Assembly (NCBI RefSeq): GCF_024323335.1
Contig: NC_066581.1
Location: forward strand, 432,530,136 to 432,594,135
Source: Lathyrus oleraceus
Lineage: Eukaryota; Streptophyta; Magnoliopsida; Fabales; Fabaceae
Length of the DNA: 64,000 nucleotides
Reading direction: 5' to 3'
Each line of letters opens with the position of its first letter. The stretch's first letter is position 1. Below, one piece after another: positions 1-64,000 of the stretch. A program made the position numbers and the translations under genes. A model generated the notes under the pieces. The model was not told the DNA's origin. It saw nothing but the letters and a program-made list of their open reading frames with translations, and ran no database searches.

Positions 1-1353
1 CCTGAACCATGACACTATCTAGAACAATACTTTGCACTACATTGCCCTGATAACTGAGTCTGCTTGCCTTGTTTTGCTGCAGGATTTGTGTTGTAGCAGG
101 CTAGCATGATGATGATGATATGGTGTTGTTGCAAAGCAGGATGTGACATGGGCTATTGCAGCAATATTGGCTAGATCATCTGCATCCATGGATTTGTTGC
201 ACATGTGTGAGGTTTTTGTTGCAGCCAAAGGACAATGGTTGAACTATTAGGGGACTCCTAGGTCATGGTTAGGGCAGGCCAATGGCAAATGGTTAATGGG
301 TCAAAAGCTACAAAGTCATGGTGCACCATATGTGTTACTTGTAATGGAAGCTACCAAGAGAACATCAACAAACATGAGGATTGTATGATGCATTGAAGAA
401 GAAGGGCCAGGCCAAGTTTGGATGGGCGAGAGCAAGTGAAAGTTTACTTTGGTCAAAGTTGACCAAAAAGTTAACTATTGGCCAAAGTCAACAAATGGTC
501 AAAAATATATTTTCTTTGTGATTTCTTTGTAAATGGATATTTAATGGACAATTATGGGTAAATTTAGGGTGTAATGGATTTGGGTTGACTTTGGTCAAAG
601 TTGACACCAAAACGCGAACTGTTGACCAAAGTCAACAGTTTGGTCAAAATTGTATTTTCTTCTATGGATCATATGTAATGACATGAAATGGATTGAAATA
701 TAATTGAAATTGGTTTCCAAACTGTCTTGTTTTATGACTTGGAAGTTGGACTTTTTGAAAAATAACTTGACTAATAATGTACATGAACAAAGCCATCAAA
801 TGAGACCACAAGGCTAGGGTTTTGAAAAAATGCCCATGAACAAATGGCATGACCAACAAGTGGCTTGAAACACAGGGGTTTGATTATTCAGATGACTAGG
901 ACCAAAGAGGTGTCCACAACCAAATGAATAGCACCAATGACTTTGAACTAAGACCAAGGCTCCAAGTTAGGTCAACAATCAAGCCACCAAGTTCATCTGA
1001 TTACCATCTTCTGATTAGGGCTTTGGAGACCAAGATGGGGCCTAGGGAAGCTCCAAGAGATCCTGCCTTGAGAAAATAGGGTTTTGAATGCCCCAGGTTG
1101 TCTAGTCACAACCTTGTTGAAGTCAAACCTTCACCACCAGCATTAGGGTTTCACATGCTATGCTGATGATGTGACCAACCCATGCCTTTGGACTTTGATA
1201 CCTGTGTGAGCCCTAGATTTATGGGCCCAAGTTTCTTCTGAATCCATGAGGAATGATGCATGTGGATGCGTTATAGATGTATGCGAGCCATCTCTTGATC
1301 AAGTGATTAAATGCATAGGTGAGAAAGGGGAGTACAAATTTAGGGGTACAACA
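1..1353 (-). mobile_element. H: Ogre-like LTR fragment, window-truncated
   Basis: Read on the minus strand from 1353 this begins TGTTGTACCCCTAAATTTG, the same kind of start as the other large LTRs here (TGTAACACCTC, TGTAGCACCTC, TGTAATACCCC). It abuts A's pol exactly where homologous elements continue coding, so it is an LTR inserted into A; the expected TSD is about TTATG at 1354-1358, but the partner copy lies left of the window. No credible ORF. Several TTGAC cores occur between 440 and 640. Whether it is a solo LTR or part of a full element cannot be seen. Confidence 0.7.
619..638. repeat. perfect inverted repeat with TTGAC cores in LTR H
   Basis: CTGTTGAC and GTCAACAG form 8-bp arms around CAAA. 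Further TTGAC/GTCAA words cluster nearby (about 450-500 and 585-605). TTGAC is the core of the W-box bound by WRKY factors; binding here is inference. Confidence 0.6.
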
Positions 1354-4300
1354 TTATGGTAGTAAAGATCAAAAAGAGGTGCATAAGCAGATTGATGCCA
1401 ATTTCGTTGTTACTACTGAGTATCCGTAATGGGTGGCCAACATTGTGCTTGTTCCAAAGAAAGATGGAAAAGTCCGCATGTGCGTTGATTATAGAGATTT
1501 GAACAAAGCTAGTCCGAAAGATGATTTTCCTCTGCCCCACATTGACATGTTGGTAGACAATACAACTAAATTCAAAGTCTTTTCTTTTATGGATGGATTT
1601 TCCGGATATAATCAGATCAAGATGGCACCCGAAGATATGGAGAAGACCACATTCATTACACCTTGGGGAACATTCTGTTATAGAGTGATGCCTTTCGGTT
1701 TAAAGAATGCCGGTGCAACATACCAAAGAGCAATGACTACTCTTTTTCATGATATGATGCACAAAGAGATCAAAGTCTATGTTGATGATATGATTGCTAA
1801 ATCCAGTGATGAAGAAGAACATGTTGAGCATTTATTGAAGTTATTCCAGCATTTGAGGAAGTATAAACTCCGCTTGAATCCCTATAAGTGTACTTTTGGT
1901 GTTTGTTCTGGTAAGTTGTTGGGCTTTATTATCAGCGAGAAGGGTATTGAAGTTGATACTACCAAGGTCAAAGCAATACAAGAGATGCCTGCGCCAAAAA
2001 CTGAGAAGCAAGTCAGAGGTTTTCTTGACCGCTTAAATTATATCTCCATATTCATTTCACATATGACTGCCACATGTGCACCTATATTCAACCTTCTTCA
2101 GAAAGATAAGTCTTGTGATTGGATCGAAGATTTCCATAAAGCTTTTGAAAGTACCAAAGAATATTTTTTTGAGCCTCTGATTCTATCTCTGCCTGAAGAA
2201 GGAAGACCATTGATCATGTATTTGATTGTGCTTGAATAGAGTATGTGTTGTGTTCTTGGTCAACAACTGTGATACTCGGTAAGAAATTCACCGACTGTGA
2301 TACTCGGTATTCTATGTTTGAGAAGACTTGTTGCGCATTGGCTTGGGCTACTAAGCGTCTGCGTCAGTATATGTTGAATCAAACCACTTGGTTGATATCC
2401 AAAATGGATCCAATCAAGTATATTTTTGAGAAGCCTGCTTTAACTGGGAGGATTACCCGTTGGAAGATATGGTTATCAGAGTATGATATTGAATACCAAT
2501 CCCAAAAAGCGATCAAAGGCAGTGTCTTGGCTGACCATTTGGCACACCAACCAATTGAAGATTACTAGTCAGTACAGTATGATTTTCTCGATGAAGAGAT
2601 TTTGTACCTAAAGATGAAAGATTGTGATGAACCATTGCTTGAAGAAGTGCCAGAACCTGGTTCCTGTTGGGGCATAGTATTTGATGGAGCTGTTAATCAG
2701 TATGGTAATGGCATTGGGGCAGTGATTATTACTCCTCAAGGCACAAATTTCCCGTTTACAGCCAGATTGAATTTCAAATGTACAAACAATATGGCTGAGT
2801 ATGAAGCTTGCATTATGGGGCTTAAAGAGGCCATTGATCTCAGAATCAAGTATTTTGGCGTCTATGGAGATTCAGCTTTGGTTGTGAATCAAACCAAAGG
2901 TGAATGAGAGATGAATCAACCCGGTTTGATACCATATAGAGATTATGCGAAGAGGATTTCAACTTTCTTCACAAAGGTTGAGTTTCATCATATCCCTTGA
3001 GATGAAAACTGGATGGCAGATGCTCTGGCAACGTTGGCTTCAATGATTGTAGTGAAGTTTTAGAATGAAATTCCTAATTTGACTATGATGCGTCTTGATA
3101 GGCTAGATCATGTGTTTATTGCCGAAGAGGTCAAAGATGAGAAGCCGTGGTATTTTGATATCAAATGTTTTCTCCAAAGTCAGATTTACCCATCTAGGGA
3201 ATCTTTGAAAGATAAGAAAACTTTTAGTAGATTAGCTGGCAACTTCTACCTGAATGGTGATGTACTTTACAAGAGAAATTTTGATGTGGTTCTGCTCAGA
3301 TGCATGGATAGACACAAAGCACACTTATTGATGACTGAAGTCCATGAAGGTTCCTTTTGTACTCACTCCAATGGACATGCTATGGCGAAGAAGATGTTGA
3401 GAGCAGGTTACTATTGGCTGATAATGGAATCTGATTGTTGAAAGTTTGTGAAGAAATGCCACAAGTGTCAAATCTATGCAGATAAGATTCATATTCCTCC
3501 GACACTATTGAATGTCATCTCCTCCCCATGGACCTTCTCCATGTGGGGAATTGATATGATTGACATGATTAAGCCAAAATATTCGAACGAACATCGTTTC
3601 ATTTTGGTGGCTATCGACTACTTCATAAAGTGGGTTGAAGTGGCATCTTATGTGAATGTAACCAAGCAAGTTGTTGTAAGGTTTATCAAGAATCATATTA
3701 TATACCGGTATGGTGTGCCAATTAAGATTATTATTGATAATGGATCGAACTTGAATAATAATATGGTGGAAGCTCTTTGCAAAGACTTAAAGATTGCATA
3801 CTATAATACTTCTCCTTACAGACCTAAGATGAATGGGGTTGTTGAAGCTGCAAACAAGAACATCAAGAAAATCATCCAGAAGATGGTTGTGACGTACAAG
3901 GATTAGCATGAGATTCTCCCTTTTGCTTTACACGGGTATCATATATCCATCCGCACTTCAACAGGGGAAACCTCTTTCTCACTTGTTTTTGGCATGGAAG
4001 TTGTGCTCCCAGTAGAGGTTAAGATCCCATCATTGTGTGTGCTGATGGAAGCCAAGTTGACTGAAGCTGAATGGTGTCAGACCAGGTTTGACCAGCTGAA
4101 TTTAATTGAAGAGAAGAGGTTAACCGCCATGTGTCATGGTCAGTTATATCAGCAGAGATTGAAGAAAGCCTTTGATAAGAAGGACAAACCTCGTGTATTC
4201 AGAGAAGGTGACCTTGTGCTCAAGAAGATCTTATCTTTTAAACCAGAATCCAGGGGCAAATGGACTCCTAATTATGAAGGCCCATATGTTGTCAAAAGAG

Positions 4301-4389
4301 CCTTTTCAGGCGGTATTCTTACAACTATGGATGGTGAAGAGTTCATTCGTCCTATGAATGCCGATGAAGTCAAGAAATACTTTGCCTAA
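1354..4389 (+). pseudogene. A pol remnant: RT, RNase H, archaic RNase H, integrase
   Basis: A gypsy polyprotein in the order RT (catalytic YVDD near 1780, FSGYNQIKMAPEDMEKT near 1600), RT-linked RNase H (KKFTDC near 2283 to about 2560), second archaic RNase H (FDGAVNQYGNGIGAVI near 2680), H2C2 zinc finger (about 3340-3480), integrase core (WGIDMID near 3545, IIDNGSN near 3735, VEAANKN near 3840) and integrase C-terminus ending KKYFA at 4389. Two RNase H domains place it in the Tat/Ogre group. It is dead: in-frame stops include 1427-1429, 2237-2239, 2566-2568, 2905-2907, about 2998, about 3061, 3439-3441 and 3904-3906. A deletion with frame change lies near 2245-2300, where a 16-bp word occurs twice (2266-2281 and 2294-2309). 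H cuts its 5' end inside the RT N-terminal region. Confidence 0.93.
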
Positions 4390-4405
4390 AAAGAAAAGAA
4401 CAACT

Positions 4406-4565
4406 CGCTAAGTTGAAAACCCGAAAGGGCGACTTAGGCAAAAAATGAGCGTATCGGTGGATTGAAAACCTGAAAGGGCAATCCAGGCAAAAGTTAGAGA
4501 CATAAAATAGAAAATTATCCCGATAAACTGAGTACCCCACCTTGGGGTAATTTATGCAAAAATTA
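4406..4565 (+). repeat. A: three stem-loop units just after pol, each followed by GGCAAAAA-type spacer
   Basis: Unit 1: outer arms AAGT (4410-4413) and ACTT (4432-4435) around CCC-GAAA-GGG. Unit 2: GGATT (4459-4463) and AATCC (4480-4484) around CCTGAAAGGG. Unit 3: ATAAA (4523-4527) and TTTAT (4551-4555) around TACCCC-acctt-GGGGTA. Each is followed by GGCAAAAA or GCAAAAATTAGGG. The same arrangement with different arms follows pol in B and C. Function unknown. Confidence 0.7.
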
Positions 4566-7040
4566 GGGATTATGGCAAGTAACTGCAAGTTGTTGATCTC
4601 CAGTCTTGAAGACTTTCTTGAGCACAACGTTTGATTCTGATTCATCTTAAACCAAAGCCAAGAACACAATGGATATCAAAATTGGTAGAAGGATTAGTGA
4701 TCATTGTATTCAATGTAACCCTTTTACATGAAAATTACCATTTTTCAACTTTTGTAAAGATCTATGGAGTCTTATCATTTACAGACTACCATCCTATTAA
4801 ATAAAGTTGAGCCTTTTACCTAATTGTTTCTACTCTTATTTATTCAGCTAAATAGAATTAAATTTTATTGTGATCATTTTGAAATTAAAGTTTTAAAATA
4901 AAAATCACATTTTCTTAAATAATAAAAGCAAATACTTTTTAAAGAGAAGTCAATTTTATTTAAGGGATATCCACAGCGGTCCGAGAATAGGTAAGCCCTG
5001 AAATGTGAAACATTGTCGGTTTACCCCAAGCAGTTGGTGTGATTTCTGTTTATTTCCCAGCAGCATTTCACCACCTCCAGCCGAGTTTTGTTTGTTTTCC
5101 CAACTAAGTTCGTAATTGCCTCCCTCGAGTTGTAGGCGCGTTCTCGTAGTAGGTTGCATAGATTCAACAAATTTTGTTTCTCCTCAAGTCGTCACCAGAG
5201 TTATCCCTAACCCCCTGTTAGCCCTGATTCTTGAGCAGTATTTTCGATCCTCTACAAGGTTGTCTCCCATTTGATATGGTGTTGACCTAAAGTTCCCCGC
5301 AAAGTTGATAGTGCAAATTTTCGGCAAACCTTTTCCTTTTCCCCAGCCAGGGTTGAGCCTTTGAGGTGGATGATTCTGGTTCATTCCTTTGCAACCTTTT
5401 TCTCTCCAACAGATGCTTCCCTCCTGTGAGGATTGGCTGAGTACTGTATTGGTGACGCAGACCAGTGACATTTGTATCCTTTGTGATCGTTTTGTCAACA
5501 TAATCATCATATATACATATACATATACATATACATTTTTGCATTGGTAATGCACTTTGTGGTTCATTGTTTCTTTGATCCTCTGCTACGGTGGTATCCT
5601 TTCCCCCCACGCATATTTGGTATGTCTGTCCTCTTTCAATTATAGAGTGTCATCCCCTTAAGTAGAAAGAATTTAACCTTTCTCACTCCCCACTGAGTTA
5701 TTTCCTCGTGGATGATTATTGTTCTAGCTTCCTCCCCAGTTGATTATCTGGATGGAATCACTCCCCCTGAGTTACATCCTCATTGGGTTGAGTCTTTGAT
5801 TGTCCATTTCTTTCTAGATCTTACCTAGATAAATGCTTTTGGTCCCCTGAGAGTCTATTACCCAGTAACTGGTAATATTCTTCTCAAGTTTCAAGTATTT
5901 CACTTATGCCCCAATATCCGGCAAAAGTAACCTTTTTCTCCCCAGCGGATTCGTTTTCACGTCTCCCAGGAAGTTTATCCTTGATATGTTCATCTTAATC
6001 GATGACGGATATTCTTCCCCTTTTGAGTCTATCATTCATATGATCATCTTGACCGATGACGAATATTCTCGTTTTGGTATTTTACCCAGTATAAAGGTAG
6101 TTGTAATCCCTATTTTGTTCCCCAAAAAGTTAATCCTTGATATGTTCATCCTAACCGATGACAGATTTCCTCTTCTTTGCGGTTTTCTGCCCAGTAACCG
6201 GTAGTTGTAAATCCTACTTTCTAAGAGCCTATCCTTGATATGTTCATCTTAACCGATGATGGATACTTTCTTCCCGGTATTCTATCCAGTAACCGATAAG
6301 TATAATTCCTACTTTTTTAGGCAGTTTATCCTTGATATGTTCACCCTAACCAGTAACAGATATTCTTCCTAATGTCCCGAGGTGAGTCTATCCTTGATAT
6401 TTTCATTTTAACCGATGACGGATATTCTTCCCTTTTGGTCTATCCTTGATATGTTCACTTTAATCAGTGACAGATATTCTCTTTCTTTGTGGTCTTCTGC
6501 CCAGTAATCGGTAGTTATAAATCCTATTTTTGATTTGGTTCTTTCCTTAGCGAGTCATCCTTGATATGTTTACCCTAACTGGCAACGGATGTCCTCTCTA
6601 ACAGATTATGTTATCTCCTTACCCAATAACCGGCAGTGGATGATATACTTCTGTTACTCCTGTGTTGAAGATCATTTCTTCCCCAGCTGAGTTTGAGTGC
6701 GTGTTTCCCCAGTGAGATATCTGTTTCCTGCTTGCTTCGAGTATTTCGGATTTGTTCTGATCTACTCGTTTCCCCTGCAAATTTCCCCTATTATCCTCGG
6801 CTGAGTCTTCCCACAGTGAGTTTTCCTTACGGAATGCCTTATACTCCTGCGGACTTTCTGTCTCTCCGGATTCTTTTCCTTTGTGGCAACATTTTCCCCA
6901 CAGATATTATTTTAACATTCATATCATATGCTTCATGAGGTCTCTCGCGGACCAAAATTTGTTTCTATATGTTGTTATTTAAGTCCATTCTACTGAGTCG
7001 ATGCAAAGATTTTAACCATCATCTCCTCAGCTAGAACGTC
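4566..7040 (+). other. A 3' noncoding region with short-hairpin array
   Basis: No coding potential recognised. From about 5850 to 6620 it repeats two motifs: CCAGTAACCGGTA and GTTCATCTTAACCGATGACGG, each forming a small inverted repeat. Examples: TATTACC/GGTAATA around CAGTAACT at 5856-5877; TCATC/GATGA around TTAACC at 6244-6259; TATC/GATA around CAGTAACC at 6283-6298; CACT/AGTG around TTAATC near 6456. Words like TCCCCAG recur between 5700 and 6900. Tandem repeats in the 3' untranslated region of Tat/Ogre elements are known to be hypervariable; the stem-loop character is what is notable. Confidence 0.7.
5510..5536. repeat. (ACATAT)n microsatellite
   Basis: About four and a half units of ATACAT/ACATAT in A's 3' noncoding region. 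Confidence 0.85.
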
Positions 7041-7056
7041 CTTAAATAGGGGCAGC
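7041..7056 (+). other. A polypurine tract
   Basis: TTAAATAGGGGCAGC lies directly before the LTR. The tracts of B (AAATAGGGGCATC) and C (GAATAGGGGCAGC) are nearly identical, supporting its role as plus-strand primer site. Confidence 0.75.
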
Positions 7057-7224
7057 TATAAGACCCCAATTTTGACCCTAAGATCCCTCATGTCATCTCA
7101 TCATATGCATTAGCATTGGGATCACACCTTGGCATCCTCCTTACCCCTCATTCATTGGGTTTGCATTGGAAGAGATCACCAAGCACAATTTGATTGTATC
7201 ATACTTTTTTTTTAATCATTTACT

Positions 7225-8265
7225 TGTAAGAACAAAACTGGTTCTACAATAGATTTCTAAGATTTTGATGATAACAAAGGATGAAACCAAAAATGGCACT
7301 CTAACGAGATTTTTTCTAAGTATGCAGGACTCTGAACATTCATGCAAGAATCTGAACATTCACGCAGGACTCTGAACAGTTATGAAGGACTCTGATCATA
7401 TATCAGATACAAACGTATGTCAGATACAAACGTATGTCAGATACAAAGTATTAAAGGATCAGACACCGCTGAGAAAGGAGTACGTCCAAGAAGTTCTGGT
7501 TCTCATCAAAGAAAGACAGATCGAGAAGCTCCAACATTCTACTGGTCGTAGACTCTGATACTTTAGAAGACTAATACTCTGAGAAGCTCTGATGAAGTCA
7601 GACGTGATTATCCTCTAAAGAATAACTCTGGTACATCAAGACTCTGATAAAGATTCACAAGTCCAGAAAGCATAACGGAAATAATTCTCACTATGGAAAA
7701 TAAGTATTTTAAGAAAGAATTAGGGAGACAAAGTGGTTATAGAAAGAAACACAGAAGTAATGACATTGAATACTCATCAAAGACCAAGATTCTGTCATCA
7801 CTCCAACGGTCCTTCTCAACTACTATATAAAGGACAGTTTACCTCTCTAGAGAGACACACATCTGTGACGCACAGAAACTTCATTCATTCTCTCATTTTT
7901 CACGAGCTGCTGCTCTTATGTGAAAAATTCTTATTCTAATACTTTTTTGTAATACTTGCTGACTCTTAGAAGCGCTTTACATTACAATTCTATTTTGCTT
8001 AAATTATTGTTATTCCTCAAGTGACTCTGCGCAGTCTGCATACTTGAGAGGGCTAAGAGATTATTCTCTTAGATGATTGGTTGTGTAATCTTTCAAGATT
8101 AATGGATTAAGTCCTTTTTTAAGGAGAAATCACCTTGGCCGGGTGGACTGGAGTAGCTTTTTTTTCTAAGCGAACCAGTATAAAATTATGTGTGTTCTTA
8201 TTCTTTGAAAAATCTTTTATTTCTAAAACAATTCACACCCCCCTTTCTTGTTTTTCTCACCTTCA
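7225..8265 (+). mobile_element. G: solo LTR, probable Ty1/copia (SIRE/Maximus-like)
   Basis: A 1041-bp unit from TGTAAGAACAAAACTGG to CACCTTCA, flanked by TTACT at 7220-7224 and 8266-8270. Removing it restores the sequence of B's homologous LTR (ATTACTAACCAAAA), which confirms both the insertion and the TSD. It contains GATTTTGATGATAACAAAGG near its start and CAATTCACACCCCCC near its end, features I associate with SIRE-type legume elements; that lineage call is inference. No internal domain, so it is a solo LTR left by recombination. ACTCTGA-type words recur at 7325-7650. Confidence 0.85.
7824..7832 (+). promoter_or_regulatory. TATA box of LTR G
   Basis: TATATAAAG about 600 bp into the LTR, the usual layout for a U3 promoter. 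The LTR direction is set by its TG...CA ends and similarity to known types. Confidence 0.5.
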
Positions 8266-9616
8266 TTACTAACCAAAATACCAAAAATATGTCAATGTAT
8301 AGCTTAACTCTTTTGTAGGTAGTATGTATGCTCACCTTTGATCGATCAAGCTCATATCTAGAGTTTAACACCCTCAATGCAATGAGCTCAATCAAGAAAA
8401 GGGTTACATTGGCTCTAAGTATCATATATCGATCCCCATGATCTTCACATGTTATTTTGATCAAGAAATCACCAAGAGTTTGGAGTTGGTTTGCCTTGGA
8501 AACCCTAATTCATCTGGATATTTTATGTGACTTCTTCAATAAGTTTCTTCACCAATTGATCAAATATTTAAAGCTATACTTCACATTTCATCATATTATA
8601 CATATAATATCCTCTATGAGTCCCAAAAGTCAAGAGACAATCAAGCTAGCAAGTGGGTTCATGGTGGTTGACCAGAGAAAGTCAATTGATCAAAACTGGG
8701 GTTCCCTAGACCCTATCTCCTACAATTTTTGTCATATGAAAATGATTCCAAGAGAAAAGTTACTCTAAATCACATTTCAAACAACTTTCATGTTAAGGTC
8801 TAGAGATAGTTTTTCATGGAAAGTCATTTTTTATGGTGAACGATTATAGGTCATTTTGTCTAAACCCTAGTTTGAAGGTCAACTTCCCAAGACCATAACT
8901 TGCTCAATTTTTATAAGATGAAATTCTTTCAAGTCGCATGATCAAATTCATAATGTCTACTTAAACTTTTATGTGTAGAGGAAGTTCAAATTCAACCTGA
9001 AAATGAATGTGCCAAGAGGAAACATTATAGGTCATTTTGGGCCAATACCATTGAACAAGTGATTTTCCTCAACCTCTAAAATGCATAACTCATTCATGCT
9101 AAATCCAAATGAGGTAAAATTTGTGACCAAATTGAAGGGATTTGGAATATATACAACTTTAATGAAGGAGCATTTCTCATTTGAAGTCCATAGAAAAAGT
9201 TATTCAAGGTGGAAGAAGTGAACATATGGCTTGGTACTTAGAAATGTTTTTAATATGTTTGATTTTACAAACTTCCACCTCAAAGTTCATCATGGTATAA
9301 GCTTCAAATGAAAAAGTGTTCAATAATAAAGTTGTTCCTCTTGATCTAACCTTTCTAAAAAGTCCAAAATCATCTCATTTGGACGAAGTATGAGGCACTT
9401 GTGCATGGTTAAAGTTGAAAGACCATTTGGATGATTTCAAGTTCCACTTTTCATACACAAATGCATGGCTTGACAACATGATTTTAGCATGACTTACACT
9501 TAATTTGGACCTAGGTGCATCATTTGATGGGCCTATTACACGCCCATGCAAGCATGCAAGATAGGTTTTCAAACTTTTTCCAAAAATGGAAGTGTGCAAT
9601 GATCAATCTCATGGCC

Positions 9617-9624
9617 TATAAATA
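9617..9624 (+). promoter_or_regulatory. TATA box of A LTR
   Basis: TATAAATA in GGCCTATAAATAAGACC. B's LTR has TATAAATA at the equivalent distance from its start (about 1.5 kb, excluding inserts). Confidence 0.55.
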
Positions 9625-12600
9625 AGACCTCTCTTGCTCAGAAATAAGGACCTGATGCCCATGCTTTGATTTAGCAACCCCTAACCCTCACCATTAAAGG
9701 ATAAGCTTAAAGATTTTCTTTAAAAATCGAGTTTCAAATCTTCAACTGTTTTGAGATTGAAAATCCAAGAGTCCATCCCTTTCCTCGATCCATTTCCATT
9801 CCATCAAGCATCTGAAGCAAGGCCAAGCATAATTGAAAGCAATGTCGTGCCAATCTGAAGCTCCATTGAAGATGAATTTTCATAATTTTCATCTCTTCGA
9901 TTCTCACTCAATTATCCACTATTATTGTTGATTTTTGGTTGGCTGAAGTCCTACCAATGTGGGTCAAATTGAAGCAACTCAGTTCATGATCCTCAAAATT
10001 TAAATCCCTGTATCTTTTTATATACTTGGAATTGGACAAAATTGAGGCCAGATTCGAGGTCTTGAGCATTTTTCCTTCAAAATAGTGTACTCATTTCTTA
10101 TTTTTCTTTGATTTTTGGTTGGACCAGTCTGGTGGCCCTCACTGGAGAAGATGACTAGAACTAGGTCTCTGATTGTGCGCTGGAACAATCCGGGAAATCT
10201 GATATGAGTCCCAGGATCTAATCTTACGCGTCCGTTGTGATTCCCACACGTGTGGAACATTTGACTCAAGACCACATGGAACACGCGTTTTGGACCATTT
10301 GATCTGCCACCTCAATTAATAAGGGAGATCAGATGGTCCACGTAATTTTGATTTTCTGAATTTCCATTTTTATTGCTTTATTTTCATTAATTCATATTAA
10401 TTTTAGTTTTGATCCAAAAAATATGGGACTTTCACCAAAAAAAATCAAATATTTTTCTCTTTCATTTTCTGAATTAGAAATATTTTTTGGATTATTATTA
10501 ATATTTTTCATGATTTAATTGTTTTTGTGCATAATTTTAATTGTTTAAAAATACTTCTGACTTTCCAAAAATAATGAATTTTTTTATCCAAGTTCCTTTG
10601 ACCTTGTTTGACCTATGATAAATCTCTTGGCCATTTATTTGGTGTTTTAAAGAGATTTTAGGTTTTTAATCAAACATAATTTAATTTAATACATTTTTAA
10701 TTGATTTTAATTTGTTTAATTGAAAATAAATTGTGTGGAGCCATTTTTATTGACTTGTAAAGTTTGAATATTGTGTTTGGGCCTTGGTTAAGGTTGATTT
10801 GACTTTTGTTGGATTAAAATCATTGAATTTAAGGGATTGATGAAATATACATTTCATCTTCCAAAATGAATGAATGATTTTAATTTGATAAATTTCCTCC
10901 CATGACCAATTTGTGTTTATCTCATTTCCCCTCCCTCTTCATCTTCAATCCCTTTTTATCCCCACTCTCCTCATTGGCCAATGACATCTCAATATCCTAA
11001 GGCTAATTGGTTGATAAACCAATACAAGTATGGATGAGATTAGGTCCACCATTTTTCCATTTTCTTTTTGTGTGTGGTATGTTTTAGGAGTATGGTTCAT
11101 TATACCATATCTCTAACATGCATTAACACCAAAAAATGTATTGCCCGACCTCAGATAGTTGTGACTTCTACATAAGTCCAATTACGATTGTTTAGCATAG
11201 CGCTAAATTTTTGACACAAATGCATAACATTCTAGTAAGTGGGATTGTAAGTCCCCCCCCCTTTCAGGGTATTGTGTGGAAACTTGGCATTTTTTCCTTC
11301 CTTTGGAAGATGTCTTGGTTCAAGGATCCATGCTTGTGAATAGAGGGTTGAGTGTTCTCCAAAGAATGACTTAAAATAATTGAAAAGAAAAACTTCACTA
11401 ACTTCTAATCAACTAACACTTGAGTAAATTTTAATTTCAAGTCATTTATTTTTATACACTTTAAATTCAAGCCCCTTTTATCACTTTCCATTATTCATAT
11501 CATTTAACTTGTTTATATTTATGTCATTTTTGATTTGCTCACTTGAGCCATATGTATTGTGTTTGTATATACGTGTTTGTGTATTTTCTTCATGTTTAGG
11601 GTCTCTTGACCTTAAGATACTTAATAAACAAAAAAAACTCTAAAAAAAGGATTTATGTGGACGGTTGGATTTGATCTGAGATTTGGACTTAGAATTAGGC
11701 AACACTCCCTATGCAAAAGGACTTGGCCAATGCCAACATTTCTGAAACCAAGTGCTTGTGAATTGAACTTTCATATGATGCAAGTGTTGAAGATCCATTT
11801 GAGTTCATCTTCAACAAGGTCTTGATGCAAATGTCACTTTAAACCTGTGTCTAATCCAACATTCTGAGCCATTCAAGGAGTATGCCATCTGATACATGGG
11901 GAAAATTATGAAGAAGACTATGAAGTTGCTTGCTTGGATGTGGCTATCTTTATTTGAGGGCTTTCTCTTCATCTTGCTATTTGTGTATTGATATTGCTTG
12001 ATTCTGAAAGTCCAAGAGAAAAGTGGGTTTCTATATGACATTCTTGTCTATTGGATTGCATCCCATTGGTCAGATCTTTTCAACTCTTAAATTTTAAATT
12101 TGTGCTTAGGATTAGTCACTTCATCTCCTCCCATTTCTTAAGTTTCAAATCTCTCCCCTCTTTCAAAATCTTCTTTGCTTGTGATTTCCAAACTTAGACT
12201 TTATTGCAAATTAGAAACTTTGGCCTTAGCCATTGTATTTTTAAACCCCTTTTCTTAATCAAATTTGTAAATGAGCTTAACCATATTTGACTTTAAATTT
12301 CAAAAGAAAAAAAGAACTAACACCTATTCAAACCCTTTTAGGCCTTTTGTGCCTCTTTGTAGCGGGGTTTTCATTACCTTTAGGTTTATTGACTAAACCA
12401 AAAGTCAACATACAATTTGAGTCGCCACCACAATTTTATTTGTCCAAAGGAAAGGCTAAAAAGCAAGCAAAAGTTAAGGTAAGAAGTTTTCAAATCAAAA
12501 ACTAATAAAAATGTCAGAGATCTGGATAAGGGGGTTGGTTATGAAATGGGAAGGTTTTACGCACCTAAGACATCCTTAGTACTCTAACGGAACCCTTTTT

Positions 12601-13560
12601 TGCAAACATGTGTTATAGGTTGGTATTTGTGAAAATATGTGCAAAAGATTGGAGGGATGAGAAGCGAATAGATTATACTTACAAATTTATGTTTGAGTGG
12701 ATGAACCCATTGCCTACGCACCATCATAAAGGTAGGATCAAAACCTCGTAGTTCGGGATAAAAATCTCAAAGATTGGTGAATTGATTTGATCAAAATCCT
12801 TAAGGTCTTTTGTTATCAAAGGGAGAAAACTCAACCTAAACCAACAATCCACCATGTGAGGAAGGCTTCAACATACTAGTGAGGGGTTAACCCTATAATA
12901 AGTATGGAAGACTAATAATTCAATCACTAAGGATGAGGTGAGATTTACATCAACCACTATGATAACTCAAACCTATGACCAATGTTTTTGAAAAGATTTT
13001 AATAAGGTGGCCATTAAAACCACAAAACAACTTGAAGTGAGTTATATTTACAAGTTAGATGTATTTACAAAAATGAAGTCAAAGTAGGGTTAAGATTCAT
13101 TTACAATGAGTATTAATGAAAAGATTTTGAAAAGTCAAAGGCATAAGGCCTAGGTTTCTAGTTTGAAAACAATGTCAAAGTTTGAAATAAAAGATTTTGG
13201 CTTTGGGTTAGAGTGGAGAGAAGAAGATAAGGGCTAGTCCTAAAGCATGTAAAGATAAGAGAGAGAAGATAAAACCCTTGGAGTTCCTTTTCTTGGAATC
13301 ATAGAGATGATTCAAGATGTTGTTTTCCTTTGGACTTAGCAAATAATCAATCAATCAAACAATTTGGATTCAAGCTCCTAGGATCTCCATTTGGCTTGTC
13401 TCTCTTAACTTGGCTACTCATGACAATGGTCCTCTTACTCAATCTCAAGGTGGAATCCCTATCACACAAGAGAAAACATCAAAAAGTTCATAACACAATA
13501 AAGGGAATGGACAAAGAATAAGTTTAGATGGGAAGTCCTTTAAATTCAACTTTGAAATTT

Positions 13561-13636
13561 AGCATTCTAAAGGCATGAGGCCTAGTTGCTCTTCAACAAG
13601 TTTAGCATTCTAAAGGCATGAGGCCTAGTTGCTCTT
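13561..13636. repeat. 43-bp tandem duplication in B LTR
   Basis: A 33-bp word beginning AGCATTCTAAAGGCATGAGG occurs at 13561-13593 and again, unchanged, at 13604-13636. Confidence 0.85.
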
Positions 13637-15666
13637 GAACTCCTTTAAGCATGGGTATGTCCTAATTTTAAGTCCTTTCTCCTTTTTGCATTAGGTTCAC
13701 ACAAGACAAAGACAAAACAACCACAAGACAACAACATATTTATATACAATAATGAGCTCAAATGAGCAAAAGAAAAATGACATAAACATAAAATATGTGC
13801 AAAAGTGAGCAAAATGAAAGGCAGTATGAATAAATGAGCAAGAAATAAATGGCATTAAAAGTAAAGGGCGGGAAATTAAATGCTCAAATTAAAGTTAGTA
13901 ATTAGTATGGTTACGTTAGTTTGTCATAAGACAGTGTAGCGCTATGTTAAGCAATCGTAAGTGGACTAATGTAGTAGCCACACCTATCTGAGGCCGGTCA
14001 ATAAAACTATAGGCAAAGAAACACAAGTTTGAGATCATGACTAGTAAGCCAAGCTCCACAAACTTTCCAAGCCAAAATAAAAGGGGAAAGGCCTTGTATG
14101 GACTTTAGGTTTTTTGCTTGACCAAGAAGCAACCTATCTTGGACACAAAACAACTCACTTGATCTTGGATCAAGTTGAGTTTGGTTTGGATCAAAGAAGG
14201 TTAAACCTCTCATTTGTCAAGACCAACCATAAGACATTAACTCATTGGCCAAATTATGAAAAGAAGGGATGAAGATGAAATGGATGGAAAGAGAATTCAA
14301 GTATCAAATCCAATTAATCAAATGTGAACCAAGTCATCATCAATCAATGCCAAACAAAAGAGAAATGAAGATTTCAAGCCAACAAGTCAACCATAATTTT
14401 TTGGTAATTTTTGAATTAAAAATAAATGCAAAATAAAATAAACAAAATATGGCCAAACCTCAAATTTAATTCAAATCAACATCAACAAGTCCAACTAAAT
14501 TCTCATAGGTCTAACATGGTCAAACAAACTTGGACAATTTTTCTCAACAATTTTAGAAATCAGTAACTATTTAAAAACAATGGAAAATAACACAATATGA
14601 ATTAAAATCTAAAATAAATCTGAAATCAAATAAGAAATTGATGAGACTATTTTTCATTGACTTATCATGATCCATAGGTGTTAGGAAAATATTTTTTGAT
14701 TTTTCAAATATCAGAAAGTAATTAAAAATGAATTAAAACTATTAAAAACCAAATAATTCACAAAAAATATAAAATGAAATCACAAAAATAATTAAAAATC
14801 AAAATATGAAACTAGATTTTTCAAAACAAATTTTGGAATTGGTCTCATATTTTTGTGACTTCAAATAAATTTTCTATGAATTTTTAAAAATAAATGGAAT
14901 TAACTGAAATTAAAAGAAAATAGGATAAATAGAAAAAAGCGCATCCACCAGATCACATTCATTAATTGACGTGGCATGGATCAATGGCTCAAAGGCGCGG
15001 ATGCATGGTGGACTTAAGTCAAGTGCGCGACATGATGATTTAAAATAAGTAAACACAACCAACGCATGATATTATGGCGTGGCCAAGCAATCCAACGATC
15101 AGGAAAGTGCACACGTGGTGATGGTGGTGGAAACCACCATCTTCTCCGGTGAGATACCAGAATCCGGCCACCATGCGCAGGGAAAAAAAATTGTGATGGA
15201 AATAAAAAGTAAGGACATCAAAATGAAGCTCAGGTGATGTACATCACTATTGTATCCATGGATCATCCTTACTCTTCCTATTTAGAGAGAAATGTGAGAT
15301 AGAAGATCATGATGTGTCAACTGGAAATGCACGAAATGAACAATTAAGACCACCACTGGTCTGCCTCAAGTGAGAGGACTTCAAAAAAACCATATAAACC
15401 AAAGAAGATCACGTTGAATTGCAAGATCTAGATCCAAAAAGTTTGAGATGCTACCTCTGAAATGGAGCTTCTAAGGCCACGAATTCTTCAAGATCTTGAT
15501 CTGCTTTTGCTCTGAAAGTGTGATGGAGATGATAGGTTAAGGAATTGAGCTTTGAAAATCAACTAATGATGGAGAAATCTGAATATTCCTTTGGTAAGGG
15601 TTGGGATTTCAATTCTACAGCACTTCAGATCTCCACTTGGTTGTGAAATGAATGAGATTGAGCACC

Positions 15667-15674
15667 TATTTATA
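15667..15674 (-). promoter_or_regulatory. TATA box of B LTR
   Basis: TATAAATA on the minus strand (GCTATAAATAGGTGC), equivalent to 9617-9624 in A. Confidence 0.55.
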
Positions 15675-17153
15675 GCTGAAATGTGGCTGAGATCATGCTT
15701 CCCTCGTGTGCATGGAATTTGAATCTTCCTTGCATGGGCCTATACAGGCGCATGTAAGGCCCGATGATGGGTGATAAACCATGATGAGATCAACTGGAAT
15801 TGAATTGGACATCTAATTGAAGTGGAATTGGCTTGCACATGAAGTTATCACATGAAATGCCAAAATGGACATAAATAATGAACTCTTCGAAAATCACACA
15901 TGGAAAGTAAAAAAAAGTAATGTGAGTAATGGTTAGAAAGCTCTTGAAATAAGGAACAAAAGTCATGTTGGGCAAAAATTCATTTGGAATTTGGAAATTA
16001 GTGAAAACTGGCTGTGAAAGTTTGGGCACAAAACATGTTTAAGTCACCCTTTGAAAACTTTCACCAAAAGCAAGCCTCTTCAAGCCCTTCAGTTTCGATG
16101 ATGCAAGCTTAAAATGGAAAAACCTCCAACATAAAAGTTGTAGATATTTTCAAGGTAATCAATTTAGACTCATATTTTGCATCATTTGGATTTTTCATGA
16201 AAAAGTTATGGGCATTTGAAGTTGGGCACTTTGTCAAATTCAATGACTTAGGTCCAAGGTGACCTATAATGTTTTGTATTATCACATGTATTTATTTTAG
16301 GATTATGAAATTTTGTCCAACATAACATTTGAGGTAGACATCTTAAGCTTTCCAATATATTTTGTCTCACCTCAAAATCATAAAAATTAAGGAAGTTAGG
16401 TCCTTGGGAAATTGACCCAAAATTAGGGTTTCAGTCAAAATGACCTATAATGTTTTGAAATGAATGATGACCTTCCAAGTTCCAAATGGATTTTTTATTA
16501 ACATTAAAATTGTTCATATGGTTCTTAATAACATTTTTTCTTTGTGAATCATCATCATTTGACAAATACATTAAAAGTTGTATCTCAGTGATTCTCAATT
16601 TAGTTAGATGACTTGACTGGTCAACTTCTCAATGCCAAACTTCCAATCTTGATGAATAAATGATTGAGGATCCTGTAATACCCCAAAATTTACCCTTCAT
16701 TTTTCTTAGAAGCATGGGATTGTATTTCACATTGCATTAGCATCATACTAGGTCATACTCATTGCATACTGCATCAGTGACTTAGGAAATCAGGGTTTGA
16801 TTGATCACTCCTTAACAGAAGGAGCCCACACAAAGCAAGACTGAGAATTGAACTTCATTCTCCAAGTATACAAGTCTCAAGGGTATCAAGGGGGTCCAAG
16901 TGTCTCATTATGGTTCTCAGTTCACCAGTGGAAGATTCAGAGCTCTCAGAGTGTGCATTTGCATTTAATCAGAAATTAGGGTTTCATGGCTATCTGCAAC
17001 AGGAAATGTTTGGTGGGAAGAAAAGGGGGCTCATTCATGTTATGATTAGAGAGGCATCTTGGCCTAGGAAGATTCATAATTATCTCACAAAGATCCATTT
17101 ACAATCAGTGCAATCAGTTCTTGACCATTTTGCCCTAAAACTAGGGTTTTGTA

Positions 17154-18539
17154 TGTTGGTGTAAGCCCTAGAGGCCAATACTTTTGGTACTTGTATCGAA
17201 TTATTTATTAATAATAAAAGGCATTTTCTTTATTACGTTTGTTTAATAAAGTCCCTAGAATAGCTAGTCCGTTTAATGTATTAAGTGTGACTTAATCATG
17301 AGAACACATTAAACATAAGGACACTATTCTTAAAGTATCCGTAGTCGAGCTTTAGTGTGAAGTGGGATAACATTAAAGCATTACGACTATTATGTTTGTA
17401 GACTGATGATCACATCTCATGGATCATGGATAAAGAGTTATCAAGTCTTAAATATAGGTATGAATATTAGGAGTAATATTTATACCGGATTGACCCGCTA
17501 TGAGAATGCTATATAGAAAGTTATGCAAGGTGTCATAAGTTATTCTCATGGTGATAATAGTGTATTCCACTCTTCGACCTGAAACCACTATGGATCCTAG
17601 ATGTAGAGTCGAGTGCTTTATTGCTGATCAAACATTGTCCGTAACTGGATAACCATAAAGACAGTTGATGGGTACTCCATGAAGCATGCTGAGGGACATG
17701 AGTGACCTAGATGGAATTTGCCCATCCTGCATAACAGGATAAATGTCTATGGGCCCAATATTGAACTGGACAAGGATGACACGGTCTATGCCTTGTGTTC
17801 AATATAGACATAAGGGCAAAAGGGTAATTATACACATAAGTATTATCACAGAAGGAATTGTCAGATCACATGACATTTTCGTGTCTTGGGTAGCAGTGAT
17901 GTGTTGCTAGATACCACTCACTGTTTATTATGTTAAATGCGTGATTTAATATAATTGCCAATGTCACGAAAACCTACAGGGTCAAACACAAAGGAAGGAT
18001 TGATGAGAGATAGAGTAACTAAGGAATACCGTAAGGTACGGTGCCCTTAAGTGAGTTATAGAACATCGTAAGGTACGATGTACTTGAGTAGAATACGAAG
18101 TATGGTAAGGTACCATGAGCTTGAGTGATTTTGGGCATATTATAAGATATGGGCCAAAATACACTTAAGTGGGCTTTTAGCTTGAAGCCCACACAAGTGG
18201 TTCTATAAATAGAACCCTTGTGCAGAAGCAAAAATTTGCGGTTGCATTATTTTCGTTTTCTCACTCTCTCTCTCTCACTCAAAGCCTTCATTCGTACCAG
18301 CTAGCACTGAGATTGAAGGAACCCGTTCGTGTGGACTGAGTAGAGACGTTGTCATCGTTCAACGTTCGTGATCGTTTCGTGGATCTGCATCAAAGGTTTT
18401 GATCGTCACAAGAGATCTGCACCAAAGGTTTCGATCATCACAAGAGGTAAATATTCTATCACTGATCATGACCATTCGTAAGGATCTCTAAAGGAGAAAT
18501 TTTAATTTCCGCTGCGTTTTGGACCGCAATTCTCCTTCA
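17154..18539 (+). repeat. F 5' LTR
   Basis: 1386 bp, TG...CA. It contains short inverted pairs such as CCGTAAGGTACGG (18030-18042) and CATCGTAAGGTACGATG (18065-18081), TATA box 18204-18211, and a (TC)n tract near 18262-18280. Confidence 0.97.
18204..18211 (+). promoter_or_regulatory. TATA box of F 5' LTR
   Basis: TATAAATA in GGTTCTATAAATAGAACC; the flanking bases make an inverted repeat. The identical copy in the 3' LTR is at 25106-25113. Confidence 0.7.
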
Positions 18540-18540
18540 G

Positions 18541-18553
18541 TGGTATCAGAGCC
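18541..18553 (+). other. F primer binding site (initiator tRNA-Met type)
   Basis: TGGTATCAGAGCC, one base after the LTR, is the standard plant copia primer site complementary to the 3' end of initiator tRNA-Met. Confidence 0.95.
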
Positions 18554-19130
18554 ACTTACGAAACCATGACTCGGATAGCTGTTTATTTTCTGTATTAATA
18601 TGATTAAAAGACAGAATGAATCAATTAATTAAACGGGTAATTAAATTTGGCTTCATGAGTGTACGAGTTGGATGATTGATGTTGACTATGCTTCGGAATC
18701 CGACATTAGTATGGTGAAGCAGCGATACATCGATCGTCCATAGGTTACGCAATTGAGACCGATCAACTTATATATGATATAAGTAATCCTAATGCAAAAT
18801 ACGGTATATGTGATATATTGTTTCTGTTTCGTTCATTCGAACACTAAATGATTGTTTTCCTTTGAGCGATCAATGGTCATTTGCTTCGGAATCCGACATT
18901 AGTATGGTGAAGCAATGACCTGTTGATCAATCATACTGAATCAACAATCGAGGTGTGTTTGACGGTCTGAAATTGGCGCATTAGGGTTGGTGACGGCGCA
19001 AGGGTTGTGCCGTCAAGGAGTTGTGAATTTAGGGCTTTTTGGAAGAGGTTCGTAGACTGTTTTTCAAAGTCCTATTAGTTTGGCCGCGTGAAGCTCGTGT
19101 GACGAGCGTAACAGGCGTAACAAACTGGAT

Positions 19131-19218
19131 GCGTGACGGTCGTAACACGCCCATGACGGTCGTCACACTCACATTGCCTGTGACGGTCGTCACACGCCTG
19201 TGACGGTCGTCACACTCC
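19131..19218 (+). repeat. palindromic tandem repeat in F leader
   Basis: About four copies of TGTGACGGTCGTCACA-like words (variants GCGTGACGGTCGTAACACGC and CATGACGGTCGTCACAC). The best copies have 7-bp arms TGTGACG/CGTCACA. Related GTGTGACGAGCG lies just upstream. Confidence 0.85.
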
Positions 19219-19840
19219 CAGAGTCAAAATTTTGGGGTTCCTGTTTTGTGACTACGCAAGGGTTGTGTTCATGCAAAACAATGTCCATTTTAAATGAATT
19301 GTTCATTAAAATTTTGATATACTGTTTCTGTTTCAAACACTTAATGGTTGTTTTCCTTTGAGTGATCAATGGTCATTTGCTTCTTGATCTGACATTAGTA
19401 TGGTGAAGCAATGACGTGTTGATGAATCATACTGAATTAACAATCGAAGTGTGTTTGACGGTCTGAAATTGGTGCATTAGGGTTAATAACGGCACAAGGG
19501 TTGTGTTGTCAAAGAGTTATGCGATTAGGGCAGCGGAACCCCCGGCTAACTCTGCGTAGTGTGATCGGTCGCCGAAATTTAATTTGGTTTTAATTAATTA
19601 AAGGAATTAAAATTTAATAATAACAATGTGTTTATTATTATTGCCTTGTGGTGATCAGTTATGGCCTTAGTTGTCCTTTATTTTGTTTTGGGTTTTTAAA
19701 TACGACCTGCGTGTCGTGTCTCTCCTTTTGATCTCTTAATGTAACTTCTTTTCTCATCTCAAACCCTCGTATGTAAAAGGAGTTTCTTCTGGAATGTAAT
19801 GTTATGAATAAAGAGAAGAAGACAATGTTATGAAGAAAGA

Positions 19841-19954
19841 GAAGATTTCAATATCAAAAGAGGACAATCTTGAAGATCTTGCTTGGAGAAGCTTAGAGAA
19901 GAATTCAATATTAAAGGAGGACAACCTTGAAGATCTTGCTTGGAGAAGCTTAGA
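19841..19954 (+). repeat. 57-bp tandem duplication in F leader
   Basis: Units 19841-19897 and 19898-19954, both ending GGAGAAGCTTAGA, with four differences. Confidence 0.85.
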
Positions 19955-20653
19955 TCGTTATTAGGTTAGCTTAGGTTCTCTCATTGGCTTGGGAGAACAA
20001 TTGCGCTAGGGGCCATAACTGTTTCATTGTGTATGTATGTTGATGCATGTGAATGTATGTGAATGTATGTTGATGCATGTGAGAGACGATTTATATGATA
20101 AACAAGCCGGTGAGATCAGTATAATTGCAATTCCCTCAAAATTAAATATTAAGTTTATGCTTTCCAAGTTTTAACACTCATCAAAACTAGTAATGGATAA
20201 TGTAGGTTTCGCCTACGCGAGGTGCATGATCTATATATTAGTAAGGTGCGATGGGATAATTGTAATATCCAACTGTTAAAACAATGGGTCAAACTTAACT
20301 AAACAAATTATAATAAGATTATATATATGTTTAGAAGCAAGAGTTGGGAATGATCCATATGATGGATTGGAATAAGGAGTTATTCACCCAACTGAAATAT
20401 TCGAGAGTTGTATGAGATACAATTGGAAGGAGTTCCTACCTAAATAACCTAGTTTTGTGTAATCCGCCTACGCGGACTTAGAACGAAGTGAAATATGGAT
20501 CTCGACCCACTAGAAAATCTTCCAACGGGATTTTCCGAATCAAATGATGAGGGTCATTTGTTTTGAGTAAAATAGTGGGAGCATATTTAATTAAAGGCCT
20601 AATTAAATATGTCAATGATAATTATATTTTCATTAATCCTTGTGTAGATTACC

Positions 20654-22264
20654 ATGACAGCAAACACCTCTAACAACATATTGCGATCAAACCTTGAGAA
20701 AGAAAAATTGTCTGGGACAAATTTTCTGGATTGGCACCGAAACATGAGGATTGTCCTCAAACATGATAAAGGGAAAGGCAAGGATGATGCCAAACCCAAA
20801 CCCATTATTGCTGCTTTGAAGCCTAGTGGAAGCATAGAAAAGGAAGGCACCTGCTTCCATTGCGGTAAGACCGCACACTGGAAGAGGAACTGCCCAAAGT
20901 ACCTGGAAGATAGGAAGAATGGAGTAGAGACTCCAACTTCAGGTATTTTTGTTATTGAAATTAATTTATCTACTTCTGCATCATGGGTATTAGATACCGG
21001 ATGTGGTTCTCACATTTGTACAAATGTGCAAGAACTAAAAGGGAGTAGAAAATTGGCAAAAGGTGAAGTCGACCTACGAGTTGGTAATGGAGCAAAGGTT
21101 GCTGCCTTAGCCGTAGGAACTTATGAATTGACTTTACCTAGTGGTTTAATAATTCAGGTAAAGAACTGTTATTATGTACCAGCAATTAGCAGGAATATTA
21201 TTTCCGTTTCTTGTTTGGACAAGATTGGTTTTTCATTCATAATAAAGAACAATTGTTGTTCAATTTATTCGAATGATATATTCTATGCTACTGCACAAAT
21301 GAACAATGGACTATATGTCCTTGATCTTGAAATGCCTATTTATAACATTAATACTAAAAGGATGAAACCTAATGAGTTAAATCCAACTTACCTTTGGCAT
21401 TGTCGATTAAATGAGAAACGCATTTCCAAACTCCACAAATATGGACTGTTGGACTCTTTTGATTATGAATCATATGAGACATGCAGATCTTGTTTAATTG
21501 GAAAGATGACAAAGTCTCCATTCACAGGAAAAGGTGAAAGAGCTAATGATCTTTTGGCCCTCATACATACTGATGTATGTGGTCCATTGAACATACCAGC
21601 CAGAGGAGGTTTTCAGTACTTCATCACATTCACTGATGATTTCAGTAGATATGGTTATGTGTATTTAATGAAACACAAATCAGAGTCCTTTGAAAAGTTC
21701 AAAGAATTCAAGAATGAAGTACAAAACCAACTAGGTAAAAGTATTAAAGCTCTTCGATCAGATCGAGGTGGTGAATATTTAAGCCTAGAGTTTGATGACC
21801 ATCTGAGAGAGTGTGGAATTCTATCCCAACTCACTCCTCCTGGAACACCCCAATGGAATGGTGTGTCTGAGAGAAGAAATCGAACCCTGTTGGACATGGT
21901 CCGATCCATGATGAGTCACGCCGATCTTCCAAACTCCTTTTGGGGACATGCGCTATTGACAGCAGCTTACACACTTAACCGTGTTCCATCCAAAAAGGTT
22001 GATAAGACACCATATGAGATATGGAGTGGTAAGAGACCACATATGTCTTACATGAAGATTTGGGGTTGCGAAGTTTATGTGAAACGACAAATTTCAACTA
22101 AGCTTGAGCCCAAATCTGACAAATGCTTATTTGTGGGGTATCCTAAAGAAACAAGAGGGTATTACTTCTACAATCCTTCTGAGGGCAAAGTGTTTGTCGC
22201 TCGGACTGGAGTTTTCCTAGAAAAGGATTTTATTTCCAAAGGAACCAGTGGGAGGAAAGTATAG
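20654..22264 (+). pseudogene. F gag-protease-integrase segment
   Basis: 536 codons. Residues 1-40 match the copia gag N-terminus, then it jumps to a basic linker and a CX2CX4HX4C zinc knuckle (C67, C70, H75, C80). The usual gag middle of roughly 200 residues is absent, so capsid function is unlikely. The protease DTG is at residues 114-116 (LDTGCGSH). Integrase follows with HTDVCGPL, SDRGGEYL and NGVSERRNRT carrying the D, D and E residues. The zinc-binding part reads LWHCRLNEKR; the family usually has LGH after LWHCR, so one zinc-ligand histidine appears deleted. A TAG at 22262-22264 ends the frame, but coding resumes in the same frame. Confidence 0.93.
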
Positions 22265-23260
22265 CTTGAAGAAATTCAAGAATCACAAAGCATAGATACA
22301 CCTATGGAGGAATTAGAGCAGGAAACACAAGAAGTTGTGGAAGAGCAACCTGCTCAAGTAGAACAAAACCAGCGTAGGTCAAGCAGGATACGTCAACTAC
22401 CTGAGAGATATGGATATCTCATAACTGATCAAGGTGATGTATTACTCATGGATCAAGATGAGCCTATGACCTACCAAGAGGCCATAACTGGTCCCGAGTC
22501 TGAAAAGTGGCTAGAAGCCATGAAATCTGAAATGGATTCCATGTACACAAACCAAGTTTGGACCTTGGTAGAGCCTCCTGTAGGAGTTAACCCTATAGGA
22601 TGCAAGTGGGTCTTCAAAAAGAAGACTGACATGGATGGTAAGGTACATACCTATAAGGCAAGACTGGTGGCAAAAGGATATAAACAAATTCATGGGATTG
22701 ACTATGATGAAACCTTTTCACCAGTTGCAATGCTTAAATCTGTTCGGATTTTACTTGTTATCGCTGCATATCATGATTATGAAATATGGCAGATGGATGT
22801 CAAAACTGCTTTCCTTAATGGGAATCTTCTTGAGGATGTGTACATGACACAGCCTGAAGGATTTGACATACCAGAGGAAGCCCAAAAGATATGTAAGTTA
22901 CAAAGATCAATCTATGGATTGAAGCAAGCTTCCAGAAGCTGGAATCTTCGTTTTGATGAAACAGTAAAACAATATGGATTCATCAAGAACGAAGATGAGC
23001 CTTGTGTCTACAAGAAGGTTAGTGGGAGCATGATCATTTTCCTGGTATTATATGTAGATGACATATTACTCATTGGAAACGATATCCCTACCCTACAACA
23101 AGTAAAGTCTTGGTTGGGGAAATGCTTTTCTATGAAGGACCTAGGTGAAGCAGCCTATATATTAGGAATCAGAATCTATAGAGATAGATCACAAAAACTG
23201 CTTGGCCTAAGTCAGAGTACATACATAGACAAAGTATTAAGACGCTTTAATGGTGCATGA
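22265..23260 (+). pseudogene. F reverse transcriptase segment
   Basis: Same frame as the preceding segment after the TAG; the first Met is at 22304. RT family motifs are clear: WVFKKKTDMDGKVHTYKARL, VAKGYKQ, QMDVKTAFLNG and the catalytic LYVDDILL near 23050. The frame ends at a TGA (23258-23260) just after RRFNGA, caused by a one-base insertion near 23250. The next segment starts ten bases before this stop in another frame. One nonsense codon and one frameshift in an element with nearly identical LTRs fit a young element that moved using enzymes supplied by relatives (inference). Confidence 0.93.
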
Positions 23261-24041
23261 TTCCAAGAAAGGATTCATACCTATGCAACATGGCCTGTGT
23301 CTATCAAAAACACAATCCCCTTTAACTAAGGAAGAAAGGGATCGCATGAATAAGATTCCATATGCATCTGCAATAGGATCTATCATGTATGCCATGTTAT
23401 GTACTCGACCAGATGTCTCGTATGCTTTAAGTGCAACGAGTAGGTACCAATCTGATCCTGGTGATGCTCACTGGGTAGCTGTCAAGAATATCCTTAAGTA
23501 TTTGAGAAGGACTAAGGAATCATTCTTGATATATGGAGGTCAGGAAGAGTTGGCTGTAATTGGATACACCGATGCTAGCTTCCAGACAGATAAGGATGAC
23601 TTTAGATCGCAATCTGGTTATGTGTTTTGCTTAAACGGTGGCGCTGTGAGCTGGAAAAGTTCAAAGCAAGATACAGTTGCTGATTCTACAACTGAGGCCG
23701 AGTATATTGCTTCCTCAAGTGCAGCAAAGGAAGCTGTTTGGATCAAAAAGTTCATTAGTGAACTTGGCATAGTTCCTAGCATTGTGGATCCCATTGGTCT
23801 CTACTGTGATAACAATGGTGCTATCGCACAAGCCAAGGAACCTCGATCTCACCAACGATCCAAACACATACTTAGGCGTTATCATCTCATTCGAGAGATA
23901 ATAGATAGAGGAGATGTGAAAATATGTAAGGTACCTACACTTGACAATATAGCTGACCCATTGACAAAGCCTCTTGCGCAGCAGAAGCATGATGGCCATA
24001 CTAGATCAATGGGCATAAGGGGTATGCCTGATTGGCTCTAG
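23250..24041 (+). pseudogene. F RNase H segment
   Basis: 263 codons, frame-shifted relative to RT. It opens with the RT-RNase H connection (HDSKKGFIPM, CTRPDVSYALS) and holds the copia RNase H with its acidic residues: YTDASF, TTEAEY, CDNNGA and NIADPLTKPL. It ends at TAG 24039-24041, fifteen bases before the 3' LTR, the usual compact copia ending. Confidence 0.93.
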
Positions 24042-24055
24042 TGCTAGTGGGAGAT
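24042..24055 (+). other. F polypurine tract region
   Basis: TGCTAGTGGGAGAT directly before the 3' LTR; GTGGGAGA is the purine-rich part. Confidence 0.8.
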
Positions 24056-25441
24056 TGTTGGTGTAAGCCCTAGAGGCCAATACTTTTGGTACTTGTATCG
24101 AATTATTTATTAATAATAAAAGGCATTTTCTTTATTACGTTTGTTTAATAAAGTCCCTAGAATAGCTAGTCCGTTTAATGTATTAAGTGTGACTTAATCA
24201 TGAGAACACATTAAACATAAGGACACTATTCTTAAAGTATCCGTAGTCGAGCTTTAGTGTGAAGTGGGATAACATTAAAGCATTAAGACTATTATGTTTG
24301 TAGACTGATGATCACATCTCATGGATCATGGATAAAGAGTTATCAAGTCTTAAATATAGGTATGAATATTAGGAGTAATATTTATACCGGATTGACCCGC
24401 TATGAGAATGCTATATAGAAAGTTATGAAAGGTGTCATAAGTTATTCTCATGGTGATAATAGTGTATTCCACTCTTCGACCTGAAACCACTATGGATCCT
24501 AGATGTAGAGTCGAGTGCTTTATTGCTGATCAAACGTTGTCCGTAACTGGATAACCATAAAGACAGTTGATGGGTACTCCATGAAGCATGCTGAGGGACA
24601 TGAGTGACCTAGATGGAATTTGCCCATCCTGCATAACAGGATAAATGTCTATGGGCCCAATATTGAACTGGACAAGGATGACACGGTCTATGCCTTATGT
24701 TCAATATAGACATAAGGGCAAAAGGATAATTATACACATAAGTATTATCACAGAAGGAATTGTCAGATCACATGACATTTTCGTGTCTTGGGTAGCAGTG
24801 ATGTGTTGCTAGATACCACTCACTGTTTATTATGTTAAATGTGTGATTTAATATAATTGCCAATGTCACGAAAACCTACAGGGTCACACACAAAGGACGG
24901 ATTGATGAGAGATAGAGTAACTAAGGAATACCGTAAGGTACGGTGCCCTTAAGTGAGTTATAGAACATCGTAAGGTACGATGTACTTGAGTAGAATACGA
25001 AGTATGGTAAGGTACCATGAGCTTGAGTGATTTTGGGCATATTATAAGATATGGGCCAAAATACACTTAAGTGGGCTTTTAGCTTGAAGCCCACACAAGT
25101 GGTTCTATAAATAGAACCCTTGTGCAGAAGCAAAAATTTGCGGTTGCATTATTTTCGTTTTCTCACTCTCTCTCTCTCACTCAAAGCCTTCATTCGTACC
25201 AGCTAGCACTGAGATTGAAGGAACCCGTTCGTGTGGACTGAGTAGAGACGTTGTCATCGTTCAACGTTCGTGATCGTTTCGTGGATCTGCATCAAAGGTT
25301 TTGATCGTCATAAGAGATATGCACCAAAGGTTTCGATCATCACAAGAGGTAAATATTCTATCACTGATCATGACCATTCGTAAGGATCTCTAAAGGAGAA
25401 ATTTTAATTTCCGCTGCGTTTTGGACTGCAATTCTCCTTCA
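24056..25441 (+). repeat. F 3' LTR
   Basis: 1386 bp; about eleven substitutions versus the 5' LTR and no length change. TATA box at 25106-25113. Confidence 0.97.
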
Positions 25442-28400
25442 TTGTATAAAATCGGTTTATTTCTGATTCCTTGGGTGAAACTCTTTTCCATGGCCCTCCA
25501 CATGTCCACAAGGGTCTACATACAAAAAATCAGCTCTTTATTTGAGCTAGAGGTGCTTCAATTGATCAATGGAATCGGGAATTAGACAGATTGGGAAAAG
25601 TCAACTGTGGGGCCAGAAAAGTCAACTCCTGACATTTTGAAAGTGGAATCTCAAAATTCATGCCTAAGGAAGCCTACATGTGAAATTTTATCAACTTTGG
25701 ATCATGGATTCATCATTTAATCAGGAGTTGGAAAATTTACTAAATTTGGAAATAGTTGACTTTCCATTTAAGGCAAGTTTTTATGATTTTTACATCCACT
25801 TTAAGCCCATTTTCCATCAATATGAGAGCTCCATTTGAAAATTTCTCCAACATGAACGTTGTTCCTCTTGTACCAAGCTTTCTATAGATATAAAGTTTGT
25901 TTCCTTTGGATTAAAATTGAGAAAGTTATGCTTGGTCAAAGTAAGACATTATTTTAGGACACTTAGAAAATTTTCTAAGTCCAAAATCTGCAAAATTTGT
26001 CAAGACTTATGGGCCAGACTTCTTGCACTTCAAGGCATATTTTGAAAATACTTTCTTCATGAAAGTTGTACCTTACTATGTCCTCTTTCACATCCTTTTG
26101 GAATCATCCCATTTGGATCATTGGTTTGAAAGATACGCTCATCTGAAGTTGGTATTATAGACTGAATTTTTTGACAGCATTTAGGCCAAACTGGCCCAAC
26201 CATTTTGCAGCTATGGGACCTTCACTTTATGGCCATTTTTCACCTCTTTCCACTCATCATTTCAAGTTGTTTTCAACATGAAAAATGTTAAGCTCCATGA
26301 CCTCTTTCTACTGTTTGCATTGCCTTGTCATTTGGTCGTGTATTCATCAAGTTACAAAGTCTTAAAATCACCCTGTTGGACTTATTTCCATGCCATGCTG
26401 CACCAACCAACCAACACATGCTTTACCTCATTTGGCCATTTGCTTTATGTTCACTCACTTAAGTTTTGCAACATTTAGCCATTTCTTTTCACACCTCATT
26501 TTCACACATGTTGTTCATGAATCCAAACAAATCTTTCAAGCCCATTAAACATTTCAAACCCTACATACTTAAAGCTCCTAAACCCTAATCTGAAAAGTGT
26601 TGGCTGCTATTTTCAAAGGAGGCAAGGCAAGCAAGAGATCCATTTCCATTTTCACAAGTCGTCAAAGTTGAAGCATTGAAACAACACTTTTTTCCATCCA
26701 CCCTCTCCATCTTCAAGGGGCAGTGGACCTTTCATCCACTAGGTAAGCATCTTTTCACTCTCTTCCATGGTAATATTTCATGATCACACCATGTCATGCT
26801 TATGCTTATTACTTGTTTCTTTCATGCTATCCATCCATACTTCATGTATTTTTCATTTATTGCCATGCTATTTTCGTGCTTATTTTACATGTTAACAATA
26901 TACCATGCTTGTTTATGAAGCCCTCACCATGAGGCATTGCTTTAAGTTGGAGTTTTGTGACATTATTTTTTATTGAATCTGTGTGCATGAGCCTCTCTTG
27001 TTGTTCACTTTTCTACATGCTAAGGCCATTATTTTCATCGAAACAAAGCACCATTGTATTCTACATGTTCCATACTTGAACTTTGGTTTTCACATCATCC
27101 CATTTGGAGCACCATAGCATGAGATATTTTGATTGGAAGATTGGGCAAATTGGCTGCGTTTTACGTGTTCATTAGTGCATGGTTGTTAGATTTTTTTTTT
27201 TTGCATTGCATCAAAGAGGCATACGTGTCGCGCCTTCAACGCCAGATCCGCGCGCCTGCTCATGATCACGATCGTCCATTACGTTTTTTGTCCTTTGTGA
27301 CTTAAGTGTAGTTGACCGGTTGACATATGTCACATGGATTTTTTTTAATTAAATGTATATTATTTCTTTGTCACGCTGGAGCATTCACGCGGGTTGGGCC
27401 TGGCGCTCCGCCCTGCTGTTCGCACCCCATATTTTGCCTGGCCCATCACCTTTTATTCTATTCATTTTAATTTTAATTTTTTAAATTCATTTTATTTTCT
27501 GTTTAGGTTTTAATTGTTTTAAAATATTTTCTTATTTCATAAAAATCCAAAAAAAATACTTTTTACATTTCTTAATGTTTTATTTAAATTATTTTATTTA
27601 ATGTTAATATTTTATTTTAATTATTTATTTCAAATGGTTCATTTTGACACACATATTTTTATTCATTTTATTTTCTTGACTTAAAATTATTTTTAACTTC
27701 TGATTTTTGGGATGAGGATTGACCAATGTCTCATGGTCAACCTGACCTTTTATTGGAATTTTATTTCCCATTTTAAATTTATTCTTGATTTATTTCTAAC
27801 CTAGTCTTGTTGTTTGACTTTTGGTTTGACCTTTGTTTTGATTCAATTAATTTAATAACCAATTTTCATTATTTTTGAAGTCTTTTTGAGGGATGATGAT
27901 TTCCTGACCCCACCTTAGTTAGTTTAATTTTTCATAATTTTCTTGATTAATTTACTATTTATTTGATAATTTTCAAGTTGACTTTTCCATGATTGATGTT
28001 TGACTTAGGGATTGCTTATGGCAATTGAAGAGATCTTTTGATCCTCCCTTGTTCATATCATATGCCATGTATTAGAGGCCTTTCATCTTGATTTTATTTG
28101 ATCCTTGCATCATTTCCCAATTAAATTATTCAGTGATCCTTTGTGTGCATAGTTTCACCTGTCTGATTCATCTGATATTTTTTATACTTGTTTCTTTCAT
28201 CCATGCTTCTATTGTTTGATTGTCTAACATGTTTATACTTCTCATGCATTGTCTAATGCTCATTCATTTCATTATTTGATTATTTGATTTGATCATATAC
28301 TTGTTTATGTATCTTATTGATTGATAATTGTGGCCTTCTTGTATGTTGTATGAGGCACATATTTCTATTGTTTGATTGCCATGGACAACCCCCATTCATT

Positions 28401-28576
28401 ACAAATGTACCCCTCTCCCATGAAGTGTATAATGTTTATTCTTTCATTCTTTATTCATCTATTAATACAAGAGTTAAAACAAACATCCGATAACCATTTC
28501 AAAACAAGATCAAAACCTCGATCCAACGTCGAGTAATCATTTTCAAAACTTAACAGAACCAGCACGTATTCATCCA

Positions 28577-28860
28577 TTCTTTTGTAAGTCGATTGCTTCA
28601 TGCATCGCCATTTTCTCTTGTAAGTCGATTGCTTCGTGCATCGCCATCTACCCTTATCCCTGGTTCCTTTCCTTGCTCCATTCATCGATTCTTGTTCCGT
28701 TTAGGTAGCACCCATTAGGTATAACCCTTTGTATGATAACATAGGTAGAATTCCCTCTTTCTTTTGTATGATAACATAGGTAGAATTCCCTTATTCTTTT
28801 GTATGATAACATAGGTAGGTTTCCCTTATTCTTTGCATGCTAACATTAGGTAGATGTTCC
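28577..28860 (+). repeat. short tandem repeats in LTR E
   Basis: Two copies of TTGTAAGTCGATTGCTTC with TGCATCGCCAT (about 28580-28650), then four diverging copies of GTATGATAACATAGGTAGAA with TTCCC (28727-28860), about 37 bp per unit. Confidence 0.8.
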
Positions 28861-29110
28861 CATTTGTAAATCCTAACACTTAAGTCCACATTGCATGACA
28901 ACACCAGGGCAGAGCTTCCCCATTTCTTTAGACCTTTCGTGCGTCTCCGATCCTGTGGCATGTCAGTCCGTCCTATTGCAAAGAGATAACTGCCTAAGAC
29001 TCGATTCAGCGAGCTGCGACACCTACTGCTAGGACGTGAACACATTGCCCACTCTCTTTTGACACAACTGGTGTCCTCCTTTGTAAGTTCATGTTCAGAT
29101 GGCAACCCCT

Positions 29111-29788
29111 AGTTAGCCGAACTACGGCAACTCTGATTCTTATGTTCAGATGAGATACGTAGGCACGAGACACGATGTCTTGCCGAGTTTGTTGACTAAC
29201 GACTAACAACTAATCCTTGTTTCTTTCGCCCTTGCTGCGATTTTTTTCTCTCGCCCTCATTGCGATCGAGACCTTCCCTTTATCTTGCCCTAGTTGCAAT
29301 CGAGACCCTTGTTCCCGTAGTTAGCCGAACTACGGTTTGCTCTGATTCTCATTCCCGATGAGATACGTAGGCATAAGACGCGATGTCTTAGCGAGCAAAC
29401 TTCTCTTTAACCCATAGGTAGCCGAAATATGGCAACTCTGATTCTCATGTTCAGATGAGATACGTAGGCACAAGATGCGATGTCTTGTCGAGTTTGACTG
29501 ACGATTAACAACTAACCCTTGCTTGTTTTCGCCCTCGTTGCGATTCTTTTCTCTCGCCCTCGTTGCGATCGAGACCTTCCCTTTCTCTTGCCCTAGTTGC
29601 AACCGAGATCTTTATCCCCGTAGTTAGCCAAACTACGGCAACTCTGATTCTCATGTTTAGATGAGATACGTAGGCATAAGACGTGATGTCTTTGCGAGCA
29701 CACTTCTCTTTAGCCCATAGGTGGCCGAGCTACGAAGACTCTGATTCTCATACTCAGATGAGATACGTATGCAGTGGATGCGACATCC
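29111..29788 (+). repeat. five multi-hairpin modules near the 3' end of LTR E
   Basis: Five modules of about 75 bp separated by spacers with TTGCGATCGAGACC-like text. Each has up to three inverted repeats. H1: CCGTAGTT/AACTACGG around AGCCG (29315-29335, 29618-29638; shorter in others). H2: CTCAT/ATGAG (29348-29362, 29444-29459, 29650-29665, 29747-29762). H3: arms AAGAC/GTCTT around GCGAT (29375-29389) or GTGAT (29678-29692), CAAGAT/GTCTTG (29471-29487), GGATG/CATCC (29776-29788). Between H2 and H3 the text ATACGTAGGCA is conserved. D and C carry the same modules in reverse with other arm sequences. Confidence 0.75.
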
Positions 29789-30103
29789 TGCGAGTCATTT
29801 TCTTTTGACCCTTTCCTTTTTTTAGTAAATAGTACATTAGATATACACACACCCTTTAGACAAGAACAACAAGAGTGGATCCCGTAGAGTACTACGGATG
29901 CGTAGGGGTGCTAATACCTTCCCTTCGCATAATCGACTCCCGAACCCAAGATTTGGTTGTGAGACCTTGTCTTTTCCTTTCCTTTTCTTCAGGTTTACTT
30001 CGAGCGTTTCCTTTCCCTCCTTTGGGATAAATAACGCACGGTGGCGACTCTTCTGTCATTTCTTTTCTTGCCGGTTGATTTTTTTGCAGGTTGCGACAGA
30101 TCC

Positions 30104-30632
30104 TCAAATAGGCTCATATATGCATAAAATTATGAATGACAGAACTTCCCTTGATTAAGTTTGATCATAGGTTGAGGTTGCTTCATGGGCAAGGCACAGT
30201 CAAAGCACAGTTGAATTAGGGTTTCCTTGGGAAACAATCCTCAAACCCTTGGGTTATCTTGATCAAATTGGCAAATTGAGATACTTGGGAGACATATATG
30301 ATGATTAAGATATTTGTGGACCATTTCCATGCTTGTTCTGATCTTCATCTAGCCATTTCTTTAAGCTTAGGAGCCTCCTAGGAGCATTGGAGCACATGAT
30401 CACTTCAGCTTCAAAATAAAAAGAGTTAGTGACATATTTTTGTGCTTTTGGTTAGTAATCAAAATAAGAAAAGCAATAATATGCAATACAAGCATGCTTG
30501 GTGGTCTCAAACCACTCACACAAGTCCCAACCCTAGGGTTAAAGAGCCAAACATGCTATGATCCTTGAGGCAATGCACTGAGCAGTGATATGATGCCATG
30601 AGGGATCTTAGGGTCAAAATTAGGATCTTACA
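30104..30632 (-). mobile_element. B 3' LTR, proximal part
   Basis: On the minus strand the LTR starts TGTAAGATCCTAATTTTGACCC at 30632 and continues, after E, at 16673. The junction is confirmed by E's GATCC duplication and by co-linearity with A's LTR. Confidence 0.85.
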
Positions 30633-30648
30633 GATGCCCCTATTTAAG
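30633..30648 (-). other. B polypurine tract
   Basis: CTTAAATAGGGGCATC on the minus strand, directly before the LTR start; matches A and C. Confidence 0.75.
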
Positions 30649-32723
30649 ATCATTCTAGCCGGAGATATGAAGGTTAAAATCTTCATCTCGACGAGGTAGA
30701 ATGGACTTATATAATAACAAAGAGATGAATTTTGGTCCCTAAGAGACCTCATGATGCAAATGCATGTATGCAAAATAAAATCTTCATGTTGAATGATTGC
30801 CACGAAGGAAAAGAAATCAGAAGGAACTGAAAGATCCATAGGAGTAATGCACTCAGTAGGGAGATAGAGACTCTGGGGAAAAGTAAAAAATGCGTGAGAA
30901 GGCCACGACTTGAAAACTTGCTGGGAGACACGAAGGGATTCCATGAAAATAAATCGTTGGAAAGACTCGAGCTGACGCAAAGATGCATGTATTGGGGAAT
31001 ATGCTAATATAGAAGAACTATCTATAAAAGACACGTCGGATAAAGATCCAGACTCAGACAGGAATGCCCACAAAGGACTCAGTTGAGGAAGAAACAACGA
31101 GATATTACCGGCTACTGGGTAATAAACTCAAAGAGAGACATGTCATCAAAACACCGGTTACTGGGTGAGAGAACAACATGCTCAGGGAGAAAGAATATCT
31201 AAGACTGGTATAAGGGTGAGAGATATCAATCATCCAAAACATCTGAGAAGGACCCAAAAGGTGCATTTCATCTTAGGAAAATCTGACTCCACAGGGGACA
31301 AAAAGTCATAATTGGGAGCAGAAGGAAGGAACACCCGTGATACCGATTACTGAGCATATAATAGGTGACCAACCAGGCGTGAATTGGGAACATATCCAAG
31401 ACACTCATCATCCGAAAGGAGGGCTGAAAAAACAAACTCGACTTACAGGATGGACGTTCGATTCCACAAGGAAATACGAATCTTACTCAACCGGGGAAGA
31501 AGAAGACTTCGATTGAAGAGCGCATGAGATATATTATCTATTACCGTCATAAATCAACCGAAAAGAAAGGACATCGGGATACCAGTTACTAGGTATATAA
31601 TGATGACCAATCAGAAGGAGAAACAATCATTACCAAACAAGGGTAAATGAAATATGACTCCCAAGGGATAAATTACATGACAAAAGCGATTATCCAAGAG
31701 ATATATCACTGATTATTGTGTGGTATGCTAAAAAACGAAGGAATATCAATACCGAATACTGGGTAAAGATAACCAACAAAGAGGGGATTGCATCTACCGG
31801 TTACTGGGTAGAAAACCACAGAAATAGGACTTACAAATACCGGTTACTGGGTAGAAGGCCACGAGATCCATTGGGGAAAAGGATGAACAATTACTGGTTA
31901 CTGAGCAATTGATCAACTAAACCACAGGAAACTGCAGGGGATAACAAGAAAGGAGTCAATCTAGGAACAAACTAGAAAGACACAATTAAATAAGACTCAA
32001 CCCAATGAGGATATAACTCAGGGGAGTAATTCCATCCCGATACGGAACTAGGGAGGGAACTGAAACAATAATCATCCACGAGGACATAACTCAGTGGGGA
32101 ATAAAGAAGGAAAAATAGACACTTTATGCCTATGGGGCCGACTCTATATGGAGAGATCAGACACGAGCATCTGCTTGGGAAGAACATTTCACCAATAGCA
32201 GGAGATAACAAGCAAAGATATATGGCAAAGAATGCAAATCATGAATATCTGAATGTTATGATTATGCATGTATATGCATGATTTGTGTATGATTAATGCT
32301 GACAGACAGATATATCTAACACAAACAGGTTCAAAAGTCACGAACGGACATCCGGCGCGACATCTCAAAAATAAAGGCAAGGCCTACCGGAGAACTCAGT
32401 TCTGGTAGGGATGATCAAATACCGGAAGACATCGATCACCGCTGGGGATAAACTGTGAGCAATTCTCAAAGGAAACTGTCTTGGCTGAGGGAATCGGAAA
32501 TGAATCCTTCGTCAACACGTGACATTCTGGGGATCAAAAAAGAAACAAACCCTCCACCAACTGCTTTATACCACTTCCTGCTGAGGAGACAACATGAAAG
32601 CTAATGAAGAGGATATAAACATGCTAGAATGTGAACAAATGTCTTACGTTTTGGAAATCATACTATCCTTGGGAAAGCACTGAGCACATTCCATTTATCC
32701 TTTTTAATCATTGTGAATGTTCA
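30649..32723 (-). other. B 3' noncoding region with short-hairpin array
   Basis: No gene. Small inverted repeats around the conserved loop GGTTACTG (plus-strand text; CAGTAACC on the sense strand): TATTACC/GGTAATA at 31103-31124, CACC/GGTG at 31152-31167, ATACC/GGTAT at 31579-31596, CTACC/GGTAG at 31794-31811, and more between 31320 and 31900. It corresponds to A 5850-6620. From 31900 to 32720 only scattered GGGGA words are seen. Confidence 0.7.
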
Positions 32724-32732
32724 TTTTGTTTA

Positions 32733-32870
32733 GGGTTAAATACACTTTACCCCCCTGTAATGTTAGCGAGTTTAGGGTTACCCCCCTGGTAAAGTTATTT
32801 TTTCAATACCCCCCTTATGTTATGTAGATTCCTTCATAGAACCCCCTAATATCCAGGTGGCATGGAATCT
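32733..32870 (+). repeat. MULE left terminal inverted repeat
   Basis: 138 bp, high similarity to the reverse complement of 36205-36342, including GATTCCTTCATAGAACCCCC and CCAGGTGGCATGGAATCT. Confidence 0.93.
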
Positions 32871-32964
32871 TGGTTTTTTATTTCAGACGTGGCTTTTTAA
32901 TTTTTTTATTTTCACATGTGAATCTTCATTAGGTCTCCAGCATGGCATAAACTAGAAATTAGGG

Positions 32965-33075
32965 TTCCAAATCCATCCCTCTCTCTCTTCGTGAAATCCA
33001 TCCCTATCCCAAATCCATCCCTCTCTCTCTTCGTGAAATCCATCCCTACCCCAAATCCATCCCTCTCTTCATCTT
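32965..33075 (+). repeat. pyrimidine-rich repeat upstream of the GRF gene
   Basis: AAATCCATCCCTCTCTCTC and TTCGTGAAATCCATCCCTA are repeated with a period of about 42 bp, like a pyrimidine-rich 5' untranslated leader. Confidence 0.75.
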
Positions 33076-33100
33076 CGTCCGTGTCCCCTTCATCTGGGTT

Positions 33101-33596
33101 ATGGGTGGCAGCAAGGCATCTTCCACGAGTGAAGTTGGAAACGGCTTACCAAGATGTGGATGCAATGAAACCATGAAGTTGTTGGTCTCCAAGTCAATTG
33201 AAAACCCCGGTCGCAAATTTTGGAAATGCAGGAATTATATGGTGAGCAATTTTGAAGCATTTTATTATTTTGAGTTTGATTTCGAAATTAATTGTTGGTG
33301 GTGTTTGTCTCAAATTGCAGAATGGGTGCGGTTTATTTTTGTGGGATGATTTGGTCAGTGAGTTTGCAGTGAAAGAAACCAATCCGTCCGGATGCCGCCA
33401 ATGTGAAGTCAACAAGGCTTATTTGATTGAATTTTCTAAAGAGATTGTTGAGGAGATAGATTGCAGAGTCGGAAAGCTTAACAAGTTAGAAAAACTGAAG
33501 AAAAAGATTGCAATGGAAAAGAGGAAAAATTTATGGTTAATGTTTGTAATTGGTCTGTCATGGATGTTGATAGCAGCTATGGTTAAGTTAGTCTAA
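33101..33596 (+). CDS. GRF-type zinc-finger protein with C-terminal membrane segment (two exons)
   Basis: Exon 1 is 33101-33241, intron 33242-33320 (GTGAGC...TTGCAG), exon 2 is 33321-33596. Joining keeps phase and gives about 138 residues. The N-terminal half is a GRF zinc finger: CGC near residue 19, NPGRKFWKC near 36-44, then across the splice GCGLFLW. GRF fingers bind nucleic acid or mediate protein contacts in other proteins. The middle is basic and predicted helical (KLNKLEKLKKKIAMEKRK). The last 20 or so residues, LWLMFVIGLSWMLIAAMVKL, form a likely membrane anchor. Small GRF-plus-membrane proteins are common in legume annotations. The frame is intact with canonical splice sites. Whether it is expressed, or is only a captured copy, is unknown. 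The start Met was chosen because it lies just after the pyrimidine-rich leader. Confidence 0.72.
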
Positions 33597-33762
33597 TGAG
33601 TCTGTCATGTAATTGTCTGTCATGGATTTCTAATTTTCAGCAATGTTAGCCATGGCTCTCTGCAGAATTCATGGTTTATGAAAAACAAGAAAAAATATGA
33701 CAGACTAGCCATTGTTTTCCTTCTCTCTCTGAACCTTGGTATGTATTTTGATTGAATCACAG

Positions 33763-33989
33763 GGAGAAAGAATTAGCCGCTGTTAAGATAAATGCAGCAG
33801 ATGTTGATATAATTGCAAACGAACTAGAGGTAACTTATTCAACATGTACTGAAATCTATCTAGAAAGCTTACATTCCAATTAATTGACATACTTTTCTCA
33901 TACTACAGTTGGACAAAAAGGTGGCTGAAAGAACCCTGCGTGAGCATAAAGGTGATGATGTTGCTGCCATTCGTCATTTGCTTCACTAG
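33763..33989 (+). pseudogene. captured 3' exons of a HYPK-like (UBA domain) gene
   Basis: Two exons: 33763-33829 and 33909-33989, separated by an intron GTAACT...CTACAG. They encode KELAAVKINAADVDIIANE then LDKKVAERTLREHKGDDV and end with LLH and TAG at 33987-33989. This is the C-terminal UBA-like domain of the HYPK/NAC-alpha-like family, which partners the N-terminal acetyltransferase NatA (known for the family). The N-terminal coding part is missing; upstream is only intron-like DNA ending AATCACAG. The fragment keeps its introns, so it was captured from genomic DNA, not from cDNA. Alone it is not a functional gene; a fused transcript with the upstream GRF gene is conceivable but unproven. 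Confidence 0.85.
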
Positions 33990-35235
33990 TGTGGTAGAAA
34001 CAAACAAGGGAATATGATCTGTATTGGCTTATATTTACTATTTTGCATTGAAATTTGAATCTCAAATGTATACTATGATGATGATGATATAGTTCATTAG
34101 AAATTTGAACTATGATGTTGATGATATTGGAATAAGCCTCACCCCCTCAATTTTTGTGGTCCAAATGAAGCTCCTATTAGCTTACGGAGTTTGGTTATTC
34201 ACGAAGATCTTCTTGCTTGTTGTACTTATATAGTTTGTCATCATCAAGCTAAGCTAGTACTAGTTTCTACTCAAATGTAACAGCTCTACATGCTTTTGTG
34301 ATTACATTATGTTGCTTCTGACGATCCAACAATTATCTGACTTGCTCTCTATGTGTGATCAAATATAAGAATTTCTTAGTACCCAGAACTTGATTTTAAC
34401 CCCTTACAGGAACTGTAAAACTTGTTTTTCCCCTTCAGAAACAGTCTTTCAAGACGGTAGGGATTTGTCGTATTAACGGATTCAGTTGGTATGAATATAA
34501 CAATCAGTTTCTATCACAAGAGTCAAATTATTTTCATATAAACGTAGATCTTTTATGTTGTCTTAGAAAGTTTATTGAAATGAGAAGTTAACTGCACTAT
34601 ACTCTTGTTAGGTGATAATTCTTTTCATCAGTTATAGCAATAACATAAACATAATTCATTTATGTGTGTATGCTCACTTTATTCACATTCAAATAACTCA
34701 TCTATTAAATTTTCAATTTCTGCAATCACGTGACTTGTCACATATGAATTGGAGCAAGGAAGAATTTCAATAACAAAAATCTTAAAAACAAATTAGTCGA
34801 TAAAGCTGCAATGAAAATTCACAAACCATTTCAAGTAAAATTGTAGATAATCAACAAGGATAATGCAACTAAAAAGTGCCAGTTCTATGCAGTAAAATGA
34901 AACCTCTTCAGTTTTCTTCCCTTTTTCTACCTTCTGTACAATTAAAAGTGGTACAAACATTTTCCATATAAAATCATATTACAGTGATGATAATGATAGA
35001 AACTCATTCACAAGACTCAACACACAGCAGCATCACTATTAAGTTCAAGATCTTCAATGGTAAACACACAATAACTTGAATAGTTTCGCAAGATTAATGC
35101 TATGGAGCTCCAAGACCAACTGTCTGTACCAACTCATCTACTCATAAGGAATGTTTTTGTAAGATATGTGCAAAATAATCCTTTGGCATCAGCAGCCACG
35201 ACTGACAAAAATCAAAAGATGGTTCACTAGTTCGG

Positions 35236-36000
35236 CTAGGATTCCTTTTGAGTGACTTCACCACCACCAGATCTGGCTGCTTGAAACTGAATCGTATACC
35301 GTCTTTGCAGCTCTTTAAGCCTTTCCAGCAGTTCCTGGAATGTTGGTCGGCTAGCCGGATCACTGATAGTAGTAATAGACAAAGTTGTAAGTTAGCATAT
35401 TATGACTGATGATGACCAGTGATGTTTAACATGAAAATAAATTAAGATTTAATCCATTAAAATAAGTATGAAAATCCATGTTAAATTTTTGTTTTTGTTT
35501 TCTTTCCTAATGATTGATAAGATTTGTGTTTGAAAATTTAGAGCAATGGGAAAGAAATGATAAATTAGAAGTGTAAGAGTTTAAAGAAATCGCACGTATG
35601 CCAACAACTCTCGATTATAGAAGTCCACTGTGGATCAACATCTTCTAGAATTTCTAGCCGATGGTTCATAAACCCCACAGCTCCAATAACCTGAAGAAGA
35701 AAAATAGAGAAATTGTTCATATATATTCCTGCTAAGCTCGAAAAAGACAGTGTCACAAGAAAACAGTACCTGCATTGCATTGAGAGTATCCCAAGGAATT
35801 TTTTCTGTTGCAAGTTCCCACAATATGACTCCAAAACTGTATACGTCGGACCTGGTTTTCTCGAGAAGAAAAAATAGATATGTAAGCGGAACTCAAGTGA
35901 CAATAAGGCAGAGAGAGAAAGCAATTGTGGTATAGAATAAGAACTTTTCATTTGAGGGTTCGTTACGAAGAACTTCTGGTGCCATCCATTGAGGCTACAA
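35236..36000 (-). pseudogene. captured exons of a CTR1-like Raf MAPKKK (C-terminal kinase lobe)
   Basis: Minus strand, four exons in order. About 36000-35944 encodes PQWMAPEVLRNEPSNEK, the kinase APE motif. 35850-35770 encodes [20 protein letters not shown] (subdomain IX). 35690-35596 encodes [20 protein letters not shown] (subdomain X). 35362-35236 encodes SRPTFQELLERLKELQRRY with the conserved Arg of subdomain XI and ends TAG at 35238-35236. Introns are retained. The donor after the first exon appears lost (AAGTTC rather than AAGGT), and no ATP-binding or catalytic-loop exons are present, so no active kinase can be made. CTR1-type kinases act in ethylene and related signalling (family knowledge). 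It is convergent with the HYPK fragment. Antisense or small-RNA effects on the parent gene are possible. Confidence 0.9.
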
Positions 36001-36204
36001 AGCAAAAAAATGCCAGGAGATTTCGTCTTCGTTCCCTGGAAATTTCGTCTTCGTCTTCGTCTTCCCCTGGAAATTTCGTCTTCGTCTTCCCTGCTATGTT
36101 CAGAACCCTAATTTTCTAAGGGGGTATTTGAAATTAAAAAGTGTAAAATGACACATAATCACTTTAACAAAATTAAAAATATGCCAGGTGTAGGACCTCT
36201 TATT

Positions 36205-36342
36205 AGATTCCATGCCACCTGGATATTAGGGGGTTCTATGAAGGAATCTACATAACATAAGGGGGGGTTTACAAAAAATATTTTTACAGGGGGGTAATCC
36301 TAAATTCGCTAACATTACAGGGGGGAAAAGTGTATTTAACCC
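36205..36342 (-). repeat. MULE right terminal inverted repeat
   Basis: Mirror of the left repeat, with small differences (for example TTTACA versus TTTCAA in the A/T-rich part). Confidence 0.93.
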
Positions 36343-36699
36343 TTTTGTTTAAAATAATTTATAAAACTTTATTTGTCTTAAAACAATGATATTTATCAAC
36401 TAAAACATGCAAACATTTGTTAAACAGAAACAAGTAAGAGTGCCAAGAATTGGATAAAAACTCAAATTTATTTAGTGGAATGGTAGTCCGCAAATGGAGA
36501 GACTCCATGGATCTTTACAAATTTGAAATTGGTGATATACATGGGAAAAGGGCTACATTGAACATAATGACCGTTTCTTCACCAACTCTGAGTTTACTGT
36601 ATTTGACGCTTCGGTTGACGACGGTTGAGCGAGAATCCCTAACAAATGACAACTGCAGAACAAACTCTTGTCAAGATGCAGTTACTTGCCAAATCCCTA

Positions 36700-36885
36700 A
36701 TTTTTGCCTAGATTGTCCCAGGGTGAGGTACTCAATCTAGCGATATATATATATATATATATATATTCATTTTTTCATGTCTCTAACTTTTGCCTGGACC
36801 GCCCTTTCGAGTTTTCAATCCACCGAGACGCTCATTTTTGCCTAAGCCGCCCTTTTGGGTTTTCAACTTAGCGAGCTATTCTGTT
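36700..36885 (-). repeat. B: stem-loop units just after pol
   Basis: Plus-strand positions: arms GGAC/ATCC with inner CCC-TTTC-GAG (36796-36821); arms AAGC/ACTT with inner CCC-TTTT-GGG (36844-36869); arms TAGATTG/CAATCTA, a 7-bp match (36709-36715 and 36733-36739). Each is followed on the sense strand by GGCAAAAA. These correspond to A 4406-4565 and C 59345-59574. Confidence 0.7.
36743..36766. repeat. (AT)12 microsatellite
   Basis: Uninterrupted AT dinucleotides in B's 3' noncoding region. Confidence 0.95.
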
Positions 36886-36891
36886 TTTATT

Positions 36892-37292
36892 TTAGGCGAA
36901 GTATTTCTTGATTGCATCTGAATTCACAGGACGAGTGAAATCCTCCCCATCCATAGTTGTGAGTAGCAAAGCACCACCTGAAAAGGCTCTCTTAACAACG
37001 TATGGACCTTCATAGTTTGGAGTCCACTTGCCCCTAGAATCGGGCGCAAAAGACAAGACTTTTTTTAGCACAAGGTCACCTTCTCGGAACACACGAGACT
37101 TGAACTTCTTATCAAAGGCTTTCTTCATCCTTTGTTGATACAACTGACCATGGCACATGGTAGTTAATCTCTTCTCTTTAATCAAATTCGGTTGGTTATA
37201 ACGACTCTGAACCCATTCGGCCTCAGTCAACTTGGCTTCCATCAAGACTCTCATTGATAGGATCTCGACCTCTACGGGGAGCACATCCTTCA
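36892..37292 (-). pseudogene. B integrase C-terminal part (3' of insertion D)
   Basis: Encodes DVLPVEVEILSMRV to the terminal KKYFA and stop at 36892. It continues the polyprotein that breaks at 42193, where LTR D is inserted. It contains the GKWTPNYEGPYVVKRAFSGG block typical of this lineage. The TSD (CTTCA on the plus strand, 37288-37292) leaves the reading phase unchanged across the insert, but D interrupts the gene. Confidence 0.92.
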
Positions 37293-37592
37293 TGTCGCAT
37301 CCGCGAAAAACAACCGGCGGGCTAAAACAAAACAACACAGAGCCGCCACCGTGCGTTATTTATCCCAAAAGAGGGAAAGGAAACGCTCGAAGTAAACCTG
37401 GGAAAAGCAAGGTCTCGCGACCAAAGAGAATGGGATCGGGAGTCGGTTACGCAAGGGGAAGGTATTAGCACCCCTCACGTCCGTCGTACTCGACGGGATC
37501 CACGCTCTAAAAGAAAGAAAAGGTTGCTAAAACAAACATCACACACACACACTGAAGACAACACAGGTGGAGGAAAAGGGGAGAGGGCTCGC

Positions 37593-37900
37593 TAGGATAT
37601 CGCATCCTATGCCTACGTATCTCGTCTGGAACGAGAATCAGAGCTGTCGTAGTTCGGCTCACGCACGCCAAACAAGACACACACAAACACAGGCAAACTT
37701 GGAACCCGAACGCCAATCGCTGGACTTACATCGGCTTCCGAACCAAACAAACACACTCAGGATACGGACAGCCAATCGCTGGGCTTACATCCATATCCTG
37801 ACACACAAGAGGGTTAACAAGCAAACACACACAAAAAGAAAAAAAGTGCCCGGAGAGACCTCGCACGGTCTCCTGCCTACATACCTCATCTGGTATGAGG
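37593..37900 (-). repeat. multi-hairpin modules near the 3' end of LTR D
   Basis: Plus-strand positions. TAGGAT/ATCCTA around ATCGC (37593-37609). CTCGT/ACGAG (37621-37635). GGAACCCGA/TCGGCTTCC with one mismatch around ACGCCAATCGCTGGACTTACA (37701-37739). TCAGGATA-GGA/TCC-TATCCTGA around nearly the same loop (37757-37801). GAGACC/GGTCTC (37855-37872). CCTCAT/ATGAGG (37884-37900). CTACGTAT/CTACATAC text between stems matches C and E. Confidence 0.75.
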
Positions 37901-40056
37901 ATCAGGGCGACGTAGTTCCCCTGAACGGGAAAGAAATTCTAACCAGATACAAAGGGAGACACACTACTAGGGAGCTGGACTCGAGCCTAGATGTTATCAT
38001 GCATCATTGCCCTATGTTATGGTTTCTATCTACTTGCACAACAGCAAGCTAATCCTAACCAGGAAAAAGCAAAGCATGCAAGCATAAACAAAGCAAATCA
38101 AACATTCACAATTAGCACACACTATATATAGACAGATGTGGGCTCAATCAAGGGTTAAGTTGCAAAAGCAACACAACTGTGTCAGGGTGGTGTTGGCTCT
38201 TAACCCTGACATTGAGAGTCAGGGTGAAGCCAGATGAAAGGTGAGTGAGGGGTGTGCCTCACAGCTCTTATCCCTGACCAGGGAGAGCTTCAGACAAAGG
38301 AGTGTGGGTTCAGAAAGTGGGAACCCTTCTACACTCATGACTCTGACTCAACTGTACAACTGTACATGGATCTTGGGTTAATGTCCTCAATGCATCAACA
38401 CAGTGGTGTGAGCAGAGGGACGACTCAACAGAATAGCGGGAGATAGATTGCATATCTCTTTTATCCGCCAATTGCCTCATAGAGGTCTTTACCTGCTTGG
38501 GGACAAAAAATAAACAAGCACAAACATTGCCTCTTAAGGAGGACTTTAGACAGGTGCCTGGCCAAGTAACAGGCCAGGTCTTCCAGACTACATGGAGAAA
38601 AGAAATTCTATCTCAATTGGTTTATACAACCAAACAGCAGCACAAGCAAGTTCTCAAGGGAACTGTTAGCGACTAAAGTACCTGAAATCAATCTAATTCA
38701 GTAAGTATACCAATCACAAAGTCAAAACAGACAAGATAAGAATCAACAGTCAACACAATCAATCACATGTGCAAAGCACAATCAACTCAAGTGAGCCAAG
38801 CATCCTACAAAATAGAACAAGTTAGTTCATAACAATCAACCAAACTCAATCAACTTGCATTAATCTCCTTAAAGCATTTGCTTCTTCAACCTGAAAATCA
38901 CATTCAAACATGAGAAACAAGACCACTAGGACAAGCCTAGGGTCCAAAGGAGATGAAAAATTCAAAACAGCAAGTGAAACTCAACAAGAATCAAGATAAA
39001 ACACTCCAGAATAAAGTCCAATTAGTCTCACATCAAAACTATGCACCAAACTCATTTCATACACAAAACATGTCAAACTATGCACTTTGGAATCACATTG
39101 GAGCAAACAGAATGATCACAATCAAATCAATACCAAAACATTTCAATAAATCCTCAAACAAATTCATGATCAAACAACATCCATAACATGTCAATCATAC
39201 CAAATTTCAGCTCATTTGGACCAAGGGAAGCAAGTCAATGAAATTCAAAAAGTCCGGACAAGTTTAAGCAAGCCAATACAAGGCATCAAAACATGCATCA
39301 ACTTCAAATGATCATAAAACAGTGAAGACACATGATAACTGAACCACACCAAATCCAAAATGAAGTTAAACATGTCTATATCACTCATGCCAAATTTCAA
39401 ATCCATCCAATTAATAACCAGAATTTCACAAATCAAATACAAACATGTCTCACAAAAAGTTCAGAAATGGCTAAACAGCAAATAAAATCCCAATCAAATA
39501 GGAAATGGATTCAAAAATTCCAGAAAAAATCACATGTATTCTCAACATCCATATGTAATCTCATGCAAAAATCCAGCTTAATTCAAGTTCAACAAACATA
39601 GAAAATAAAATCAAGAAGTTGCACAAAGCATGGCATGGCACAAAATGTAACACCTCTAAAGATCATGTCATAACTCTCAATCCAGGAACTCAAAAATTGC
39701 AAACCACATATCAAAATGCTCCTAAAGATGTCTAGAACATGCACAAAAAATTTCATGAATTTCTAATGAAGCATCATCATTTCATGAACAAAAGAGTGAA
39801 CATGGTGCACAAAATGACATGTCAAAGCAAACCCTAAGCATTTTCAAAATCTACCCGTGCACAATATTATTAAAAATCACCATAAAATAGAGCACATCAC
39901 AAGGAGAATGGCACAAAAAATTGCATCAAATTTGGATTAAAAACGAGTGAGATATGGATTTTTGATGTTGAGGAAAAAATAAAAAAAGTTGAACAAGTAT
40001 GTAAAGCACATGAAAGCATAATGAAAATTAATGGAAAAGGCAAAGTGGAAAAGTGA

Positions 40057-40128
40057 CATAGCGCGGACTCGAACCCTGTACGTAGTGGTCACAGGCGCTC
40101 TCACTAACCGCTAGGCCAAGGAGGAATG
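40057..40128 (-). ncRNA. tRNA-like segment with Pol III A and B boxes inside LTR D
   Basis: The minus strand reads TTGGCCTAGCGGTTAGTG (A-box/D-arm-like), a pairable CCTGT...ACAGG arm, and GGGTTCGAGTCC (B-box/T-loop). The acceptor ends do not pair, so this is a tRNA-derived sequence, not a working tRNA gene. LTR C has a different tRNA-like segment at a similar LTR position. Confidence 0.55.
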
Positions 40129-40918
40129 ATGTACAACAAGATCGAACAGTGGTCCAATTTGAATAAGGTAGCGCGCACAAACACGGGACTTCATGAACAG
40201 TACCGCGCGAATGGATCTAAATCAGGTTTTTTTGAATTTTCAAACTGTTCTTGCACACGTTCATACATTCATCACCACATTCATCACTCAAAAACTTTTT
40301 GTCACCAAATTGCACAAACCATACATCAATGGAAAGGTCTTTCAATGTACATTCACAATCTCAAATTATTTAAGCCTAATTCTCACTAAATAAAAAAAAA
40401 TCGAATCAAAACATATTTGTGCACAAAACTTCAAATCATCATAACTTCCTCGTTTCTCAACCAAATTTAGTGGTTCAAAGTGAAGAATTCTCTACATCTA
40501 AAGATCTATCTAAAGCATCAAACAAATTCAAGAATTATTGAGGTCGAAAAAATCACCTTCAATGATGTGCAGTTGTGAATTCGTGCGTTTTCCACCTTGT
40601 AATGCCAAAACAGATCTTCTATGATGCTTGAGTTGATGAATGAAGCAAGTCTTGGATGTTAATTGTGCACGATCTTGACGAAATCTTGAATCGCCATTGT
40701 TGCACCTCACTTTAACAGTCCAAAATTTGGCTTGGAAATGATGAATCCTTGCTTCAATTAGCTTCAATAATGCATGTGGATGATGAAACAATGAAGATCT
40801 AAGCAAGGTTTTTGAAGAAATTGCAAAAAACGTAAAGATGAAAAGTTGAGAGAATTGGAGATTTTGGATCTAGATCTGAAATTCTGTTATGGTTAAGATG
40901 AAAACAGTTACAATTATC

Positions 40919-40926
40919 CTTTTATA
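40919..40926 (-). promoter_or_regulatory. possible TATA box of LTR D
   Basis: TATAAAAG on the minus strand, about 1.27 kb into the LTR. Position is comparable to A and B, but the word is short. Confidence 0.35.
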
Positions 40927-42192
40927 TGTGATGTTAATCATGATTCTAATCCTAATTGGTGCTAATGAAATGGATTAGTGAAAAATGCATTTTCATGCTA
41001 AATGGCAATTTGGTCATTCACCCTCACTCATGTAAAACCAATGTAACAGTGGAATTTTCTGGTTTGAGCAAGTTACAAATGGCATATGTGAGCTAGTGCA
41101 AAAGGAATGGAGTGAAAATAATGAATATTTCTCAAAATGCACTTTTCCCTCAACTTTTTAAATTAAGTCCACTTGAAAAATGCACTTTTTATGTGATGAT
41201 TTTTCATGAAATGTAATGATGGATTATGATAGCTCATGTCAAATGAATTTTGCTCAAAGAAACTTCACTCAATTTGGCCTTGTGAATCAAAAGTTATGCC
41301 ACTTTGAAATTCCACTTTTTTGGACAATGATCAATCCATATCTTGCCAACCACAAATGAGAAATTCATGTTCTTGGACTTTTTGGAAAGGTGAGAGAAAG
41401 ATCTACAACTTTCATATTGAACAAAGTTTCATTTGAAGCATTTTTGGACACGTAATTTTGAGGAGAAAAACTTTCCATTTTTGGCAATTTTCAATTACAA
41501 GTCCTTTCTATTTTTGGAAAGTTTTCACCTGACTTTATTTTCTTCATTCTTGATCTTTGAAATGTCAAATGAAACTTGTTTAGACATTAATGAAGTGTCT
41601 CTAACCCTCTCCCACCTCCAAATCCATCAATTCAGGCACAGTTGACCGCAGTTGACTTTTTTTACTGATAGATGAATCTGGCTATGCACTGATCAAGTTG
41701 AGCTTCAAACTCCTGATGAAATGGCTCAATGATGAAACCCTAGCTTCCATAAGCTCATTAAAACCATATGATGATCCCTCATATCCATTGAAAACCTCAT
41801 CTCCTTGCTAAGCCCTGATTGGCCCAATACAGATGATTCAACTGATTAGGGTTGACCAGAGGTCAAAACCCTAATCTCAAGGTATCTGATCAATCTCTTG
41901 GATGATATCAAGACCATGATGATGATGATGTATCATTTCCACCAAGATGAAGCTCAACCCCCTTGCGAATCAAGAAACCCTAATTTGTATCACAAACCCT
42001 CAGATGGCTAGTGATCAATTCAATGAAGCCTTCAGCTTGAATCTCAACCTCTTATCTTCTGACCAAGACCTAGGAGGAAGACTTGCTTAAGTAGCCACAT
42101 GATATGCAATATGCAATGCCTAATGACCTACAAATGAAATGCAATATGTTAAGCTAGTCCCAAGAGAGGAGGGCAAATTTTGAGGTGTTACA

Positions 42193-45100
42193 CTTCATGC
42201 CATATACAAGAGAGAAAGGGGTTTCCCCTGTTGAAGTGCGGACAGATGTACGATAGCCATGCAAAGCAAATGGCAGCATCTCATGCCAATCCTGGTACGT
42301 GACAACCATCTTCTGGATAATCTTCTTGATGTTCTTGTTAGCAGCTTCATCGGTCCCATTCATCTTAGATCTATAGGGAGAAGAATTATGATGCGCAATC
42401 TTGAACTCGCTACACAACTCTTTCATCATCTTGTTGTTCAAGTTAGATCCACTATCAGTAATGATCTTGTCTGGCACACAATATCGCCATATAAATTGAT
42501 TCTTGATAATCTTCACGACCACCTGCCTGGTTACATTTGCATACGATGCCGCTTCAACCCACTTGGTGAAATAATCAATAGCTACGAGAATAAAACGATG
42601 TCCGTTCGACGCCTTAGGTTCAATCATGCCAATCATGTCAATTCCCCACATGGCGAAAGGCCATGGTGAGGAAATAACATTCAGAAGTGTCGGGGGAATA
42701 TGAATCTTGTCCGCATAAATCTGACACTTGTGGTATTTCTTCACATATTTGCAGCAGTCAGACTCCATTGTCAACCAATAATCGCTTGCTCTCAACATCT
42801 TTTTAGCCATATCATGTCCATTAGAATGAGTACCAAATGAACCCTCATGGACTTCAGTCATCAACAGGTCTGCTTCGTGTCTATCCACGCATCCGAGCAG
42901 AACCATGTCAAAATTCCTCTTGTAAAGCACATCACCATTAAGGTAGAAACTTCCAGATAATCTCCTCAAAGTTTTCTTATCTTTGACAGATGCCCCGGGC
43001 GGGTAAGTCTGACTTTGGAGGAAGCACTTGATATCATGATACCATGGCTTATCATCTTTTACTTCCTCCATTGCAAATACGTGAGCTGGTCTATCCAAGC
43101 GCATCACAGTAATATTGGGGACTTCATTCCAATACTTCACTACAATCATCGAAGCAAGCGTAGCGAGAGCATTCCGTCATCCGATTCTCATCTCGAGGAA
43201 TATGATGGAAGTCAACCTTAGTAAAGAAAGTTGAAATCCTCCTCGCATAATCTCTCTATGGGATGAGGCTAGGCTGATTCGTTTCCCATTCACCTTTAAT
43301 CTGATTAACAACAAGGGCTGAATCACCATAAACATCAATATGTTTGATCCTAAGATCAATACACTCTTCCAAACCAATAATACAAGCCTCATACTCTGCC
43401 ATATTATTCATGCATTTGAAAGTTAGCTTGGCTGTAAAAGGAAAATGTGTGCCTTGAGGAGTAATAATCACTGCCCCAATTCCATTTCCATACTAATTGA
43501 CAATGCCATCGAACACCATACTCCATCGGGAACCAGGCTCTGGTCCTTCATCGAGTGTAGGCTCATCACAATCTTTCATCTTCAAATACAGAATCTCTTC
43601 ATCCGAGAAGTCGTACTGCACAGACTGATAATCTTCAATTGGTTGATGTGCCAAATGGTCAGCCAAGATACTACCTTTAATAGCTTTTTGAGCTCGATAC
43701 TCAATATCATACTCAGATAACAGCATCTGCCAACAGGCAACTCTCCCAATTAAAGCAGGCTTCTCAAAGATATACTTGATCGGATCCATTTTGGATATCA
43801 ACCAAGTTGTATGATTAAACATATATTAGCGTAAGCGCTTAGCAGCCCAATCCAAAGCACAACATGTCTTCTCAAGCATTGAGTATCGAGACTCACAATC
43901 AGTAAATTTTTTACTCAAGTAGTATATCGGATACTCTTTCTTTCCTGATTCATCTTGCTGACCAAGGACACAACCCATGGAATCATCAAGCACAGTCAAG
44001 TACATAATCAACGGTCTCCCTTCAACAGGTGGGGACATAATCGGAGGCTCGGACAGATACTCTTTGATACTGTCAAAGGCCTTTTGGCAATCCTCGGTCC
44101 AATCATGACGCTGATCTTTTCGGAGGAGCTTGAATATAGGCGCACATGTGGCAGTCAAGTGGGATATAAACCTCGAAATGTAATTCAAGCGACCAAGAAA
44201 GCCTCAGACTTGCTTCTCAGTTTTGGGCGCAGACATCTCTTGTATTGCTTTGACCTTGGCAGGATCAACTTCAATACCTCTCTCGCTGACAATAAAGCCC
44301 AATAAATTGCCGGAACAGGCTCCAAATGTACACTTGTTCGGATTCAGGCGAAGTTTGTACTTCCTCAAACGCTGGAAAAGCTTCAACAAGTGTTCTACAT
44401 GTTCAACTTCCATTTTCGACTTTGCAATCATATCGTCAACATACACCTCGATTTCTTTGTGCATCATATCATGAAACAAGGTGGTCATAGCACGTTGATA
44501 CGTGGTTCCGGCGTTCTTCAAACCGAAGGGCATCACTCGATAACAGAATGTTCCCCAAGGTATCATGAATGTTGTCTTCTCCATATCCTCGGGTGCCATT
44601 TTAATCTGATTATAACCGGAAAATCTGTCCATAAAGGAAAAGACATTGAATTTAGCCGTATTGTCTACCAACATATCAATGTGTGGTAGAGGAAAATTAT
44701 CTTTTGGACTAGCTTTATTCAAGTCACGGTAATTCACACACATTCGGACTTTTCCATATTTCTTAGGCACGGGCACAATATTGGCCACCCATTGAGGATA
44801 TGTAGAAGTCACCAGAAACCTCGCATTAATTTGCTTCTGAACTTCTTCTTTAATCTTCACTGCCATATCAGGATGAGTTCTTCTAAGCTTTTGCTTCACA
44901 GGCACACACTTAGGCTTCAATGGCAAGAAATATTGCACGATATCAATATCTAGGCCAGGCATGTCTTCATATGACCAGGCAAAGACGTCGACATATTCTC
45001 GTAGCAACTCAATCAACCCCTTCTTAACAGACTCTTCAAGGAGTCCCCCAATCTTTATTTCACGAATGCAATCTTCTGACCCCAAGTTGACTGTTTCCAG

Positions 45101-45240
45101 ATTCTCAAGATGTGGCTGAATGATCTTCTCCTCGTGCTCAAGCAGACGGGTAATCTCATCAGGAATCTCTTCAACATCATCTTCTTCTGCCTCAAATACA
45201 GGGAACTCAAAGATAGGAGATGGTGTTGGATCATTATGTC
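42193..45240 (-). pseudogene. B pol: RT, RNase H, archaic RNase H, integrase (5' of insertion D)
   Basis: From about 45240 (FEFPVFEAEEDDVEE) the frame runs through RT (FSGYNQIKMAPEDMEKT, YVDDMIAK near 44430), RT-linked RNase H (KKFTDCESRYSM near 43915), archaic RNase H (FDGIVN near 43500, NNMAEYEACI near 43400), H2C2 finger and integrase (WGIDMIGMIEP near 42640; ITDSGSN near 42455, where ITDNGSN is usual; DEAANKN near 42345). Stops: TGA 44204-44206, TAA 43826-43828, and after FDGIVN near 43493-43495. A single-base frameshift lies near 43170. It ends at D's insertion after SLVYGMK. Clearly inactive, but less decayed than A. Confidence 0.93.
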
Positions 45241-45257
45241 CAATGGGTTTGATTAAC

Positions 45258-45532
45258 CCGCATAATGATTTTGAGTATAAAAGAGATTTCAGAATTCAAA
45301 TAAAGCAAATCATTATGCAGATGAAAAGATGGATTTTATTCTCTTTTTATGGTTTTATAGTGATCACCAATTTCATGCAAAAAGTAAAAAAGGAAAAATA
45401 ATTCTGGAAAAACAAACATTTAACATGTGATTATTGAATGAATATCATTGTATTAATCAAATTATGCCAACAATGTCTTCACTTCTCCTTTTGGCATGGG
45501 AGAAGGGTTTTTGAACAAAATGAACACATTAC
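45258..45532 (-). other. B putative intron between protease and RT
   Basis: The protease-tail coding block (PGGICNNWV) ends near a GTAATG donor at 45532. The RT frame starts near 45255. The expected acceptor reads GCGG where C has GCAG, so the AG may be mutated. An intron here is a known Ogre trait. About 275 bp; boundaries are inferred by analogy with C. Confidence 0.5.
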
Positions 45533-45750
45533 ATTGACTTGTGGATAACCGTTGGAACATCAACAGCGACCCAATTATTGCAGATTCCCCCGGGTATGAC
45601 AAAGTTGCCAAGGTCTTCCTCTTCATCATCTTCAACAATGGCAGCGGCTTCTTGATCTTCAACGGTGTGGATGAAACCTCCACTCTAGAACAACCCACAA
45701 TCATTGGAAACACCAGAAGAATACCCTATGCCAGCTCGGGACTTGTTATC

Positions 45751-48700
45751 TTACAACTTGATCATTTTCCCCAAACCATTTGTTGTACCATGCTCAATGG
45801 CCAACTTCGAATCATTATAGGAGACAAATGAAGAAAGTCCTTTCCTTGAAGGCTCAGCAATAGATAAGGCTTGGAACGGAGTCCCAACCTCATCCTCAGC
45901 ATCTATATAGGAGAAGGAAGATAAATGACTGACCAAGAGAGCCTTCTCTCCCCCTATCACCACTAACTTCTTGTTCTTCATGAACTTCAACTTTTGGTGT
46001 AGGGTGCATGTCATGGCGCCTGCCTCGTGAATCCATGGTCTGCCAAGCAAACAACTATAAGACGGATGTATGTCCATGACCTGGAAAGTGATCTGGAAAT
46101 CACTAGGTCCAATCTTGATCGGGAGTTCTAATTCGCCGATCATAGTTTTACGTGATCCATCAAACGCCTTCACAACCACTCCACTCTGCCTCATGGGAGG
46201 CCCTTGATACGAAAGTTTAGCAAGAGTGGACTTTGGCAACACATTAAGGGATGACCTTGTGTCCACCAACACATTGAATAAGGCATCATCTTTACAGTTC
46301 ATAGATATGTGTAAAGCCAAATTGTGGTCTTTTCCCTCCTCGGGAAGATCAACATCACGAAAGCTCAAGTTGTTGCAAGCGGTTATATTTGCAACAATGC
46401 TATCAAACTGCTCGATTGTGACATTGTGGTCTACGTATGCCACGTCCAACACCCTCTGCAAAGCTTCACGGTGTGGCTCGGAATTCATCAACAAAGATAA
46501 GACAAATATCTTTGATGGAGTTTGTAGCCGCTGATCAACAACATTATATTCAGTCCTTTTGATGAGCCTTAGCATCTCATCACCATCCTCTTTCAAAATG
46601 TCAGATTGGCCAACCAGGATAGGAGTATTATTATTCTGAACAGCAGCAGGGTCAACACCCTTAACAAAAGGAACAAAATTATTTGGAGAAGAAGTCCCCA
46701 CGGGACTGGAAGGATTAACAACAGCTCTCTTCACGATGTCCTCATGGGATTTCGGCTTAGCCGAGAAAACACGACCACTACGGGTCACTCCACTGACATC
46801 TGAAATGCTCACCACAGAAGTTGAGGGAAAAGGCACCTCCTTTCTATCCTCTAGCATGACAACGTTATATCGGTAGGGAACATCTTTGTCTGTTACATAA
46901 GGGACAAGGCCTGCTGGCTTAATCACCAAAGCTGGAGATACTTTCTTCTTGCTGCCATCGTACTTGATAACAATAGGCTCAGGCATTTTAAGCACAGGGG
47001 TGATAACATCAACTTCGTCCTCATTACGATTCTGAAGTATCTTAATCATTTCTTGGATGTCTCTTCTCACCTGACGGCATCCTCTCTCATTGATAGTGCA
47101 CACCTGGCACCTATCATGGTTATGCTCGTAGTGGCTGTATTCACACAACAGCTTATGCATCTCAACCAAGGACTGCCTTATGTCATTCACATATAGGACT
47201 TTGTATTTTCCAGGGCATCCCTGGACCATGTTAACAACTGTTTTCCCATGCTCGGGCAATGGGTTCTTCTTTACATTTGGACCTACGTCCTCAAAAAACA
47301 GTATCCCACTTCTCACAAGGTCTTGCACCTTGGTCTTCAATGGATAATAGTTCTCCACGTCATGTCCGGGAGCCCCGGAATGATACACACAATGAAGCTC
47401 GGGCTTATACCACCACTGAGGATTGGTTGGCACAACGGGAGGATCTCGTGGAGTTATCAGCTTCCTATCGATCAAGGAAGGATAAAGCTCAGCATATGTC
47501 ATCGGAATCGGGTCAAAAGTTACCCTTTTCCTCTCGTAGTTGCTGGTGTTGGTGTTATTATTGTTACGAGGTTGGTAGGCCTGTTGTTGTTGACGATGTT
47601 GTTGTTGTTGTTGTTGATGATGAACTTCTCTGAAAGTAGGTGCTATATGAGCCACTTGGTGTTGGTTGACGGTTGGACGCACATCCTTCCTCCTCACAGA
47701 GGGCCTTCTTTTAACATGAGAGGACACATCATGGGTTTCTCCCTCCTTCTTCCTAGTAAAGCCTCCATACTTCTTTGTTGAGGAACTGTCATCTCGAGAT
47801 AAACGTCCTTCGCGGACCCCTTCCTCTAGTCTCATCCCCATATTCACCATTTCGGTGAAGTCTGAGGGAGTACTAGCGATCATTCTTTCGTAATAGAAAG
47901 AGCTCAAAGTCTTCAGTAAGATCTTTGTCATCTCCTTCTCCTCCAGGGGTGGCACTATCTGAGCTGCCAATTCTCGCCATCTCTGGGTGTATTCCTTGAA
48001 GGTCTCCTTATCCTTCTAGGACATCGCCCTCAATTGGTCCCTGTCTGGAGCCATATCCACATTATATTTGTACTGTTTCACAGAGGCCTCGCCTAGATCG
48101 TTGAAAGTGCAGATGCTTGCACTCTCCAGCCCCATATACCACCAGAGCGTAGCACCTGTCAGGCTATCTTGGAAATAGTGAATTAGTAGTTGGTTGTTGT
48201 CAGTCTGTGCTGACATCTTGTGAGCGTACATAACAAGATAGCTGAGCGGGCATGTATTTCCCTTATACTTCTCAAAGTTAGGCACTTTGATTTTAATAGG
48301 GATCTTCACGTTGGGCACCAGGCACAACTCAGCAGCACTTTTCCCGAAGAGGCCATTTCCCCTCAAAGTCTTCAGTTCCTTGCGCAGCTCAAGGAATTGA
48401 TCTTTCATTTCATCCATTTTTTCATAAACATCCGGGCCCTTAGATGGCTCAAAATGATAAATGGTATCTTCAACACGGGGAAGAGTGTGCACAATAAGAG
48501 GTGGCACAAACAGGACCAGGCTAGATGCCGGTATAGAAGCGAGAGTAGGAGCGAAACCCTCTGGAATGAAATTGGGAGGAATTCCCCAAGGGAACCCAGC
48601 TATCATAGTCGGGGCGAAGTGGGTTATTGCAGCAGGTACCGTTGAAGTAGCTATCTCAGATATGACCGTCCTCGCGGGAGGAGTTGCAGGAGTTGACGAA

Positions 48701-48795
48701 GATTGGCTTTGTGCAGCCATGACTAACTCCATAATGGCAGTCAGTCTAGCGATCTCTTCCTTCAAGTCCCTGTTCTCTTGCTCGAGATGTTCCAT
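45751..48795 (-). pseudogene. B gag-protease
   Basis: Start chosen at Met 48795 (MEHLEQENRDLKEE), where a coiled coil begins. The gag capsid-like region includes FEKYKGNTCPLSYLVMYAHK, LWWYMGLE and KQYKYNVDMAPDR. An in-frame TAG at 48016-48018 splits it. The zinc knuckle near 47340-47395 is CVYHSGAPGHDVENYY, where the final Cys seen in relatives is Tyr. A CAG/CAA-rich (Gln) tract lies at about 47580-47620. The protease active site near 46260 reads VDTRSS instead of VDTGSS, which should abolish activity. The downstream GRPWIHEAGA block is conserved. The frame stops at 45751, and protease-tail coding text continues in another frame towards the intron, so a frameshift is likely. Confidence 0.9.
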
Positions 48796-49122
48796 TATCT
48801 TTGGATGATTTGCTTTAGTATTATACCGGTGCGTCAGCTTGTCTTCAAAATAAATGAAGAGCAAAGAGTTAGACCACTGATCAAGAGCTTGGAACAAAAC
48901 CTACTTATGCATATGATGCATGCAATGCTTGTGCATATGATTTGTTTTTTAATTAGAGGAACTTTTTAGAGATCTATTTGAAAATATATGGAATACTCAT
49001 AGTAATAATATTTGGGAACTTTTTTACACCAAAGAAGCAATACAGTTTTGGAGCCCTAGAAACAATCATCCAAAGCCCTAGAAACAATCAGCTTGCCAAG
49101 GGAATGAACATCCTATGGGGCC

Positions 49123-50573
49123 CTAGAAACAATCATCCAAAGCCTTCGAGATCGGAAGATAGGTAGCACGAAGCCTCTTCACCTCTCTCTCATAAGCTGC
49201 TTCCATATTGGCCTTCTCCTTGGCAAGCTGATCATACTTCCTCTTCCAGAACCTAGAGGAATGAGGAAGAAGAGAAGTAACTACATCATCAGGCTCATCA
49301 ATAACCTGATGCTCTAGAAATTCTATCAATGCATCCTTATCTTTGAGCTGCTGAAGAAGTTCCTTACGCTCACAAACCATTGCACGTGATCGGTTTTCAT
49401 CTCTCAACTCCTCTACTCCTTGGTTAGGGAGGGTTGAAGGCCCAACCATAACCATAGGGGTAGGTCTCGGATATTCGTATGGCATGCGGTACTCAAGAGC
49501 TCTCTTCCTCACCCGAGCGGTGTAGGGTTCCAAAGCAATGCAGTTCTTCGGACCAAGCTCATTCCTCCCTTTCCTATGAACTTTGCGCCAAGCGCGGACC
49601 ATCCTATCCTTCAAGTTCTGGGGACCTTTACCCTCTTGAAAGAACAAGCCTTCCAACAAAATGTTGTTAGGTTTATCCTTTAAGGGGAACCCAAGCTGAC
49701 GATGAGCCAAACAAGGGTTGTAGTTAATTCCATCACACGTACCAAGAAGAGGCACATTAGAGAACTCACCACAAGAATCAATAATCTGAACTCCATCATA
49801 AACACAATTGTACCAAGAGATATCATCATTAGTGAGAGACATGAGTCTCGCAGACCACCGTAGACATCCCTTTTTCTCCTTGAAGGCAAGCGTCTGAGGC
49901 AAGTGCGAAATAAATCACTTGTACAATAGAGGCAAACAACACACAATGGAACCACCCCCCTTTGCATTCCTCATATGCAAAGAGAAATAAGTGTCACCCA
50001 ACAGAGTAGGAACGGGATTAAGAGAAGAGAAAATCCTAATAGCGTTCACATCCACGAAATTGTCGATGTTGGGAAATAACACTAGCCCATAGATGGGGAG
50101 TACAAACAAGGCCTCAAAAGCTTCCTTACTCATGGCCTTCCAAACAAAGTAGCTTTGGAAATCAGAAAATCAGATGGGAGACCTTGAATTCCACCTTTGT
50201 TAGTCATGTTAGCAACAATGTCAGATACATCCACATGAAGCATATTAGCGATGTCTTGAGAAGACAGGATCTTCTCCAAGCCACTGAATAGAAACCGATC
50301 AAGAATAGGTATACCCACATGATAGGCATACTCCTCAAGTGTAGGCAAAAGCTGGAAATCCGGAAAAGTGAAGCATCGATACAAAGGATCGTAGAACTGC
50401 ACCAATACACTCATCAGACCTTCATCCACTTTGGTATAAAGAATAGACAGAAGTTTCCCATGACGAGTTTTGAACTCCAAGGGCTCTAATACATAAGATG
50501 TCAAACTCCTTAACTCTTTCAAGTCGGGTTGTCGGAAACTGTACTTCTTCGTATTCCTTCTTTGCTTATCCAT
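49123..50573 (-). pseudogene. B ORF1: extra ORF upstream of gag (Ogre ORF1, plant-mobile-domain-like)
   Basis: Starts MDKQRRNTKKYSFRQPDLKE at 50573. The N-terminal 150 residues include FYDPLYRCFTFPDFQLLPTL and EEYAYHVGIPI, resembling the plant mobile domain family (aminotransferase-like). The frame shifts near 50140 and continues with IYGLVLFPNIDNFVDVNAIR, GDTYFSLHMRN and GGGSIVCCLPLLYK, then a TGA at 49915-49917, then WSARLMSLTNDDISWY, DSCGEF and LGFPLKDKP. The C-terminus is helical and charged (ELLQQLKDKDALIEFLEHQV; YDQLAKEKANMEAAYERE), probably coiled coil. Stop at 49123. An extra ORF of unknown function before gag is a known Ogre trait. The similarity call is by eye. Confidence 0.8.
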
Positions 50574-51169
50574 GTCTGAAAATTTGCAAATACACTTCTT
50601 AAGTTCCTTGAAAACTTTTATTGTTGATGATATGGATGCATATGAATGCATGAATGCATGGATGCAACAGTCATACTCAAGGATCAAGCAAGTCACACCA
50701 TACAAAGGTCATGGGATGGCTCAAGTCATCGTCAATATCAATCATCCATTTTGGTGGATTATGGTTTACACCTTATCAACACCCAAGTTCCATTGATATT
50801 GAGAATGTAAGAGAACGGATCAACCACGAATCAAGGGTTTGTTGTAAGTCACGAGCATGGAGTCTCGATTAAGAACCACCCAATGGGAGTGTACTATGGT
50901 TAAACCTGACAATCATGTTCTAAAAAGGGTCCTCATAGTCATCATCTCATCTTTCGGATATTATCGGATAAAACGACCACTCGTTCTCCAAAACTATTCT
51001 CAAGAAGGACTCTTATGAGTGTAGTATCGCGTAACAATCGTATCAAGTCTTACACTTGAACGACCTTCGCACTACGTCCTAGAATAGGCTAAGATGGGCT
51101 AGGTATCTAAGGTCCTTGGCTTCTAAGGTTTATATTGGAAAGAGTAATGCCTAACCACGACTACTCGTG
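50574..51169 (-). other. B 5' leader, cut by insertion of C
   Basis: No gene. Repeated ATGAATGCATG words lie at 50635-50660. The last five bases TCGTG (51165-51169) should be C's TSD; the other copy, B's primer site and B's 5' LTR would lie beyond the window. Confidence 0.65.
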
Positions 51170-51471
51170 TGTCGCATCGCGCGAAAAACCGGCGGGAAAA
51201 GAAAGAACAACAGAGCCGCCACCGTGCGTTATTTATCCCAAAAGAGGGAAAGGAAACGCTCAGAGTAAACCTGGAAAGAACATGGTCTCGCGACCAAAGA
51301 GAATGGGTTCGGGAGTCGGTTATGCGAAGGGAAGGTATTAGCACCCCTACGCATCCGTCGTACTCGACGGGATCCACGCACAATAGAAAGGAAATTGGTT
51401 GCTAAACACTGCTCAAATACTCACACACACTGGCTGAAAGATACGCAAGAGACTGACTGAAACTGACTCGG

Positions 51472-51972
51472 CAGGATATCGTATCCTGGGCCTACTTAGT
51501 CTATCAGGCATAGACATCAGAGTCGAAGTAGTTCGGACTGGGGAAACGACACATGCTCGCTAGGATATCGCATCCTATGCATACGTATCTTCTCGGACGA
51601 GAGAAGAATCAGAGCATTCGTAGCTCGGCTGACACGCACACAAACAAAACAAGACACAGGCAAACGTGGAGCCCGACTGCCAATCACTGGACTTATATCA
51701 GCATCCGAACCTAAACACACGCACACTGGAACCCAAATGCCACTCGATGGACTTACATCGGCTTCCAAGCACACAACAACACTACAGGTTGATAGGGAGT
51801 CGGGGACTCGAGCCTATAACTGTCAAACACACACTCAAACAAGACAGACAGCAAATGCTAAGGAGTCAGGGACTCGAGCCTAGCAAAGGTCAGACAACAC
51901 ACACAAAAAGAAAAAAGGGCGCCCGGAGAGATCAGCTCAATCTCCTGCCTACATACTTCATCTGGTGTGAAG
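51472..51972 (-). repeat. multi-hairpin modules near the 3' end of LTR C
   Basis: Plus-strand positions: CAGGAT/ATCCTG around ATCGT (51472-51488); GTCTAT/ATAGAC (51499-51515); TAGGAT/ATCCTA around ATCGC (51561-51577); CTTCTC/GAGAAG (51589-51606); GAGAT/ATCTC (51928-51944); CTTCA/TGAAG (51956-51972). Arm sequences differ from those at matching places in D and E while pairing is kept. Confidence 0.75.
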
Positions 51973-52142
51973 ATCAGGGCGATGTAGTTCCCCTATGCAG
52001 GGATAAGGATCTAGCCTAACCAGATAACAGAGGGAGACACAACTAGGGAGACTACGACTCGAGCCTAGATGTTATCATGCAGGATCATCCCTAAGTTAAG
52101 GTTTCTAGCTAAATGGTACGAGGGCCAACCTATCCTAAGTAT

Positions 52143-52305
52143 GGCTCACACAGGGAGCAAGCCACACACACTTAACTTGCACAGGAAGCAAGCCAAGCAA
52201 AACCCTACTTGCACAGGAAGCAAGTCTAAACTAATCCTAACTTGCACAAGAAGCAAGTCAAACAATCCTATCTTGCACAGGAAGCAAGTCAAACAATCCT
52301 ACAAG
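52143..52305 (-). repeat. hairpin tandem repeat in LTR C
   Basis: Four to five units of about 33 bp with ACTTGC/GCAAGT arms around ACAGGAA. The first unit uses GGCT/AGCC arms around a similar loop. Confidence 0.75.
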
Positions 52306-54260
52306 CACAGATAGCACACACTATACACAAGCAAGAGGCTCAAACAAGGGTTAGGTTTTAGTCAAGGGGTCATATCAACCTCAACAAACAAACCTCTGGA
52401 ATGGGGTGAGTGTTGCTCTTAACCTTGCCATTGAGGGGCTAAGGTGAAGCAGATGAAAGGATGAAGTGAGGATGAGACCTCACAGCTCTTGTCCCTGGCC
52501 TGGGAGAGCTCAAGACAAGAATGTGTGGGTTCAGAAAGTGGGAACCCTTCTACACATTTAAAACTGACTCAACTGTGCAATTGCACAAGATCTTGGGTTT
52601 GTATCTGCAATGCATCAACACAGTGGTGTGAGCAAAGCAGATGACACACTGAATAGTGGGGGATAGATTGCATATCCCTACCTTCCACCAATTGCCTCTT
52701 CACTTAGGAGGTCTTTGACTCTATGCAAGGACAAAAGTAAACAGTCACAAACATTGCCTCTTAAGGAGGACTTCAGACAGTTGCCTGGCCAAGTAACAGG
52801 CCAGGTCTTCCAGACTACATGAAGACAAAGAGACATACCTCAATGCAAATTGCTTATACAAGCAAAGCAAAGCAAAAGTTCACAAGGAACTAAAAGCAAC
52901 TAAAGTACCTGAAATCAGTCAAGCACAGTTAGTATACAAGTCAGAGTTAAATCAAAATGAAACAGACATCAACCAGTCAACACAAGCAAGTGAATGTGCA
53001 AGGCACAAGGCTTAAGGCATGTGAGCCAAGCCACCTACAAAATAAACAAGTTAGACAATGATATTCAAGCAAGCTCAATCAAATTGTAATGATCTCTTTG
53101 AAGCATTTGTAGCTTAACCTGAAAACATAAGCTCAAAAGTGAGTACCAGGACCACTAGGGCAAGCCTAGGGTCAAAAATAAATGAGAAAGTCAAAACAGC
53201 AAGGGATATCCAATCAAAGTCAAGTTTAAACATTCAAGAAACAAACTCAATTGGGTTCACATTCATATCCATCACTATCATCATTTCATGAACCATTTAG
53301 GTCAAAGTATGGCAAACAGAAGCTCATAGAAGTCAACAGCAAGACTTGCATCAAAACCAATCTCAAACATTTCCAAAAATCATTAAATAAATCATGATCA
53401 ATCATAACCCACAGCATGGTAAGCATGTCAAATTTCATCTCATTTGGACAAGTGGAAGGCGGTCAATGAAAATCTTAAAGTCAAAGCCATTTTGAACATG
53501 CTCAAAGAAGTCAACTAAACATGCATCAACTTAGAAAATTCATAAATCAGTGATAGCATATGATAAATGAATGGGACTAAAACCATGGCAAAGATGAGGA
53601 TGTCTAGTTATCTCATGTAAAATTTCATGTCCATCCAATAAAGTATGAGAATTCCACAAATGAAATGGGAACATGTGTCACACAAAGTCAATATTTGACC
53701 AAGCAGGGGAGAAAATCTCAAACAATTAGGAAAATGCCTCAAATAATTCCAGGAAAATTCACATGTAAACTAGACATACAAGAGTAGGTTCATGCAAAAA
53801 ATCAGATCAATTGGAGGTCAAGAAGTATGGTAATGAAAATCATGAAGTTGGGCATCAATGGTGTGACACAAATTGTCACACCCTAATTCAAAAATTCATA
53901 ACTCACAAACCACAAATGATAAATTCACAAACTTTACACCAAAATCACCACGAGTGTGTCTAGTTTAAGCACAAAAAATTTGGGAGCCATTGGATACATT
54001 CTCATCATTTCACAAATGTTTTGGCAAAGTGTACAAGAATTTGGTCACATGTCACAAACCCTAGCACCATTTAAAATTCGACCATGAAAAAATTCTGGAA
54101 AATATATGACAAAAAACTAGAGATCAAGATGGACGCAACACAAAAAATCCCATTAAATTTGGATTAAAAATGAACAAGTTATGATTTTTGTAAGTTTGAG
54201 TGATTAAATGAAATAAAAATTGAAAATTAAATGGATTAATGGAATAAATAAAGAAACAAT

Positions 54261-54272
54261 GGGGGGGGGGGG
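54261..54272. repeat. 12-base G run
   Basis: Homopolymer in LTR C, just before GGTCAACGCCCCGG. Length may be affected by sequencing. Confidence 0.8.
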
Positions 54273-54345
54273 TCAACGCCCCGGTCAACGCGCCCAGTAG
54301 CAGCGCTCCTTTTTAAATATATATTTTAGAAGGCATTTAATAATT

Positions 54346-54420
54346 GAATTGGCATCGCGCCCCAGTGGTAAAACACTTGGTATTTGAAGCAAAGGTCTGG
54401 GGTTCGAATCCCCCTCGCCC
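54346..54420 (+). ncRNA. tRNA-like segment inside LTR C, antisense to the LTR
   Basis: The plus strand reads GCCCCAGTGGTAAAACAC (A-box/D-arm-like), a partly pairing anticodon-like arm with TTTGAA in the loop, and GGGGTTCGAATCCCC (T-arm with B box, 54400-54414). The acceptor arms do not pair, so a functional tRNA is unlikely. It lies about 2.2 kb into the LTR, close to the position of the one in D, but on the opposite strand relative to the element. Confidence 0.6.
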
Positions 54421-56608
54421 CAGACCTTTTGACATTTATTTAATAGGCTTTGCTACAGTAAAAAAACAGAATAGGCTTTGCTACAGTAAAAAACAGAAAA
54501 TCCAGCATTCATATTGCAGTAGTATTCATATTGCAGAGAAAAAAAAAACTACAGTAGCAGCTTCAACAACTACAAACCCAGGTTGAATTTTTTTTGCTTC
54601 GAAATTAAAAAAATAAAAACAACAATATGTGCATCTAAACATGCTCAAACCTAAACCAAACTCCATATTCACTAAATCAAACTAAACAAAAAGAAATAAG
54701 CAAAAACAAGTTTGGATGCGAAACTTCAACTCAACATAACTTGCTAAATACTAAACCATTTTCAACCATTCAAAGCTCATAATGATCAGGGAAAGGAGAT
54801 CTACAAAGTGTGTATCATGATTTTGGGAAAGGTGAGAGTCGAAATTTTACCGAGTTGGAAGAGCAGTGCTGATTCGGTTGTTATTCGGCCATGTTAACGC
54901 GAAACAGGTGCTTTAAAACCCTCCTAATGATGAATGGTGAAGATGCTTGGTTCAAAACAACTTGCAATGGCTTAAAATTTGGACTGGTTTTTGAAAATGC
55001 ACAAAATGAAGCTTTTTTAGAATGAGATGTTTTTGTGTTTTTTGCTGCAACTAAGGTCTTCTATTGACAGAAAATGATGCTTTGGTCTGCTGTTTGATGT
55101 TGCTTTTGGCAAGGCAAAGCTTGGTCTTTTGGAAGTTTTTTTTTTGACAGGTTTTTGGAAAAAATGCCAAGAAGAATATGAATGAATGAAGTTCTGTTGT
55201 GTATGGTTGCTTCTAGTCTTCACTTGACAGAAAAAAAATGATATAAAATCTTTTTGCTAAGAGATACAAAGCATGGCTCATGGATAGTATGGATAGGTAT
55301 GGTTGCAAATTGTACTTTTTCTCCAAAATCAAGCAAGCAAGCATGGCCTTTGTTTTGCTGGTTTTTTAGGCTGCAAATGAGGCTTCAAATGACAGAAAAT
55401 GATGCATAATGCTGCTGTCCTTTTGAGGTACAAGGCATGGTATGAAGTAGCATGGTTTAGCATGATGAAAGTGTCCTTTTTTTGCAAATTCCAAGCAACC
55501 AAGCAAGATTCACATGTGCTGCATAATTTGACTTTGCAAACACATTTAAAATGATATTTATGAGCTGTCCCAATTGGCCAAATGCTGAAAAAATGTTTGA
55601 ATCAAAAAGTCAACCCTTGGTCAAACTTCCATTTAAATGAAAAAGGTCAAAATATGCTATTTTGATTGGTGAAGTTTTGGGTCATGAAATTTATATTTTT
55701 GGAAAGAGGATGAAAAATGTGGTTTGTAGGAAAAAACCCCACCAAATTTGGCCAAACGGTTTGGGAGATATGGCCCTTTGAAGTTCAAGATTTTCTAAAA
55801 TCGATTCGATCATAACTTGCCAACCGTACATGGGAATTGAGAGTTCTAGGACTTTTTGGAAATGGGAGAACAAGATCTTCAACTTTCATGTTGGGCAAAA
55901 ATTCATTTGAGGCTTGTATCACAATGTAAGTTTGAGGATCAAAACTTTCCATTTTTGGTAAGTTTCAGTTACAGGCCCAGTTTCCGTTTTGGGAAATTCA
56001 TGATCTGGCTTCAAATTCTTCCATGATGGTGTTTGGCATGATATATGATGACTATTTGGACATGAATGAACTCCCACAAACCAATTCCAATCATCAAATC
56101 TCTGACTAAATGGACAGTTGACCAACAGTTGACCATTAGGGTTTTTGTCTGATTATGCATTGACTGATGAATTCCAAACCCTAATTCCTTGAGAATTTGA
56201 CTTCAAATGATGTCCCAAGTTGTATGAACTCTTGATTGTTGACCATGGTGCCCAAATTCCACAAGAATGACCACCAACCATTGCCTTGACTGACAGTTGA
56301 CTTTTCTAGGGTTTTTGACTGTCTGGGCATGAACTGCTGACCTCTGAGCCCTTAACCCTTGACATGAACACTTCAAATAGACCTCCAAACCATATGAACT
56401 TGTTGGACAAACCCCAAGGCCTTGATTCAATGAGAAATTCCTTTGCTTGCTTGGTTGACTGATCAGGAGATTAGTTTGACCTAATTCTTGACTGCTTGCA
56501 CTTGAGGCAACTGAGGAACAATGCAAATGCTATGCAATGGATCATGACATGCTATGACCTAATATGAAAATGTATGTATAATGATAGGTGCAAATTTGAG
56601 GTGCTACA

Positions 56609-56625
56609 GCTGCCCCTATTCAATC
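56609..56625 (-). other. C polypurine tract
   Basis: Minus strand TTGAATAGGGGCAGC directly before the LTR start; same core as A and B. Confidence 0.75.
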
Positions 56626-56784
56626 AGCTGGGAACCCGAATGGATGATAGCGATGGCTGTCAGACTTTCAGGGTAAACAGGGATTGAATACCAAAGAACC
56701 GTAGAATTTGCACAGACTGGATATAATACAAAAGAACCACGTCATTTACCGATGACAAACTGCATGACAGCTTCAGAAAAGCAA

Positions 56785-58110
56785 AACCATTTACCGATGG
56801 TTGAAGAACTGGGAACTTGATATTTACCGATATCAACTTCAGCAAGACCATTTACCGATGGCGGCTTCAAAGAAACTTGACATTTACCGATGTCAACTTA
56901 GCAAGACCATTTACCGATGGCTGCTGCAACTGGGAACTCGATATTTACCGATATCGAAGAAAACGGGGCCATTTACCGATGGCGTCTCCACTTGGGGAGG
57001 AACAAAATCTTTGTGGTGATACCAGACAAGACGTTTACCGACGACTTCTGGGGATTTTGATTTTATTGACCAGACATTTACCGATGACTGGGATGAGACT
57101 TGATGTTTACTGACATCGAAAGATGATGTTTACCGACATCAAAAGAAATGACCAGACATTTACCGATGACTGGGAATGAGAAATTTATTGGTGAGAGACA
57201 AACAAATATTCGTAACTGGAAACCAGATAGGACATTTACAGATGACTCTACCGGGGATTTCTAGCTGGAGATTTATCAGACATTTACCGATGACTGAGGA
57301 AAAAGACTTGATGTTTACCGACATCGAAAGATGATGTTTACCGACATCAAAAAATGACCAGACATTTACCGATGACTGGGGAAAAACTCGATGTTTACAG
57401 ACACCGAAACAATGGTGTTTACCGACACCAACAATAATAACCAGACATTTACTGATGACTGGAGAGAAACTCGATGTTTACAGACACCGAAACAATGGTG
57501 TTTACCGACACCAACAATAATAACCAGACATTTACTGATGACTGGAGAGAATACCGATGTTTACAGACACCGAAATAATGGTGTTTACCGACACCAAAAA
57601 TGATGACCAGACATTTACTGATGACTGGAGAGAATACCGATGTTTACAGACACCGAAATAATGGTGTTTACCGACACCAAAAATGATGACCAGACATTTA
57701 CTGATGACTGGAGAAAAACTCGATGTTTACAGACACCGAAACAATGGTGTTTACCGACACCAACAATAATAACCAGACATTTACTGATGACTGGAGAGAA
57801 TACCGATGTTTACAGACACCGAAATAATGGTGTTTACCGACACCAAAAATGATGACCAGACATTTACTGATGACTGGAGAGAATACCGATGTTTACAGAC
57901 ACCGAAATAATGGTGTTTACCGACACCAAAAATGATGACCAGACATTTACTGATGACTGGAGAGAATACCGATGTTTACAGACACCGAAATAATGGTGTT
58001 TACCGACACCAAAAATGATGACCAGACATTTACTGATGACTGGAGAGAATACCGATGTTTACAGACACCGAAATAATGGTGTTTACCGACACCAAAAATG
58101 AATAAGCACA
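56785..58110 (-). repeat. C: array of covarying mini-hairpins with TTACCG loop
   Basis: Dozens of short inverted repeats around TTACCG (variants TTACTG, TTACAG); plus-strand text. TTGATAT/ATATCAA (56817-56836), TTGACAT/ATGTCAA (56877-56896), TCGATAT/ATATCGA (about 56937-56956), AACCAT/ATGGTT (56785-56802), GCCAT/ATGGC (near 56970), GATGT/ACATC (near 57125), GGTGT/ACACC (many from 57415). From about 57390 it becomes a regular tandem array of about 83-bp units, each with three such words, about nine copies. The sense strand is minus (loop CGGTAA). Confidence 0.85.
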
Positions 58111-59344
58111 CGCGGGTGCTGGCGTGACACTTACTGGTATCACAAGAACGACATCTGAGATATGTCAAGGCAAGGTTGACCACTTGCTGGGGGTCTTACT
58201 GAGGAGAAACAAACTTTCTGTCACCATCGGGTGAGGAAATAAACCTCTGTGGGGAATAAACAATTCTGAATGCTGTCAAGAGCAACTGTAGCAGTCTTGC
58301 TGTGCTGATGTTGAATGAAATGATCCGCCTCTGTCGGGGATACGGTCTGGTGAAGTTAACACATGAATGCATATGTTTGAATTTTTCTATGGCGTAATGC
58401 TCCATATTGAATGGGAATGCTACGCAATTTTTGAGGATGCAATGATTACTACATGCAAAATGCAAATGAACCCTGGCTAGGGAGCCGAAATGATCAGATA
58501 CTCTGACTCTGTGGGGAGACTCCTCTTGGGGAAATATTCTGCGGGGAACTCTGCTTGAGGAATGGTAAAGCGACTTCACACTCATGTTGGAGAATATCAC
58601 TGCTGCTGGGAAAAGGTAAACTCCGCTGGGGATATCCTTCAGTCCACAGATAGGATAAATGCTGGAGATAAAATTCAATGAACCTGCCTCGCTCGGGGAG
58701 GAAATCGGCAAATACAGGCCTGCTGGGGATAGGCAATCCTCAGATCTGTTGGGGAATAGAAGGCACTATCCACAGACGTCTCTGCAGGGGAACATAGCTC
58801 TGGTAGCTTCCAAACTTGCTTGGGGAAAATATCTGCTGAGGAAACGTCCTCACAGATGCCAACCTGAAAAACAGCACCACAAAATGCCCCCAGGGGATAC
58901 ATGGACAAGATACGCTCAAGTGTCCTCAACATTCAAAATGATTTTCAAATGTTTCATCTTTCTGCAAATTGTTGTGTAGCCTTCATGTTTTTTTTTTTTT
59001 TATGCAATGCTTATCAAAAATTCGGACATTTTGCAAACAAAACAGTAAAAATAAAAACAAGAGAGCTATTTATCTGAATAACGATTTTTATTGATTGAAA
59101 ATGTGCCTGAAGAGGCAAATACATTAGGAAGCAATTCCTAGAAGGAGGTAATTGCGTACAAAAGGAAAAATCTATCCTAATGGCAATGTGAACACGGCAT
59201 CCACTATTTTCCAATTCTGTTATAACTCACAGACCATCAGTTTTCCTCCCAACTCCTTGCTTTCTGAGAAGAATGACTGGACGGATCACATCTTTCGAGA
59301 TGGCAGACGATAAAGCTCGATGAAGTACAGATAACTCAGACTGT
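58111..59344 (-). other. C 3' noncoding region without genes
   Basis: Recurrent CTG-TGGGGA words (TCCCCA on the sense strand), as in A near 6680-6900. A T-run lies near 58989-59000. No credible coding region. Confidence 0.65.
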
Positions 59345-59574
59345 AGTCTTCGCTTTAATCCCTAATTTTTGCCTGGATCGCCCTTTCGGGTTTTCAATCC
59401 ACCGGGATACCCATTTTTGCCTAAGCCGCCCTTGCGGGTTTTCGACTTACCGGGTGTACAAATTCTTTTCATTTTATCCCTAATTTTTTCCCGAACCTTT
59501 TTTCTGTTTTTTGGTTCGTCGGGATGCCCATTTTTTGCCTGGACTCTTTTATTCTTTTTGTCCAGCGGGTCAAT
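59345..59574 (-). repeat. C: stem-loop units just after pol, GNRA tetraloops
   Basis: Plus-strand positions: GGAT/ATCC with inner CCC-TTTC-GGG (59375-59400; sense tetraloop GAAA); AAGCC/GACTT with inner CCC-TTGC-GGG (59423-59448; sense tetraloop GCAA). Two further units have long A-rich loops: CGAACC/GGTTCG (near 59492-59518) and TGGAC/GTCCA (near 59540-59565). Each is followed on the sense strand by GGCAAAAA. Confidence 0.72.
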
Positions 59575-62500
59575 TTATGCGAAGTATTTTTTGACTACAT
59601 CTGAGTTGACAGGAGACGGAAAATCTTCACCATCCATAGTTGTAAGCATCAAGGCTCCACCGGAGAATACCTTCTTCACAACATACGGACCTTCGTAATT
59701 AGGAGTCCACTTGCCCCTGTTATCTGTACCGGGAGGGAGGATCCTCTTCAAAACTAAATCACCGACCTGATAGCTTCGAGGACGCACTTTCTGATCAAAG
59801 GCTCGCTTCATCCTTCTCTGATACAACTGTCCATGGCATACAGCTGCTAACCGTCTTTCTTCGATAAGGCTCAACTCGTTAAACCTTGTTCGAATCCACT
59901 CAGCTTCGTCCAGCTTGACATCCAATAAAACTCTCAGAGAAGGAATCTCCACTTCAACAGGTAGAACAGCTTCCATACCATACACAAGGGAGTAAGGGGT
60001 TGCCCCGGTCGACGTACGTACTGAGGTACGGTACCCATGCAAAGCGAAAGGCAGCATCTCATGCCAATCCTTGTACGTAACGACCATCTTCTGCACAATC
60101 TTCTTGATATTCTTGTTTGCCGCTTCTACAGCACCATTCATCTTCGGTCTGTAAGGAGAAGAATTGTGATGTTCGATCTTGAAATCTTTACAAAGCTCTT
60201 TCATCATCTTGTTGTTGAGATTCGAACCATTGTCAGTGATGATTCTCTCAGGAACTCCGTAACGACAGATGATTTCTTTCTTGATGAACCGGGTAACCAC
60301 TTGTTTGGTAACATTAGCATAGGAAGCTGCTTCCACCCACTTGGTGAAATAGTCAATCGCAACTAAGATGAAGCGATGTCCATTCGAAGCAGTAGGCTCA
60401 ATCTTCCCAATCATATCAATGCCCCACATGGCAAACGGCCAAGGCGAATTCATGATATTCAGAGGGCTTGGTGGTACGTGCACCTTATCAGCATAGATTT
60501 GACACTTATGGCACTTCCGAGCATACTTGAAACAATCGGATTCCATAGTCATCCAGTAATAACCCGCTCTCAACAATTTCTTAGCCATTGCATGTCCGCC
60601 GGCATGAGTACCGAAGGAACCTTCATGAACTTCCTGCATTAACATGTCTGCCTCGGGTCTGTCCACGCATCTGAGCAAGACCATGTCAAAGTTTCTCTTA
60701 TACAACACATCATCCTGATTCAAATAGAAGCTTCCAGCTAGCCTCCTCAGGGTTTTCTTGTCATTCTTCGACGCACCTTCAGGATATTCCTGAGTCTTGA
60801 GGAAATTCTTGATGTCATAATACCACGGCTTCTCATCAATCACAACAGACTCGGCTGCAAACACATACGCAGGCCTCTCGAGTCGATTCACCGCAACATG
60901 TGGCACATGATTCCACCAATGAACTTTGATCATAGATGACAAAGTAGCCAAGGCATCAGCCATCTGATTCTCGTCCCGGGGGACATGATACAACTTCACT
61001 TTCTTGAAGAACGTCAGTATTCTTCTGGTGTAATCTCTATACGGAATCAAATGCGGCTGATTCGTATTCCAATCTCCATTGACTTGATTGATCACGAGAG
61101 CTGAATCTCCAAATATGTCAAGTGTCTTGATCCTCAGATCAATGGCTTCTTCTATCCCCATGATACAAGCCTCATACTCAGCTTCGTTGTTGGTGACGTC
61201 AAACGTCAATCTGGCAGAAAAAGGTATATGAGCACCTTTGGGATTGATCAATACTGCCCCAACACCGTTACCATTCATATTCACAGCCCCATCAAACATC
61301 AGTGTCCATTTGTCATCAGGATCCGGTCCTTCCTCAACAAGAGGCTCTTCGCAATCTTTCATCTTGAGATACATGATGTCTTCGTCAGGGAATTCAAACA
61401 TCATAGGCTGATAATCTTCAATCGGTTGCTCGGCGAGGTAGTCTGACAGAATACTACCTTTGATGGCCTTCTGTGACGTGTACTGAATGTCATACTCTGT
61501 TAAGATCATCTGCCAACGGGCAACACGTCCGGTGAGAGCTGGTTTCTCAAAGATGTACTTCACTGGATCCATCTTAGAAATCAATAAGGTAGTATGGTTC
61601 AGCATATACTGTCTCAGTCGGCGAGCAGCCCAGGCCAAAGCACAGCAAGTTTTCTCGAGCAGTGAATATCTTGTTTCACAGTCGGTAAACTTTTTGCTAA
61701 GGTAGTATATGGCATGCTCTTTTCGACCAGACTCGTCATGCTGTCCCAATACACACCCCATCGAGTTCTCAGTCACTGAAAGGTACATTATCAGTGGTCT
61801 CCCTGGAACTGGAGGAATCAGGATTGGAGGTTTCTGCAAGTACTCCTTGATTTTGTCAAAAGCTTTCTGACAGTCATCGTTCCACTTGATTGCTTGATTC
61901 TTTCTAAGCAGTTTGAAAATTGGTTCACATGTAGCAGTTAGGTGAGATATGAACCTTGCAATGTAGTTCAACCTCCCTAAAAACCCACGGACTTGCTTCT
62001 CCGTCTTCGGTTCAGGCATCTCTTGAATAGCTTTGACTTTTGCTGGATCAACCTCAATCCCTTTCTCACTGACAATGAAACCTAAGAGCTTCCCTGATCT
62101 CACCCCAAACGTACACTTGTTCGGATTCAACCTCAGCTTGAACTTTCTCAACCGGTCAAACAGCTTCTGCAAATTAACCAGGTGCTCCTCTTCTGTCTGC
62201 GACTTCGCAATCATATCATCTACGTACACTTCAATTTCTTTGTGCATCATGTCATGAAAGAGAGTCGTCATTGCCCTCTGATAGGTAGCACCAGCATTCT
62301 TTAGCCCAAATGGCATCACCTTATAGCAGAACGTGCCCCAAGGTGTAATGAATGTCGTCTTTTCCATGTCCTCTGGCGCCATCTTGATCTGATTATATCC
62401 GGAGAAACCATCCATGAAAGAGAATACCGAGGATTGAGCCGTATTATCAACCAATACATCAATGTGAGGTAATGGGAAATCATCTTTCGGACTCGCTCTA

Positions 62501-63052
62501 TTCAAATCCCGGTAATCGACACACATTCTGACTTTACCATCCTTCTTCGGCACAGGAACGATGTTGGCCACCCACGGTGGATAACTGGTAACAGCCAGAA
62601 AACCCGCATCCCACTGCTTCTGAACCTCTTCCTTGATCTTAGTTGCCATGTCAGGACTCGTTCTACGAAGCTTCTGCTTGACTGAAGGACATCCTTCTCT
62701 AAGAGGTAATCGGTGCATCACAATATCTGTATCCAATCCAGGCATATCTTGATATGACCAGGCAAATATCTCCACATATTCTCTCAGCATCTCAATCAGC
62801 CTCCTCTTGACAGAGTCTTCTAAAGCAGCCCCAATCTTAATTTCCTTTTTGGCGTCCTCAGTACCCAAATTAATAGTTTCCAACTCCTCCTGATGAGGTT
62901 GGATGACCCTTTCCTCTTGCTTCAGTAGTCTGGCCAATTCTGCAGGGAGTTCACAGTCTTCCTCACTCTCCTCTTCAGCTTGGTAGATGGGATTGTCGAA
63001 ATCATACTGAGCCATAACAGGATTGTTCATAGTGAATGCCGTAAGATCGCTT
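59575..63052 (-). CDS. C pol: RT, RNase H, archaic RNase H, integrase (open frame)
   Basis: Over 1150 codons without a stop, ending KKYFA and TAA-type stop at 59575. The exon is taken to start at 63052 after the intron; the first Met is soon after (MNNPVMAQYDFDNP). Order: acidic leader; RT with KVRMCVDYRDLN, FSGYNQIKMAPEDMEKT and catalytic YVDD (62226-62215); RT-linked RNase H (KKFTDCETRYSLLEKT); archaic RNase H (MFDGAVNMNGNGVGAV, NNEAEYEACI, FGDSALVINQ); H2C2 finger (HEGSFGTHAGGHAM, CHKCQIYA); integrase with WGIDMIGKIEP, ITDNGSN (near 60230) and VEAANKN (near 60115); and a C-terminal GKWTPNYEGPYVVK block. It would copy and integrate the element. All catalytic residues I can identify are present. 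The upstream protease frame is interrupted, so overall competence is uncertain. Confidence 0.95.
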
Positions 63053-63304
63053 CTGCATGTTTTATGCTTTGTTTTAGAAAAAGAGTTCGAGAAAGTCACA
63101 AAAAAAAAAAATATTGCCATTTTTTATTGTTTTGAAAAAGTGAAAACAAAAATAGAAAAAACAGGGATCACAAAGTTTGATTGCAAAAAATGTCCTTCAT
63201 TAATGATAATCATTAAAACATGATGAGGCCCTACAAAATGAATCACTACGCCTTGGGCAGAACGTAGGATTTTCATGCAAAATGACAAAACAACAGAAAA
63301 TTAC
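63053..63304 (-). other. C intron between protease and RT
   Basis: Donor GTAATTTTC at 63304, acceptor AACATGCAG ending at 63053, 252 bp, T-rich before the acceptor, with several stops inside. The protease-tail frame before the donor (INNWTAEEVVPVTLLTE) and the RT frame after the acceptor are in phase when the intron is removed. A protease-RT intron is a documented Ogre feature. Confidence 0.75.
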
Positions 63305-64000
63305 TCTGTCAGAAGAGTAACTGGAACCACTTCTTCAGCCGTCCAGTTGTTGATAGACCCCCCTGGTGCACAAGGGCGAACCCAGTTGTCCAGATTACAG
63401 TCACTGTCACAGTCTTCACTACTGGTTGCAGAGACGTCGCCATGATTCATCAGCCCAGCGCTGGTAAAGGTACTCGGACCCGCTCGACCATTCTGCTCTG
63501 CTGGAGAGGCTCGTAACCAACACCAAATTTGTCTTCTTTAACCGGCAAATCCACCATCTTGCCCCAGCCTTCAGCTTTTCCAGAATCAACAACCTCCTTA
63601 GCCTGCTTGTAAGAAGTAATTGAAACACCTGGCTTCCTCTGCTCAGCGTACGCCACTTTCTCAAGAGCCACAGTCTCAAACGCCTGGCATAAGGTTTCGT
63701 GGATCTCGCCATCCACCTCAACATATTTGAACGAGGATAGATGACTCACCAGAATCTCTTCTTCACCGCACACAGTCACAATCTGACCGTTCCAGACATA
63801 CTTGAGCTTTTGATGGAGAGTCGACGAGACTGCCCCTGCTGCATGAATCCATGGACGCCCCAACAAACAACTATAGGCAGGCTGGATGTCCATAACATAG
63901 AAGATGATATCAAAAACCTCAGGACCTATCTTCACAGGCAAGGTAACTTCCCCACACACAGAACGTTTGGATCCGTCGAAAGCACGAACGATCAGGTCAC
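63305..64000 (-). pseudogene. C protease C-terminal part, window-truncated
   Basis: From the window edge it encodes RAFDGSKRSVCGEVTLPVKI, YSCLLGRPWIHAAGAVSSTL and LVSHLSSFKYV, the conserved end of the Ogre aspartic protease, then a tail to GVGYEPLQQ. The frame then reaches TGA at 63450-63452. A coherent, Cys/Asp-rich tail (EDCDSDCNLDNWVRPCAPGG) runs in another frame from about 63500 to the intron donor, so a one-base frameshift near 63500 is likely. The protease active site and gag lie outside the window. Confidence 0.85.

Follow-up and report, generated by a model that had tools for sequence, protein, structure and literature searches.

The stretch of DNA analysed here, which we call the window, comprises 64,000 nucleotides of the Lathyrus oleraceus genome and contains an array of small hairpins with a common loop (Table 1). 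An Ogre/Tat retrotransposon carries the array on the minus strand. The pol frame of this element contains the domains RVT_1 (191-351), RT_RNaseH (440-544), RVT_3 (610-727) and rve (896-993), that is, reverse transcriptase, RNase H, a second (archaeal-type) RNase H and integrase in the order known from Ogre/Tat elements of the Ty3-gypsy group. The interval from pol to the polypurine tract (PPT) and 3' LTR holds tandem repeats, by which Ogre/Tat elements are also recognised, and the first-pass annotation was right to assign the array to the 3' noncoding repeats of such an element. The 5' part of the element lies outside the window; a DUF7745 frame at 49126-49914, which we take to be Ogre ORF1, the extra frame 5' of gag, belongs to a neighbouring element. 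Because the array element is on the minus strand, the earlier reader had seen the antisense strand. The loop on the strand of the transcript is C-N-G-U-A-A, and an RNA would show this loop and not UUACCG.

Table 1. Features of the array-bearing element, in positions of the window
Feature	Positions	Strand	Remarks
Ogre/Tat pol ORF	59575..63123	-	1182 codons in its present form; RT, RNase H, second RNase H (RVT_3), integrase
3' noncoding region, pol stop to PPT	56621..59574	-	
Mini-hairpin array	56738..58144	-	45 sites, sense loop CNGUAA
Homogenised part of the array	57277..58101	-	83-nt unit with three hairpins each, 10.0 copies, 94% matches
PPT-proximal part, outside the 83-nt array	56738..57276	-	most distinct stems; orthologous hairpins compared in 41 copies
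Hairpin with T-A/C-G exchange at stem position 3 among orthologues	56877..56896	-	
Polypurine tract	56609..56620	-	AATAGGGGCAGC, read directly; immediately 5' of the 3' LTR
3' LTR	51190..56608	-	start TGTAGCACC at 56608 read directly; far end presumably near 51190, from repeats shared with another LTR-like stretch

Several other elements lie around the array. The 3' LTR is directly followed, in the sense direction, by the ORF1-gag-pol frames of a second Ogre-like element on the minus strand (42154-50708), and this shared-looking LTR (51190-56608) may reflect a recombined tandem or a truncated pair. An LTR-like stretch at about 37294-42195 (minus strand) splits the second element's integrase; this stretch matches parts of 51197-52844 and is probably a solo LTR insertion. 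The tRNA-Lys that ARAGORN calls inside the LTR at 52199-52285 (minus strand) is probably false; a tandem repeat of 31 nt overlaps it. Ty1/copia-type frames with integrase and retroviral SH3 domains, and a zinc knuckle just under the cut-off, are found at 20648-24041 (plus strand). They are flanked by 300-bp direct repeats (17154-17453 and 24056-24355) that are 100% identical and 6902 bp apart; this is probably a recent insertion. An LTR-end-like region at 29104-29799 (plus strand) contains repeated units at 97-208 nt spacing that also hold matched short hairpins, for example TCTCAT-GTTCAG-ATGAGA and GTAGTT-AGCCG-AACTAC.

On the plus strand the loop of the array reads TTAC[C/T/A]G, with 25 TTACCG, 10 TTACTG and 10 TTACAG among the 45 sites, which run from 56746 to 58131. 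The array does lie where it was first placed (56785..58110), but is slightly longer at either end. The perfectly paired part of the stem measures 2 to 7 bp, pairing often resumes past one mismatch, and the spacing from loop to loop is mostly 23-32 nt. In one class of hairpins there is a fixed mismatch, A.A on the plus strand and U.U on the strand of the element; in another, A.C on the plus strand corresponds to G.U. The word TTACCG occurs 34 times on the two strands of the 64-kb window against 9.83 expected, and none of 100 shuffles of the window reached 34; inside the array it occurs 25 times. All seven stem pairs named at the outset (TTGATAT/ATATCAA, TTGACAT/ATGTCAA, TCGATAT/ATATCGA, AACCAT/ATGGTT, GCCAT/ATGGC, GATGT/ACATC and GGTGT/ACACC) are in the sequence. 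Inverted repeats are also far more frequent than in shuffled sequence: 56730-58150 holds 15 perfect hairpins (stem of at least 6, loop of 4-8), all of them with TTACCG as the loop, whereas 200 dinucleotide shuffles gave 0.99 on average and never more than 4. A search of the window against Rfam gave no match, and that of the array gave one weak match only (14.3 bits, E=3, where the gathering score is 41).

The tandem 83-nt unit with its three hairpins takes up over half of the array, and the hairpin copies in that part are therefore plain duplicates. Outside it (56730-57276) we find 5 hairpins with a stem of at least 6 (mean 0.42 and maximum 3 in 500 shuffles) and 10 with a stem of at least 5 (mean 1.8, maximum 8).

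Covariation was analysed in 24 hairpins of the window, 21 of them distinct, with exact repeats of the 83-nt unit included in part only. All seven stem pairs have changed on both sides in this set. There are 40 double-changed cells compared with 15.6 after shuffling (none of 500 shuffles as high), and the covariation score over the seven pairs is 0.652, compared with at most 0.235 for slid partners. In the inner five pairs 95.2% of the cells are paired and the score is 0.670 (slid partners at most 0.236); further pair types are not exceptionally numerous there (169 of 500 shuffles). A fixed loop with compensatory stem changes, as first described, is therefore borne out by shuffled and slid controls, and also by the exchange of T-A and C-G between orthologous hairpins. 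Many stem-loops that share a loop motif on interchangeable stems, as expected of a cluster of packaging signals, are what the array consists of.

For the family with the CNGUAA loop, which we call F1, we compared 41 copies: that of the window, 20 found by a DNA search with the array (40 of 4627 candidates scored, 20 of 39 further main places taken) and 20 taken from 150 listed copies for their identical integrase C-terminus. All 20 copies chosen by integrase carry 25-45 hairpins, the last one about 135 nt before the PPT, and the length of the array varies between copies. The 21 copies chosen by the array, that of the window among them, have it as well. Of the 150 listed copies, 94 (again with that of the window) are 100% identical over the last 241 residues of the integrase, which argues for a young and recently amplified family. 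The 41 copies hold 1489 CNGUAA sites (1047 CGGUAA, 223 CAGUAA, 209 CUGUAA and 10 CCGUAA). When hairpins were sought in these arrays with no loop specified, CNGUAA was found in 504 of 528 with a stem of at least 6, and in 670 of 1315 with a stem of at least 5; the lower share in the second case arises because an arm can also pair with one of a neighbouring hairpin. Among hairpins with a stem of at least 6, the CGGUAA loop alone is carried by 8 different stems. Between perfect stems as many as 5 of 6 pairs differ, and 5 of the 6 loop bases are nearly fixed. The U.U mismatch is present in 41 of 41 copies.

A compensatory change is seen at an orthologous hairpin, with G.U as the sole intermediate observed. 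At this hairpin, the one with the T-A/C-G exchange, position 3 is T-A in 37 copies, C-G in 3, U.G in 1 and C.A in none, and position 5 of a second hairpin is A-U in 35, G-C in 4, G.U in 2 and A.C in none. Over seven orthologous hairpins, positions 1-5 have 88 G.U and 4 C.A cells, and two fixed G.U pairs account for 78 of the 88. Position 6 has 24 A.C cells in one hairpin and 26 U.G in another.

Matched stems by themselves are compatible with a mutational origin without function, in which template switching at imperfect inverted repeats, in the course of reverse transcription, copies one arm to the other and tandem duplication spreads the resulting stems. The arrays are tandem and differ in length between copies, and passages of PMC7004042 cite authors who proposed that such repeats arise by illegitimate recombination or abnormal strand transfer. 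Arm copying does not predict, however, that 5 of 6 loop bases stay nearly fixed beside stems differing at up to 5 of 6 pairs, nor that the U.U mismatch is seen in all 41 copies, nor the excess of G.U pairs to which we turn now. We consider this origin unlikely.

If selection acts on the sense RNA, G.U is expected to be tolerated in the stems, and C.A is not. Among the 7445 cells at positions 1-5 of the 1489 F1 sites, non-Watson-Crick cells are 416 G.U and 35 C.A, a few events being repeated often. Counted as established arm types (assigned loci only, types not independent), the ratio of G.U to C.A is 28:11 (p=0.009), and rarer arm types are also rich in G.U (69:42; Fisher p=0.33 for the comparison of established with rarer types). 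Single defects give 21:8 (p=0.024) against 22:18 for private ones when all 101 regions are pooled, which dilutes the families. Since arm types share ancestry, these p-values are too small. One-step stem changes from Watson-Crick pairs lead to G.U 11 times and to C.A 9 times among private changes, and 7:3 among shared ones. Quartets with a paired intermediate gave 10:5, which is not significant (p=0.30). F2, another loop family, has no G.U excess by cells when taken alone (54 G.U and 61 C.A at positions 1-4 of 12 loci, among them L074, L075 and L087, which are excluded from F2 in the arm-type analysis). For comparison, changes were counted in 19 copies of the flanking LTR, where wobble-forming ones (C>T and A>G) and mismatch-forming ones (G>A and T>C) stand at 39:30 when private and 26:30 when shared, so mutation bias explains little of the G.U excess.

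Folding energy was also considered for the choice of strand and was set aside. It does not favour the sense strand, and antisense folds at least as well. Against their own shuffles, 7 F1 copies have z-scores of -3.4 to -7.3 in antisense and -0.8 to -1.8 in sense, and 4 copies of the family F3 have +1.1 to -0.8 in sense and -0.7 to -2.4 in antisense. Isolated hairpins are stabler in antisense in 69 of 114 cases and in sense in 36 (p=0.035, 101 regions pooled). On balance the folded molecule is just more likely than not to be the sense RNA. The first-pass annotation had left the choice between a folded RNA and a symmetric protein site; the G.U excess in sense favours the RNA, with strand evidence that is moderate and folding energies that are not supportive. 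A symmetric site or cruciform in the DNA, bound by a chromatin protein, would fit dyads that are equal on both DNA strands and antisense folding that is no worse. Half-sites that vary freely in sequence but stay matched would be ill-suited to a DNA-binding dimer, and the sense strand prefers G.U over C.A, which together make this explanation very improbable.

The PPT and LTR-start pattern has 16764 + 16628 matches in the genome (33,392 in total), and from the listed matches we examined 40 3' ends (L071-L110), all on contig C1 and picked by LTR-start type, hence non-randomly. To at least one of six loop groups, F1 to F6, which were defined after the loops had been looked at, 34 of the 40 ends could be assigned, and L088, L103 and L107 to two; no recognised array was found in 6 of these 40 (L071, L074, L075, L092, L096 and L098). 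Loci L001-L008 duplicate the window or the places L009-L015 and are excluded from the counts, and L029 and L050 enter only the integrase comparison. F2 (16 loci) has the loop [A/G]UUCAG and near variants on the stems CGGT/ACCG, TGGC/GCCA, CGAC/GTCG, CGAT/ATCG and CAGT/ACTG. F3 hairpins, TTCATC-YUAAYC-GATGA and CTACC-CAGUAACY-GGTAG, are found in a second window element, on the plus strand with pol ending at 4389, and in its relatives (20 of 150 listed integrase matches taken); 23 of 25 F3 loci have one or more fully paired sites of the YUAAYC hairpin, and 22 of 25 have one or more of the CAGUAACY hairpin. F4 (3 loci) has the loop AGCCMGA on GATTC/GAATC, GATCT/AGATC, GGTCT/AGACC and GATCC/GGATC. 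In F5 (6 loci) the loop CGAUAA stands between the arms TTGGTGT/ACGTCGA, which pair in sense with three G.U, and F6 (3 loci) has the loop CCNGUAA.

The share of fully paired distinct arms exceeds the maximum of 1000 shuffles of the 3' arms, which leave the relatedness of the arms in place, in F1 (0.28 against 0.151), F2 (0.28 against 0.244), F3ii (0.08 against 0.070) and F4 (0.63 against 0.579). The share in F3i was reached by 24 of 1000 arm shuffles. F5 and F6 are not above theirs (1000 arm shuffles), because they have few stem types. Relatives were also sought in viral contigs, and none was confirmed. The likeness of the loops to splice sites or branch points (GUAA, CUAAC, UUCAG) was set aside, these motifs being too short. 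Hairpin arrays with different loops at other Ogre 3' ends are an addition of the present analysis. A similar architecture with differing loops, placed 5' of the PPT, is what might be expected if structure alone mattered and the row of hairpins slowed reverse transcriptase or insulated the PPT. Pure structure does not need the near-invariant loop of the focus family, however, and we regard such a role as distinctly unlikely.

The comparison of loop type with relatedness raises the question whether arrays are exchanged between elements. In the ends L085, L105 and L110, which have F2 arrays, the 130 nt from array to PPT show 93% identity to those of the window copy, as they do in L089 with an F1 array. 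We compared the integrase upstream of eight ends (L111-L118) with that of the focus element. It is 97% identical in L115, an F5 end (420 residues), and 91% in L113, an F2 end (193 residues, with a 24-residue piece at 71%). The F4 ends L114 and L117 have 72% (132 residues) and 82% (83 residues), and the F6 ends have 78% (60) and 57% (53) in L116 and 72% (87) and 81% (63) in L118. L112, upstream of L090, has no integrase match to the focus element. In L111, upstream of L085, the integrase is in two pieces (69% and 36%) and other elements of the window are nearer (81%, 863 bp DNA); this end may be recombined or nested. Since L113 and L115 have other loops, loop type does not track pol or integrase. 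The arrays look swappable between elements, and we infer that they may move as cassettes.

Tandem repeats in the 3'UTR of Tat/Ogre elements are already known, and are described as hypervariable and as a source of satellite DNA (Macas et al. 2009, cited in PMC7004042). As far as the repeats are treated in passages of PMC7004042, they agree with the present array in element type, in their place 3' of gag-pol, and in being arranged in tandem, with variation in both length and sequence; what the present array adds is a fixed loop on covarying stems. The terms 'hairpin', 'palindrom' and 'secondary structure' do not occur in the main text of that paper. In the titles and abstract openings of open-licence papers on Ogre, the Tat lineage and packaging signals of LTR retrotransposons we found no report of these hairpins. 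The multiple packaging signals of ssRNA viruses, as outlined in PMC6281560, are a close parallel, being many stem-loops with a common recognition motif in otherwise variable sequence. They are dispersed over the genome and tied to a coat protein, whereas the Ogre hairpins are clustered in one tract and their binding partner is putative.

Structured cis elements of retroelement RNA that act in export are described for IAP (RTE) and musD (MTE) in passages of PMC12786077, and the Ogre array would be an element of this general kind. The musD MTE is one complex fold with a pseudoknot and kissing loops, whereas the Ogre array consists of dozens of small hairpins with one loop. By analogy, a host RNA-binding factor might dock on the array and control how the intron-bearing genomic RNA is exported or spliced, or how stable it is. 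Ogre introns are described in the same source, the array lies in the 3' noncoding region adjoining the PPT, and C-N-R-U-A-A is common to the loops of F1, F3i, F5 and F6. The loops of F2 and F4 are unlike C-N-R-U-A-A and ill-suited to a single shared host reader. We think a host factor improbable as the main explanation.

The conserved loops, the co-changing stems and the sister arrays of the same design point to a working RNA signal and not to mere repeat noise. We propose that the array acts in cis as an RNA element within the genomic transcript of the retrotransposon, with loops that are presumably read by a protein, a proposal to which we give as much credence as doubt. The transcript would carry, just 5' of the PPT, a row of some 25-50 small hairpins, each displaying the same short loop, and the sequence of the stems would be of little importance provided that the arms pair. 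A near-fixed loop, stems that are free in sequence but paired, hairpins by the dozen and a spacing mostly of 23-32 nt would suit a multivalent docking tract, on which a protein may read the loops cooperatively. Our first choice of reader would be the element's own Gag, with the array as a cluster of packaging or assembly signals, because the tract is in the full-length RNA and the loop differs among families; a host factor controlling export or stability would be the second choice. The integrases of L113 and L115, combined with other loops, do not support a reader that follows pol relatedness. Packaging was one of the candidate roles named at the outset, next to dimerisation, 3' end formation and sRNA production. 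Template switching during reverse transcription might swap the loop as a cassette, and the same process could underlie the hypervariable repeat number.

A more far-reaching possibility is that the Ogre families of one plant genome use exchangeable 'loop codes', each family or subfamily having its own loop that is read by its own Gag or trans factor, on cassettes swapped by recombination. We put this forward tentatively and with more doubt than belief. If the loop code exists, it would decide which RNAs are co-packaged, and it would prevent cross-packaging among tens of thousands of related elements or permit their mutual parasitism. If the hairpin arrays are under selection, they would be a cis-acting signal of a very abundant group of plant retrotransposons (33,392 PPT/LTR junction matches), and this may be a reason why tandem repeats are found at this place in Ogre elements.
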